Assembly (NCBI RefSeq): GCF_019649055.1
Contig: NW_026570395.1
Location: 140,811-204,810 of the forward strand
Source: Paramacrobiotus metropolitanus
Lineage: Eukaryota; Tardigrada; Eutardigrada; Parachela; Macrobiotidae
DNA length: 64,000 nucleotides
Direction of reading: 5' to 3'
Position numbers and translations under genes: made by a program. Each line of letters starts with the position of its first letter. Position 1 is the first letter of the stretch. Shown piece by piece: positions 1 to 64,000 of the stretch. The notes beneath the pieces were generated by a model that was given only the letters and a program-made list of their open reading frames with translations, did no database searches and had not been told where the DNA came from.

Positions 1-136
1 AATTCCAAATCGCTTTGTCTGTGGACTGTTGACAAAGTCGTTACTTTAAATTTTGACCAATGTTTCCCTAAAAAAATTGAATGGTTTTGTCGGTCCAATG
101 ATACCGGGGGAAGTTGGGCAGGGTCACCAAGTAGGA

Positions 137-643
137 TTATAGACACGCCTCCAAAAGCTTTAAAACACTGGTTCCTCTTGTTGACCTTTGTAATAAGCTG
201 CTTAGTGATGTAAGGACTTCTTGAGTGACCATACTCATTTCGTCAATAATGATGACGTCTACTAGATGCGCTCTCCAATATTCTATTGTGTCTCTTTCAG
301 TTTTATGCTTGTTATCGATTCCGATACCAAAGTATGAGTGAATTGTAGTACCGCCAATTATATTCGCAGCTGTGCCGGTTGGCGCAACGATGCAAACATT
401 AACGTTGTTTGCAGATAATTGGTGATGTACGTATTTTACGATGACACTTTTTCCAGTTCCCGCGCAGCCAATAATGGATAACAGCGTTTGTGTCCCAGCC
501 GTAATGCTGGAAATTAGGTCGGTTGCGATATCTAATTGCTTTCCCGTTGGCTCTATTGGGTGTTTTGCCGGTTTGGGGAAATATTTTTCATCGTTAATTT
601 CTTCCCTTTCGGTTGTGGATGCAAACGAGCTTTCTGTATACAT
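137..643 (-). pseudogene. Helitron PIF1-family helicase fragment
   Basis: The frame encodes the first part of a superfamily-1 PIF1 helicase. Walker A is visible as GCAGTGKS, followed by the PIF1-type motif APTGTAA and Walker B IIIDEMSM. In Helitrons this domain is fused behind Rep and unwinds DNA during rolling-circle transposition. Here it is separated from Rep by a frame break in 644-970, and its frame is lost just after the Walker B region (the last 10-12 residues look out of frame). The rest of the helicase lies off the left edge. I treat it as a relic. Confidence 0.85.
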
Positions 644-969
644 TTGTTCGATGTTTAATAACGCATCTTCGGTAGCTTCGGTAAAATCTGGAAACGTCTT
701 TAGGCAAAGGTCAGCAAGCTCCGTATTTTGCGATTGATAGTCCTTTGCTTACTGCTCTGCCAAATGTGTCTTGGACAATGGATTCATCTATAAGATTTCT
801 TATAATGCATTCCTCAAGGAACGTATTACTTGAATTATCCGGTGAAAATAGGGTTCGTTTCGGAAAATCGGGATTTTCGACAGAAATAGTTGACGATAGA
901 AAGTGTCGGTGTCAGTTGAATCTGGCAGTACAAATCGGAAACGTGTCACAGCGGGAACTCTCCGTTTCG

Positions 970-1611
970 TCACCTTAGTTTCTCCAGTACTGCCAATAAG
1001 TTCTCCAGAATATTTTGAAGTATATTGATTGCAGGTGGACTTGTTGCATTCCAGTATCGGTTTGTTTTGTAAGATTTTAAAGTGGGCAGTTCTTCGTCTT
1101 CTGGTGGTTCATTTTGTTCTTCTTCCTGTGTTGCTGTTGTTCTGACGAGGAAGTATTGGAAAAATTCGGTGTAGGTGAGATCTCTGAGGCGTTCGTTTCG
1201 TTTCAAGTATTTTTCGAACTTTGTGTCGTAATAATCAGCATCAGTCGGTTTTTGTTGTCGATTGAATCCTTTTCGTAGTGTTTTATACGTTGCCTCAATT
1301 TCGTCGGTTAAGTAGACGCACTGAAGAGATGATCCGTGCAAATCTTTGCTCAATAATCGTTGTGATGCTTCGAGAATACCGGTAATCTTCGTGGACAAAT
1401 GTTTTTGGACGGCATTTTGAAACGTTGTTCGAATTCTTAATTTGGGCTCTGATTTCGCAACATACTTCGCTAGATAAAGTTGCCATCCGTTGGAAGTTAT
1501 TTTTTGCACATTTATGTGACCCTGCCAGAATAACAAAAGGTTCGGGTTGTATGGGACTATTCTTTCATCCTGTTGAGAATCTTGGGTACTCGTATCGAAC
1601 TTTAGTTTCAT
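970..1611 (-). pseudogene. Helitron Rep, catalytic tyrosine segment (frame-shifted)
   Basis: This segment continues Rep in another frame. RIVPYNPNLLLFWQGHINVQ and then YLAKYVAK are the conserved Helitron blocks that follow the HUH motif; the tyrosines of YLAKYVAK are the expected catalytic residues. It overlaps the preceding Rep frame at 1565-1611. The natural join lies there, so a 1-nt indel near 1570-1590 separates the two halves. Downstream (745-970, minus strand) more Rep-like residues such as FYRQLFLSKIP can be read with further frame breaks. Confidence 0.8.
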
Positions 1612-2884
1612 CCAGCTTACATTCTGGGTTAGGTGTATGAAACGGGAATCCGTATTTACATTTGCTCAGCCTTTGTCCAGCAACTCCTTGGAAGCAGCGT
1701 TCAGGAGTACAGCGTTCGTGTATTTGAAACTTGAGAAGTAGCTGACGTATGTACTGAGAAAGAGCATCGTTTTCTTGTGGAAAATGCGCGTGTATTAAAT
1801 TAGCTGTAGTATCCGATTCCAGCCATATGACAAGGTGGGTATGGATCGCACCTCTCTTTTGGTACTCGTGTCTATACCAGTAACCTTTAATTGTTCCGAA
1901 TGGGCTTTCGCTGCCTAGTAGGAATCTTTGCTTAAATGCGAGCCATCGTTGATGATATGCTAGAGTAACTTCAACTGGGTTATTAACAGCAACGCTTGTT
2001 GGTGTTCGTTTGATTTCGTTATATGTCTTTGCATTCGTTCCTGGTTTGTTCTCACATGAAAACTGTATTTCAGGCCACGAATCGTTTTGAGTCAGTGTGA
2101 CAAAAATATGAGGTTGTCCAAGGTAGTCGGCATTTGAAATGGCAAAAATGTCGGCAGTGCAGCTAGCCCAGTAACTTGCGGATCCAATTAGTCTAGGCGG
2201 TAATTCTCTTCCATAGGGTGTATGGCTGTCGTACTCAGTATTTTCATTTTCTGGTCCATTTACCATTTTTTTCCGGTTATTAATAAAAAATTTGTTGCAC
2301 GTGAACAAATGGTTTTTTGTTTTCCGGTCCAGCTGTACAAAAATAAACATCTTGCATTTTCGGAAATTAGGACTGCGATGTAGCAACTTATTTCGGTGCC
2401 AAGTAGCCATTTTTCCATTATCTTTGTGGTATCCTCCCTCTACCAAAAAGCGAAATAGAACGGGGAAGCACTTGCAGTCGAATTCATTGTCCGATAACTT
2501 TAAAGTAATCGATTTTGTGAATTCTGTCGTATCACTGGGGTCACGGAGAAAGCATCGGCCTACAGTATCGGCATTTATATTTTCAAGCATTTCGTCGTTG
2601 TCGATGTACTCTGGTTCAATAAGAGCTTCCGTTTCTTCACCCAGATCATTTTCTCTAAGAAGAAATTTTCCATTTACCGTCTGAGGAGTTGCACTAATCC
2701 AAGGCCAAAGCGTTTCGGCCAGACACGCAAATCTTTCGTAGAAGGGATTATTATGTCGCAACCATTGTATTGCTGCAATAACTGAACTTGGTAAATGATG
2801 GGTCACTTCCGTGTCTGCTTGTACGATCGCTCCCAGCAGGCCTTTGTAATGTTCATCTGGATTTTTCCAGTACTGCAGGTCACC
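1565..2884 (-). pseudogene. Helitron Rep, second exon with HUH motif
   Basis: The frame opens at a TTTAG acceptor (exon from 2884) with GDLQYWKNPDEHYKG and runs through the Helitron-like N-terminal domain (GSASYWASCTADIFAISNAD, HIFVTLTQNDSWPE) to the Rep HUH motif HTHLVIW, preceded by EYQKRGAI. The upstream exon ends at 3329 with CAG/GTAAGT in the same phase (888 nt, phase 0), so splicing gives a continuous protein. The frame ends at 1565 because of a frameshift; the remainder of Rep is in 970-1611. No internal ATG start is needed. Confidence 0.8.
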
Positions 2885-2984
2885 CTAAATGTGGTTTTGA
2901 ACCTCTGTTCATATATTATCGTTTTCATTTTTAAAATTGTAACAGCAGCAATAGCAAATTTGGAAGACTCTCTCTAAAAGATCA

Positions 2985-3205
2985 TGGTAGATGTAACAGG
3001 TATAATAATCTAAGAAATGTAAGAAACCAAAGAAATCAAAGAAACCAAAGAATCCTAAGAAATCTAAGAACCTAAAAACCTTAGAAACCTAAGAAAACCA
3101 AAGAAACTTCTACGAAACCTTAAAAAATCTAAAACTGAGAAAAAACGAAAGAAAACTAAGAAATGTAAGAAGTGAAAAAAATGTAAGAATTGAATTTAAA
3201 ATTTA
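2985..3205. repeat. AAGAAACC/AAGAAATC low-complexity tract (Helitron intron)
   Basis: An imprecise purine-rich repeat built from AAGAAACC, AAGAAATC, AAGAATCC and AAGAACCT words. A matching tract is found at 4485-4615, outside the coding part. Confidence 0.7.
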
Positions 3206-3328
3206 AGATGTGTGTAATCTAAGAAAGATCTGATCAAGAAAACAGTGTTATAATAAAAGTAAATTAACAGGTGGCCTTTATCGTTGTTTATCAGTTTTAA
3301 TAATTATTTAGAATATTACTTTACTTAC

Positions 3329-4216
3329 CTGAAAATGTTGGTATTGTGCTCGGATTGGATCTGTTGCTTTGTATACGCAAGAATAAATTCTTCCTAATGA
3401 TAAGAGTTGGTGACTTGCTGGATTATTAACGATTTCCAGGACTTTAGGAAGTGTTACGTTTTCAGTTATGGGATCTCCATGTGGGCTGCTTTTTTGGAAC
3501 GCATTAAGAGTGTTTAGACATTGGCCACAGATTTTGAATTTGGATTCTGGAGCGTTAATTTCTTCAGGGAATAAGCGATGTAGCATATACTTGCTTTTGT
3601 CTTCATCTTTTGACTGATGTATACGATCGCCTTCTACAAAATTAGATCCGCAAATTCCGCAAGTGTCTTTAAAGACATTAATCGAACAGTTCCTGAATCC
3701 ATGGAACAGGCATTCCAGAAGATGTTTTTGTGATACCATAATAAGTTTCCATGATTCGTTTAAGATTTGTTGGTAATCCGGTAGAATTTCGTTGCAAATA
3801 TGATTAAAGAAAGAAGTATATCTCCATGGTTCTCGAATCCATTTTCGTAGTTCTTTTTCGAAATCTGAGAAACGCTTTTGAATTCGGAATTTTTTCGTAA
3901 ACATTTTGCGTAATGACTGTTGTTCGGCTGTTTCGAGTTCTGTAGGCTTTGTTTCGTTGACCTTTTGAGTAACTCGATTTGTGGTCCGTTTGTACGTAGC
4001 TTCCAGCGTTGATCTTTTTCTTAACTGATTTTGTGATGATGTTCTTTTTCTTGTTTTTCCGAGGACTTCATTTGAGCTTGATGGTCTGGCTTCGATTTCC
4101 TTCGAAACGGGATTCCTTACTTCATGATTTTGCTTTGCACGTCTTGCTTTTCGTCGTTTTCCACTGCATATCCGTGCACTTCGTGTCTTTTTGCTCAGAT
4201 TAGATTTTTTCCTCAT
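3329..4216 (-). CDS. Helitron Rep, N-terminal exon with zinc-binding cysteines
   Basis: This open frame runs from ATG at 4216 to a consensus donor (CAG/GTAAGT) at 3329. It begins with a Lys/Arg-rich stretch (nuclear-localisation-like), followed by a helical region and a cysteine cluster, CGICGSNF and CGQCL, that looks zinc-binding. It joins in phase with the Rep exon at 2884, giving an intron of about 444 nt. The intron holds a low-complexity AAGAAACC-like tract. The exon itself is intact, while the downstream parts of the element are frameshifted. It could alternatively be a separate ORF of the transposon, but phase and splice sites favour the fusion. Confidence 0.6.
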
Positions 4217-5495
4217 TTGAAGGTTAAAATATAATTACCATTTTGAAAGCAATAACACTAATGATATTTCAGAACACTGACTGTGCAGATGTGTAGATGA
4301 AAAGTTAGTTTTGGTCGATGGTGTGTTAGTCTAGCGATTTGAATTAGTACTTCTAACGCATCATTAGAATAATATTATACCTTACATAATTATGTAATTA
4401 TAATCGAACTATATTTTGTTGCTGTTTTTTAACGTATTGCGAGAAATACTCTAAATTTATTAGGCGAATTTTAGAACGAAAGAAGGAAACTTAAGAAAAC
4501 CTAAGAAACCTAAGAACCCTAACAAGACCATATATATAAACAACACTCGAATCCTAAGGAATCTAAACAGTCGAAACACTCGAAACCTAACCGTAAGAAA
4601 TCTAAGAAAATTTTGCTCATGTACGTCTATGGAGGCCCATAGCAACAAGCCGTTTTTTGGGGGTTGCCTTGCCCTCTTGAGGCGCACATTATTAGCAGTG
4701 TCCCTATGTCACTCGCGACGTTACGACGATTCCGGCGCACTTTACCGCGTCAAAATCGGACCATCCGTTCGCCCGATCATCGTGGTCGTCTGCTTAGCAT
4801 GTATAAGAGGTTACGGATGTAGATAACAAGCTGAGCACGGATGAATATTGGCTTACGACTATTTTTAAAATATTACGCTTTCCCGCAAAGTCAGAATGGC
4901 AAAGCCGGACAAGTGTTCCGGATGGTTGCCCGCGGCGAGCACCCTGGATAGTTAACCTTTTGCCCCTTCTGTTTTGATTTTGACTCGCCTGCTAGGTCTC
5001 TGCTCAATCTACCGTATTCTGAAATTGCCAAACTATTAAGCTGCTTTTGCCAGTGCAGTGGCCGAAGATATCTGTTCACTCAGTCCGTGAACAGAAGAAA
5101 CGCAGAGGCGAAGCCGAAGCTTTTCTTGTTGTTTTAATGCAGTATATAATGTGGTAACTGGCCAGCCATGTTAGCCTTATGACGTCCATGGTAACAAGCT
5201 TTTTAGTGACCACTGGCATTGATAATTTGATGATAGCAAAACAAGACTGGTCTTAGATCACCCGCCAGACTGAGAGGTCTTCAAAACATTTTAAAGTACG
5301 CAAATTGGATGAGTAGAAGCTGAGATTACCGCGGTCTAACAGAAGAGGCCAAACACCTGCAAGAGATGTTTAGTATTCATATAACAAGAAAAGATCGCTG
5401 CCTGGGAAGTCATGCGGTAAATACGGTCGTATAGCGCGATACACAATCGGCAACAACCGGCATCGGATGTGAATCCAGCACTGAGATGTTACGCC
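4217..5495. other. Non-coding stretch 5' of the Helitron, with a second AAGAAACCT tract
   Basis: I see no convincing gene. Positions 4485-4615 hold a second degenerate AAGAAACCTAAG repeat, like the tract inside the Helitron intron, so this may be Helitron 5' sequence. From about 5380 the sequence matches the region at about 21180-21280, the upstream flank of the EB-module duplication. Confidence 0.5.
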
Positions 5496-6894
5496 ATGAA
5501 ATGCGTGTACTTCCACATATTCTGCGCAGTAAGGGTGAGCAAGTTTACTGACTGTTCAGGGACGCTCAGCACTTTCGTTTTTCAGGTAACAATCAGTTCG
5601 TGCAGTGATAATTTTTATACCATCTCGCTAAACGACAACACCGCCATCGAAAAATGTCAAGCTTTTCCAGGCCTATTCTTGTTCTGTCTCGAATGCCGTT
5701 CGCAGGGCTTCCGGACGTGTTTACGCGGATGCCTTATACGGGGCCACAATATCGTATGGCTGCTACTGCGATAGCCCGACATTCCGACCAGTCATACAAG
5801 GGACCATCGCCATCGCAGTGGATTGTACGGTCCCGGTAGTACGAAATGCCTGCCTAGTAAGTCCACTGGTTTCATTTGCGCCTTCATATAATTATATTAA
5901 ACAACTTTCTGGTTTTGGTTGGCAGCGGCATTGAGCCACAAAATGCGGCATCGTGTGGCCTTGACTCGGACTGTGCGCTGATTTCGCACAGCCGATGCTC
6001 GTTCGACTGGTTCTCATTCGCCAGTGTCTGCGTGTGCGATAAAGCCAATGGTTACGAAATGGTTCTCGTAGATGCCGTTTCAGAGGACAGCACAGCCCAC
6101 ATGTTCTGTATCGTTGTGCAAGTATGGTGATGCATATTTTCTTTTCTGCGTAATCAATGCTGAGTACTACTATGGACGTAACGTCACGCATTTTTGTTAT
6201 TTATCAAGCGCGATCGTTAATAAAAAATATTATACTTTAGAAAAACCTTCTACTGCTTCACCATATCCTTTGTCGAGCACGACTACTGCAATCCCAACAA
6301 CGACTCCGCGATCTGACCAATGTGAACCCGGTTATTCCATGACTAATGGGTATTGTGCGGGTATTCATGCATTTACTGTCAATGTATTTGTGAATGCGTT
6401 GACCCATTTAGGTCGCTAACTCGCTATCGTACATCGGAGCATCCGCGCCACATTGGTACACGTTTTTTTACGACTTGCTTGCTTATTTTACATAGCATAA
6501 AGGGTTTGATGTGGAACCTTTTAAAATTTTTACGTGGCAGGGAATTTCGGGACGCGCTGTTCGAAATCTAGTGACTGCCTTCTGGCTGCCAATTTGTACT
6601 GTATAGCCAGTCAGTGTTTCCATAGCCCTGTACGAGCGCTGCTTCTTGGCGGGAAAATTGTGGCTTGCAAAGGTTACGTTAATTTCCTAATCGTGTGATG
6701 CGCCCTTATGCATATCTGTAACTGTAAGGTCTGTAGACACACGACGTACAGATCAGATCTTTTTTGTAGCCGCGTTTGTACAGCCATGCCATCTGACCGA
6801 TTGTGGTCGCAGAACCAACCAATTTGGCATGGGAGAATGCGCGTGTCCGCAAGATCAAATATGGGACGCTGTCGGTAGCGCTTGTTTATCCTAG
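5496..6894 (+). pseudogene. EB-module secreted protein, decayed paralogue of the 21.4-kb gene
   Basis: The exon order matches the intact gene at 21365-22851. There is a short hydrophobic first exon (ATG at 5496, MKCVYFHIFCA), a Cys-rich second exon from 5586, an EB-like exon ending in FDWFSFASVCVCDKANGY, a Thr-rich exon with DQCEPGYSMTNGYCAG, another EB-like exon near 6540-6670, and a last exon ending in ECACPQDQIWDAVGSACLS with TAG at 6892-6894. Compared with the paralogue, exon 2 carries an extra base near 5667 and two more near 5810, exon 3 lacks one base, the donor after exon 3 (GTGAGC in the paralogue) is lost, and a conserved Cys after QCF is replaced by His. These lesions make it most likely non-functional. 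Confidence 0.7.
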
Positions 6895-7756
6895 ACATTA
6901 CTGTGTTTATGGTTGTCTGCTTATCGCTATAAATGATGGTTTGCTTGAAATAGACAATATTTAATGCTGGGAATCATTCTGAAAAACGCTTTATTGCTGA
7001 CATTCGGAACAAGACCTAGAGGAGAAAAATTACCTGAGTTGTGAACAACGAGAAATACATCAACCACAGCAACCTGTATCTCTGTATTTTTACAGAAATT
7101 ACGCCACCTTCGCATTAAATAACCGGAGTCTCATGATAACATTCAGGTTTATAAAATAAAGTTTAGCGATTCCGAAATTTATTGCTGATGTTTCGTCAGA
7201 GTATAGCGGGAAGTGATTTGGGTCCAGGTTTGTTGGCATGGATAATTTCAAAAGGTAGTTTAAATTTCGGCGCACAAAAACAACCTAAATCTTTTGTCGG
7301 TTTACAGTTCTCCATATTTCGCGGGTGTTGCGCGTGTAAGACACAAAGTTCACTATCATGCTCTCCATCAGAAAAGTACGGTTGTACTTTGAAGATCGCA
7401 AAAGGAGATTTCAGCCTAAATGATCGTTATCTGGCCACAGCCAGACAGGCATAAGCAGATCAGAAAACGTAAGAAGTGAATTACCGGAACTACAGAACAC
7501 CGGGTTATTCGATGGAAGCGTCGGTGTGTATTTACCAGGGGCTATGTACTGTATAACCGTTTCCGGCATTTGACAGCACATACGAACAAAATATTGCTGA
7601 AATAGATTTCTCGCAACGCCCTGCCGCGCAGTTCAACGTTAACGTGTCTCACTCGTACAATGCCTGTGAAGTGTTTATAGCATGAAGCTTATAGCGAATG
7701 CTAGGCATCTTCTAATGCCTAATGGTATGACGCTACAGGCATTACTCCGGATGAAA
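6895..7756. other. Intergenic, partly duplicated sequence
   Basis: No gene is seen. About 7160-7330 resembles the sequence downstream of the intact EB gene (about 23110-23300). About 7360-7500 is closely similar to 26196-26345, so this piece was copied to, or from, the region beyond the Cys-repeat gene. Confidence 0.5.
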
Positions 7757-8036
7757 CAGTTTGTCGCCATGAAGCGAAAAGTCAGGTACAATGTTGTAAT
7801 AATAATACATGGATTACATCGTGTCCAGTTTTAAAATCGCGTAGCCTCCGTTCTGAAAACTTGGCATTTTAGGCTTAAAAATCACAGTCGATCACACAGT
7901 TTGTCGCCATGAAGCGAAAAGTCAGGTACAATGTTGTAATAATAACACATGGATTACATCGTGTCCAGTTTTAAAATCTCGTAGCCTCCGTTCTGAAAAC
8001 TTGGCATTCTAGGCTTAAAAATCACAGTCGATCACA
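7757..8036. repeat. 140-bp tandem duplication, two copies
   Basis: Positions 7757-7896 and 7897-8036 are almost identical; I count about three mismatches. A fragment of the same sequence occurs inverted at about 26378-26455, with the shared word TTCAGAACGG then GGCTACGCGATTTT. This suggests a dispersed repeat that was locally duplicated. Confidence 0.9.
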
Positions 8037-9194
8037 TGCTATTGGTCTGCACTCAGTCTTGGTCTGCACAGCTACCGAGCGGCCAATAAATCTAGAACTT
8101 TTCTGTACCTCTTTTCTCGCTATTTTCCCACTGTTTTTTCCTTGCCAAAGTATGAATTTTTTTACTTGAACGCGGCGCTCTTAATGAGAGCTTGCCCATC
8201 GGGTAATGGAGATTCATTATGGAAGCATATCTTCTGCATCTTTCTTTTTTTCCTGCAATTTGTGGAGCATGCTGCTGGATATACGACGCCTCGCTGTTGG
8301 AATAACGGTCGACCGTTGGATATCTGGCCCACCATAAAGCAGAAGCATCTGGCTGTTTTCTCTACTTTGGACGTTAACAACATCCGGTAAGCCAAGACTC
8401 CTGGATTTGGCATCATCCAGAAATTACACGCAGCATCGTTTTCCACCTTTTGCGTTTTGCACATGCCTCCTTTCCTGCTGCCGTGTGCCTCACATCGAGG
8501 AGGAGGGGCCTCTCATTCCATCAAAGACTGTGCAATTGCCATTCGCCATCGGCATTTGGAGTGGGCGGAGTTGTCCAATCAGCTTTTGCTACTTCATCCT
8601 TTTTTTAGGCCCCTTTGCGATGTGCAGGTCGGCTTGCCCTTTTTGCGGCGCCAAAATGTTGCCTTGTTGTCACTTACGTAGCACTTTGTTTGATTGTTTT
8701 CGTGAAATTGTGAACTAATGTATTGACGATCTTGAATTGTACCAACCACAGGACAATAAAGGCTGAGACACACACACATCACCATTCTCCAATGTGCTCC
8801 ACCGGTAGCGTATGCTCGTTCAAATCAGTCAATTACTGACAAGGTTCTAAAACTAAGGATTTACAGATAAATCTTGAGGAGGGTTTAATTATTTCTCTTA
8901 GACCCTCCGACTTTAAATTAAATTGCGAAGAGCAGTATAAATCGATTACGAGGCCTAGGTTTTTATTGATTTTATTTACTGGTTGATTTAGACAAAGTGG
9001 AATTGGTTTTCGACTCCCCTAATTCTTACTACGTTGTGCTTTGTATCAGTGCCATGAATCTGCCGAACTCTGTTGGGCAATTATAATTCATCAAGATAAA
9101 ACTGGACACAGTCTAGTAATTGTTTTATCAAATAATTACATAATGGAGATACAACACTAATAATCTTCTACGTAGCTGAAATGTTTTATCCTGC
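8037..9194. other. Intergenic stretch, no supported gene
   Basis: Several overlapping open frames occur at 8140-8720 on both strands, but none shows a recognisable domain, a splice pattern or a convincing start context. An AATAAA lies at about 8755. Confidence 0.45.
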
Positions 9195-9320
9195 TGTCAT
9201 TAAAGCGTGCCAATGACAATAGTAAGTTGCAAATTTTTAGAGCAGTGGCTCGCAGAGTCTTTAATGTCATTAAAGCGTGCCATTGTCAATAGTAAGTTGC
9301 AAATTTAGCAATGGCTCGCC
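9195..9320. repeat. 70-bp direct repeat pair
   Basis: TGTCATTAAAGCGTGCCA followed by an AATAGTAAGTTGCAAATTT block occurs at 9195 and again at 9265 (period 70). A third, diverged copy of the core (CGTGCCATTG to TGCAAATTTGGGAATG) lies at about 11943-11985. Confidence 0.75.
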
Positions 9321-10227
9321 GAGTGCCCCTTTTCTCCACGCCGCATCGGTACTGTTCTGATGGAAATACTTGGCTGGATGGTTGGACTTTGCATTGCGTC
9401 ACTGTGGTCAGCACGTTGGCATTGGCCAAAGGGCTTCAAATATGCTTGAAGAGGAACGATTTCCCCTACCCCTTCAAACACGGAGTTTTTGTGTGACAAA
9501 CAGGTGTTTGTCACACAGTTTTCGATTTCCCACATACATTGTTTGACGGGAATGACACTTATTGAATTAGGGTTTCTACTTATACTTTGTACTTGCGTCA
9601 AACCTTGCTTGACAGTCGCTTCAAACGTGTATGAAGCCGAAGTCTGCGGATACCTTAAGCCGCTTTCTAGAGCTGTGCACGCTGCTCGCCTGCAGCTTCA
9701 TGAGCTTTTCATTTGCGCTTGCTCACTCCTCTATTGTTTTGCGTTTTGTCACTTCTCGATTTGCCCATCAAGAACCTGTTCCCCCGCCCGCCATGCGCCT
9801 GTTGTCTTTTTTTTGTTATTTTATTCCACTGAATAAAGGGGTGGCCTGTGCGGCTGGAGCGACCAGAGGTGGCCATCGCATTCGCGTTAACCCACTTTGT
9901 ACGCGCTTCCGGTCAACAACAACTGTATAGATACTCACATAGCAAAAGTAGGAAATTAAATAACATTGCAGCATATATTACAATGGCACAGCATGCCCAT
10001 ATTGTCATCCGTTCGACAAGGATCGTTGATCAAATATCGTTGATCAAGGTTGTCCTAACGCAGCCGGTAACTGACAGCAATGGCGTGTTGGCTATGTCTT
10101 GATTTTCTCGGGCATCCTATCTGTAAAATGAATGGAGAAAAACAGAAGAAAAAATGTATCCGGCTAGAAAGTCTGGCCCTTCTGTTGTCTCGTGTTTCTG
10201 GATCGAATGACATCATCAATGCATTGA
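9321..10227. other. Intergenic stretch, no supported gene
   Basis: Open frames of about 100 codons on the plus strand (9311-9930) overlap in all frames and encode unrecognisable, Cys/Leu-rich peptides. AATAAA occurs at about 9832. I see no gene that I can defend. Confidence 0.4.
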
Positions 10228-10447
10228 CTACGAAGTGAGGCTGAAATGCGTAAGTGCCGGTGACATTCGACTCTTGCTTGAAAATTCATCTTCCATCTCC
10301 CGTTTTTCCTTGGTAAATTTTATGATTCGCTTTAAGCCTTTACAGCTTTTCAGGGCGCCGTTCTTCACGATAAAGGTCACCCGTATGGTGTTTGGCAGTT
10401 CCGAACGATCGGAGACCAACAGTTTTCGTTTAGCCGTTACGCTTGAC
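10228..10447 (-). CDS. Possible terminal exon of an unrecognised gene
   Basis: On the minus strand a good acceptor (ATTATTTTAG) at 10448 opens a frame that reads SSVTAKRKLLVSDRSE and continues as a charged, helix-friendly sequence to a stop at 10228. A second short open stretch at 10569-10637 (MRAVTPKFNEERRYFV, ending CAG/GTTTGT) could be an upstream exon. Its phase does not match the frame above when joined directly, so either an exon is missing or one of the two is spurious. No domain recognised. Confidence 0.25.
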
Positions 10448-10639
10448 CTAAAATAATGTATAGTGATAAAATAAAATAGTGGACCTTTATGAACAGTGGC
10501 TATCACATTTAAGCATAAACTGAGTACTTGAACAAAATTCACAACAGAAAAATTTCCTCTATACAAACCTGGTCAGGAATAGTACCCATCACAAAATATC
10601 GCCTTTCCTCGTTGAATTTGGGTGTAACCGCGCGCATAA

Positions 10640-12214
10640 TTTACTCGCGGTGTACGATACAAATTTACATCGGAAGTGAAAAGAAGTGCCATTATACGTC
10701 GCACTAACGAAAAGAAAATTCACTAACAACAAAGTTCTAAGAACAACTTGGGAAATATGAGCCTAATGGTGGATGGACCGACTGTGCCACCTATCGTTAA
10801 CGGTATTTTGTCGTAAACACGAGCTGCACAAACAAAGTGTTTTACGCACCGTAGTGCGTCGTGTGGATAAAAAAATTAGAAGAGCAACTGATAGCCATCT
10901 TGAAAAACGAAAACATTCAGCTCATGCTCAACACCGTTGCCATTCAATCCACTATCGACCCGCTTTACGGCTGCCTTCTTTTCGAGCACTTTTCACTCCA
11001 CAAATAACGCGAAAATTCGCTTGCTGAAACGTGAAACGCATTATTGAGGTAGTTATTCAAGTGCCAGTAAGTGAAATACTACACTCACAGAATCGGTAAA
11101 GAAGCAACACAGATGCAATGCTAATTTAAAACAAACATTGAAGCATGTTTATAAAGAAGAAGAATTATTTCTATAAAGTGACCTTATCTACGATAATCAC
11201 GATCTGTCTTGTTTTAAAAAAATTGGCGAAGGAAACGTATTAAACTTTGCTACCCTAATTTTGTAGGTAAACTTGATTATGTTTCGCTTGGAATAATACT
11301 AATACGGTGCAACTCAGCTCGACGACCTCCACGACGGTATTGCTTTGACGGCAGTCGCCACATCGATTGTTGCTTTTGTTTGGTGTAGATTCAATCCAGA
11401 TACGTGTAGTTCATCTGGTCCTTGCTGATGACCTTGTGGCAAAAGATTTAGTAAAGTTAAACCGGCCAAATGATGAGAGAGTGTTAAATTTTGTGTGTCG
11501 CAAGGATTACCTATGCACGTTTTGATAACTGTTGAAATTGTCGAAATATGCATAATATGCATCGAAAAGCATTGAAACCTGCAAAATGTTAGGGATGTAC
11601 TGAGAAACTGTTGCACTCCTTTTGCAAATTATAAAATTACGGTGTGGAAAGTTACAGAAGTTTTTCTCCCACATCTTCTGCTGATGAGAGAATGTTAAAA
11701 GCAAAATATCCAAAAGTAGATGTTACGTATGTGCTGCCGAATGTCGGCGGAAACGGTTATTGCATTGATAGATCGCATGGTAAATGTAGTTGGGTATGGC
11801 ACTGCTAATTAAAGTGGAGATGCCGATGCCTCGATCAATTAAAACCGGTGCTGCTGTCCACATATGTCAGTTAGGTTTACGGGAGAATCTTGAGGAGTGC
11901 GAATGTGTTTTTGACATCTTCTTTTGTTCGTTATAATCACAAACGTGCCATTGATAACAGTAACTTGCAAATTTGGGAATGACTTGGCGTATATCTTTTG
12001 ATAAACGCCTATTTCACCGGTTAGATTAGCAGTAAATAATACGAGTATTATAACAATAATATACTTTGCATATTACGGGAACAGTGCTAGATTGATCTAT
12101 GCTTCTTACGGTAGAACGAAAGACAATGAACTGATTAAAGTCAATATCTGAAAGGGCATCGCCCTTTTTGTAAATCCGCACGACTACTGTACATATGTAC
12201 TGTATATTCTTTTC
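10640..12214. other. Intergenic stretch with only weak coding hints
   Basis: Short open pieces occur (for example 11354-11530 and 11675-11805 on the plus strand, the latter with three Cys near its end), but no consistent gene model could be built. A diverged copy of the 9.2-kb repeat is at about 11943. Confidence 0.4.
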
Positions 12215-13366
12215 TTAAAGCGCCTCTTTGTAGATGCTGTTTTCTGACGCTTGTGCTGTCTGGTCCTTTGGTTTTGTGAGCGGATGTACGTCAGCCGTTG
12301 TGCGCACGGTCCGCTCCGTGTGCTTGGTTTTGGTGAGATCACTTGGTGGCCTTTTGCTGACCACCAAGGGCTGTAATTCCTCCTGTGGCTCCGCGTTAAG
12401 CTGCACTGCGTCCGGAGGCACGTGGCTTCCGATGTTGGTACTGTGGATGTACTGCTGGATTTCCTTGAGGATTGCAATGCACGTATCCTGATCCGAAGCG
12501 CCGCCAGTCTTCTTTGGATGCAAAACCGGTTTTCCTCTCTCTAAATCGGTCTTAAACGCGTTGTCCAGCTCACGATGTTCAAGAACAGAAAACATTCCTC
12601 GATAAAGCATTGCCGTCGGAATAGCATCTGCATGACTTTTAAAGATCATTTTTACGTCGTCACTCATTTTGTCACAATAAATAATAATCGCCTGAATCCC
12701 GGCACGGTCTGCACGAATGTCCTTTATGATTGCGTTGAGCGCACGCAAGTAGTCCATTCTATTACTATTTCCGTGAAAATTAAATTTAGTATACAGTTGT
12801 CGATCAAGGGAGTAGTAAGTGTTTACATCCTGGCGAGTATTTTCGGATTTAATTACCCTCTTAGGATTGATATAATCCAACCTTCTCTCCTTGCGCAAGT
12901 CATGCAGATAGTCCGCTCCCGTGTTTAAAGCAGCTTGATAGACGGCAACTTGCAATAAGGCCAGAGCAGCCTGGGACTGTTGAGGAATGTTTCGTTCACT
13001 GTCATAATCCAAATCGCCAATGATAACAGCTATCTTTTTGTAAGCTTTTTCTTTGACCCATTCAATGGTAGGGGAAGGCCCTTCACTGGCAACATAATCG
13101 ATTTCTACTACATCGTCCACCGCATATTCAGTACAAAATCTTTGTCTGCAGCATGCAAAAATGCCCCAAACAATAAAACCCACAAGGCAACAGCCTAAGA
13201 AAGCCATAATGATGTAGAAGAATGTTTGTGAACCCCAGGATAAACTCCAATTATTAGTGGGGTCGTAACCATTTGTATTATTACCCGTCTTGTTCAGGCA
13301 GTTTACAGTTCTCAACATAAAAATGGTAAAAATTACGATGACCGTACATGAATTATACTCGTACAT
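12215..13366 (-). CDS. Single-pass membrane protein with conserved cytoplasmic domain (paralogue A)
   Basis: A 383-residue protein starting at ATG 13366. It has a signal peptide (about 1-23, ending RTVNC), a very short ectodomain with N-glycosylation sequons (NKT, NNT, NWS), one transmembrane segment (about 48-71) followed by CC, and a cytoplasmic domain (about 100-310) with a strand KKIAVIIGD, a helix ALALLQVAVYQAAL and a later block YLRALNAII to IQAIIIYCDKMSDDV. The tail (about 315-383) is rich in Ser/Thr/Pro/Lys. The same domain order occurs in the protein at 52482-53918. The arrangement IEWVKEK-KIAVII plus the later IIIYCDKM block faintly resembles the second half of a SEFIR (IL-17-receptor) domain. 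That is inference; I cannot confirm a family. Apparently a single coding exon. Confidence 0.75.
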   Translation of the reverse strand: MYEYNSCTVIVIFTIFMLRTVNCLNKTGNNTNGYDPTNNWSLSWGSQTFFYIIMAFLGCCLVGFIVWGIFACCRQRFCTEYAVDDVVEIDYVASEGPSPTIEWVKEKAYKKIAVIIGDLDYDSERNIPQQSQAALALLQVAVYQAALNTGADYLHDLRKERRLDYINPKRVIKSENTRQDVNTYYSLDRQLYTKFNFHGNSNRMDYLRALNAIIKDIRADRAGIQAIIIYCDKMSDDVKMIFKSHADAIPTAMLYRGMFSVLEHRELDNAFKTDLERGKPVLHPKKTGGASDQDTCIAILKEIQQYIHSTNIGSHVPPDAVQLNAEPQEELQPLVVSKRPPSDLTKTKHTERTVRTTADVHPLTKPKDQTAQASENSIYKEAL

Positions 13367-14106
13367 CTTGAATAGCAAGATGAAGGTAAGACAAAGAGTA
13401 ACGATGAAGGTAACGCGTTTGCTGAATTCGAAGAGTAAAATATTGCCAGCGATTTCGGCTTGCGGTTTACGTAAAGGCTAAGCCATATTAAGTTGCGAAT
13501 ACTACGTAACATAATATTTTTATTTTTGTCATCACAACGCATGATCCTACTTCTTTTCTGATACAAACAAACATCCCGGGTAATAAATCTCATCCGGATT
13601 AAATTGAACGGAGACGGCTTAATCGATATCAGCGGCAAAGGTGTTAAACCTAGTGCCAGCATAAGGATTATCTCGTCTTTCTTCACAAATCTATGCAATT
13701 TTACTGTTTAAAAATTTCTTGGTTTTTTATATTAATCACTGTACAATTAATTGCAGACAGTATGCGCGGCATACTGTCTGCAATCTATAATGAAATAACT
13801 TAAGCTTCTGCCTCGTGGGAGTAAATGTTAACCCCGCGTCGTTCAAATATTGCCGGTTCAATCTCAACCACCGGAAACATCCATTCAGCCGCTGCCATTC
13901 AATGATCTGCAAAGGTCAGCTAACAACTCAGCAAATTTCCGGCAATTTGCGCTTGTTGAATTCGTCACTTGTGACGCTGTGTATCGTCACTCATCAGCGT
14001 AGCGGTCTGCTGGTTGCCGAGCGCGGCTTACTTTATTTTATCAGCCGTCTAGTTTGAAAGTTTCGCACATGGAATTAGTGAAATTTTACTGAAGCAAATC
14101 ACTATA
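13367..14106. other. Intergenic, upstream of paralogue A
   Basis: No gene is seen. A short perfect inverted repeat, CAGACAGTATGC/GCATACTGTCTG, sits at about 13755-13783. Confidence 0.45.
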
Positions 14107-14282
14107 CAGTAAACTCTGTGAGATTGAACAACTGCGAATATTGAACAACTGCGAATATTGAACGCCCGTGTAGGAACCGGCGCGTCTCGTATACTGCAAA
14201 AGCTACTGCGAATATTGAACAGTTGGTTACATTGAACACTGTTGAGGGAACCGGAGGTGTTCAGATTACACAGGTTTTACTG
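14107..14282. mobile_element. pogo/Tigger-like MITE with TA target duplication
   Basis: The element starts CAGTAAACTCTGTG and ends with the inverted form CACAGGTTTTACTG, giving roughly 25-bp imperfect terminal inverted repeats, and is flanked by TA on both sides (14105-14106 and 14283-14284). It contains repeated ACTGCGAATATTGAAC words and no coding capacity. This is a non-autonomous Tc1/mariner-superfamily (pogo-type) element. Confidence 0.85.
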
Positions 14283-14395
14283 TACCACCCTTTTCACCCC
14301 CGTTTTTTATATCCGCCCCTTTTCACCCCAGTGTTCTATAACCGCCACTTTTCGCGCCCTGTTTTTTATAGACACCTCTTTACTATTAATTAAAT
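14283..14395. repeat. About 31-bp tandem repeat, three units
   Basis: Three degenerate units of the form CCCTTTTCACCCC followed by TTTTTATA and CCGCC. Related wording occurs in the long intron of the second Ig gene (about 43295-43385). Confidence 0.65.
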
Positions 14396-15934
14396 AAACA
14401 CGTCCTGCTGTCAAGACACCCAAAATAATTTTTTTTAAAAAACAAAATAAATGTTGACACGTTTTTAGCATTTCGAGGCAACATAGTAATATTTGTGATC
14501 TGTCCTGAGAAACCATGGTGCAAAGAAAAACGTTTTTGAGTAGATCTTTAAAGCAAATTTGAAGATTTCGCATTTTTTCTTCGGGTCTGCATCCTCGCTT
14601 GGTTATTTCCGCATTGGTGAGAGTGTTGGCGATTTCGCTAACAGTGACTGGTAGTTTCCATCTTTTTCTACGTGAGCGAGTGGTTGTGAACGTGTGATCA
14701 ACATTTTTGTCATTGGTATGTGGGATTTCAGTGCGCCACCGCGCGCACTTCCAAAACGTGGGGCAACGGGCTCGGCACGGTTTGTAATGCGCGTGGTCTT
14801 TGTGCCGGTATGTATAGATATGTTTAGCTACTCAGTAGCGGAATATCACTGTGTCAAAGCTGTCAAAGACTTAGCCAACTTTAACGATGCCAATTAAATG
14901 CCCAGTTTCTACGTATTAAAATAAATTCTGTTTATAAAATCTTTTTAATATCTGACAACGATAAGTTAAGAGTTAAGATTGTATAATATGTCCATATTTA
15001 TTAGAAAGGATGGCATCATGTGTGCATAGTGAGAGGCAGAATCTGCTTTTCAATTATAAAAATACATAGTGTTTTATACAACCACAGTTCTCTCAACGGC
15101 AAGTGGTCATAACAACACAAAAAGAATGAACTGAAATCATTTTAACTGTAGCGAGCATAACATGGGTTTATTGCGTATAAGATGGATATTTGATATTTCT
15201 TGTTTCTGGACGCGGCGGACTGCTTGCCCAAGCCCCCGCCCACCCAGTATTCCTATCCCATGCCAAGCCTCATGATCTGCCGGTCGCGGCGGGGGGTTAT
15301 AATAACGCTGGACGAGCCGCGCCGGATCCCCAAGATTTTGACCGAAATGCCCGAGGCGCAGCCTATGACCAATCCATTTAGCAAACAACCTAGTAAGTCG
15401 GCATATTAAAACGATTTGTGCTTGATGCAATAAGAATGCATTGCGATCGATTGTAAGCTGTCCAAAATGTCACTTATACGTTACATGAACATAATAATTA
15501 CAAAGTATATCCAGATTCAGATTTATATTGCCACGAATGGAATACACCAGAGCCGGCAAACCAGAAAAGACTGACCAAAACCAATATTATATTCTGAAAG
15601 CCCGTAGTCGAAAACCCGGCCAGACAGTATTCATTTCTTTCAAAACCTCTCCCGCTTCGAACGCCAAAGCGGAAGAGTTTTGACTACCTTCACCAAATGT
15701 GACAAAATTATTATCATAATAATTATCATCGTGGTATTTTTAACCAGGCAGTGTTGCCACGTAAACCAACTAAAATATATGTAGTTAAAAAATGAAAGTA
15801 TTTTCCACTAATTGAATATCAGAATGAATTTAATTGGCAGACCGTTATTACGACAAGAACGGCTACATACCTAACGTTTGTCATCAAGGACAATTTCTAA
15901 ACAAGTGCCGGTCGAGCAGCTATCGCTACACTAT
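14396..15934. other. Intergenic, with a GC-rich possible exon at 15188-15410
   Basis: Mostly AT-rich. Positions 15188-15410 form a sharp GC-rich island, open in two plus-strand frames; one reads FLDAADCLPKPPPTQYSYPM and ends at TAA 15408. A polypyrimidine stretch precedes it. It could be a terminal exon of an undetected gene, but I recognise no domain and cannot find partner exons. Confidence 0.3.
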
Positions 15935-16275
15935 CCCTACTGTGATTGTTTGTTCGATCAGTGAAAGACCGAACTGCCGCCACTGTTCAGTGCACAAACC
16001 CGTTAGTTCAGCGAGTGAGCGAAATACCACTATATTCTAGTTAAAATAGCCCGCTAAGCCAGTGAGTGACCGACCAGTGCTTCCGCTACTGTCCGTGCAC
16101 AGAGCCCGGGAGGTGAGCGGGTGACCGAGTTGTCTCTAATGTGCAGTGTACATAGCCCGTTAGGGAACGAGTGACCGAGCTACCACTACTGCCCGGCGAA
16201 CCGAACCGGTTACTGTAAGCAAGTAATCGAGGTACCACTACTGTCCGGTCATACACTACCGGGCACACACGACTT
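15935..16275. repeat. Degenerate about 60-bp minisatellite
   Basis: About five imperfect units, each containing GAGTGACCGA, a CTACCACTACTGTCC-like block and a CACAGAGCCCG or ACATAGCCCGTTAG-like block. Confidence 0.7.
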
Positions 16276-16904
16276 TCCAGTAAAAAGAGCCACTGAAGTG
16301 ACGAGCCGCCGAACTAATGATCCAGTGCACTGTCGCTGTTTCGAATTTCATACCTTATAGACTGATATTTCGGCTTTCTTTTCGGGTAGGGGATGTCGTA
16401 AAAATTATCTGTATGTACAGTCAAAGGGAATGCTTTCAAGGTTGAGAGAATCATGAACTGATTTTCACATAAAATTCGTGTTTGCCCTATTACATGTACC
16501 GATCATGTTTCGGCGAAATATAGATGTTATTCTAATAAATATTCATTCAAATTCAAATAAAATGGCCATGGACCACAAGGAACGTGGAGGCAAAGCCGAG
16601 GCTGTTTCTTGTACATACATATGTTGACAATAACTGCAAAAAAATCGTATTTGTGGTGGGTGAATTTTTTTTTACAAAAGCCAGTCAACTCGAAACGACG
16701 ATCGTCCTTAATTAGCTGACTTGTTATTCTTACAACCTTATCAAAATCAAATTAAATTTTTAACGAATTTCTATTTTACGATTACAGTACTTCTACCGTC
16801 TTTCTTAATTGTAACTTTCAATATAAGAATATCGCGATATAAGAGTCTGAGTACAGTACTGAGTACAGTACAGCTTTCAATATAAGAGTCTGAGTACAGT
16901 ACTC

Positions 16905-17244
16905 TGTACAAGCTTGTCCGGTAATTTCTTACGATTCAGTACAGCGAAAAACACAAACTAACGGTTCACGCCAAACTCCATACTACAGCGCGCTACGCCA
17001 CGCTGCTTAAACACGTAACATGCGTTTGGCTGGCTGGTGGCTTGGTGCACGCCAGACATTTAATGAGCACACTCGTAACTGCCTGGCAGAAGGTGGCTGG
17101 AAAACGGTCGGTGCAGTAAGGAGCAACCTAACTGCGGAGCGCATTTAGACAATGTGTCAAACTTAGTGACGTGGCAGTCGTTTTAAGCGCTAACTTCGCG
17201 CTCGCTGTACCTTTACGTAGGAAATTACCGGACAAGCTTGTACA
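16905..17244. mobile_element. 340-bp MITE with about 42-bp inverted termini
   Basis: The left end TGTACAAGCTTGTCCGGTAA and its inverted copy TTACCGGACAAGCTTGTACA at the right end are perfect over this stretch. Similarity continues inward to GTACAGCG/CGCTGTAC. There is no coding potential. The flanks are themselves TAC/GTA-rich, so the target duplication is ambiguous. Confidence 0.85.
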
Positions 17245-17414
17245 TAGTACATACATAGTATGTACTATGTTTCGAAATGTATTACGATGTCATATGTGTC
17301 AATCCGAAACAAGAAGAAATAATAATATGAAGAAATAACATCTTGGGATAGTGTTGTAATTCATTTTATTTATTCGGGTAGTAGCGGTACTCAAAGGCCT
17401 CAAAAAATGCTTTT

Positions 17415-18845
17415 CTACTTTGGGCTCATTACGTTGAGGTATACAGTTTGCCGAATCCACTCATGTATGTCAGGATAGAGGCGGAACCAGCACTCCACCG
17501 GACCGCTGTCTTGCGGTGTTAGCTGGTGAAAAGGCATTCTGAAGTTAACTGTTTCATCCAGAGTTTCGTCAGTGCCATCAAAGGCCACATTGGTCATCGT
17601 ACCATGTCGCCAGTGGGGACCCAAGAGCGTCGCGTAAGGCTCTCCACTGGGAGCCATAATAACACGTCCGTTGTGGCGCCAGATCCACTTGTTGCGATAG
17701 TTCAAGATCATATATCTAGGCAAAGTAACGGACACGCTGCAATTAAATATCACATTATCTCCGACGTTTGTCCACACGTCCGCCATTTTGTTCACGAAAA
17801 GGTCACGTGCGCTGGTTAGTCGCGGCAGGATTTTGTAGCGACGTAGGACGTCATACTGTTCGTGGACAGGGTCCTTCAATAGGAGACATGTCACTTCGCC
17901 GCTGGAATGGATGGTTACATGGGCGATGCGAAAGAGGACCACGATGCTGGTCTGCGAGAAATTATATTTTCCGCGGTCCGGCCCTCCGGCCCGTATTGGT
18001 ATGGCGCGGCCTTGATCATAAACGAGAGCGCCCTGATGTGTCCAAGAAATGAAGGACAGTGCGGCGCCGTCCGGTACTTCGCAGGTCATTGTGATTTCCG
18101 CTCCCAAACGCGGTCGACGGATTTTCCAGTCCGCTTCTGCACTGCCAAGCTTGGGTACCAAACTGTTGGGGAATTGAAGCTGGATTACATCGGCGCGCCG
18201 GGTACCAATGCCATCGTCCACTATGTCATCGACTAAATAAAGAAGCGGATTCAAATTCCAGTTACGGCATATCAAGCAATACTTACTGCATATAATTATC
18301 AGTCAACGGCAGAAAAGTTTTCGTATATTCAAACAATAGGTTGAAAGCTAAATTACATAATTTTTACTACTCTGTACATGCACAAGCAACAAGATAGAGC
18401 GCTTCCGGATAATAGCTATCGCTTGTATAAAAAACGTATGCACAGCTTGTTCACCCCAGGTGCAGATATTAAAAGAAATTGCTCCATTGTTATTTCCATT
18501 GCATTACAAGTACGATTCGTGCACCACAGTAAAACCCTTTTGAAATCTGCTCTTGCGCTGACAGTTATCAGCTAGGAATTGGAAAAGACTTCCCAGATTT
18601 TTGTTACTTAAACGTACGTATTTTTTTTGTTACTTAAACAGTTGTTGCATTAATGGTTGAAATAATTACTGGATGGTCACGTCCCTTAAATTAATAAATA
18701 CACAAATTATCTGTTAGTTCGTACAAAGTGTTCTCGGTCCGGATCGATGAGCAGGAGCTTTGCTGACAGTACACGTCTGTACATTGCCTGGTTCAGGGCT
18801 CAGCAGTGACAGCAAAGCCCATAAAATCTTTTCCAGTAGGTGCAT
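17415..18845 (-). CDS. Secreted two-Ig-domain protein 1 (exons 18725-18845 and 17415-18232)
   Basis: The large exon (17415-18232) encodes two Ig-like domains. The first has MTCEVP, ISWTH and SGEVTCLL as the Cys-Trp-Cys core; the second has VIFNCSV, KWIWRHNG and DSGPVECWF. The protein ends directly after the last strand (TVYLNVMSPK), with no membrane anchor, so it is probably secreted. The start was chosen by comparison with the paralogue: a conserved small exon at 18725-18845 begins MHLLEKILWALLSLLSPEPG, a signal peptide, and ends at a GT donor. With the acceptor TTTATTTAG at 18233 the phases agree exactly (121 + 818 nt = 312 codons plus stop). The donor GTACGA is weak, so splicing efficiency is uncertain. 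Partner unknown. Confidence 0.72.
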
Positions 18846-19870
18846 CTTCTGCTGCATACACAGGCACCCAGCATGTGCACCTGAATTACAATAAAGCGCC
18901 AGTTTGTACAGCGGTTAACCCCTGTCGCACCATCCGGCATGTGTAGCGTGGAACTAATCTTTTACGGTTGCACTGCGATTGTAGTCCGCTCTGTAAACGA
19001 AGATGAGGCGCAATCCGACTTGCTCATGCATCTTTCAGGTATTAAATATCGATAGATGATTTTCTGGGGATAATGGCAATCCATGAGCGGATCTTGACAA
19101 GTGAGGTCCGGACGGTTGGGAAAACGTCCGGAAAAATATGAAATTCGTTGTCATTACATCGTTTTTCAATACACTTGCAACAGAATACGGTAGGGAGTAT
19201 GCCAGCGCATCATCGAGGAATAAAACTGCAATTATTGCCTGACGGCTTTTGCACCTGACCCAGAAGCACAAGAAGCAGGTACTCCATATTCTGATTGCTC
19301 ATTCCCATCACGATCATGCAAAGAACATGATTATCGCACTGTACTTTGGTTTCCAGTTTAAATAAAATTATCATAATCCCTTTTTACAGAAAAATGAAAA
19401 CTGTGCTGAAACTCAAAATCGAAATTCGTTAAACCGGTTTCTCTTCACCGGTTGAAACATCAGGTTCATCAGCCGGCCATGTTAGTTCGAATTAAGGCAA
19501 TCCCAGCTGCAAACAGCTGATTTCATTCCAGTCGATCATGCGATACATTTACTATGTTGGAGGCAAATGATAGAATGTTGACAATTGCTACAAAATGATA
19601 CTGCAGTCTGTACTTCAGTCGAAGCCCTGCCGTGCACGTGGCATGTACTGTAATGTAATGGAATTCCAGTTCCCTGAACAACTATACGTAACTGCTTTTC
19701 AGTTCCAACGAGTACGTACTCATAAAAATAATAATATTATTATATTATTATTAAGCTGACTAATGCTCTACCAAGGTACTGTATTGTACATCCTTACATG
19801 CTTAACTCTACTCTACAGGCTTCTTGGTATTGCGCACTTAACGTACAGAATAATTACGAAGTATCAGTAT
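18846..19870. repeat. Upstream arm of a segmental duplication shared with 44087-45376
   Basis: The sequence upstream of Ig gene 1 is collinear with the sequence upstream of Ig gene 2. Shared landmarks are the GAGCGGATCTTGAC block, the ACATCAGGTTCATC block, CTGTACTTCAGTCGAA, and CTCTACCAAGGTA followed by TGCTTAACTCTACTCT. There is no gene in it. About 19855 is the paralogous position of the LINE insertion at 45376, in unoccupied state. Confidence 0.75.
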
Positions 19871-21364
19871 GCACATACTTAAATAAATTAATAATAATTA
19901 ATGATACGTATTTGCGTATGTGGGCTTGTAATCCAGTGTCCCGGGAAATATTAAATGTACCGTAGCCACATGTACACCTACTGTACTTCACCATAGTGGA
20001 TAATGGCTGTTATTAAGTACATTAGTATACCACTGCCATGTATTTAATCGTCGCTTTGACTCTCCACTTTGCAAACCGGGAATATCTGTACGGAGTAGGT
20101 AGTGGGTTGAGTCACACTCTGTGCTTCTATTGAGTCCTTTGGAGAGTCCTTTGGAGAGTCAATCAGAGTTGCGCAGCAACTCATCGCGTTATCATAAAGT
20201 AAAAGTGCACGATACAAATGCAGCAGAAAAGTTGTATTAAGCATACTATTGAAAGTAATGACCTGATACCCTCTGTTAAAGTAGAGTTCAAGCATCGATC
20301 ACTCAGATACACAAACTACAAAGACAAGGAAACCACAGATGCGCACTTTTGGTTGTTGGTTTACCGACCGAAATAGACCCTAACGCCGCAGGTCAACCTG
20401 TGGAGTTAGCTTTAGTCGCAATTTGCACCAAGTCATTTGCTTATACCGTAAAGCATAGACCGCCACAATATTACTAGAGTATCCATTTGTGATTCATGGC
20501 GGTAAATTACAATACCTTTCTCTTACAGTTTTTTATTTCACATCCGGCACGTCGTCATCTGCACGGCGATCGCTTTGCGACGTACGGAATAGGCCGAATA
20601 ACAGGAAAGGTATCACTGACATTGGCGTATTCCTTGGCACGGAAACGGCAACCGTCTCTAGCCACTTTCTGAGAAAAACGTAAAACGTAAAACGCTCGAC
20701 AGATTTTTGTCACTGCCATGACGGAACAGGGCACGGTCAAAAGCTACAGATTCAGGAAGCATTTTTTGGCAGAAAAATAGGGTACTCCCAGGTCTAGGAT
20801 GTGTTCATTGACAATGATTGAATCAGCGAAGCCAAACAAAAATAGATCTGTAATTGTGTGCTGCGAATGTCTCATTTTGTGCGTGCCTACTTTATAGCTA
20901 CCATTTATCAATGCAGTTGCACCTTTTCCGAAGAATTTTTTTATTTTGGAATAATTATTTATCTGGTCATGGATTGACTGCCGAACGCGAACGGCGACAA
21001 AACTGAAATGCTACTTGTGTTACCAATAATACGCTGAGCCAAAAGCTGTTTCCACTGTAATAGCAAAGTGTATGCCATCGTTCGGTCAACTGCCAAAATT
21101 AAAGCTGCAAATTTAACTAGGCGCAACACACATTATATAGTGAAATCAGCACAGCGTACACAATCTTTGATATTAACCATCAGGAAAAGATCACTGCCTG
21201 AGAAGTCAAGCGGTAAATACGATCGTAACATAACACGACACAATCGGTTACAACCGGCAATCGGATGTGAATCTAACTAGCACTGTGCTTTCCGCGATAC
21301 ATGCATAATTTAACACTGAACAATTTATGCATTTATATTATTGCATTGGTATTATTGTTGCGCC
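19871..21364. other. Intergenic stretch, no supported gene
   Basis: No gene is seen. From about 21180 the sequence matches the flank of the decayed EB copy (about 5380-5480). Confidence 0.45.
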
Positions 21365-22851
21365 ATGAAATGCGTGTGTTTCCACATATTCTGCGCAGTA
21401 AGAGTTAAGAAGTTTACATACTTGTTCATGGACGCTCAGTACTTTTGTTTTTCAGGTAACAATCAGCTCGTGCAGTGATAATTTTTATACCATCTCGCTA
21501 AACGACAACACCGCCATCGAAAAGTGTGAAGCTTTTCCATCCTATTCTTGCTCTGTCTCGAATGCCGTTTGCAGAGCTTCCGGACGTGTTTACGCGGATG
21601 CCTTATACGGGGCCACAATATCGTATGGCTGCTACTGCGATAGCCCGACATTCCGACCAGTCATACAAGGGACCATCGCAGCGAACGGATTATACGGTCC
21701 CGGTAGTACGAAATGCTTGCCTAGTGAGTCCAATGGTTTTGTGTGCGCCTTCATATACATAACCAAGAACTTGTTTTTGTTTGTAGCGGCTTTCGTGCCG
21801 CGAAGCGCGGCATCATGTCGGATTGACGCGGACTGTGCGCTGATTCCGTACAGCCGATGCTCGTTCGACTGGTTCTCATTCGCCAATGTCTGCGTGTGCG
21901 ATAAAGCCAGTGGTTACGAAACGGTTCTCGTGGATGTGAGCCCAGAGAAAAGCAGCCCACATGTGCTGTATCGTTGTGCAAGTATGTTTATGAAATACAA
22001 GCATGTTATTGTAAAAAATTGTTATGCTTAAATTAATTTAAATTGTTATGCTTAATCAATGTAGATATGAACGTAACAGATCGCTTGTTATTTAATATGC
22101 TGAGCCTTCAACATAATAAGAGTGGTCAATCTTTAAGGAACACAGTGTACTGCGCCACAATGTTCTTCGTCGACCACGACTACTGTCACTCCAATGACGA
22201 CCCCGCAATCCGGCCAGTGCGAGCCCGGTTATTCCGTGATTAACGGGTATTGTGCGGGTACTCATGCACTTGCTAGTTGCTGTCAATGTATTTGTGAATT
22301 GGTTAGCCAGTTTAATTGCCAATTTCGTTATCATACGCCAAAGTAGCCGCAAATTTATTACGACGTGCCTCCGTAATTTTCATGGCATGACGGATAACGT
22401 TTGATGTGGCGCTTCAAAACCTTAAGAAATTTCTTCTACTCAGGGAATTTTGGAGCACGCTGTTCGAAGCCCAGTGATTGTCTTCTGGCTGCCAATTTGG
22501 ACTGTATAGCCAATCAGTGTTTCTGTCGTCGGTACCACGCTCCTGTAAGATCGCTGCTTCTCGGTGGGAAAATTGTGGCTTGCAAAGGTTATCTAGCAAT
22601 TCTATTAAATGTCTATTAAAGCATGTGGCACATTACTAAAAAGTCTTTATACATCTGCAGGCTTCGTTAACGCTTTCCGTACAAACTAACTGAAATTTTT
22701 TGCAGCGGCATTCGGACAGCCGTGCCAGTATCTTACGGATTGCGGCCGACCATACATGGTGTGTCACAAAAGCGACCAGTATGGCATGGGAGCATGCGCT
22801 TGTCCGGAAGGGCAAGGATGGGATACGGGCGGTAGCGCATGTATGTCATAG
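21365..22851 (+). CDS. EB-module secreted protein, intact copy (six exons)
   Basis: I infer exons 21365-21397, 21456-21723, 21787-21935, 22146-22257, 22444-22587 and 22706-22851. All have GT/AG borders and agreeing phases, giving 283 residues. The N-terminus (MKCVCFHIFCAV) is short and hydrophobic, so secretion is likely. Exon 2 gives a Cys-rich domain (SSCSDNF to YGCYCDSPTFRP). Exon 3 is an EB-like module (ASCRIDADCALIPYSRCSFD). Exon 4 is a Thr/Ser linker plus GQCEPGYSVINGYCAG. Exon 5 is a second EB-like module (ARCSKPSDCLLAANLDCIAN). Exon 6 is a third (QPCQYLTDCGRPYMVCHKSD), ending ACMS. EB modules are Cys-rich extracellular repeats best known from nematodes and arthropods. Introns are 58-210 nt. 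A decayed duplicate lies at 5496-6894. Confidence 0.8.
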
Positions 22852-25081
22852 TCTTCATGATGCTTATGGATTATGCTGTACACAAATTTCTTTTTATCGC
22901 TATGAACGATGGTTTGCTTAAAATGCTTTGGTACTAAAAGCTCCGATCAATTCAGAAATCACTTTTATCGCTGGCGTACTTCTACAGAACAAGACATAGA
23001 TAAGAAAATGACCTGACTTGTGAGCCCTGAGGTGAGGAGCCACAAATTAAGAAGTTTAGTAAACTCCGTATTACACAAATACGTAGTTATTAAACGAATT
23101 TACAGATTTTGAAATTTATTGCTAACATTTCGTCAAAGCACGGTGTAACGAAATTTTGGTCTGGATTTGTTCTTATGGGATCTGTGCAGTTTTGCACAAA
23201 GTTTCAAGAGGATAATTTGAATTTTGAGCGCAAAAACCCCATTAATCTTATGTCTATATAATTTGCCATTTCTTAGTTGCCCGGTCTGGGCGCGTAAAAC
23301 CCTTCTCGCAGGAGTTATACAAATTATTTACAAAGATAAAGCCATGCAGATAAGACTTTCTTGATGCGTATGATAGGAAAAAATTACAGTGGACGTACGC
23401 GGTTTAATACTATCCCAATAATTATACTGGACCATTTTCCGGAATTGCTCTACGGCTTACAGCCACCTCCATTCTACATTCAGTTATTCTATTGCTAGTT
23501 AGGAGAATACGGAATAATAATTACTGTTTTCAGTGTACATTGTTTACTGCTTTCATCCATAATAACCAAGTTTGCACTGATATTGTTGTTTGTACAGCAT
23601 CTGTCCTGATATGGCAATGCCATGCAGAGAGAGGACAGGACGTACGACTCGGTACCCTATTAACAATGTTTACGTGAAACCACAAATCCGTGTGTTTCGG
23701 ATGATTGATTCACAAAAAACGGCATGTGATACACAAATGTGCATGTCGGTTCATTCAAAACTATTTCGCGCCGACTGATAACGTCTGCGCAGTTACATTT
23801 TTCGCTGGTGCAGCATGAAAGCTGTCCTGATAGAACATATTTCTTTCGGAAAACACAAAAAAATGGTTTCACTTGAGCAATGAGCAAAAATGCATTTTCT
23901 AACTAAAAATCTGTTGCATTTTCTAGTTAGAAAATCGGTTTAGCTAGCACTTTAATCTGTTGTCAGATGATGAATGTCGTACGTAAATGATAATTGTGCT
24001 CGTTGCTACACAGTTTTTCAATGCCGAATTTGCTAATGAAGTGCGGATAGTAAAAACCCTCAACAGAATAACAACATTGAGAAGGAGCTCGTACCTTAAT
24101 ACTCACAAGCAAGTACGAGTTTATGACAAGCAAAGTCACTTCAACATTAAGTACTCGACAATTAATAAGAAATTAGTAACAGATAATACGATTAGATACA
24201 ACAAATTTTGTGCAAAAGGAACACAATTTAAATCCGTACAGTTTATGTCTGTATGCGACAAAATATGACACGTTACAAAATCTCTTTTTTTTCCGCCAAA
24301 AAAGTGCTGATTTAAGGGGTACTGTGACCCACGCGAACTACGGGTGACTACTCATGTGGATACAAGTACCGAAATCCATATGAATCACTCATTCACTGTT
24401 AATGGGGGTACCAGAACACTGCCAAACTACAGCAGCAAATGTAGTGTTGTGGTTCATAATTGATTCATTTGATGGTGTGTACTGTGTACTGTAAACTGAT
24501 ATTGTCGGGTATAAAAAAAGTGCACTGCACAGTTGCAAAGGATTTGATTTATGGTTTTGTTATTACTGTACACTGTACAGTAATAACAAAACCATAAATC
24601 AAATCACTGTAGTTGAATCCGTACGGATTATTTGTTCAATTTCATTGAACAGCTATGATGAACCTCTGCATAACAAATTCGAAAACGTGCACAAGCATAC
24701 ACATTTCTAGCTCAAGATACGAGACTACGAGTTTCTTAAATCAAAAACGAGCAAAGTACAGTAAAAAAGAAACTTTTGTGTTGACAGTTGTAGAAAGGTC
24801 GGATCTGAATTAATAAATGCAATACTCGTATTGGAGAAAATAATGTTGTACCCACATCTTACGTGTTGATACACTGGAATAAGTTTTTTACCGAATAGCA
24901 GATTACGCTGATTATGAAGAAACGACAACAGCGCTGAACAGACAGACCTTAATCATGATATACAAATTCAATGGGCGAGAAGAGTCGGTAACATGAATGT
25001 AACGAATAATCAAAGTTACCGGCGACTAAGTTACGTGACGACGTAATAAGGTACTCGTAATTACTAAATCCTGCCTCTTCC
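22852..25081. other. Intergenic stretch with a long palindrome
   Basis: No gene I can support. The first 400 bases are the downstream arm of the EB duplication (similar to about 6900-7330). A near-perfect palindrome is annotated separately at 24541-24605. Confidence 0.45.
24541..24605. repeat. 65-bp near-perfect palindrome
   Basis: GATTTGATTTATGGTTTTGT begins the left arm and its exact inverse ends the right arm. The arms are 32 bp each, separated by a single base at 24573. This would extrude a cruciform or give a perfect RNA hairpin. No flanking element was recognised. Confidence 0.95.
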
Positions 25082-25990
25082 TTAATTCTTGCATTTCTCG
25101 CCAAATTGCGGACGATAACACTTTCCGGATTTCCCGCATGGTTGTTCGCCGTTCTCGCACACAATCCCGTGGGGGTAGCACTTCTCCCGAATCTTGAGAT
25201 AACAACGTGCACCACATGCCGCTTCGCTCGTCCCACACACCGTCCCATTGGTGCAATTTTCGCGGATTTTATGGTAGCATTGCGTTCCGCAAGCTGCCTC
25301 GCTCATTCCACACACCGTTCCATTCGTGCAACTCTCCCGGATTTTATGATAACAATGTGCCCCGCACGCTGCTTCCCCCATCCCGCATACTGTCCCATTT
25401 GTACAGCTCTCGCGGATTTTATGATAGCACCGACTCCCGCAAGCCGCCTCTCCCATTCCACATACGGTGCCGTTGGTACAGGTTTCACGGATGCGATGGT
25501 AACATTTGCTGCCGCAGCGCTCTTCACTGAACCCACATTTCGGCGGCGGTAAAATGCGGCCCTTCTCGCAGGCTTCACCGTCCTGTGGCCGGTAGCAATC
25601 CTTGTGGCCGCATGGCTGGGCTCCGTAGGGGCACACGACGCCGTCGGTGCCAACTCTTTTGGTGTTCACATTGACTGCAAATTTTTGGTATTTATTTACA
25701 AATTTATCTTGGGCCACAGCAGAGATTGATTGAAACGATTGAATTATTATGCGCGATGTAATAAACGAATACGGCAATTGTCTTGATGGTATAACTATAA
25801 TACGAGCATTATGAAGTGAGTACTGAATGAGCACCTAATCAATTTAATCGCGAGGCACTACCTGTACCGTAAGTTTCTATTGATTATTACTGATATATCT
25901 GTATAATATGAATACTACAAAGAACTTACCGGGGAAATATAGTGCTGCTGCCAGGACAGCCAAAATTAGATTGCTAACGATAAAACACAT
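25082..25990 (-). CDS. Secreted Cys-repeat protein (exons 25930-25990 and 25082-25674)
   Basis: Exon 1 (ATG at 25990) encodes MCFIVSNLILAVLAAALYFP, a clear signal peptide, and ends CCCCG/GTAAGT. Exon 2 begins after TTTGCAG at 25674 in matching phase, and the total is 217 residues. The mature protein is a tandem array of about 25-residue units with four Cys each, of the form CTNGTVCGMGEAACG followed by CYHKIRE. Four units are nearly identical; more diverged units flank them, with CYRPQ at both ends. Each central unit carries an NGT sequon, so regular N-glycosylation is likely. The near-identical units imply recent internal duplication. I do not recognise a named family; the role may be extracellular matrix, cuticle or defence, which is inference only. 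Confidence 0.82.
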
Positions 25991-28056
25991 GGTTGGACCA
26001 GAATAATAATTATTGCGTCCTGTAATAATATTGTAATCTACGGTCTACACCAATGTTTCAACGGCCAATAAAAGATAAGGACTCTTTGATTTCTTTCCTT
26101 CTCCTAAAAGAGCATGTAGGCTTCTTTAACCACTAGTAGCAGACACGTGTAAGTATAATAAAGTAGTATAACAAAGTTGTACAATGTACATTATATCATG
26201 CCCTCCATCAGAAAAGTACGGTTGTGCTTTTAAGATCGCAATAACAGATTCCAGTCTAAATAATCGTTCTCTGACCACAGCAAGACAGGCATAAAAGCAG
26301 AACGGAAAGCGTAAGAAGTACAGTACCGAAATTACAGATGCTCTACCGGTTGAGCACATTGCGGAATGGTGTTGTATGATAAGATGTGATCGACTGTGAT
26401 TTTTGTAGCCTCGATTGCCATGTGCAGTATTCAGAACGGTGGCTACGCGATTTTGGTTAGGCTATCCCAGGGAAGTCACTTTCGTATGCTCACTTACGTG
26501 GCGGAAATTTTAAGCAGTATGATGCTGGCAATCGTCTCGTATCTTATAACTGGTTGGTAGCAGCTTTGACACCGCCCATCGATTCCGACTGGCGCCCATC
26601 GATGAGTTGGCTCCAGTCTTCGGTGGGCCGGCATATCTGACGCTGTGTTTGTTAGATTTCTCCCTGTTAAAATCTTGAGACCATTCCGTGTCATGATACC
26701 GACTAGCCTTAAGATTTTAACATGGTTTGATTCTAGATCAGTAATCGAATACAGCAGTCGAGAAGATAACTTTTTGGAAGGCACAAAACAGTAGAAAAAA
26801 TTATGGCCACTATCCACCATAGCACCGCATTAAAAATGCGTCTCGCATTCCAAGGCACGCAGAATATATGGCAATTCCCATGCAGAAGATCGAAAGGGAC
26901 GTAACTATTCGGAGCTCACTGATCGTTATTTTTTCCAACCACTGGCTTTCGTAACTATGGGGAGTTCCGGCATTAGTACCGGTGAGCTTCATTAGGGGAG
27001 TTGACCGACGTATCGCAGATCAAACAGGAAAAGCGCGAGCTACCGAACATTTGTGGCAGTTCGTATCACTGTAGAACTTCAGCGCGGAAATGCGGCGCGG
27101 AAATGCGAGGAACTGCTGGGTGTTCTAGAGAGCTGCAAGAGTTATTTTGCTTGTTATAATTATTGGAGATTGTAATTTTAAGTGCAAATGGCGTGTACAA
27201 GTTATAAATAAAAATTGTAATACGCATGCAAGCTTCATTTACCGTACTTATGTGACGTTGTCACGGTCCCACAACATGCCTAATGCGGTCGGCAAATCGT
27301 ATTACATATAAAATTTTTCTGACTTTACTTCGTTTACCGATCATTGCCCATAGGTTGCCGTAACCACTGAGGTTTTTTAGTGAATGGTGTGCGACTGTGC
27401 CTTCTCAAATCGGTGGTCGACATATCACAAAGCCACAAGGTACAATTCTTGACGAAACTTCACGGAATTTCTTTAGTTTTATTCTAATCATTTTAAAACC
27501 TACGAAAAATTGCAAGATTCAGCTTTTGGGATAACCTGGATTTGGAATTTGCATTGCTGGATAATAACATTAGAGTTAGAGGTTGTACGTATACATGTAT
27601 GCCGACCACGTAATAAACTAGTACAGTAGTCGCAGTTATTTTTGTATATAGATACACGTTAATTTTCTGAACAACATTTTGAACAGCTGCGGTGCAAGTA
27701 AGCAAACAGTATTTATAAAGCAAACACTTGATTATCTGCATACTCATTAGAGTTTAGTAAAGATAATGTGAAGTAGTTATCCTTGGCTATCGTTGTACTT
27801 GATACCACGATTATTCCGCTTCCTAACGGCAGGCATACGTATAGTAGTAGGTGCGATACATACGATCTAATGGTTAGTCTACATATACAACATGTAATCG
27901 GCAGTCAGCAGAGCACCGTCGGCAACATAGCTCGTTGTCCAGATACATTGCATACTGCATTTGTATCGATTGCAGCGCACATTGCTGGTTCCATTGCACG
28001 CGTAAACCTCTCGAGCCATCACGTAAAATTCACGGATGTAACGTGATTCCGCAACA
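25991..28056. other. Intergenic, with copies of repeats from 7.4-8.0 kb
   Basis: Positions 26196-26345 are close to 7360-7500 in the same orientation. Positions 26378-26455 match part of the 140-bp repeat unit (7757-8036) in inverted orientation. No gene is supported. Confidence 0.5.
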
Positions 28057-29479
28057 ATGTCTCTGAATGGAAAAGTCGCCGTTGTCACCGGGGCATCTCG
28101 CGGTATCGGTAAAGGTATTGCGCTGCAGTTAGGAGGAGCAGGGGGAAAAGTCTACATCACAGGTACTGGGTACAAGACTTCTACGTGCACTTCCAGTGTT
28201 TCACTGGGGACTCCATGTACGCATCTATTGCAGGCCGAGCGCCAGCGAACGCCGACCGCGACGCTCCAGGAAGCTTAACCGAAACCGCAAAAGAGGTACG
28301 TGGATAAATTTTCTAAACTTAGCTGCTTTTGCTTTACGGTTTGCAGTCGTATTAGATCGAAAAACGTGGCGGTACAGCGGTAGCAGTTTATTGCGACAGC
28401 AGCAAGGATGACGATCTTTCCGCGCTCTTTGATCGCGTTGCCACAGAAAACGGCAGACTGGATGTCTTGGTGAACAACGCATACGCTGCGGTCCCGGAAT
28501 TGTACCAGAATTTAGGGAAACCGTTCTGGGAAATATCGGAAGGCATCTGGGATCGCGGAACGCAGATTGGATTGAGGTACTCGATCCTCATTTACGCTTT
28601 AGCTCGTAAGCTGTTACGGTTTCAGAAAAGACACATTTCTTGTAGGGATTACTACGTTTCAGCATGCAAAGCAGCAAAAATAATGGTCCCACAGAAATCC
28701 GGTCTAATTATCAATATTTCGTCAATTGGAGCCGAGGAGTACCTTTTTACTCCTGTCTATGGAATTGGGAAAACTGCCGTACGCATTAAGTACTAAACCA
28801 AAGTAAAAGATCAGAACATTCTTATGAAATTGAAATCTTTGTGTTTCTTGCAATTGTTAATGATGTTTATAGCAAATGTGTACATTACATTTCATATACT
28901 ATATACCGTTTAGCGATATTTTTGCGCTGCGTCCCGGTAAAAAACGTCACCGTGTATATTTTTAGTGTGACCGTATGGCTGCCGACTGTGCCTTGGAGTT
29001 GAAATCCCACGGTGTGAATTTTATCAGTTTATGGCCCGGTGCCGTAAAAACGGAACTGATGGATAAGTATCACAAGGAATTTGAGGCCGATGCCGCCCGA
29101 TTTAGTGGAGAAACGGCCAAATTGGGCCTGAATTCTATGATCTTTGATGAACACGAGGAATCTATGGAGTATGCTGGCATGTGCATTGTCGCACTGGCTC
29201 AAGGTATGGAGAACACTAATAGCACCAAAAATCTATCCCGCAAAACTTGCGTTTCACAACACGAAAGTGAACGGATGCACATATTAAGTATAAACAATTT
29301 TTTATCGGCATCTTTGTAGTAAATCGTGTTTCCGCAAAACTTTGATGACCTGCTGTAGGCATCTGTTTGATAGTCTCCTCACCTGTGTTGCAGATAATGA
29401 GCTTACTACGAAATCGGGAACCGTGTTGACCACAGCCGACGTTGGTAAAACTTATGGATTGAAAGATATTCCATTTTAA
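28057..29479 (+). CDS. Short-chain dehydrogenase/reductase, DHRS1-like, intact
   Basis: Six exons are inferred: 28057-28162, 28234-28295, 28356-28576, 28646-28778, 28966-29203 and 29394-29479. All have GT/AG borders and agreeing phases, giving 281 residues. It shows the NAD(P)-binding motif TGASRGIGKG, then VNNAY, KPFWEI, the catalytic INISS and YGIGK (Ser-Tyr-Lys), and CDRMAADCALELKSHG and SLWPGAVKTE, the pattern of the DHRS1 branch. It should be a cytosolic or ER-associated oxidoreductase of carbonyl or steroid-like substrates (family knowledge). The exon 3 acceptor is chosen at TATTAG 28355, because the AG at 28346 would put TAG in frame. This is the only copy of four in the window without a lesion. 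Confidence 0.87.
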
Positions 29480-30274
29480 ATTTTCCTCGCTTAGTGAAAA
29501 GTGAGCATTATGAACGAAAGCGCATTTTGAATTTAGTATTGAATTCTAGTTTCTTTGTAAATTCGTGTTATGCACACGCTTGTGTCTTCCGCTGAAAATT
29601 ACGGAAGAAACGAGTATATTTGCTATAATATTACTATTATTACTCCGTTTACTGGTAATCACGGGAAATTAAACTGATATGAACATGCTGCTTTATTTTT
29701 CCATTAATGACAAGTTAGCACTTATTATCTATATACAAAAAAACACCATCGAAATTCTGTAAAACTTTTGAAGATTTTTAAGTTGACGCACCGGCTTAAA
29801 ATCAATAGAAGAAGTATTACAATCTATAGTAACATGGCTACACCACCACAAGAGTTTGAATGTGTACATTATCATATAAGTGGGCCCGCGGGTTTTTTAT
29901 CAATGATAAATGCACCGGAAAACTGCACCATACTCCGGCTGCAAAACTGCCAAGCCGCGACGCCGAACAAAAGTCCTGATGCACCGTCTGCTGGCATAGT
30001 TGACGCAGCAGTTTCTCTTTATTTACTTAACGTGCCGCAGGCTCGAGAGTCTGAGTAATATCGATTTTTCATGCGGTGGATATACTCGTACATAGAATAT
30101 TATATGATAGACGGCGGTGTAAAAACACTACATCCAAAGCGGCTGGTACATAATGTGTAGCTACATATCGGTAAATGTACGCTTCAAAAAACCAGGGAAA
30201 TTTATCTTCTATTCCGCGGCGGCGTAAATCGCCTATGTATTACAGTCTTTTACGAAAATTATACAAGTTTGACC
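29480..30274. other. Upstream region of the second dehydrogenase, part of an inverted duplication
   Basis: About 29834-30274 is similar, inverted, to about 51269-51780. Both contain an open stretch beginning PPQEF(E/D)CVHY. The reading frame is not kept in the second copy, so I do not call a gene. The block marks the outer limit of the inverted duplication. Confidence 0.5.
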
Positions 30275-32174
30275 ATGTCGCTCAGCGGAAAAGTAGTCCT
30301 TGTTACGGGCGCATCGCGGGGGATCGGGAAAGGTATCGCTCTGCAACTGGGACAAGCTGGTGCTGTTGTTTACATTACAGGTACTTCCGCAGTTTAACCG
30401 AAAAAATTCATAATATCGGATTGAAAACTGAGCGTTGTACGCGACGTATTTTTAGTTCGAGCTTTAACAAAAATAGTGCACTTGCAGGAAGAACCATGAA
30501 GGCATCAAATGCAGCAGCCGGCCCGGGATGTCTCCAGCACACCGCCGACGAAGTGCAGCGTCGTGGAGGCCAGTGCATTCCGCTCTTGTGTGACCATAAC
30601 CGGGATGAGGAAATTGATGCGGTCTTTCAGCAGATTATCAAGGAGCAGGGACACCTGGACATTCTGGTGAACAATGCGTATTCCGGCGTGCCAGCACTGC
30701 TGGAGAACTACGGAAAACCGTTCTGGGAGATAACGGAAGACGTGTGGGATGCCGTTAACGGGGTGGGCCTACGGTAATCGGAAGTAGGAAACAAGCTACA
30801 ATGTCTCGTGTTAAGTACTCTACTACGGTATACATATGTTTTCGAATTTGATTAATATAATTGCTAAGTTATAATAAGATTGTATTGTAAGTAATCAATA
30901 TGTTACAAAGTAAGTATGAGGTTATATGTGATACGTAGTTGTATTGTTTTCCACGATACACGCGGGGATATTGTGGAGACAAAAAATTGTAAAAGGTTTG
31001 CCGTAGACGCCAAATTAAGAACAGCTGACAATATCTATTTAAAATGAAAAAATATTAATGTATATTGTTGATTTCCATACAGGAACCATTACATTTGCGC
31101 TGTTAAAGCCGCTCGCATCATGACGCAGCAAAAATCCGGATTGATCATCAACGTGTCGTCATCAGGGGCGGTGGTTATTTTTTCACACCGGTCTACGGAA
31201 TCGGAAAAGCAGCAGTATGCGGTTTATTTGTCTTGCTTTTTGTGCGAAAGCATAAAAATAGTAGAGAAAACCTCCATCTATCTGCACTCTTTGAAGCTGT
31301 TAATTAATAACAAACTAATCCAGTAATTATTTGCTTTAGTGTGATAGGATGGCAGCCGACTGTGCCATTGAGCTAAGACCACACAATGTGACCTTTATTA
31401 GCCTCTGGCCAGGCGCCGTGAAAACGGAGATGATCAGCGAGAATCTCAGTGGCAAGGGCAAGATTGCCCAAAATCACAATATGGCGGCGATTGGCTTTGG
31501 AGAATCAACGGAATTCCCAGGGATGTGTATCGTGGCATTAGCGAAAGGTCAGTATCCACTACTCAGTTCTGCGCTCGTATACATACCTGGGAGTCTATGA
31601 CGTACAAGTGCGGTACATGTAATTTGAATATGCATGCGCGGTAGTATGAAAATTAGTATAGTGTTACCGTACAGCGTATAGTTGCTCAAAGCGTACGTAA
31701 ACAAATTTTACGGGGATTGCGATTTGCGAGCTAAGACTGCAAAGCTCACGTCAGTCATTCATTGAACTGAGTGAACTGAATGGTTTGTATGGGATGGCTA
31801 AATTAACATTGAAATCTGCCCGATTTTGCTCAGTATTTTGGACTTGCCGGATTGCTCAAACTCAGAGATGAGACTTTAAAAATTGTAAAAACTTTAATTC
31901 TTGAAGAATTATGCAAAATCATGTGGTACGTTCAATTAGCAAATTGCTTTCTCTGTCTACCTGATTCAGCACCGGTTTTCATCCTTCGTGAAAATTATGA
32001 GGCGAGCGCATAAAAAAATACGAAATATTTTTACGAAAATCCGCAACTGATTGTGCATTCAACTTCGATAGTCTGATTTGTTTTACAGATCCCAACATCT
32101 TACAGCGTACTGGCAAAGTGATTTCCACCTCCGCCATTGCACGAGAATTCAAGCTGAAAGATAATCCGGTGTAA
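30275..32174 (+). pseudogene. DHRS1-like dehydrogenase 2, broken by a 1-nt deletion
   Basis: Exons are 30275-30380, 30488-30773, 31083-31214, 31340-31547 and 32089-32174. Exon 2 fuses what are two exons in the neighbouring gene. Motifs TGASRGIGKG, VNNAYSG, KPFWEI, CDRMAADCAIEL and SLWPGAVKTE are intact, and the C-terminus is REFKLKDNPV. Exon 3 is 132 nt instead of the expected 133. The run after TCATCA is GGGG where the inverted copy has GGGGG, which shifts the frame just before the catalytic Tyr-x3-Lys. All splice sites and the rest of the frame are good, so this is either a very young pseudogene, a polymorphism, or an assembly error in a homopolymer. Confidence 0.75.
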
Positions 32175-33284
32175 AGTTCACGCCGACAGACGAGCATTAA
32201 ATACTTGAAACCGGCATGTTCCTGTTGCAATAAATTCAGTTCGAAGGCCCCGATTCCGGCAAAAACTTATTGTAACTGCCGTATCTCGCGCGTGCGTGAT
32301 TCGTAGATGCCTGAAAAATTCATATCCATATGATGTGTAATCTGTGTATTTTCTGCAAGCATTTTGCTAATGCAAAAATCCGCACCACCAGAAATATTCT
32401 GCTAGATGAATGTCATTAGCAGGCTGCAAATAAAACGAAATTTTACTGCCAGACTGATTGCTGTGATTATTCGGGATTATGATAGGAATGGTGATTGCTG
32501 ATCTACCGCTTGTCCATTCTAATGCGATGGTAAAATGACGAATTATCGCAACCACCACTTAGTGACGGTTGTTGTTCGCAGCACCGCAGTCGGATTTGAC
32601 AGATCAGTGCTGTATTCGTACACGATACGTTTTTACGCACGTTCACTTCTCGGAAGGTTTTCGGTCATTTGTGAAGGCTCTTCGGAAGGATATCCAACTG
32701 GACTGTGAACATGTTAATTTGGTAGAAAATTTATAGCGTCTATAGCTTACTTTCAGCAGCTTTTGACGGGAGTTGCGAGGGTGCTATGACACGGCTTGCT
32801 CCTCATAATAGAGTTGAAACTTTGTGTTAAACTGCCAAAAAAACCGAATGACGGCAGAGGCGGCAAAATGCTACGTATTGCAATACGAGAACAAAAGTTT
32901 TCATTACAGTCTGAAGTTTATTACTTGGTACCCGATAAGAATAATATCGTCAGTACATTCCTTTACAGTAACTTACCCTTTACATCATTCTTAAGCTTTA
33001 CGCATCTCAAAGAAGTGTTCTAATCGAGTGTCACAGGGCCGGTCTGTTCGCTAAAATACCGGCACTTAAGCGATCTGTTCAACATGCGTTTTCTTGTTTC
33101 CTACAATCTGTGCGTTTTGTATAATCGTAAAACCTTTTACGAATCTAGTGCCATATAAATCTAGCTATAATTAATCTAGTGCCATATCTAGCTGTTTTCA
33201 GGGTTCAGAGACTTTAGACAAAACATTCTAAATTAACACCAGACGTACATAATAAATGACAATTAACGAGTTAATTGATGTTAA
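32175..33284. other. Intergenic stretch, no supported gene
   Basis: No gene, repeat or element that I can support. The last 29 bases before 33285 are repeated before 36513. Confidence 0.45.
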
Positions 33285-36200
33285 TGTTAGCTGGAGGACA
33301 TGCGCTCCCGCTCTCTCTCCTTTCGCCGTGTGTTGCGAGTTACGTGAGTCTGTTGGTGGCGCTGCGCGTCGCCGTGGCGCTTAGATCAAAGCGGCCGCCG
33401 TCATGCACGGGCATGCTGTTTGCACTTGGCACTGTTTCGTGTGCTCGCATTGCATGGTTCTGCAGTTCTCATTGCTGTCTGTCTGTGCTCCTTCGATATC
33501 GTGTGCGCGCGAGTGATCTCTGTTCTTTTATCTTGATCTCTCGCGAGTGATCTCTGTTCTCTGGGAGATTTTTCATCTTCCTAGATCTGCATCTTGGATT
33601 TCGGAATGTTTAGCCGTTCCGCGCGCCGTGTTCCGCGCACCTGCGACAGCTGATATCTAGCTGCCATCTGTGCGATGGTTCAGCTCTTCGTTTATCGCTC
33701 TCTAAGTCTGTCAGGCTGTCACCATCGGTAACTGGCTATATCCTCGCCAGAATTTCAGATCAGCTCTTTATGCGTCATCAAAATCCACACCGCATCCGAA
33801 GAGCCAAGCCGAAGCGAACAGCTGCACTCAGCTTGAACGCGTTACGTCGCTCACACGTTAAGCGGCCCTCCAGAGGACCATCAGTGCGAAGGATAAAGCG
33901 CACACGATCAACCACTGCTCAGCGGACAAGTTACAGCCGTCATCAATTATCTGCTGTGGCTAGCCCAACGGGAAGACAGGCCACGAAGGAAAGCTGCACC
34001 ACTTTTGACGCGAGCCCTTCATTGGACGGCAGGACAGGCCTCCAGCTACGGTGGCGACTCGCACCACGACGTCAGCCAAGCCACCGACGACGGCAACACA
34101 GGCCTTCAACTACGGCTGCATCTCCACCGGACAGCAAAGAAGGACCCTAACTACGGCCGCTCTACCTCCGGCAGCGACAACCCCCTTCCAACGGCCGGGC
34201 ACCAAGCTAGGCCACTGGCGAGAGCTGCACCATCCTCGGACGGCAAGGTACCGCACCTCCCTTGGACGGCTGACAGGCTCGTTACCCTCGGCGGCCCACA
34301 CATCCGACAGCAAGCTAGGGATCTAGCAAGGGCACTTTTCTCGGACACCAGACAGGTCCCTACTCAACGCAGGCGTGCACCTTCGACGGCCGGTGTGCCC
34401 CGCCAACGTCGGCTGCACCTTCCTCGGACGGCAGACAGGCCCCTTGGCTACGGCGGCGCCCTCCTCCGACGGCAAGCAGGCACAGCAACAACGGACGCAT
34501 CTTCTTCGGACGGCAGACCGGTCCGCTAGCAACGGTTGCGCCTTCCTCGGACGGCTTACCAGGCCACCAACTTAGGCTGCGCCTACCTCCGACGGCAAGC
34601 AGACTCCCAGCGGCGGTTGCAACTTCCTCGGAGGGTATACCAGGCCACCAACTTCGGCTGCGCCTTCCTCCCACGGGAAGCAGACCCCCAGCTTTCCTCG
34701 GACGGCAAACAGGCCCCCTAGCAACGGCGGCGCCCTCCTCCGACGGCAAAGTAGGCCCACCAGTGACGGCTGCATCTTCCCCGGACGGCAGTTAGGCCCC
34801 TTCCAGCGGCGGCGCCCTCCTCCGACGGCAAGTAGGCCTAATGGCCCACCAATGGCGGCTGCTTCTTCCTCGGACGGTAGTCAGGCCCCTTTCAACGGCG
34901 GCGCCCTCCTCCGACGGCAAGTAGGCTTAATGGCCCACCAATATCGGCTGCATCTTCTTCGGACGGCAGGCATGCCCCCTTCCAACGGCGGCGCCCTCCT
35001 CCGACGGCAAGTAGGCCCACCAGTGACGGCTGCATCTTCCTCGGACGGCTGACAGGCCCCCTTCCAGCGGCGGCGCCCTCCTCCGACGGCAAGTAGGCCC
35101 ACCAGTGACGGCTGCATCTTCCTCGGACGAGAAACATGCCACTTAGCAACGGCGGCGCCCTCCTCCGACGGCAAGTAGGCCCACCAGTGACGGCTGCATC
35201 TTCCTCGGACGGCAGACAGGCCCCTTTCAACGGCGGCGCCCTCCGACGGCAAGTAGGCCCACCAGTGACGGCTGCATCTTCCTCGGACGGCAGACAGGCC
35301 CCTTCAAGCGGCGGCGCCATCCTCCGACGGCAAGTAGGCTTAATGGCCCACCAATGTGGCTGCATCTTCCTCGGACGGCAGACAGGCCCCTTCCAGAGGC
35401 GGCGCCCTCCTCCGACGACAAGTAGACCTAATGGCCCACAAGTGACGGCTGCATCTTCCTCGGACGGCAGACAGGCCCCTTTCAACGGCGGCGCCTCCAC
35501 CGACGGCAAGTAGGCCTACCAGTGACGGCTGCATCTTCCTCGGACGACAGACAGGCCCTCCCAGCGGCGGCGCCCTCCTCCGACGGCAAGTAGGCTTAAT
35601 GGCCCACCAATGACGGCTGCATCTTCCTCGGACGGCAGACAGGCCCCCTTCCAACCGCGGCGCCCTCCTCCGACGGCAAATAGGTTCAGTGGCCCATCAA
35701 TGTCGGCTGCGCCTTCCTTCGACGGCAAGCAGACCCTTAGCGGCGGTTGCACTTTCCTCGGACGGCATACAAGGCCATCACCTCCGGTGCGCCTACCTCC
35801 GACAACAAGCAGACCCACCAGCGAGGCTGCAACTTCCTCGGACGGGAGTCAGGTCTCTTAGCAACGACGGCGCCCTCTTCCTACTCCCAGCAGACCCCTA
35901 GCGGCGGTTGCACCTTCCTCGACGGCATACTAGGCGATCACCTCCGGTGCGCCTGCCTCCGACGGCACGCAGACCCCAAGCGGCGGTTGCGTTTTTATTT
36001 CCATTTTCCGGTGGTTGCAGTTTCCTCGGGCGGCATGCAAGGCCAACACCTCCTGTGCGCCTACTCCGACGGCAAGCAGACCCCAGCGGCGGTAGCACCT
36101 TGCGCGGAAAACCTGACCGGATCCTGACATACCGCGGATCCTGCCATACCACGTCGGGATCATCACGCTACACCGCTCCGTATCGGCAACGTAACGACGC

Positions 36201-36479
36201 CGTAAAGATAGCCGAATTTTGCCTACTCCCAACGGAACTCCGAATCTTCTCCAAATACATCCGCAGAACCGTGCAAACTGCTGCATCCATCCCTATATTG
36301 GGTTGTTTGGGGTTTGTTTGGGGCCTTCGGTTGCGCAGGGCACTGGTCGCTCTCTTCCGCCGACCCCGGTCGGCCGGCTTCGCTGACCCACGGTCACCGC
36401 ACACAGCCGATCACAGAGAGCACCAGCCTCCCAGCAGCCGGGGCTCCAGTGCCCCCAGTGGAGTCCGGAAGCGGTAACA
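33285..36479 (+). mobile_element. Non-autonomous LTR-like element with internal GC-rich array
   Basis: The element starts TGTTAGCTGGAGG and ends GCGGTAACA, i.e. 5'-TG...CA-3' with the TGTTA/TAACA inverted ends typical of LTRs. Its first about 246 bp (33285-33530) and last about 160 bp (36320-36479) are nearly identical to the two ends of the compact 463-bp copy at 36513-36975. Between them, instead of 56 bp with AATAAA, lies 2.8 kb containing a minisatellite. I see no gag, pol or envelope. It could be an LTR with an insertion, or a recombined terminal-repeat element. Confidence 0.65.
33985..36110. repeat. GC-rich minisatellite, about 40-bp half-units in 81-bp dimers
   Basis: About 50 half-units share GACGGCA, AGGCC and CTCCTC or TTCCTC. 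Two half-unit types alternate: one has GGCGGCGCCCTCCTCCGACG, the other CGGCTGCATCTTCCTCGGAC. The most regular part is 34800-35700. The dimer length is often 81 nt (divisible by three), so long frames stay open on both strands, but the translations are repeat artefacts rather than a recognisable protein. Some dimers carry an extra TTAATGGCCCACCAATG-like insert. Confidence 0.92.
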
Positions 36480-36512
36480 TTAAATGACAATTAACGAGTT
36501 AATTGATGTTAA

Positions 36513-36975
36513 TGTTAGCTGGAGGACATGCGCTCCCGCTCTCTCCTTTCGCCGTGTGTTGCGAGTTACGTGAGTCTGTTGGTGGCGCTGCGCGTCGCCG
36601 TGGCGCTTAGATCAAAGCGGCCGCCGTCATGCACGGGCATGCTGTTTGCACTTGGCACTGTTTCGTGTGCTCGCATTGCATGGTTCTGCAGTTCTCATTG
36701 CTGTCTGTCTGTGCTCCTTCGATATCGTGTGCGCGCGAGTGATCTCTGTTCTTTTACCACCCGCCACACCCTGCTGTTTTCTTCTGCTGTTATTTCGCAC
36801 TTGCTCAATAAAGGGGCCTTCGGTTGCGCAGGGCACTGGTCGCTCTCTTCCGCCGACCCCCGGTCGGCCGGCTTCTCGCTGACCCACGGTCACCGCACAC
36901 AGCCGATCACAGAGAGCACCAGCCTCCCAGCAGCCGGGGCTCCAGTGCCCCCAGTGGAGTCCGGAAGCGGTAACA
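36513..36975 (+). mobile_element. 463-bp LTR-like element (solo-LTR form)
   Basis: The sequence starts TGTTAGCTGGAGG, ends GCGGTAACA and has AATAAA at about 36807. TTAA precedes and follows it, as it does the longer copy at 33285-36479. The preceding about 29 bp (ATGACAATTAACGAGTTAAT and following) are also duplicated before the longer copy, so the two elements plus this flank arose by local duplication or unequal exchange. Confidence 0.75.
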
Positions 36976-38174
36976 TTAATTACTATTGCACTATTGCACG
37001 CGCAATAGTGCCGGAACCGTGCGCTAAAAAGTCCACACGGAATTTGGTCATTAGCGGTACCCTGACAGAAATCCAAAGGTCAGGTCAACTATTTTTTAAA
37101 ATTTTTAAGCAACTGCTACACATGTGAAATGTTTGTTTTATTTTTAAAAAAACTGGAAAGGAAGCGACCTATGTATTACGCCCGCTCAAACATGCATTTT
37201 TAAAAAAATTTCATCGCCAACCCGTAATTATTGTCATATTCTGTTTAATTGCGATGGTGCTAAATCAGCCCGCCTTCAGCTTATTATTATTTCCTTCTCT
37301 GCTAACGTCATGCAGCTCACATATGACCTGTGTGCAGTGTTGGTTTAAAAATATTACGTATACCATTTCTGTAAAGGAGATGAACCAAACAAATTTCTGG
37401 AAATTTCGAAATAGACACTGAAATGTCGCACGGTATCTCCACACAACAGCCATCGTTCGTCAAAAGACCTTTTGCATGACGCACGTATTGTTTACCTGGT
37501 TTCCCCAAAATGCCGGCTGCTAATGGTAAATGCAGCGGGCAAAATACATGTAATAATACAGGATAGTGCAAAAAATTGACGATGTACTCCGGAGGAACAG
37601 CGCACAGCTCTGACCAATCGTCCACAGTACAGCGTACTACACGGTAATACCGTGATTGCTGTATTTTTGGACACATAATCCCGGATCACTAATCACTATG
37701 ATTGGATGCCACCACGTGATCACGAGCTTGATCACGGCATCCCTGGATCAGTTGAATCATGTATACGTACTGCGCAGTAGAGTTAGTACACATATACGCC
37801 GCATACACGGGTTATAATAACACTTGTCAATGTATGCAAGCGGCGACATTGATCACACTTAGCCATATATTCCCGTAATCACCACTCTCCGGCCCTCGCT
37901 GGCTGCCTGATGAGGATTGTCCGTGTTTAAGGCGGATCCCGCGGCGCAGTCGCTCCGTCAAGTGGTCAGTAATATCCGATTGATTCAAATGATTATCTGG
38001 CAGCAGCCCGCGTACCAGGGCTAACCCCCCGAATTGGGAACACAATCAGTTCCACGTGCGCGCTGCTGGTGGTTATAATGTCTCTGTTGCGTAGGCTGTG
38101 CGCTTAATTTAGACTGGCACTCGCAGTAAAGAACAACTAAATGATAGTGTTGAGGACGGTATACCCGCGCTGGC
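36976..38174. other. Upstream region of the homeobox gene
   Basis: No gene is seen. A small hairpin (CACTATTGC, loop ACGC, GCAATAGTG) is at 36989-37010. The region presumably holds regulatory sequence for the homeobox gene; I could not resolve individual sites. Confidence 0.4.
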
Positions 38175-38181
38175 TATATAA
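38175..38181 (+). promoter_or_regulatory. TATA box of the homeobox gene
   Basis: TATATAA lies 53 nt before the ATG. A start site about 30 nt downstream would leave a 5' UTR of only about 25-30 nt. Confidence 0.55.
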
Positions 38182-38233
38182 CCCTACTCGATACACAGCC
38201 CGGAGATTCTATTTTCCTCCTTAGTGCTTCAAG

Positions 38234-39884
38234 ATGCAGCATCTCAAGATAGAAGACTTTGAACCGCGAAATCCCGGCGCCTGGTCATCGGCGTCCTCGT
38301 CGTCCATCAGTTCGGGATCCAACTCACCCAAAGATAATAAGATGGGCTTCCGCAACTGGATGGTGGAGACGGAAACGGCCAGAGAGCAGACACCACCCAG
38401 CAGTGACCTCGAGGCGTCGCTACCGTCTCCATCCAATCTACCATTCTGTAAGTTGCAAACTCAGAAAGGTTTCCAAAAAGGTTATCTTTATTCACTTGTT
38501 CATTTGTCTTTGAGATTGTCTTTGATAATTGGTAATTACAAATTTACAATTACCGGCTAATCGAAATGACAAATACTCCCTACAGTTAAACGATACGTAG
38601 GGGGCATTTATTCGGCGGAAACAAACGTCGTATCGTGCCTACTTTGCGACAAAATTTCCTATCGTAGTTACGAGTAATTTCCGGTGCGTGGCTTCGCATT
38701 AAGTGTGGACTGTATCACTAAAGCGCGTCGTACGGCGTGCGGCGCTCCGAGTTATGCGGTCATTAGGCATTTTTTCAGCTCTATGATATGAAAGAATTTT
38801 GGCAGCATGAAATTAGCAGATTTAGCTAATATACCCCAAATATTAAGTAAGAAAATTTACCTACGGCGAACAGTTTAACCTGATAGAGCATTAAATGCGC
38901 TAACTGTTATTAGCGGAATTAAAGTAAAGGAAGTGCCCAGAAGGAATAGCACAAATTAGGCGCTGCGCCAAGTGACACAACTTGTTCATCCACTATTTCA
39001 TGTTTTGTCATTAAAGGCCATTGTATTCTTTAGGAAACCGCATATTCTGAATATTTTCTCTAATAGTCCCGCGTAAACGCCGCGAATCGCGCAAAGAGCG
39101 TCGTGCCCGGACGACCTTTACCAGCCAGCAGACCCAGATCCTGGAAGCAGAATACCGCCGCTCCGAGTACATTAGCCGACCGCGCCGCTACGAACTGGCC
39201 ACCCAGCTCAGTCTCAAAGAAGTCCAGATCAAAATCTGGTACCAGAACCGCCGCGCTAAGGATAAACGCATCGAAAAAGCATCCTGGGATCGACAATACC
39301 GGTAAGCCGGCGCTTATATCATTCTCTGGTCATAGAAACGCTTTAACTGCGCACACCATAAATAGCCGCAAGTGCGCGCTAACAGCATGTTGTAATGAGA
39401 AATGTCCCCAATCAAACGCCAGAGAGAGAACGAGAGAGAGCGGGCCTTGCGTGTGTCGCTGCAGTCAAGTTGTTATTGTTAAACCCCAATGATCAGTTTA
39501 TCCTGGCTATGTATAACGACGTGGTTAATAACAGCAATTTCCGTTCTGTATGTTATTCAATTGGGGGCTCATCCTCTTTCTCTCTATGAAAACAGATGTC
39601 TTGGCCTGATGGCGGTGGCAGCGGCCGGTCAGTTTCCAGCCGGCGGGACAACGCCACCCGCCACGACCGCCACCGGATCATTGAGTGCCAATTATCGCCA
39701 GTTACTGACGAACAATCCAGCCACTCCACATCCGCTGCACATCTTCCCCACCGGCAGTCATGCGCCCCTCTCGCTCCCCTTTCCCTTCCTGACCACCATG
39801 CATATGGCAGCGGCAGCCGCGGCGGCGGCGCGCGCAGGAACGGCACAATTTAATGTCGACAAGGAAAAAGTTAAAATCAAGTGA
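38234..39884 (+). CDS. ro: Rough-type homeobox transcription factor (three exons)
   Basis: Exons 38234-38447, 39067-39301 and 39596-39884 have GT/AG borders and agreeing phases, giving 245 residues. The homeodomain occupies about residues 82-141: [19 protein letters not shown] is helix 1, [14 protein letters not shown] is helix 2, and [16 protein letters not shown] is the recognition helix with W48, N51 and R53. The sequence AKDKRIEKA and the following DRQYR are features of the Rough/ro class of ANTP-type homeodomains, as I recall them. Position 49, usually Phe, is Tyr here. The protein is preceded by a Ser-rich N-terminus and followed by a Pro/Thr-rich tail with a run of eight Ala. It should be a nuclear DNA-binding regulator; Rough acts in photoreceptor patterning in flies. 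The symbol is assigned by homeodomain class only. Confidence 0.85.
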
Positions 39885-41679
39885 CACCGGGAAACGTTTC
39901 AAATGAGTCATTTTGTTACTATATAAAGCGAATTATACACGTTGTTTTCTTAATATGGATGATAATTTAGAATTAATTTTTAGTGTGGTGTACTGCGTAC
40001 AGATGCACACCATTATTATTGATTTTTTTATTATTATCATGATTGCGGCGCTGTTTGTAATAATCTTAGCGGCACATTTCAATAGGCACTGATTTATCAT
40101 CATAATCTGCGGCCGAAATCCCATTTGCGGATTCTGGGCGCACTAATCCATTTTCGATCATGATTGGCCAATTGAGAGCGTTGCTTAATGAAGTGACTGA
40201 TTAGTGCGTGACTCGGACTGGTCGGATAGGACGATGTGCGTGTCAGCCTGCAAAGCCACTGATTGATCGGTTGGCGATACAAGCGGAACACGCCCCTCAT
40301 TGATGAGCAATTTTCAAGCTAGTTAGCCGAATGTAATGAGCCAGCAAACATACGCGGTTGAGAGCCTGCACGCTAACCAACAAATCGCGCCAATCATACT
40401 TCCACTTTGCACCTGCTTGTTGGGGCGGTAATGTGTTGTTAAAAACAGATTAAGCGGAAGGGACTTTACAACCGACTTGCGGCTGCGCAGTTAGCCATTG
40501 ACAATACAGTAATAATATCAAAACAGAATTGTACTGTAAACTGCAAAAAACAGTTTGTCAATCTACAGTATTAGAACTGTATGTATTGTACACCCCATGG
40601 CAATCCGCACAGCTAAGCGTAAAGTGGTGTGTAGTGTCCGCATAAGGTAATCAAAAAAAAACACAACTGAAATTTTAAGAGAATAAAAATATTTATTTAT
40701 AAATATCCTTAAGCGCAGACACTAGTGTCGCTCATAGAAAAAAATTGGGCAATTTCATGACGCATGCAGTAATTGTAACTATGTATGCTCTGTTATAATA
40801 AAAAGTTTAACAATTTTTGCCATGTACAGATACAGTACTCGTACTATTTATTAATTTTCACGTACGTACGTATACAACCACAGCCCAGTATGCCTACTCT
40901 AGCAAAAAGGTCGCGCATGTCGTAAGCGCAGTAAAAGGGGATTTGCCGTGAAAAAATTGGGTGCTTGGATGCACCGAATATACTTTCTTCCAGACCTTTT
41001 CCTAATAAGAAAAAAATTTGGGAGAAGCAGATCGTCGGTTTACTGGATCTCGTTAAAATTCCCCGTAAAGCCAACGCGGCAACGGCATTAGGCAGGTTGC
41101 CAATGAAAAGTAAACCTCTTGATGGTAACGATATGGTCAGTTTTCCGACTCTTAAGCACACAGGCTGTTAATTTCCGCGCTAACATGCTGAAATGTGAAT
41201 AAAATAGTAAAAATGGGGACTGATGTGATTTATAACTTAGGACGGTTCTGCACGGCGAAGCGTTTAAAACCAGTAAACCATCATTCAAATTTTAGTTGGC
41301 CTGAATATTGAAATACGTAATTTGTGGCAAAGTAATATCAAAATCAAATATTTGCATTAATGTTATTTGCCTAACGGTTAATGTGATCTTTTCGCAAATC
41401 TCTTTTTTAAAGGTCTGTAAAATGGGTCCAACACAAGGCTATCTATGGTCTCGGAAGCATGCAACTGCATTTGCAAGATTCTGAAACTGGCAATTGTCAG
41501 CGCAATTTTTATAACGTCAATTTTCCGAGTTGCAAAGGTATAATATCCGATAGCGAGCTGGACAAGCAAGTGCCGAGGTTATACAACAGCGGCTCACCCT
41601 AGTCTGGTACCAGGCCCAGGATCCAGCGAGGATATGAATTGTGGGCTTCAAATGTAGCAAACTAGACAGTTGATAATTA
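39885..41679. other. Intergenic, with a short unrecognised open frame at 40965-41171
   Basis: The plus-strand frame at 40965-41171 (about 68 codons, containing GLLDLVKIPRKANAATALGR, stop at 41169-41171) looks protein-like in composition but has no ATG, no partner exon and no family I recognise. It could be a gene relic. The remainder holds nothing I can support. Confidence 0.3.
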
Positions 41680-44086
41680 TCACAAGTTCGAACCGATTAC
41701 ATTGAGGTTCACCGTCTGCCGTATCCATTCATGTAGGTCCGGGTACAGTCGGAACCAACATTCCACAGGACCGCCGTCATTTGGCGTCAGCTTTTTTAAG
41801 TACATCCTGTAGCTAACCGTTTCTTGCGGATCGTCGTCAGTGCCACTTGAGGTCACATTTTTTAACGTCGTATGCCGCCAGTAAGGACCCAGGAACGTCC
41901 GGTAGGGCTCATCACAGGGAGCGGCAATTACACGACCGTTATGGCGCCACATCCATTTGTTGCGATAATCTGTGACCATGTACTTGGGCAAAGAAATGGA
42001 CACGCTGCATTTAAACATTACACTTTCTCCGACTTTCGTCCACACGTCCTGCATTTTGTCCACGAAAAGGTCACGAGCGCTGCGTAGTCGTGGCAAAATT
42101 TTGTAGCGCCGCAGGGTGTCGTGCTGGTCGCGGACAAGATCCTTCAACAACAAACACACCACTTCGCCGCTGGAATGGATGGTTACGTTGGTGATGCGAA
42201 AGAAGGCCACGATGCTGCTCTGCGAGAAACTAAAGTTGCCCCAGTTAGACCCACCGGCCCGCAATGGCACGGCGCGACCTTGATCGAAAACGAGGACGCC
42301 GTGATGTGTCCAGGATATGATGTTTATTGCGGCGCTTTCCGGGATTTCGCATGTCATTGTGACTTCCGCTCCCAAGCGCGGACGCCGTATTTGCCAGTCC
42401 GTTGCCACACTGGCAGGGTTGACTGCCGGGCTGCTTGGAAACTGCAGCTGGATTATGTCGGCTCGCCGGATGCCAACTCCGTCGTCCACTATGCCGTCTA
42501 CTACATAATGGACATTTAACTTTAATAACAGCAGCACGCTAACCAATATTTACTTAACATAATAATCAGTCAACCACAGAAACTTCTTTATGTACCCAAA
42601 AATACTACACCCGTTTAAATTTGGACGCATACAAGCAACGTAAAACAGTTTTTCCCAAAACTTATATAATTTCCAGGAAGCTGTTACCGTGTATAAAACT
42701 GATAAACAAATACACACCGCACCCAAAATGCGGGCATCAAACATAAGAAAATTGCCCCCATTTAAGGTAATTTCCACTGCATATGCACATGTAGTATCGT
42801 ATGTACTATGTACCTGTTTTACAAACTGGTCATTTTTGCCCAAATAAATATGTCAATGAAGCGTGCTGTAGCACTCAACGTTTCTTGATAAGCTGAAAAG
42901 ACATTCAGAATTTCGTATCCCGCAATAATGGGAGCAACAAATGGCTTTCTGGCAAACGAAAATTTAAAATTAAATACCGGTGTCTGCTGACAAAGTTTAA
43001 CAAATTTATGAAAGCTGAAGACATTTGGTTACTCTGTACCCAAATGTATCCCCGATCAGCATAGCATAGAAGAAGTGTTTCTGTTATAATAATCATTTTG
43101 TTTTTATTACCGAGTTTGTATCCGATATTCGATACTTATTAAAAGTACTGAAACTCTGTACATACTGTTTATCGAGAGCCATGTTTTATGGAATTCGAAT
43201 GTATTTTATTGAAAGATTTTGCATTCTTGCTATACCGGTACCTAGTAAAGAAAATGAAGTCGGCTAAATAATCTGTTTTGTTATTAAAGTGAACACTGTA
43301 TCCACCCTTGACACCCTCGTTTTTTATAGGCACCCAGTTTTGCACTCTGTTCATTTTTGACGCCCCATTTTTAGGGATTATTTTTATAAGCTTATTTAAC
43401 TTATTTTGTACCGTAGTTATCTATTTGATGGCATGCATTATAATGGATAGGAACATATTACGGAGCGTGCATTTCACCGTCACTGTAAATCAGACTTGGG
43501 CCAACAGAGTTTTCAACTATCTACCCACCCCACCAAACCGTATAATTCCACCACGCTAACAAATAGTAGACCTTCGCCCACCAACGATAAATGTTTTTAC
43601 TGTCCACCCACCCTCCCACTGGCTTTAAAAATTTTTAGCCAGCTCTGTTTGGCTCGTTATACACTTCAGCAATACCAGGTACTGCAGAAAGCAAGTAACC
43701 AAAAACACATGTACATTTTCATAGGCCATGGTGACTAGAAATGACGCTGATGGTAGGAAATCATCGCTGAGCACGGAAATGATTTTCTCGAATGTCAGCT
43801 GACAAAACAGTATTTTTTTAAAGTAGCGTGAAAAGGAAAAAGTGAAACCCTTACAATAAGGACGCACAATTGCAAACGTTTTCTCAAAGGACTGAAAATA
43901 AAAGCTTTACCAGGTCACGTTCTTTCATTTTCATTTCTAACGGGCTATCTGTTAATTCTTACGAAGTGTCCTTGGTCCGGGTCGATGGGAAGGACCTTTG
44001 CTGACAGTGCATGCTTGTATTTTGTCTGAAGCAGGTCTCAGTAGCGCTAGCAGTACGTCCAATAAAATCTTCTCCAACAGGTGCAT
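41680..44086 (-). CDS. Secreted two-Ig-domain protein 2 (exons 43963-44086 and 41680-42500)
   Basis: Paralogue of the gene at 17415-18845. Exon 1 (ATG at 44086) encodes MHLLEKILLDVLLALLRPAS, a signal peptide, and ends ACACTTC/GTAAGA, a strong donor. Exon 2 starts after TATGTAG at 42500 and encodes the two Ig domains: TMTCEIP, ISWTH and SGEVVCLL; then VMFKCSV, KWMWRHNG and GGPVECWF. Phases agree (124 + 821 nt = 314 codons plus stop). There is no membrane segment or anchor signal. The intron is 1462 nt, against 492 nt in copy 1. The extra sequence includes TTTTTTATAGGCACCC-like repeat wording (about 43295-43385) also seen at 14283. Conservation of both exons and of the unusual spacing argues both genes are, or recently were, functional. 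Confidence 0.78.
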
Positions 44087-45376
44087 CTTCTGTTTGCCAC
44101 ATATGCGCCCAGTATGTCACCTGAATTACAAGTATTGTAATATACCAATTTACACCGGTTGTAAAGGTGAAACACTCTCGCACCATTCGAGGCATGTGTG
44201 AAGTGGAATTAACCTTTCACGGTTGCACTGCGGTCGCAGTCCGCTCCCTAGATGAAGACGAGGCACGGTCCGTCTCGCCCATCCGACTTTAAGGAAAGGA
44301 AATATTGGTACAGCATTTTCGGGAGATAATGGCAATCCATGAGCGGATCTTGACGGGCGAGGTCCGGACGGTTGTGAAAGTCATCCAGATAGATATGAAA
44401 TTTATTGCCATTACATCATAATTCAATACACTCGCAGCAGTATACGGTAGGGGTTCGCTAGCGCAGTATCAAGTATGAAATCGCAGTTACTGCCTGTCGG
44501 CTTTTGCACTTGAACCGGCTGCACAAGAAGCAGGTCATGCAAAGGATACGATTATCGCAGTGTACTTTAATTTCCAGTTTAATTAAAATTATCTTAATAA
44601 CTTTGTGACAGGAAACTCAGAATTGTGATGCAAATGTTTTATTAAACCAGTTTCTTATTAAACCGGTTGAAACATCAGGTTCATCAACCGGTCATGTTAG
44701 TTCGAATTAAGGCAATCACAGCTTCAGCTGATTTCAAACAGCAGTTGAGTTCATTCCAGCTGATCATGCGACATATTTACTTAGTTGGAGGCAAATGATA
44801 GAATGTTGACAATTACTACAGAATGATACTGTAGCCTGTACTTCAGTCGAATCCCTGCCGTGACGACTGCACGTGGCTTGTAATGTAATGGAATTACATT
44901 ACTGTACTTACTTACAGTACTACATTACATGCCACGTGCACAGCAGGAATTCGACTGAAGTACAGACTACAGTATTATTCTGTAGTAATTCCCACTCCAC
45001 AAACAACAATACGCACAACAACAATATTTACAGTGTACGTACTAACAGTATTATTCTGTAGTAAATTCCCACTTCGCAAACACCAATATGTATTTAAAAT
45101 GATTTCATTTCCTAAGTGTACGTACTAACATAAAATGAATATTAAGTGATTTCTCCGTACATCACCTTTCCCTACCCTTTACTCCGCACACAACCTTTAG
45201 CACTACTTTTTATTCCGTGCACAACCTTTTTGCGCTACCTTTCATTCGGTAAAGTTGTGTACGGAGTGGTCACCTAATATTACTATTAAACTAATAAAGG
45301 CTCTACCAAGGTATATCCCTGCATGCTTAACTCTACTCTGTGGGCTTCTTGGTATTACGTACTTACAGATTATGAA
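44087..45376. repeat. Upstream arm of the Ig segmental duplication (paralogous to 18846-19870)
   Basis: Collinear with 18846-19870, interrupted by the inverted repeat at 44811-44990 and a T/C-rich stretch at about 45120-45260. It ends at the LINE insertion point. No gene. Confidence 0.75.
44811..44990. repeat. Fold-back inverted repeat, arms of about 85 bp
   Basis: AATTACTACAGAATGATACTG at the left is matched by its inverse at the right end (CAGTATTATTCTGTAGTAATT). CTGTACTTCAGTCGAAT, GCACGTGGC and TGTAATGTA are also mirrored. The paralogous place near 19600-19665 has only one arm, so the fold-back arose after the segmental duplication. Confidence 0.85.
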
Positions 45377-48300
45377 CGTACAGATTAGACAAGACAAGAC
45401 AACTTTATTCCCCCAGATTTCTTCTGGCAGGGGCACACCATGCGTTGTGCCGTATGATTAGGTGTAAAATTATAGCTTTTGCAGAACAAACATCGATGAT
45501 GTCAAGAAAATAATATCAAACATAACAAGTTAACAATGTAAAACGTAAAACAAAAGGCGATGTAAAACATGATGTACGTAAAACAAAAGGAAGGTGAGTT
45601 TGGATTCAACTGCATTTTAGTTGCAGAAAGCTTTACATAGGCAGCAGTAACAATTCGCCGCAAAATACTTTGCGGCTATCTTTCAAGATCTGGTTAAAAA
45701 ATTGCTTAAACAAAAGAACAGCGTTTTATCGTGCTCCGTCGGCGTGTCCTTTTTTCGTAGTAAGTTTTGCATTGTTTCCACTAGCTCGCCATCCGGTATT
45801 GAAAGGTCATGGAAAGCTAGTCGCTCTTTTAGTTTCTCCCTGTGTGGAAAGTATCCCGGACATTCATTCAGTGCATGATACTTGTCTTCCACAACCTCAC
45901 AGAAGTTACATATCCGCTCCTCTCGTGACAAACCGTTCCATCTTCCTGTCTCCACAGCCAGATAGTGACCGGAAGTCAACATTTTTACCCAGTTTCCGCT
46001 TATTATCACAGGCATCGTTTTCAACAAGTCCACTTCTCCGCTTACCGGTAGAAACTGAAATAAAAAATGCAACCTGCTGCTCCTGGCAGCATTATCCTGT
46101 ACCGACTTAAACAGATTCACCCGGAATGTTTTCTCGAGTCTCGTCATTATATCAACTGAATTCAGCTGTGCCAGCTGATTACGAATATCTTGGACCGTGT
46201 TTGTTAGGTTAATTTCGATTTCTTCCGGTAATTCCCTGAGCGCATTTTTTATCCAGCATCTCTTTCTGCTTTTGCCAACCAAAATGCTTTCCTCAAAAGC
46301 CGCTCGTAGAAACGTCCCTGAGTTTGCGCGACTGAGCTTTTCGAAAAACCGCATCTGCTGTCGTACTTGTCTGAGACTGAGTGGTAGCAGATTCAAAAGG
46401 TACAAAATTGCATCGGTGTTCGTAGTGCTTCTGAGACTGAAAATTCGCTTGGCAAAGTTGATCTGCACTTTGTCAATTTCGCTGTTTTTTCCGCATAATT
46501 CCGAGCCATAGGTTAGCACGCTTCCCACGACTGCTTCGAAAATTATTTGTGCAGTCTTCCATGTGAATCCGGTTTTTATCCCTGATACTTTCTGTATTGC
46601 CATGTTGTATCCCATTTTTACCCGCTCTGTTAAATGCTTAGCAGACTTCTTAAGATCGCATTGTTCGTTTAACACAAAACCTAGATACCGAAATTCTGGA
46701 ACCTGTTCTAATTTTCGACCATCGATTTCAATGTGGCAGGAAATTTGTCTTCGAATAGCACCTTTCGCCACCATACAAAACGATTTGGCGTAGCTGATTA
46801 TCAGCTTGTGTTCTTGTGCAAACTGGCTTAATCGATCTACCGAAATCAACAGTTCCTCTTCGTTTTCGCTTATCAATACGATATCATCGGCAAACTTCAG
46901 GAGGTACACAGGGAGATCTCCCAGTGCAATATCTGTTACACGCCCTTCTCTTACATATTTTGTTAAAGGGTCAACGTATAGATCGAACAACATTCCTGAT
47001 GACGGATAGCCCTGCCTAACACCCTTTTCTAACGGGAAGAATCCTGACGATTCTTTGTTCCATTTTACGCAGTTTTTTGCCGCTCCATACATGTTTTTCA
47101 AAAATCTTAACATTTTTAACGAAATTCCTAACTCAGTCAAACGTTCCCATAACTTCTGGTGACAAACTGTGTCAAACGCACTAGAAAAATCGATAAAAGC
47201 AAGAAAAATCGGCTTTTTACGAAAAGCGTATTTTTCGCAGATGATGTGCAGTATGTATATTTGGTCAAAAGTGTTCCTGTCTTCTCGAAACCCACCCTGA
47301 TCATCTTCGATGTGCGCCCACAGTTCGATTCGCTTCGCCAAGATTGATGACAGCAAACGCATGGGCATAGGTTCGACAACTACCGGACGACAATTTTCTG
47401 GGCTGTGGGCTTTTCCTGGTTTCGGTACCGGTGTAAGTGTGCCGTTCAACCATTCTTGTGGAATAATGCCAGATTCAAATACGTGATTAAACGTATTTGC
47501 TAGGATTTGCAAAAACTGCAGATTTTTACACATTTTTTTGAAAATTTCAGTGCACAACGGAAATGAGCCGCTGCTGCTTGTAGCGGCTACTTTTGCGACT
47601 ACTCGTTGGATTTCGTTCACAGTTATTTCAGAGTCGAGGACTGGTATCGAAGGGGAAAGGTTAATATGTGGTGTTTTACTTACCGCAGAATCATAGGAAG
47701 CCTTTTGTTTAAAATACTCGTATAGATCATTCAGGCTGATAGGAACAACGGAAGTACAACTGTCTTCATTTTTCCTGAAGCTTAACATTTTCGAAAACAT
47801 TTTTGGGTTCTCGCGCTGTAAATGTTTCACTTTTTCCAAATATATCCGCTCGTAAATGCTGTTGTACTGCAAAACTTTTTTTCGGAACTTCTTCCTGGCC
47901 GACCAAAAAACCTCACGTGTTTCTTCAGTGTTATTTGCAGTCATAATTTTCCAGCACTGTATTTTGACGTTCTTAAGCTCAAGAATTTCGTTCTGTAATA
48001 CCTGGAGTTCTGGTGTAAAGGAATCGAAAGGTATTTTCTGTTTCCGAATGTTCGCCCGCACATATTCGACAACGCTGTTAAACAAGGATATATCGCCATA
48101 ATTGTTGTGCTGGAAGTTATTACCACTGAATAAAAAGCATAATACACTTTCAATGTTCATCGTTAAAAACGGGTGCATATCACTTTCCTTCTTCTTGGTG
48201 TTTTTGATTGACCTCGCGATGTCCATGTTTAACAATATTCTGAGCGGTAAATGATCTGAAAAATCAAGATTTTCTAAGATGTCGAACTCCAAAATCTTTC

Positions 48301-49680
48301 CTACGCTCTGTTGATAAACTATCAAATAGTCGACGACTGAGTGACCGTTATAATGTATGCAAGTAAATTTTGATGGAAATGATTTTTCAAAGTACTGCAA
48401 CCCATTAAGCGGTGTCATACCGTTTACACTGCAAAATTCAAAAAGTTTTCTACCTCGAGCTGTCGGTCGAGTAGCCTGTATATCCACGTTCTGTAAATTG
48501 ACGTATTCGATACTTCCTGATTCATTTTCCCGGTTTACATCCGCTTTCCAAAGCTTTGGCTTTAGATTTGCTATACGTGCATTAAAGTCACCGCATAACA
48601 GTACGTAACTTTCAGCCCTTGCGCGCTGAACTATTTCCGTAAGTTTTTCAAAACTTTCATTGTCATCAACGTTGACAACCGAATTGAACGGCGGCAAGTA
48701 AACACAGACCACGACAACGTTTTCGTTTGCAGAAACATTTATTTTTACCGCTAAAATATCACCATAAGATTCTTGCTCGTAGACAATACAGGACCTGAAT
48801 TCACTTTTAACATACACTGCGATTCCTCCCCCGGCAAAATTCGTTCGCACTTTGGACACCGTCTGATAGCCGGATACTTGCTTTATTTCGTGTTCGTTTT
48901 TTAGATGTGTTTCAACAAGTACAACCACATCGTGTTTTTTGATGAATTCACTGAAGTCGTTTTCGAACAAAGCGAACGTTCTTTTTAATCCGTTAACGTT
49001 CAGATAGACTATCGATAACTGCGTGTGCAAGTTCCTGGTTGCACGTGTACCACTGATATTACCGCTCTCTTCCGTTGACCAATTGAGTAGCCCGACAGAT
49101 CGTTCGGTACTACGATTACGTTCCGTTGACACATTTGGTAGCCCGACAAATTTTTCGTTAATATCGCACTGCTCCGTTAAGCTCAGCCGATCGTTAATTT
49201 GAAATTCCGATTGACGCCATCTGTATTCAGCTTTAGTATCTGTAGTACAAAACGATCCCGATTGACGCTCAAATAGTTCAGCTTGTGGAGTAACGGCACA
49301 CTGTCTACAGTTATCTGTAAGACTTGCACACGAGTTATTTCGTTCTCTATCTAACAGCGTGGCTCTTCTTACCGTATATTTTTCGATTTCGTAAAATTTT
49401 GTTGTGCTATATTCTGTTTGGTTTTCAAGTGTCCGGCTATCAACCCGGATACCATTGCTCTCGATTATTTGCGAGGCCCAATAACCTGACCTACAGAGAA
49501 TTCTCTTCCAGGACTGTACATGCGCACTTCTTTCAAGACTGTAACCAGCATCCCTTTTTATAAAAGAACTTGCCGCCTTTTCATACAAATAATATGTATT
49601 CGGGTTATTCGTTTTCGAAGCTAGTTTTTTTGAAACGTACGGGATTTTAGAATTTTACTGACCTTCGCTCTGGTATCGTG
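45377..49680 (-). mobile_element. LINE retrotransposon with 10-bp target-site duplication
   Basis: AGATTATGAA at 45367-45376 and at 49681-49690 flanks the element exactly. The minus-strand 3' end has GGAATAAAG, then a short (TTGTC)n-like tail instead of poly(A). The element carries one long uninterrupted frame for endonuclease and reverse transcriptase. The paralogous Ig flank at about 19855 is unoccupied, so the insertion postdates that duplication. Confidence 0.9.
45683..49588 (-). CDS. LINE polyprotein: APE endonuclease, reverse transcriptase, CCHC finger
   Basis: About 1300 codons without a stop. An N-terminal Ser/Arg-rich part (1 to about 190) is followed by an AP-type endonuclease (VVLVETHLKN, AGGGIAVYVKSEF, LLCGDFNARI, then SDHLPLRI). 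Then comes a reverse transcriptase with QGGFREDRNTFDQ, FIDFSSAFDTVCH, GVRQGYPSSGMLFDLYVDPL and the catalytic FADDIVLIS. The C-terminal finger is CNFCEVVEDKYHALNECPGY (C-x2-C-x7-H-x4-C). No RNase H domain was noticed. It would nick the target and prime reverse transcription there. There is no ATG before the endonuclease in this frame: the listed start is TTG and the first Met is about residue 390. So either the copy is 5'-truncated, or the ORF starts at a non-AUG codon or by reinitiation. Confidence 0.92.
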   Translation of the reverse strand: MYEKAASSFIKRDAGYSLERSAHVQSWKRILCRSGYWASQIIESNGIRVDSRTLENQTEYSTTKFYEIEKYTVRRATLLDRERNNSCASLTDNCRQCAVTPQAELFERQSGSFCTTDTKAEYRWRQSEFQINDRLSLTEQCDINEKFVGLPNVSTERNRSTERSVGLLNWSTEESGNISGTRATRNLHTQLSIVYLNVNGLKRTFALFENDFSEFIKKHDVVVLVETHLKNEHEIKQVSGYQTVSKVRTNFAGGGIAVYVKSEFRSCIVYEQESYGDILAVKINVSANENVVVVCVYLPPFNSVVNVDDNESFEKLTEIVQRARAESYVLLCGDFNARIANLKPKLWKADVNRENESGSIEYVNLQNVDIQATRPTARGRKLFEFCSVNGMTPLNGLQYFEKSFPSKFTCIHYNGHSVVDYLIVYQQSVGKILEFDILENLDFSDHLPLRILLNMDIARSIKNTKKKESDMHPFLTMNIESVLCFLFSGNNFQHNNYGDISLFNSVVEYVRANIRKQKIPFDSFTPELQVLQNEILELKNVKIQCWKIMTANNTEETREVFWSARKKFRKKVLQYNSIYERIYLEKVKHLQRENPKMFSKMLSFRKNEDSCTSVVPISLNDLYEYFKQKASYDSAVSKTPHINLSPSIPVLDSEITVNEIQRVVAKVAATSSSGSFPLCTEIFKKMCKNLQFLQILANTFNHVFESGIIPQEWLNGTLTPVPKPGKAHSPENCRPVVVEPMPMRLLSSILAKRIELWAHIEDDQGGFREDRNTFDQIYILHIICEKYAFRKKPIFLAFIDFSSAFDTVCHQKLWERLTELGISLKMLRFLKNMYGAAKNCVKWNKESSGFFPLEKGVRQGYPSSGMLFDLYVDPLTKYVREGRVTDIALGDLPVYLLKFADDIVLISENEEELLISVDRLSQFAQEHKLIISYAKSFCMVAKGAIRRQISCHIEIDGRKLEQVPEFRYLGFVLNEQCDLKKSAKHLTERVKMGYNMAIQKVSGIKTGFTWKTAQIIFEAVVGSVLTYGSELCGKNSEIDKVQINFAKRIFSLRSTTNTDAILYLLNLLPLSLRQVRQQMRFFEKLSRANSGTFLRAAFEESILVGKSRKRCWIKNALRELPEEIEINLTNTVQDIRNQLAQLNSVDIMTRLEKTFRVNLFKSVQDNAARSSRLHFLFQFLPVSGEVDLLKTMPVIISGNWVKMLTSGHYLAVETGRWNGLSREERICNFCEVVEDKYHALNECPGYFPHREKLKERLAFHDLSIPDGELVETMQNLLRKKDTPTEHDKTLFFCLSNFLTRS

Positions 49681-49927
49681 AGATTATGAAGTATCAATGT
49701 GCAAAATGGGCAAAATGCAGCCGTAGCACTACCAGTGGCTGTAGCATTGCCCCAGTAGCAGTACCCATCCCGTGGTCCGTCTACGAGACGGCTGTGCTAT
49801 AGCCATTTGTATTGCACTGCCGTATTTTGCCCAAATTATCCAATATTTTGGGTAAAATGCGGCAAATTGGGCATTTATCTATGTTTTTAGAAAATGCCCA
49901 TTTTATAATATGAACGTAATACTGACC

Positions 49928-51268
49928 TTTCGCCAATTCCACGATACAAATGCCTGGGAATTCCGTTGATTCTCCAAAGCCAGTCGTCGCCATATTGTGA
50001 TTCTTGGCAGTCTTGCCCTTGCCACTGAGATTCTCGCTGATCATCTCCGTTTTTGCACGGCGCATGCCAGAGACTAATAAAGGTGACGTTGTGCGGTCTT
50101 AGTTCAATGGATCACACTGAAACAAATAATTACCGGATTGGTTGGCTCTTAATTAACAGTTTCAAAGAGTGCAGATAGCGGCATAACAAAAGTATGTAGT
50201 TTTTCTCTAGTATTTTATGTTTTCGCACAAAAAGCAAGACAAATAAACCGCATACTGCTGCTTTTCCGATTCCGTAGACCGGTGTGAAAAGATAACCACC
50301 GCCCCCGGAAGACGACACGTTGATGATTAATCCGGTTTTCTGCTGTGTCATGATGCGAGCGGCTTTAACGGCGCAAATGTAATGATTCCCGTACAGAAAG
50401 CAACAATATAATATTAGGTGATTTTAATAATATTGCCATTGTGAATGGATATTGTCAGCTGCTCGGATGCAAACATTTTATAATTTTATGCCTCCAGAAC
50501 GTTTGCGCGTGTATGTCGTGTCAAATAATACAACTGATTTGCTTTTTATTCAGGAAATAGCCAATTAACGTGACAATGAGCCAGCGCTGATAGACGACTT
50601 TACGCAGTGTATATGCCACATAGTCTGTTAATACGAACACTTGTACTGACTTCGCAACATACTGATTACGGTTAATCAAGTCAAAACGAAAACTGTTTAG
50701 TATACTGTAGAGTACTTAGCACGAGACATGGTAACTCGTTTCATGCTCTTTATTACCATAATCCCACCCCGTTAACGGTTTCTCACACTCGTCCCGATAT
50801 CTCTCAGAAAGGTTTTCCGCAGTTTTCCGGCAATTCTGGCGCTCCGGAATACGCATTGCTCACCAGAATGTCCAGGCGTCCCTGCTCCTTTACAATTTGT
50901 TGAAAGACCGCATAATTTTTCTCGTGCCGATTAGGATCGCACAGGACGTGGATGTACTGGCCACCGCGACGCTGCACTTCGTCGGCGGTATGCTGCTGAC
51001 ATCCTGGGCCGGCTGCTGCATGAGATGGCTTCAGGTTCTTCCTGCAAATCACTATTCTTGTTGAAGAACTAACCAAAATATGTCGCGTACCATGTCCAGT
51101 TTTGAATTTCAGTCCGATATTATTCGGTCGTTTAACGGTGAATGTACTTGTACACTACGCACCTGTAATGTACACAATCAGCACCACTCGTCGCAGTTGT
51201 AGAGCGACACCTTTCCCGATTCCCCGCGATGCGCCCGTAACAAGGACTACTTTTCCGCTGAGCGACAT
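49928..51268 (-). pseudogene. DHRS1-like dehydrogenase 3, inverted and dead copy
   Basis: The order matches the gene at 30275-32174: exon 1 at 51163-51268 (TGASRGIGKG), exon 2 at 50757-51041, exon 3 near 50253-50386 (INVSSSGGGGYLFTPVYGIG) and exon 4 near 49928-50115. Lesions are a Trp-to-stop change at 50804-50806 in the KPFW motif, another TGA shortly after, loss of the exon 3 acceptor (ACAG to ACGG), a 19-nt deletion in exon 4 after TGTGAT, and no last exon. VNNAY has become VSNAY. It keeps the GGGGG run that the 30-kb copy has lost. Confidence 0.9.
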
Positions 51269-52218
51269 GGTCAAACAGCTCAAACTTGTACAACTTTAGT
51301 AAAGGAATGGAAGACAGAGACGATTTTTGTGATTTACGCCGAATAAAAGATAAACTTGCCTCATTTTTTGAAGCGTATATATACCGATATGTACCAGTAG
51401 CCAGTAGCTACCAATTATGTATCAGGCGCGTTGGATGTTGTGATTTTATATTGTCCTCCATCATATTCTATGTACAGAGTATATCTACCGCATACAAAAT
51501 TGATATTACTCGGTTTCTGGAGCCTGCGGCACTGTTAAGTAAGCAAAGAGAAATTGCTGCGTTAACTATATGCCAGCAGACGGTGCAAGATGCTTTATGG
51601 TGGGTGTACCGGGACTTTTGTTCGGCATCGCGGCTTGGCATCTTTCGCAGTAGTATGGTGCAGTTTTCCGGTGCATTCATCACTAATAAAAAACCCGCGG
51701 ACCCACTTATATAATAATGTACACAATCGAATTCTTGTGGTGGTGTACGCTCATACACTCGTTGAGGAGAGTAATAGAACATAATAATTCGTAAACACCA
51801 GTTTAATTTAATTAATTAACGGGAAGCTGCCTCCCGCGGCATTGGCAATGGCATTGCGGTTGCAAGCCAGCAAAAAATTCTATATGAAGTAACAGACTTC
51901 TACTCCACCAAGGAGACATCCAAACTAGGTCCGTATTGCTTAATTACGTCGATGAAAATGACGAATCGAAAGATTTTGGCATTTGCATTCGAAGTATTGA
52001 ATATCAATACACCCGTGCCTACCCAAAAATATCCTGCACGTTTCAGCTATAAAATTAATTATTTACATCCACAGGTGCGTTAGTTTATGTACTGTAGTTC
52101 TGTATATTATATACTATAATCTACGTGTATTCGTATCGGATCTGTGATCTAGCTGTAGACCGACTACCCAGTAATTAGACGGTAGTCATCGGCATGATAA
52201 TTAAGCCTTTTATTGCAG
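51269..52218. other. Inverted counterpart of 29834-30274, then unexplained sequence
   Basis: Positions 51269-51780 mirror the upstream block of the second dehydrogenase. Positions 51780-52218 hold no gene I can support; they may be remnants of the fourth dehydrogenase copy, whose last exon follows. Confidence 0.5.
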
Positions 52219-52289
52219 ATAACGAACTCATAAAGTCGGACACAGGTGATTCCGGCAAAGCGCATGATTTAAAAGACATTCAATTTTAA
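52219..52289 (+). pseudogene. Orphan last exon of a fourth DHRS1-like copy
   Basis: After TTTTATTGCAG the plus strand reads (G)DNELIKSDTG followed by KAHDLKDIQF and TAA. This matches the last exon of the intact gene (DNELTTKSGT to GLKDIPF) in length class, phase and motif. No other exon of this copy is visible upstream, so it is a remnant. Confidence 0.8.
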
Positions 52290-52443
52290 ATAAACAAATA
52301 TATATCCTAGTGAATAAATAGGTACAGTAAATAAATAGATAGATGTAGGACTAGTAAATGTAGCAAATAGTGTGACGAGTTTGACGCTCAGTGTGGCGAG
52401 TTGGTAAACCATAAAACCAGATAACATAATGAGTTTTTGAAAA

Positions 52444-52497
52444 TTTTATTGTTGAAACAAATTTTATTGTTGAAACAAATTTTATTGTTGAAACAAA
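52444..52497. repeat. Three 18-bp repeats carrying poly(A) signals
   Basis: On the minus strand the unit is TTTGTTTCAACAATAAAA, repeated three times with period 18. It brings three AATAAA signals, the first overlapping the stop codon of the membrane protein gene. Confidence 0.9.
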
Positions 52498-53918
52498 CTG
52501 GTTTCGGCTACCGTGGCTTTCACCTTCATTGGAATATGGTGGATGTCCACCGCAGTTTGTATGACCAGGGGCGACCATTCGGCATTTGTATCCCCGGGAT
52601 CGCTTTCCGAGTCGGCAAACTGGATGACACTCTCAGCGGCACAGCTGACGCCTGGGCCAACGGACCCGCCTTCCGTCTCCGTTTCAATCGTGTCATTTTT
52701 ATTGGCACAAAAGGTGATACCGCCGCTAACCGAACCATTATCATCGCCATTCGCCGCTTCAGATCCGTGTAATATGATAATAGTCTCGTTGTCAGGAAAT
52801 AAGAGCGGGCCATCATGCAGAGTTTCGCTGTTGCCCATAGTGGGCGCTGTCCGTTCCGCTTCCAGTTCCGGTTGCGCCGCAACTCCGTTCTGGTTGCTAG
52901 TGCTAGCGTGATCCAGCGCCGGTTTTCTCAAAATAACAAACGTGGTATTCTTCCAGCATAGCACTATGGGTGTCTCACTCGTTGAACAGGCAGTAAAAAG
53001 GTTTCTCAGTTCATCGGGCAGCTTTTCGCTATACACCACTATTGCATTAACCTTCAAATCCTGAAGGTCTTTTGTCAGTCTTTGTACAGCATATAAATAG
53101 GACGTTCCGTGTCCAGTCAATTTGCAGCTAGTTGTCCGGCGGCGATGCACCTTATATAAGTAATTACAATCCGGACAGCCGTTTTTGTTTTTTATGACCA
53201 CTTCGGGAAGGAATTCTTTCGTGCCAAACTCGCGAGAGCAGTCATAAAGAAACCCTGCTCCTTCACCAATGGCCGATACATGGACACATTCGAAGGATGT
53301 CATTAAGGATAGAGCAACCCAGTGCTCCTTTATAATCCGGTCACGGCTACAGTACTTGATCCCACCGGCAATTATTACAGCTATACGCCGATCTTTTTTC
53401 TTTACAAGCCAGTCAATAACTGGAACCCCAGAAGGCTGACCTTCGTCCTGGGAGGAAGGAAATTTAGACCTGAACCGTCTTGCTCTTAACCACATCCGTC
53501 TACGTCTGTCCGTCAGCTTTACTGCAGTCACTACGACGCAGATAATCAGAAGGGCAAACAATATGCCGCTAACAATTTTCAGAGCAAGAATCACTGCACT
53601 GAGAATATTTTGAGATGGATCAGGGTCCGGTACGTCATCGTTTTCCGCATCACTGGTGCTATTTAATTTGTCGAGCAACAGATTATCCATTAAAGACTGA
53701 TTAACTGATTGCAACTGATTGACTGATTTTGCAACTGATGGCAACTGATTGTAGAGTGGATCATTGTCGGTGCCCTCATTGCACAAAATAGGGCCAAGTG
53801 AAACCAGTGTGAGCGCAGGCGTACATGCGTACACCCTCGCTTTGGCAGTCTGTTGTGTTTTGTTGCACGCCCGCCTACGTGTGGCGAAAGCATGGTGTTC
53901 TGCGCGCACCCGCATCAT
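52482..53918 (-). CDS. Single-pass membrane protein with conserved cytoplasmic domain (paralogue B)
   Basis: A 478-residue frame from ATG 53918. It has a short N-terminal part with a weak hydrophobic stretch (PALTLVSLGPILC), an Asn/Ser-rich ectodomain with NQS and NST sequons, and a transmembrane segment about 105-134 followed by RRRRMWLRARRFR. The cytoplasmic domain parallels paralogue A: VIDWLVKKKDRRIAVII, then VALSLMTSFECVHV, YLYAVQRLTKDLQ, and VNAIVVYSEKLPDELRNLF, then KPALDHA. The tail is long and acidic. The true N-terminus may lie on an upstream exon, since the present one is not a clean signal peptide. It sits about 150 nt from the start of the 54-64 kb retroelement, pointing away from it. 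Function unknown; a receptor role is inference. Confidence 0.72.
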   Translation of the reverse strand: MMRVRAEHHAFATRRRACNKTQQTAKARVYACTPALTLVSLGPILCNEGTDNDPLYNQLPSVAKSVNQLQSVNQSLMDNLLLDKLNSTSDAENDDVPDPDPSQNILSAVILALKIVSGILFALLIICVVVTAVKLTDRRRRMWLRARRFRSKFPSSQDEGQPSGVPVIDWLVKKKDRRIAVIIAGGIKYCSRDRIIKEHWVALSLMTSFECVHVSAIGEGAGFLYDCSREFGTKEFLPEVVIKNKNGCPDCNYLYKVHRRRTTSCKLTGHGTSYLYAVQRLTKDLQDLKVNAIVVYSEKLPDELRNLFTACSTSETPIVLCWKNTTFVILRKPALDHASTSNQNGVAAQPELEAERTAPTMGNSETLHDGPLLFPDNETIIILHGSEAANGDDNGSVSGGITFCANKNDTIETETEGGSVGPGVSCAAESVIQFADSESDPGDTNAEWSPLVIQTAVDIHHIPMKVKATVAETSLFQQ

Positions 53919-54086
53919 GTGGCGGCTACGTGCGCATTTTTCACGCTTGCTGCAGTCAGCAATGCGGAGTTGTCCACGAGGAAATTCTATCGAATTTAGT
54001 CTGGTCTATAAAGTTCTAGCAATCACGCCGTTTCTCGCTTTCCATAGCGTAGGCGCTGTATAGCATTGCCAGATCTGTTTGGCAGG

Positions 54087-54237
54087 CAGAATTCCGTCAA
54101 TTCTGTTCCTGCGCGTGAACCTTCATCAGGTCCACGCTCATATGGTAGCAAGAGTCGTGTTCTCCAGGATAATCCCTGAGTTTTTTCCGTCCATCTGACG
54201 AGGAGTGGAGGATTTCTCCCGCGAGAAAGGGCTCGCG
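54087..54237 (+). repeat. First hairpins of the retroelement leader
   Basis: CAGAATT, loop CCGTC, AATTCTG is at 54087-54105. CGCGAG, loop AAAGGG, CTCGCG is at 54220-54237. Both stems are perfect (7 and 6 bp). Confidence 0.8.
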
Positions 54238-54290
54238 TACGGTTTGGTGGCGAAGGGAGCGTTTGGATCCACTCAGCAGACTTGAAAACG

Positions 54291-54486
54291 GTGCATCTCT
54301 ACTGCGTAGAGTGCACTGTATCAGTCTGACGCGACCAAGGTTACTGCCGTAGCTTTGGTTGGAGGGGCACAAGCGCCGAGAAAGATCGCCACAAGAGGCA
54401 GAAGCCCGAAGGGGGGCACGAGTGGGCAAGCCACTTTTGGACTGCGGGTGTGGAGTTCAGGTTCGTCTCTACTGCGTAGAACGAAC
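54291..54486 (+). repeat. Two hairpins sharing the apical TCTACTGCGTAGA element
   Basis: The first has basal stem GTGCA/TGCAC around CTCTACTGCGTAGAG (about 54291-54315). The second has basal stem GTTCGT/ACGAAC around CTCTACTGCGTAGA (about 54461-54486). The apical part is the same; the basal stems differ but each is self-complementary. Between them, at about 54365-54378, GGC, ACAAGC, GCC recalls the hairpins near 63.5 kb. Confidence 0.8.
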
Positions 54487-54778
54487 ACATCATACGCGCT
54501 CCCCCAAAAGGGTGGTCGAGCGCCCCTGTCGTCGCCAACGTCAAGGCACGACAGAAGACCCGCAGCCAGCAAGTCTTTTGGTCGACGCACCGCTGCGTCC
54601 TGCTGACACGAAGCAGAAGGGGTTATCGGCTGGCCCAGGAGAAGTCAGCTTAATCGCTGGAGGATTGGAGGATTCGCGGAAGGACGCGTTGGATCGATTC
54701 TGGATTCTGGAAATCGATAAAGGTCAGATTTCCGTTATTAATTTTAGAATTGGCTGATAAGTAGAATTTTCAATTTTC

Positions 54779-54929
54779 ATTGGTCGGTTCTGAGCTGAGC
54801 AGAAAAGTAGGCAGTACTTTTGCGCACGGCGCGCTAGTGAAAATTTTCGATTTTGGTCGTGACGTCACTCTGCCTTATAAACTGAAAAACAACTTACCTG
54901 ATTGGTCGATTATTCGCACTGTGATTGGC
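54779..54929 (+). promoter_or_regulatory. Promoter cluster: CCAAT-type boxes, CRE and TATA
   Basis: Inverted CCAAT boxes (ATTGG) lie at 54779-54783, 54902-54906 and 54925-54929. A full palindromic CRE/ATF site TGACGTCA is at 54861-54868, and TATAAA is at 54877-54882, spaced as in a core promoter. This is the probable transcription start region of the retroelement (U3/R-like). Confidence 0.55.
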
Positions 54930-55069
54930 GCAGCAGCGTAGCTAAAGTTAGCTAAGAAATCAGCCAACTAGAAGCTGAGATTTCGTAAGGAGGCGGAGTT
55001 TTTGCGCACGGCACTCAAGATTGTGACGTAGCTAGCTAAGAAAATTTTCTGAACCAACCGATGAGAAGT

Positions 55070-55454
55070 TGACCTTTACCGAAAAATTGACGAGATTGAT
55101 GACCTTTAATATAAGTGCCTAAGCTGAAGAAATAACGTTTGTTCTGAGGAAATCTAAGTTGATTTCTTAAATAAAATCCAAAAATATTCTCAGGTTAGAC
55201 GTTTCTGACTAAAGTTGTCAGTGACCTTTATAAGGAAAAAGTTCTGAAAGAAAAAGTGACCTTTAACGCGACGGAGTAAGCTATTAAGCTGAAACAGTGG
55301 GAAATTAATCTCATTTTACTAAAGGAAGTGTCCTTTAAAAGGGATTCAGTCAAATTTTTTCAAAGAAATAGTGACCTTTAGAAGGGACTTAGCACTTTTT
55401 TGAGGCAGAGTGACCTTTAGTAAAATTGAGCTGATACAAAAGAAGGTGACCTTT
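55070..55454 (+). repeat. Seven TGACCTTT words in the leader, all in one orientation
   Basis: TGACCTTT occurs at 55070, 55100, 55222, 55257, 55372, 55411 and 55447, mostly as GTGACCTTTA, with a variant GTGTCCTTTA at 55329. Downstream copies are mostly the complement AAAGGTCAC, so the leader could pair with the body of the transcript. Confidence 0.9.
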
Positions 55455-55577
55455 AGGGAAGCGCTTGTTTCTGTTTACGTGTAAAGGGGCTTACGTAGCT
55501 TAAACTAACACACGTGTCAGAAACATTATTAGCATCGTCCAAGTTATCCGATCATCAACTCAAGTCAAGACAAAGAT

Positions 55578-55790
55578 ATGGATCAAGACGGAGACGGTAA
55601 TGAACCGATCTCATCAGGGTCCCAAGGAAAACGGTCAAGGGACACGGAAAACCCGTATGAAGTGAAAAGGCAGCCGTACACGGCCGGTTGCTCACGAAAG
55701 GGCAACTCGAGCTCAGAAGACCTTTGGGAGGAAGGACACCAGAGGCTCAGAGGCCACATACCAAACGGCCCTGAGGGAAACTCAGAATGA
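55578..55790 (+). CDS. Short leader frame, probable decayed N-terminus of Gag
   Basis: The frame runs from ATG 55578 (MDQDGDGNEPISSGSQ) and ends at TGA 55788-55790. It is hydrophilic and in the same frame as the large Gag ORF that follows. A second stop lies at about 55802. Continuing in another frame gives NESSSDEVERTPGDMPEI, so an indel near 55780 probably interrupts one original Gag N-terminus. Alternatively it is a genuine upstream ORF. Confidence 0.5.
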   Translation: MDQDGDGNEPISSGSQGKRSRDTENPYEVKRQPYTAGCSRKGNSSSEDLWEEGHQRLRGHIPNGPEGNSE

Positions 55791-55868
55791 GAGCTCGAGC
55801 GATGAAGTGGAGAGAACTCCGGGCGACATGCCGGAGATAACACGGTAGACTCAGCAAAGGTCACCGAT

Positions 55869-58040
55869 GTGAGAATGGTCACAGATGGAGAGAACAAAGA
55901 TGACCTGAAGGCCGAGACCGGAGGAATGGCACGGTCGGCCGAAAAGGTCAAGGAGGATCAAACTGAGAAGGGAAATACCGAAGTCAGCCAAAAGGTCACC
56001 GAAGGTGGTGGCGCCGTCAGCAGCGACATGCTGATTGACGAAGGAAAGGTCAAACAGGATGACCTTTCGGATAACTCACTGTTCCTACAAGAACAGCTGG
56101 AAGAGAATGGTAACAGCCCCATGTCAAGTGACAAGTTCTACACTGATGACGAGGACGAAACGACGATACGAACATCTTTCCATACGGCCTTGAAAGAAGC
56201 CAGTATAACAAAAGAGATGTTCGAAACGACCGCTCAAGACAGGCTAGAAGAGACCTTCGAAGGGACGGCGTCAGGAAAGGCCGACGACCGGGACCAAAGG
56301 TCACCATCACCAAAAACATCGGTACTAAACGGATTAAAGCAACGAGTAAAGGAGCTTGAACGACTACTCGACGAGAAAGAAGAACAAGCGTTTGCCGCGA
56401 TACGAGATCAACGTAACAAAACCTTTGAGGCGGAGGCCAGATTGAGTGTGACGGAGGACGAAGTGCAACACTGGAAGGTCAAATTTGAAGTCCAGAAGCA
56501 AGCCGCAGAAGATCTTAAGAAAATGGTTGAAGATCGAGACACGAGAGGAACACTCACCGACGAAGACAATGATTTGTCCGAGGAGGTAGCTGAAAGGTCA
56601 CGAGAGATAGCAGAATTGAAAAGGGAGCGTGACCTTTTGCAGTTAAAGGTCAAGGAAGTTGAGAAGAAACGTGATGAATCCTTGTCGAATGCGACAAAAT
56701 TCACAGGAAAGATCACTAGCCTTACAGCAGACAACTCCAAGTTGAAAGACGAGCTCAAATCACTTGAAGAAAATAATAAAACGCTCCAAACAGAATTACA
56801 AGACACGAGAAAGAAGCGACACGAAGCAGAGAGCCAACGAGAGCATGTAGCGAAGGAACTGCTCGAACTGGCAGAAAAAACGAAAACCGAATTCAAACGA
56901 CTCAATGATGAAGTCGAGAACCAAAAGAAAGAAGCAAAGAAGTGGCTGAAACAAGCACAACTTTGTGACGAACGGGTCACTGTGCTAGAGGTCGCAAATG
57001 GAGAAGGGCGAAAAGAAAACGAAAAACAAAAAGCAGAGATCATAAAACTCAGCGATGAACTCGTGGAATTGGCCACTATAGTTATGGAAAAGGATGATAA
57101 AATCAAGGAGCTTGAAAAAGTCAAAGAGGAGTGCGAAGCGAGAGAAAGGACCCTCGCAGATAGAGCGGATCGTATCACACGGTTGGAAGCAGAAGCTGAG
57201 ATCCTAAAAGCAGCAAAAATGGATCTCGATAAGACTCTCGATAACCGAGCAAGTACAATCCTCGAGCAAATGAGAAAGGTCACCGAAGCAAACAACGATT
57301 ATGAGAAGCTCAGGAAAGACGCAAACGAAACCGTAAAGCAGCTGCAGCAGACAGTCAAACAAAGAGAGGAAGAAATTAAAACTTTAAAACGGTCGGCAAA
57401 ACAAAAGGAAGGAGAGGCAAAACAGCCGGAACGGATCGAATCTCCACCCCCCGGATATGGCGAAGTCCACACCGTCGAAGGTAGCTTTCATTTCCAAGCT
57501 CCCTTAAAGACGGGGACTGGCCGAAGCGACGGCCGTGATGAAGATAAGGTCAAAGCTGAAAAGGTCACCGACGATACTGAGTTGGCGAAGGGGCACTCAG
57601 GACCGATCGGTGGGGTCAATCCTCGGCAACAAGAAACAGGACCGAGGGAAACAATCGTCTACAAATCTGACCATCAGCCAGACAATCATGAAGATCCACG
57701 AGTTCGCCAAAACGAGCAGGAAAGGGTAGCTCGTGAAGAGGAAAGGCGAGAAAGAGAACACCGCGCGGAATACCACGCTGAAGCACAGCGACTCCGTCGC
57801 GAAGAAAGGGAATTCAGAGGGATCATGAGAGCCATGTCCCGGAAATCCGCACTGATTGACTTCAATGGCAACCGAGAAGCCTTACTCGGTTGGATCCGTC
57901 AGGTCAAGGAGACTCAGAAGACGTATGACCTTTCTGATGCAGCAATGATGCTGGAAGTCGCCAACGCAGTCAAAGGGACGCGAAGGCTTGGTTTGATGCG
58001 GAAAGAGAAATCGACGATGAGGAAGAGGCAGACGAACTAA
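55869..58040 (+). CDS. Retroelement Gag, long coiled-coil part
   Basis: About 720 codons, acidic at first, then a very long coiled coil (about residues 150-510) with heptad patterns such as LKQRVKELERLLDEKEEQ and LKDELKSLEENNKTLQ. A Pro-containing break (PPPGYGE, about residue 525) precedes a charged helix and the start of a capsid-like domain (ALLGWIRQVKE). The frame begins at GTG 55869 with the first ATG two codons later, and may connect to 55578. It ends at TAA 58038-58040, but the capsid continues in the -1 frame (AKAWFDAEREID), so one frame change near 57975-57990 separates it from the next ORF. The length and coiled coil are unusual for a Gag. Confidence 0.8.
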   Translation: MRMVTDGENKDDLKAETGGMARSAEKVKEDQTEKGNTEVSQKVTEGGGAVSSDMLIDEGKVKQDDLSDNSLFLQEQLEENGNSPMSSDKFYTDDEDETTIRTSFHTALKEASITKEMFETTAQDRLEETFEGTASGKADDRDQRSPSPKTSVLNGLKQRVKELERLLDEKEEQAFAAIRDQRNKTFEAEARLSVTEDEVQHWKVKFEVQKQAAEDLKKMVEDRDTRGTLTDEDNDLSEEVAERSREIAELKRERDLLQLKVKEVEKKRDESLSNATKFTGKITSLTADNSKLKDELKSLEENNKTLQTELQDTRKKRHEAESQREHVAKELLELAEKTKTEFKRLNDEVENQKKEAKKWLKQAQLCDERVTVLEVANGEGRKENEKQKAEIIKLSDELVELATIVMEKDDKIKELEKVKEECEARERTLADRADRITRLEAEAEILKAAKMDLDKTLDNRASTILEQMRKVTEANNDYEKLRKDANETVKQLQQTVKQREEEIKTLKRSAKQKEGEAKQPERIESPPPGYGEVHTVEGSFHFQAPLKTGTGRSDGRDEDKVKAEKVTDDTELAKGHSGPIGGVNPRQQETGPRETIVYKSDHQPDNHEDPRVRQNEQERVAREEERREREHRAEYHAEAQRLRREEREFRGIMRAMSRKSALIDFNGNREALLGWIRQVKETQKTYDLSDAAMMLEVANAVKGTRRLGLMRKEKSTMRKRQTN

Positions 58041-58054
58041 CCGTCGACGAATGG

Positions 58055-59641
58055 ATGACAAAGTTCAAAGAACATTTTGGCGATCGTGACGAAGGGGTCA
58101 ACGCCTTAAGGGAAGCTATGACAAGAAAGTTTGAGACCGGCAAGGAAACGCTTGATCAATTTTATCAAGCGATCATGCGCTTCAAATCGAAACGGGTCAT
58201 CACAGAAAAGCAGGCCATCGGATTCCTCATCCAAGGATGTAAAAACGACAGTGACCTTTATAAGGCACTTCGAGCACAAAAATTCCATAACCCCACGGAC
58301 ATCAAGGAATTCTTCCGCACATGGTCGACTGGCGAAGAAAAGTATAAGGTCACGAAAGGCAACCGGGTCCAAGACGATTGCGTGATCATCCGATCGGGCC
58401 AGATCGAAGAAGTCGCGAATGGGCGACAGAACCAGTCGTGCTCGGCGCAGGCGCCAGGATACAATACAGAATTCCCGCCGTTAGGCACTCAAGAGATGAC
58501 CTTTGGCAACGGTCGAAATGAAGGTCAGGTATCATACGCGACGATCGCGGCGATCCAAACGGCCGTCCAAGAAGTAACCAAGCCTGCGATCGCGGCGATC
58601 CAAGCATCAGCTCAGCAAGCAGCAAGGCCGAAACAGAACCCACAAGGAAACGTGCAAAGAAATGCCCTGAATGGAGGGCTCGGTGGCCAAGGAATGGTTC
58701 AGGCGAACCCGGGCTTTGCTGGCCAGGGATTCAACGGTGGCGGAGGAAATCAAGGAAACTTCCGACCGAACCGTGGACAAGGAAATCAAGGACCACGATA
58801 CGGGTCGCGAGTAGAGCGCCTGTTCACCATGATCGACGGATGGGTGGCCAATAACGCGCTGACATGCCAGAACTGCATGTACGGCAACCACTACACACAA
58901 GCGTGTTCGTTCGTGGGAACACCGTGGAATCAGAACCCCAACCGGGTCGTGTATGAAGAATGGCTGATGCTGCGTAATAATCATGGCGGATGGCGCAACG
59001 CAATGGCAAATGGTTATGTGCCACAATCACGCCAAGGCGGACGGTATGCTGGTCAAGGTGGCCAAGGGAACTTTGCCGGTCAAGGTGGCCAGGGCAATTT
59101 TGGAAACCAAGGTGGCGGCCAGGGCAACTTCGCCGGTCAAGGTGGCCAGGGCGGAGGATACGGTCAGAACGGCCCAGTCCGAGGAGGCTTCAGAGGAAGG
59201 GGCAGAGGCTTCGGCCGCGGAGGTAACCGTGGTTACGGCTTTGCCGGCCCGGGCCAAGGAGGCGGTAACGGAAACTTTGGTGGTCAAGGTGGCCAGTGGA
59301 ACAACGGAGGCGGTCAAGGTGGCCAGAACTACGGTGGTCAAGGTGGCCAGAATTTCGGAGGTCAAGGTGGCCAGGATTACGGCGGAGGCCAAGGTGGCCA
59401 ATGGAATGGCGGAGGCCAAGGAAACTTTGGCGGTCAAGGTGGCCAATGGAATGGCGGTGGTCAAGGTGGCTACCAGCAGCAAGGAGGCTTCGGCGGGCAG
59501 CAGGGCGGCTTCGCCGGTGGAGGCCAGAACGGTTTTGGTCAGCAAGGCGGAGGATTTAACTTCGCCCCGGCGAATGGTGCCGGCCAGGCGCAAGGTGCGC
59601 CGCAGCAGGGCTTGAATCAGGGAAACGCCCAAGGTCAGTAG
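58055..59641 (+). CDS. Retroelement Gag, capsid, CCHC knuckle and GQGGQ-rich tail
   Basis: It continues the capsid: WMTKFKEHFGDRDEG, then YQAIMRFK, FLIQGC and IKEFFRTW follow the pattern of retrotransposon Gag domains. A zinc knuckle CQNCMYGNHYTQAC (C-x2-C-x4-H-x4-C) lies at 58865-58906. The C-terminal about 200 residues are almost only Gly, Gln, Asn and aromatic residues (GGQGGQNFGGQGGQ-type repeats) plus an RGRGRGFGRGG patch, which resembles RGG/prion-like RNA-binding tails. It ends TAG 59639-59641, 50 nt before the first hairpin of the spacer. The frame is entered from the preceding ORF by a -1 shift, either programmed or a mutation. Confidence 0.85.
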   Translation: MTKFKEHFGDRDEGVNALREAMTRKFETGKETLDQFYQAIMRFKSKRVITEKQAIGFLIQGCKNDSDLYKALRAQKFHNPTDIKEFFRTWSTGEEKYKVTKGNRVQDDCVIIRSGQIEEVANGRQNQSCSAQAPGYNTEFPPLGTQEMTFGNGRNEGQVSYATIAAIQTAVQEVTKPAIAAIQASAQQAARPKQNPQGNVQRNALNGGLGGQGMVQANPGFAGQGFNGGGGNQGNFRPNRGQGNQGPRYGSRVERLFTMIDGWVANNALTCQNCMYGNHYTQACSFVGTPWNQNPNRVVYEEWLMLRNNHGGWRNAMANGYVPQSRQGGRYAGQGGQGNFAGQGGQGNFGNQGGGQGNFAGQGGQGGGYGQNGPVRGGFRGRGRGFGRGGNRGYGFAGPGQGGGNGNFGGQGGQWNNGGGQGGQNYGGQGGQNFGGQGGQDYGGGQGGQWNGGGQGNFGGQGGQWNGGGQGGYQQQGGFGGQQGGFAGGGQNGFGQQGGGFNFAPANGAGQAQGAPQQGLNQGNAQGQ

Positions 59642-59690
59642 GCGCCGGTGAGCCTACTGATCGTCCGGAACCGAAACCACCGGATATAGA

Positions 59691-60497
59691 GGAGCAAGGT
59701 GCTCCGCTGCAGGCAAGGACCGCAGCGAGAAAGGGATGCTGCGAAAGTAACGCAAAGACCCGGAAAAGAAATCCGAGGATTCGAGAAAGTAACTCGAAAT
59801 CGAGCGAAGGGGCTCGTAAAGGTCAAGAGAAGGGTGTTAAAAGATTGCCGCAAGGACGGAAGAATTTGACCGAAAGGTCACCGCAGAAAGTAACTGCGGG
59901 GAGTCAAGAAAGTAACTTGACTCAGCCGGGGCCGACCGAAAGGTCACCGCAGAAAGTAACTGCGGGAACAGGGTTGACGGAAGGGCCTCAACTCTGCATC
60001 CGGGACAGCAGAAAGTAACTGCAAATCAAGAAAGTCACGAAAGTAACGTGACGCTGCAAGGACAGCAGACCCAAAGGTCACCGCAGAAAGTAACTGCGAG
60101 CAAAGGTCACGAAAGTAACGTGACGCTGCAAGGACAGCAGACCCAAAGGTCACCGCGGAAAGCAACCGCGAGGAAGAGTGAAGCTACTCTGCGAAAGACG
60201 CAAGCGGAAATCTCAAGCGAAGAGGATGATGAAACAATGACCGTAACCGTAAACGAACGCATTCCGGATAGACCAAATTCCTTGAGCAGATGGCAAAGTA
60301 TTTCAAGCAAGAGCTGCCGAGGAAGATCTGAAGGGCCGTGACTGCGCAAGGAGCGCAAGAGACCGAAAGGTCACCTCAAGCGGAGTTGAAGAAGTGAAGG
60401 TCACGAGATTGCCAGTGCAGCAGACTCAAGAGTCACTGAAAGAGAAAGGTCACGGTGAAGTCGCCGATGAACCGAAAGGTCAAGAAAGTAACTTGAC
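59691..60497 (+). ncRNA. Array of hairpins with invariant AAAGTAA loops and variable stems
   Basis: Hairpins with 7-nt loop AAAGTAA (variants noted) and perfect stems are: 59740-59754 TGCG; 59761-59775 CGGA (AAAGAAA); 59780-59798 TTCGAG; 59881-59899 CCGCAG; 59901-59923 GAGTCAAG; 59947-59965 CCGCAG; 60008-60022 GCAG; 60034-60052 GTCACG; 60082-60098 CGCAG; 60106-60124 GTCACG; 60154-60170 CGCGG (AAAGCAA); 60479-60497 GTCAAG. Between them sit TGACC-GAAA-GGTCA (59867-59880), GACC-GAAA-GGTC (59934-59945, 60361-60372), GGAGC-AAGGT-GCTCC (59691-59705) and CAAGGA-loop hairpins. The array lies between gag and protease. Function is unknown; packaging, recoding or protein binding are possible. Confidence 0.85.
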
Positions 60498-61150
60498 TCT
60501 GCGAATGGCGCAGCAAACAGTGAAACAGAGCGAAGGGCACAGCAAGTCTCAGATGACTCTCTCGATGAGGCAAACACTCTACAACAGAAGAATGGTGGCA
60601 AAAGTCGCTTACAGGCCGAATGGACGGCACGGTATGTGAAACCAGTTTCTCCGCCACAAAGGTCACCGCAAGATGTGAGAATCTCAGAGAGCTTACTGGG
60701 AAGAAAGAGACAAGACGGCGGATGAGAAAGCATCTCCAGAAACGGTGAAAGCTTCACAACCGAAAGTACAAAAGTACTGGAAGAAAGTGTGCGACGAAAA
60801 TAACCGTCAGTTTCGAGTTGAGAGGGTGAACTACCGCCTCAGTATGGCGAGAAAGTACTACAAAGGTCACTAAATGGTGGATTTTCATGTCAAGACCAGA
60901 AAAGGTCACCGGACTGTGCGCAAACTCCGCAAGGAGAAGTCATACGACATGACAGAAGCAATCCGGAATGACAACGAAAGGTCACCGCCAAGAACTGACG
61001 GTTGTCATCTCAAATCGATCCACTCACGAATAACGAAATTGCGAAAAGAATTACGGAATGGATGAAAGAAAACGACCATAAGATGGTTGTGTACGAAAGG
61101 TCACCAGAGAAAAGAGTGAAGATGACGAGATGACCTTTGCGGATGAAATT
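60498..61150 (+). other. Spacer between the hairpin array and the protease frame
   Basis: No convincing coding frame. It contains AAAGGTCA words at about 60659, 60864, 60902, 60978 and 61098, TGACCTTT at 61132, and hairpins GACC, AGAAA, GGTC (60895-60907) and CTCC, GCAA, GGAG (60925-60936), the latter with a GNRA loop. Confidence 0.6.
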
Positions 61151-61300
61151 ACAAGAGATAATGGCAAAGTTGCAGAGAAAAACCGTCCAAAGATGTGCGC
61201 AATGAAAGGTCACAATACGAAGTTATTACGCAAGAGATAATGGCAAAGTTGCAAGAAAAACCGTCCAAAGATGTGCGCAATGAAAGGTCACAATACGAAG
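61123..61300 (+). repeat. 78-bp in-frame tandem repeat before the protease
   Basis: The block containing AATGAAAGGTCACAATACGA occurs at 61201 and 61279 (period 78 nt, 26 codons). It is preceded by a partial third copy with AGATAATGGCAAAGTTGCA. Confidence 0.9.
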
Positions 61301-61905
61301 TTATTGCGCAAGTGATAAAAGGTCACGAGAACGCACAAGAGAAGGGTTTAATGTGCGAAGTGGCGAAGGTCACGGGTAAAGAAAACGCTGCGAAGGAGCA
61401 GGCGAATGTTTTACCGAAATCAAAACGGATCGAAAAGTTCTCAGACGTGCGATCCGACGTACCGAAACGGATAGAGAGCAAGCATGCTGCACCAATCCCA
61501 GTCAAGTGTCGAATAAGAGTCTTGAAACTCGAAGACGGTAATTTACCGAAACGAATAGAAGCTTACACCCACGAAGTCAAAATCGGAAATAAAAAGGTCA
61601 TGGCAATGCTTGACACGGGCGCCGAGACGTCTTTGATTTGTCAACAGTTCTGTGAGAGAAACGGCCTCCAGACTGTCAGACTTCCACCGAAAAAGAAGGT
61701 GATGATCAAAGGGATCAGTGGAACGTCAGGCTTTGAAGTAACGCACTACTGCGTAGCACCAGTGACCTTAAGAAGGAAAACGAGTCAACACTCGTTCTAC
61801 GTCAGACCAGCGTCAGACGACGTCCAAGTCCTACTGGGATTCGACTTCCTCGCAAAAGAAATTCGTCCTGATAGACGGACAGGACGAGGAAGAAAGGGAA
61901 ACTGA
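61195..61905 (+). CDS. Retroelement aspartic protease (retropepsin)
   Basis: The open frame has no ATG at its upstream end; the listed start is GTG, with ATG at 61202 in another frame. After a repeat-derived Lys/Glu-rich N-terminus it encodes a retropepsin: MAMLDTGAETSLICQQFC contains the catalytic Asp-Thr-Gly, and VQVLLGFDFLAKE is the conserved C-terminal (I/L)LGxDxL motif. The enzyme acts as a dimer to cleave Gag-Pol. The frame ends at TGA 61903-61905 shortly after the domain (RTGRGRKGN); the following sequence is acidic in another frame. It probably depends on recoding, or is a decayed Gag-Pro-Pol segment. Confidence 0.88.
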   Translation: MRNERSQYEVITQEIMAKLQEKPSKDVRNERSQYEVIAQVIKGHENAQEKGLMCEVAKVTGKENAAKEQANVLPKSKRIEKFSDVRSDVPKRIESKHAAPIPVKCRIRVLKLEDGNLPKRIEAYTHEVKIGNKKVMAMLDTGAETSLICQQFCERNGLQTVRLPPKKKVMIKGISGTSGFEVTHYCVAPVTLRRKTSQHSFYVRPASDDVQVLLGFDFLAKEIRPDRRTGRGRKGN

Positions 61906-61992
61906 AGCTGAAGACGATGAGCCGAAATCATCCGCAAAAGTTAATGCAGGAAAGGTCACCGAACTTCAACCAAGAAGTAATTAAGAACGGCT

Positions 61993-62241
61993 ATCCCAGT
62001 ACCAGAGGCACAGGGATCGAAGGAAAATAAGCAAAATGAGAATGGTGAAAATCTAATCCCAGTACCAGAACAGGGATTAGAAAATGCTGAAAAAAGCAAA
62101 GGTCACCGAAGTCTAAAGGAAATCAAAGGTCACCAACGATGAAACAAATCAAGATAATGCAAGCAGAAGCACTGATTGCAAAGAAACAGTCGCTAGTGCC
62201 AGGAATGGAGAATGGCTACTCCCAGTACCAGAGGCACTGGG
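61993..62241 (+). repeat. Three hairpins sharing an AGTACCAGA loop
   Basis: ATCCC/GGGAT is at 61993-62017, CTAATCCC/GGGATTAG at 62053-62080, and CCCAGT/ACTGGG at 62221-62241. All enclose (AGT)ACCAGA. Stem lengths and sequences differ. Confidence 0.8.
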
Positions 62242-62724
62242 CACGAGAATGGTTGGGCCCAGGACAGAGCCAGGACTGATGAACAGCGACGAAAGAGCAC
62301 TATTCTCGGAAATACGAGATCAAGCCATAAAGCAACTGGATGCAAGGAAAACGGAGCATGGTGCTCAGCACTTTCGAACCATGACAAAGCAAGAGGGCGG
62401 ATGAAAGGTCGAGACACGCGCCTGCGCAAAGAGGTAGCAGAGAGTAAGCGTCGTCATACTTTCGAACCACGCTCTGCAGATGAAGAAATCGAAGTCATCG
62501 AAATATCATCAGATAACAGCGTAATCGAAATCGAAAAAGATGACGAATGGACAGATACCGATTCCGGAGAAGCGGATAAGCGAGTTATCGTCCGTCCTGA
62601 ACCGAGACAACGGATGCCGGAAGGGAACAATCGCGTCATTTCCCGCAAACCGAGAGAATGGACGGCGGAAGAGAGAGCAACCTCTTGCCATCACGATTGG
62701 CACGACAGCGATGACCTTCGATAG
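62212..62724 (+). CDS. Unrecognised hydrophilic frame in the retroelement
   Basis: A 170-codon frame from ATG 62212, highly charged, with an acidic stretch EIEVIEISSDNSVIEIEKDD that looks like tandem SUMO-interacting motifs. No retroviral domain recognised. A parallel frame (62540-62926) overlaps it, so one of the two is spurious or the sequence carries an indel. Confidence 0.35.
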   Translation: MATPSTRGTGHENGWAQDRARTDEQRRKSTILGNTRSSHKATGCKENGAWCSALSNHDKARGRMKGRDTRLRKEVAESKRRHTFEPRSADEEIEVIEISSDNSVIEIEKDDEWTDTDSGEADKRVIVRPEPRQRMPEGNNRVISRKPREWTAEERATSCHHDWHDSDDLR

Positions 62725-62819
62725 CGCGACCTCAAGAAAGATGTGCAAATGCATGCAAGAAATGACACAAGATGACCTTTCGGAATGGCCGAAATGCAAT
62801 GCAGCAATTGCGCGTCATA

Positions 62820-63204
62820 AAAGACAAGAAGAAATAGAGGTCAAGTCGATTATGAGAACACTTCCCATGCCGGAACTGTCAAAGCAACTTACCTTTGGCA
62901 ATGTTATCGAGAATGGTTATCGGTAGTCAAGAACTACATCATCTCCAGAGGGAAGTGGCTCCATCATTGGCAGCAAGAAGCGGACAACTTCATTCCCGAG
63001 AAAGCGGATAAAAGCGACCCGTGGTATACAAACCCGATTACAAAGCTCGACAGAGAAAGGCGACGAGCAATGGAAGAGAACGAAATATGGGAGCAAGCGA
63101 GAGTTGACTTATTTGGGAATTCAGAGTTAATTATCTATGGAAAGGTCAAGGACGAGCAATCATTTTCCCAATTGACCTGGCACAGTAGTGTACGAATTAT
63201 TTGA
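62820..63204 (+). CDS. Unrecognised open frame, Trp-rich
   Basis: A frame without ATG, from after TAA at about 62817-62819 to TGA 63202-63204. It reads TYLWQCYREWLSVVKN, then GKWLHHWQQEADNF and RRAMEENEIWEQARVDLF. The composition is protein-like, but no domain is recognised. Its stop codon is part of a TGACCTTT word. Confidence 0.35.
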
Positions 63205-63527
63205 CCTTTACCAGGCCTGCCTCAAAAAAGGAAGCTTAAGAGAATGGAATAAACAATGGGCAAAATCCTCGAAGAAGTACCGATATTCACAGGAGAAATT
63301 CCAGAATTAAAGGTCACGCGAAAAAGACGCGAACTTGATTATTTGGCTATCCGAGAAAAGAAGGTGACTTTGCACCAGATCCAGATGGAGTGGAGTATCC
63401 TGAAAGAGGCGGAGATACTTGGTGCATGTATGAGACGGTACCGAACAATGACTGGACTACAGAAGAACTGATGGCAAATTGCGTCTTTATCGGTGATAAG
63501 AGACCGAAAAGGTCATGGCACAAGCGC

Positions 63528-63660
63528 TGAAAGAAAACGGCACAAGCGCCGAAGAAGAAAAGAATGAAGATAACGGCACAAGCGCCGAAGAAAACCAAAG
63601 AAAAGAACAAGAGGTCAGCACAAGTGCTGTCAAGAAAACGGCACAGGCGCCGAAGAAGAG
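63528..63660 (+). repeat. ACAAGC-loop hairpin repeats
   Basis: CGGC, ACAAGC, GCCG occurs twice (63539-63552 and 63574-63587), with CGGC, ACAGGC, GCCG at about 63640-63653. A stem-changed form CAGC, ACAAGT, GCTG lies at about 63617-63630, and a weaker GGC, ACAAGC, GCT at 63520-63531. They are separated by GAAGAA/AAGAAAA purine stretches. Confidence 0.75.
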
Positions 63661-64000
63661 GAACCAACGCACACGGCGTATGAGTTGGCCTAGCTGATCA
63701 AGGAACTGAACCAGGCGTTTCGGGATAAGGAAAAACGGAACTCGGTAACAGATAAAAAAGGCTCAAATCGTCGCCAAGAGAAGAAAGCAAAGCGTCGTTA
63801 GTGGCTTCATTGTTAAAGGTCACTCGGTAACGGTGAGGAAGGCCACCAACCGAGAAGAACGAAAGGTCACTAAACGCGATGCTGGAAGAGGAGCCAGAGG
63901 GTCAACCTGAAAGTTGACGAAAGAAAGTCATCTGAAACTGGCGAGGAAGGACCGCCGCCAGTTGAAAAGCAAAAGGTCACAGAATACCGCTCAAGCAGAT

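Follow-up and report, generated by a model that had tools for sequence, protein, structure and literature searches.

A hairpin array overlapping the Gag-Pol linker of a tardigrade Ty3/Gypsy element, tentatively read as a selected genome signal for Gag

What holds a seven-base loop nearly constant while the stems around it take one sequence after another? The question is raised by a cluster of hairpins in the window, by which we mean the whole 64,000-nucleotide stretch analysed here; the window adjoins a contig end in a host assembly of 169.8 Mb. A sequence-only reading had described twelve such hairpins at 59740-60497, and all twelve do exist, with AAAGTAA in ten of the loops, AAAGAAA in one and AAAGCAA in one, on Watson-Crick stems of 4-8 bp. 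They belong to a longer series, at 59635-60190, in which other hairpins have different loops. The array and its members are as follows.

59664 to 60190, + strand: dense hairpin array (17 hairpins with stems of at least 5 bp within 59641-60200)
59740 to 59754, + strand: hairpin TGCG-AAAGTAA-CGCA
59761 to 59775, + strand: hairpin CGGA-AAAGAAA-TCCG
59780 to 59798, + strand: hairpin TTCGAG-AAAGTAA-CTCGAA
59881 to 59899, + strand: hairpin CCGCAG-AAAGTAA-CTGCGG
59901 to 59923, + strand: hairpin GAGTCAAG-AAAGTAA-CTTGACTC
59947 to 59965, + strand: hairpin CCGCAG-AAAGTAA-CTGCGG
60008 to 60022, + strand: hairpin GCAG-AAAGTAA-CTGC
60034 to 60052, + strand: hairpin GTCACG-AAAGTAA-CGTGAC
60082 to 60098, + strand: hairpin CGCAG-AAAGTAA-CTGCG
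60106 to 60124, + strand: hairpin GTCACG-AAAGTAA-CGTGAC
60154 to 60170, + strand: hairpin CGCGG-AAAGCAA-CCGCG
60479 to 60497, + strand: outlying hairpin GTCAAG-AAAGTAA-CTTGAC

AAAGTAA occurs 24 times in the 64-kb window, 20 times on the + strand and four times on the - strand, and stems of at least 4 bp flank all ten occurrences in the array against none of the 14 elsewhere, the best of which has 3 bp. The 17 hairpins of the array compare with 3.0 +- 1.6 in dinucleotide shuffles (z 8.8). Over 59601-60200 the folding z per 200 nt runs from -5.3 to -6.3 on the sense strand and from -4.1 to -5.4 on the antisense strand, the lowest sense value elsewhere in 54801-64000 being -4.5. When the twelve hairpins are aligned without gaps, 90.3% of their 72 stem cells are paired, against 54.4% after shuffling and 23-42% after sliding, which bears out the claim that the stems vary with pairing kept; no G-U is found among the paired cells, and no one-sided standard pairs occur. 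The covariation score of the alignment is 0.904 vs 0.241, with 27 double changes and all six stem pairs altered on both sides. A chance origin of the array is ruled out by the dinucleotide shuffles together with the pairing test. The ten different stems that had been counted are indeed varied, but by eye they reduce to about six classes (CGCAG-, GTCAAG- and GTCACG-type, TTCGAG, TGCG and CGGA), and tandem copying had been dismissed too readily, as some stem classes did arise in this way (72-bp repeat at 60008-60177).

The array is embedded in the following coding features.

58055 to 59641, + strand: Gag ORF with one CCHC knuckle, CQNCMYGNHYTQAC, and an RG/GQ-rich tail
59620 to 59626, + strand: slippery heptamer GGGAAAC (gag phase CAG GGA AAC), 8 nt 5' of the next hairpin
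59635 to 59660, + strand: predicted 9-bp hairpin across the gag stop TAG (59639-59641), a likely -1 frameshift stimulator
59641 to 61905, + strand: Gag-Pol linker and protease, in the -1 frame in stop-free copies; the window copy is broken by a frame change and stops
61573 to 61854, + strand: aspartyl protease domain (Pfam gag-asp_proteas 1.5e-10; RVP 1.1e-6)

The gag-asp_proteas match covers residues 127-220 of the ORF that starts at 61195, and in one relative, L065, the protease is followed 3' by RVT_1, RT_RNaseH, Integrase_H2C2 and rve, in that order. We assign the element to Ty3/Gypsy because its pol order is protease, RT, RNase H and integrase, the protease being taken from the window and the rest from L065. 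The window Gag ORF has no gag match in Pfam, and its sole match among a set of 5.8 billion proteins comes from the tardigrade Paramacrobiotus metropolitanus, the species also named by two pol matches. The array had been placed between gag and protease as if it were a spacer between coding regions. It lies instead inside the pol frame, -1 relative to gag: one frame is stop-free over 540 nt in 21 of 35 copies, and the remaining frames have 5-12 stops each. The non-coding spacer reading is ruled out by this open frame of other copies; in the window copy itself the array stretch has stops in all frames. The linker contains the peptide repeats QKVTA, xESNx and KMPS, as well as tandem units. In copy L004 the heptamer AAAGTAA falls in two codon phases, giving ESN six times and KVT four times, and therefore the nucleotides, not the peptide, seem to be held; such two-phase reading is unexpected from peptide constraint alone.

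Known -1 signals of animal LTR retroelements consist of a heptamer and then a hairpin, a layout common to the present element. Its gag ends in CAG GGA AAC GCC CAA GGT CAG TAG and thus combines an X_XXY_YYZ heptamer in gag phase with an 8-nt spacer and a 9-bp stem, the -1 frame being open elsewhere. GGGAAAC stands upstream of the stop hairpin at 42 of the 55 loci scanned; of the remaining 13, six have AGGAAAC and in seven the scan found no site. The stop hairpin is lengthened to 11 bp in L041, L051, L056 and L060. In the pertinent passages of PMC5009743, G_GGA_AAC is listed with the most shift-prone heptamers, and pol lies in the -1 frame in 28 of 51 animal retroelements.

Among the 40 loci that contain the region, 35 keep between 2 and 14 AAAGNAA hairpins (stem of at least 3 bp); loss from most copies, which the sequence-only reading had named as telling against itself, is thus not what we found. 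The five loci with none are three pieces that lack the array part, one with the first 150 nt only, and the family B copy L041. Extra duplicated units bring L030, L021 and L042 to 14 AAAGNAA hairpins each, and the second 500 nt of L030 reaches z 6.3. One-sided stem changes are common among the copies of family A, as is expected of decaying insertions. A protease search gave at least 150 matches (150 of 735 candidates scored), from which 20 divergent relatives were taken, and the relatives were split into families by loop, L041 being assigned to B. The stop hairpin and hairpins after it, mostly with other loops, are present in 17 of the 20; the stop hairpin was found by pattern in 15 of these and with one base different in L047 and L048. 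The remaining three, L054, L059 and L062, are damaged (internally deleted, truncated or interrupted). Among 40 of 148 candidates scored, the junction of the array-deleted L062 was fully matched only by itself, which is too little proof that the array is needed, and partial copies such as L037 included no clear non-autonomous derivative.

The loops differ by family: AATGGTA and TATATGGAT in B; AATCGGA, AATAGTA, TCAAAAGAT and GCAAAGGA in C. GCAG-N7-CTGC is the single stem common to all families, and it carries AAAGTAA in 113 of 131 cases in A, AATGGTA in 27 of 41 in B, and a mixture in C (AATCGGA 9, AATAGTA 7, AATGGTA 5, others). By eye, the sense-strand loops look A/G-rich in every family. As a form shared with the relatives, the window's own hairpin had to be abandoned: a covariance model on 18 relatives recovered ten of the twelve window hairpins and only two weak matches, in L047 (E 0.074) and L063 (E 0.11). 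The constant heptaloop, proposed as a trait of the element, is therefore a trait of family A; the relatives keep arrays with other loops, and the thing conserved is the array at its position, which is the same in all three families.

Synonymous-codon shuffles keep the protein, and hairpins counted against such shuffled versions exceed amino-acid constraint, strongly in family A and more weakly in relatives. In eight family A copies 10-15 hairpins are seen where 3.2-3.7 would be expected (z 4.1-8.6), and in 15 relatives the linker gives z 1.6-5.0 and gag z -0.7 to 2.2. Because tandem duplication inflates hairpin counts, the excess was recounted with each inner stem taken once; family A then gives z 2.8-5.9, no more than one shuffle in 200 reaching the observed value in any of the eight copies, and the relatives z 0.1-2.8, with seven of 15 at or below 5%. 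In relatives a few duplicated hairpins carry much of the excess, and the case therefore rests mainly on family A, where structure and covariation go beyond coding constraint; in relatives this holds weakly after collapsing of duplicates. Amino-acid repeats alone are disfavoured by the synonymous shuffles, firmly only in family A after collapsing. In sliding windows the strongest excess lies 3' of the frameshift site in five gag-linker copies (L004 6.7, L049 5.3, L060 4.4, L056 3.4, L053 3.0); smaller peaks lie elsewhere, at z 3.1 both in L060 gag and downstream in L049. In a further set of five relatives, the gag peak of L048 (z 5.3) exceeds its linker maximum (4.9), L047 peaks at z 3.6 within gag and at 3.7 within the linker, and of the damaged copies L054 reaches 4.7 and L059 3.6.

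Stem positions also change more slowly. Hairpins were set on one copy, with stop-free linkers only as references, and diversity was taken among the other copies, because earlier single-copy tests were biased towards the reference's intact stems. With each of the 30 reference choices (19 A, 6 B and 5 C), diversity at third codon positions is lower inside stems, which is consistent but not independent evidence, as the references share data; the medians are 0.70, 0.41 and 0.69 in A, B and C, and circular shifts put 11 of the 30 tests at the 5% level. In A, diversity in stems is reduced at positions 1 and 2 as well; in B mainly position 3 is affected. No clean frame emerged when codon positions were tested on majority rows.

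The array begins directly 3' of the canonical heptamer and stop hairpin, and one explanation is that it sets the ratio of Gag to Gag-Pol, either by modulating -1 frameshifting or by pacing ribosomes in the linker. The shift-prone heptamer and the frequent -1 frame of animal pol genes agree with such translation control, as does the finding that z is higher in the first block of the linker than in the next 600 nt in 11 of 15 relatives (that second block has z 0.9 to 4.2 and surpasses the first in the other four). Yet in known cases a single hairpin at the stop is enough to stimulate shifting; further hairpins, hundreds of nucleotides 3' of it, would be unneeded, and a shared loop would have no obvious role. 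We consider this explanation unlikely, although it is the best placed of the rivals.

Covariation extends to the relatives. Against 20 column shuffles, which do not preserve codons, RNAalifold gives z -9.8 for B (nine copies) and z -9.3 for C (seven copies), with compensatory pairs numbering 4 of 111 and 18 of 107, respectively. In KMPS/WMPS hairpins chosen blind to the base pair under test, T/C in the 5' Met/Thr codon pairs with the CCA/CCG wobble of Pro in 17 of the 18 distinct sequences (Fisher p 2.5e-4 for these) and in 57 of 58 when duplicates are included, a covariation that is partly descent because family B is all C-G; family C alone has seven T-A, two C-G and one C-A (p 0.067). Double changes, uncorrected for descent, stand above independence in each family (41 v 4.2 in A, 5 v 1.0 in C, 1 v 0.1 in B), and single-sided changes are common across copies. 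Similar doubles could have been written by intra-strand template switching (quasi-palindrome correction), at reverse transcription or replication, which would leave functionless inverted repeats in a disordered linker that tolerates them. The process, as outlined for RNA genes in PMC8794818, writes perfect stems, and the window's twelve stems are strictly Watson-Crick. By itself, however, it leaves unexplained both the constant loop on different stems and the lower third-position diversity in stems, and another long low-complexity part of pol reaches z 2.0 at most (L064). A mutational origin is thus also improbable in our view, and takes second place among the rivals.

In a helix of sense-strand RNA, G-U mismatches are expected to be tolerated more readily than A-C, and the two were compared for this reason. 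A G-U excess was sought in the three families and not found, with 108 distinct A-C events against 73 G-U (G-U v A-C: 32 v 41 among 33 copies of A, 21 v 32 in B, 20 v 35 in C). Among changes common to at least three family A copies there are ten A-C against four G-U. Transitions of A-C type and G-U type in stem columns number 94 and 80 in A, 8 and 8 in B, and 11 and 12 in C; the corresponding figures outside hairpins are 87 and 105, 67 and 71, and 50 and 55. The test is weak in family A because most changes there are probably post-insertion decay. A G-U preference that might serve as proof of RNA is absent in A, B and C alike. Where selected RNA or ssDNA structure had been proposed, then, the pairing is indeed kept, but sense RNA is not specifically backed by the mismatches; their spectrum is compatible with selection for strict Watson-Crick pairs, with a role at the DNA level and with template switching. 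Antisense folding nearly matches sense, which counts against a sense-RNA reading.

Some other nucleic-acid role, such as RNA dimerisation, a shield from the host small-RNA or splicing machinery, or protein binding to a cruciform, would suit a mismatch spectrum without sense-strand preference, and the element is also dotted with AAAGGTCA/TGACCTTT. Stems of only 4-8 bp, on the other hand, extrude poorly as DNA, and the A/G-rich look of the sense-strand loops in all families counts against such roles too, so that we regard them as more doubtful still. Least probable is that the hairpins are a side effect of repeated amino acids and tandem duplication, with no selection on structure: the linker is indeed composed of peptide repeats and tandem units, and collapsing of duplicated stems erases the 5% excess in eight of 15 relatives, but the excess outlasts collapsing in all eight family A copies, and the stem constraint and the reading of one heptamer in two phases speak against it.

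The element and the window hold further features. AAAGGTCA/TGACCTTT, which includes AGGTCA, the nuclear-receptor half-site, is spread within 54719-63979, with 52 occurrences in 54701-64000 vs 12 in 1-54700. It is read in more than one codon phase and occurs 15 times in the L004 linker vs 2.6 in synonymous shuffles (maximum 7 in 500), and 8 and 3 times in window ORF1 vs 1.4 and 0.1. Per 3.7 kb, AAAGGTCA is found 12-17 times in nine B relatives and 0-1 times in seven of eight C relatives, the other, L044, having 6; at 55070-55454 the TGACCTTT orientation only is present, seven times. IPVPEALG-type peptide repeats of pol at about 61990-62245 are also hairpin-like, for example CCCAGT ACCAGAGGC ACTGGG at about 62221; similar repeats are present in L041, and the matching stretch of L064 has z of at most 2.0 against synonymous shuffles. 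Protease-bearing open frames in relatives run to 3124 codons, and one relative has about 1000 residues between protease and RT without a Pfam match. Elsewhere in the window are a Helitron-like N-terminal domain (1565-2806), two similar ORFs of 286 and 288 aa (17415-18275 and 41680-42546), apparent paralogues by eye, the first with weak Ig-domain matches under the curated cut-off, a long, GC-rich-looking tandem array with a period of about 82 bp (34403-35990), and a LINE-like, stop-free endonuclease/RT ORF of 1301 aa (45683-49588).

We tentatively favour a selected structure that overlaps the Ty3/Gypsy Gag-Pol linker and most likely serves as a genome signal read by Gag, well short of certainty as this is. 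It is ranked first because a CCHC knuckle and an RG-rich tail are found in the Gag of all three families and because MMTV and HBV offer precedents. MMTV Gag requires a purine loop, according to the relevant part of PMC8096270, and the HBV core protein reads dispersed, repeated hairpins with an RGAG loop, according to that of PMC7612645. In the proposed mechanism, gag and pol would be joined by -1 frameshifting at GGGAAAC and the hairpin at the gag stop; the next 500-600 nt of pol would form a string of small hairpins whose loops are rich in A and G, written via codon choice in a tolerant, disordered linker; the array might then act as a multi-site signal on the full-length RNA; and the element's own Gag, through its knuckle and RG-rich tail, may read it for genome capture. 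As for the shared loop of a multi-site packaging signal, AAAGTAA is present in ten of the window's twelve hairpins, and loops are more varied in families B and C. Known retroviral packaging signals lie mostly near the 5' end, which counts against packaging as the step.

The typical residues of the knuckle differ between families, and each stands beside its own loop words: AAAGTAA with CQNCMYGNHYTQAC in A, AATGGTA with CQYCMYGNHQTQGC in B (nine of ten loci, with minor variants), and AATCGGA and AATAGTA with CQNCGFGNHDAQNC in C (knuckle in five of eight, altered in L045 and broken by stops in L046 and L053). A family-specific RNA address, in which each loop word is matched to its own Gag knuckle so that coexisting elements package only themselves, would go further and is, to our mind, rather doubtful. 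How LTR retrotransposons select their own RNA is understood for few elements, and dozens of copies in one genome, in three families with one architecture and different loops, amount to a natural experiment on loop-Gag co-evolution. Nucleic-acid structure and protein linker apparently share the same letters here, and the locus is also a test bed for whether perfect hairpins come from selection or from template switching.

Among the titles and abstract openings listed by our searches of open-licence literature, no comparable array appears, and known systems resemble it in part. The -1 signals of animal LTR retroelements have the same -1 pol and classical heptamer, but the passages of PMC5009743 that describe them mention no hairpin array 3' of them, unlike here. 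The Sirevirus gag-terminator, in the same source, is likewise a covariant stem (11 bp) near the gag end of an LTR element, yet it is a single stem, in plants. The template-switch hairpins outlined in PMC8794818 likewise have perfect stems and multi-base compensatory changes; they reflect a mutation process in RNA genes rather than a shared-loop coding array. In MMTV, Pr77Gag recognises a purine-rich loop borne on a hairpin, as Gag putatively does here, although the MMTV loop, as PMC8096270 presents it, lies near the 5' end, outside pol and without an array. Closest in form are the packaging signals of the HBV core protein, where PMC7612645 describes one loop motif on differing short stems spread over the genome, and those of satellite tobacco necrosis virus (STNV), for which multiple hairpins with one loop motif on varied stems are described in outline; compared with both, the present hairpins are clustered in about 550 nt, their loop differs by family, the element belongs to Ty3/Gypsy, and the reader is a putative one, its own Gag.
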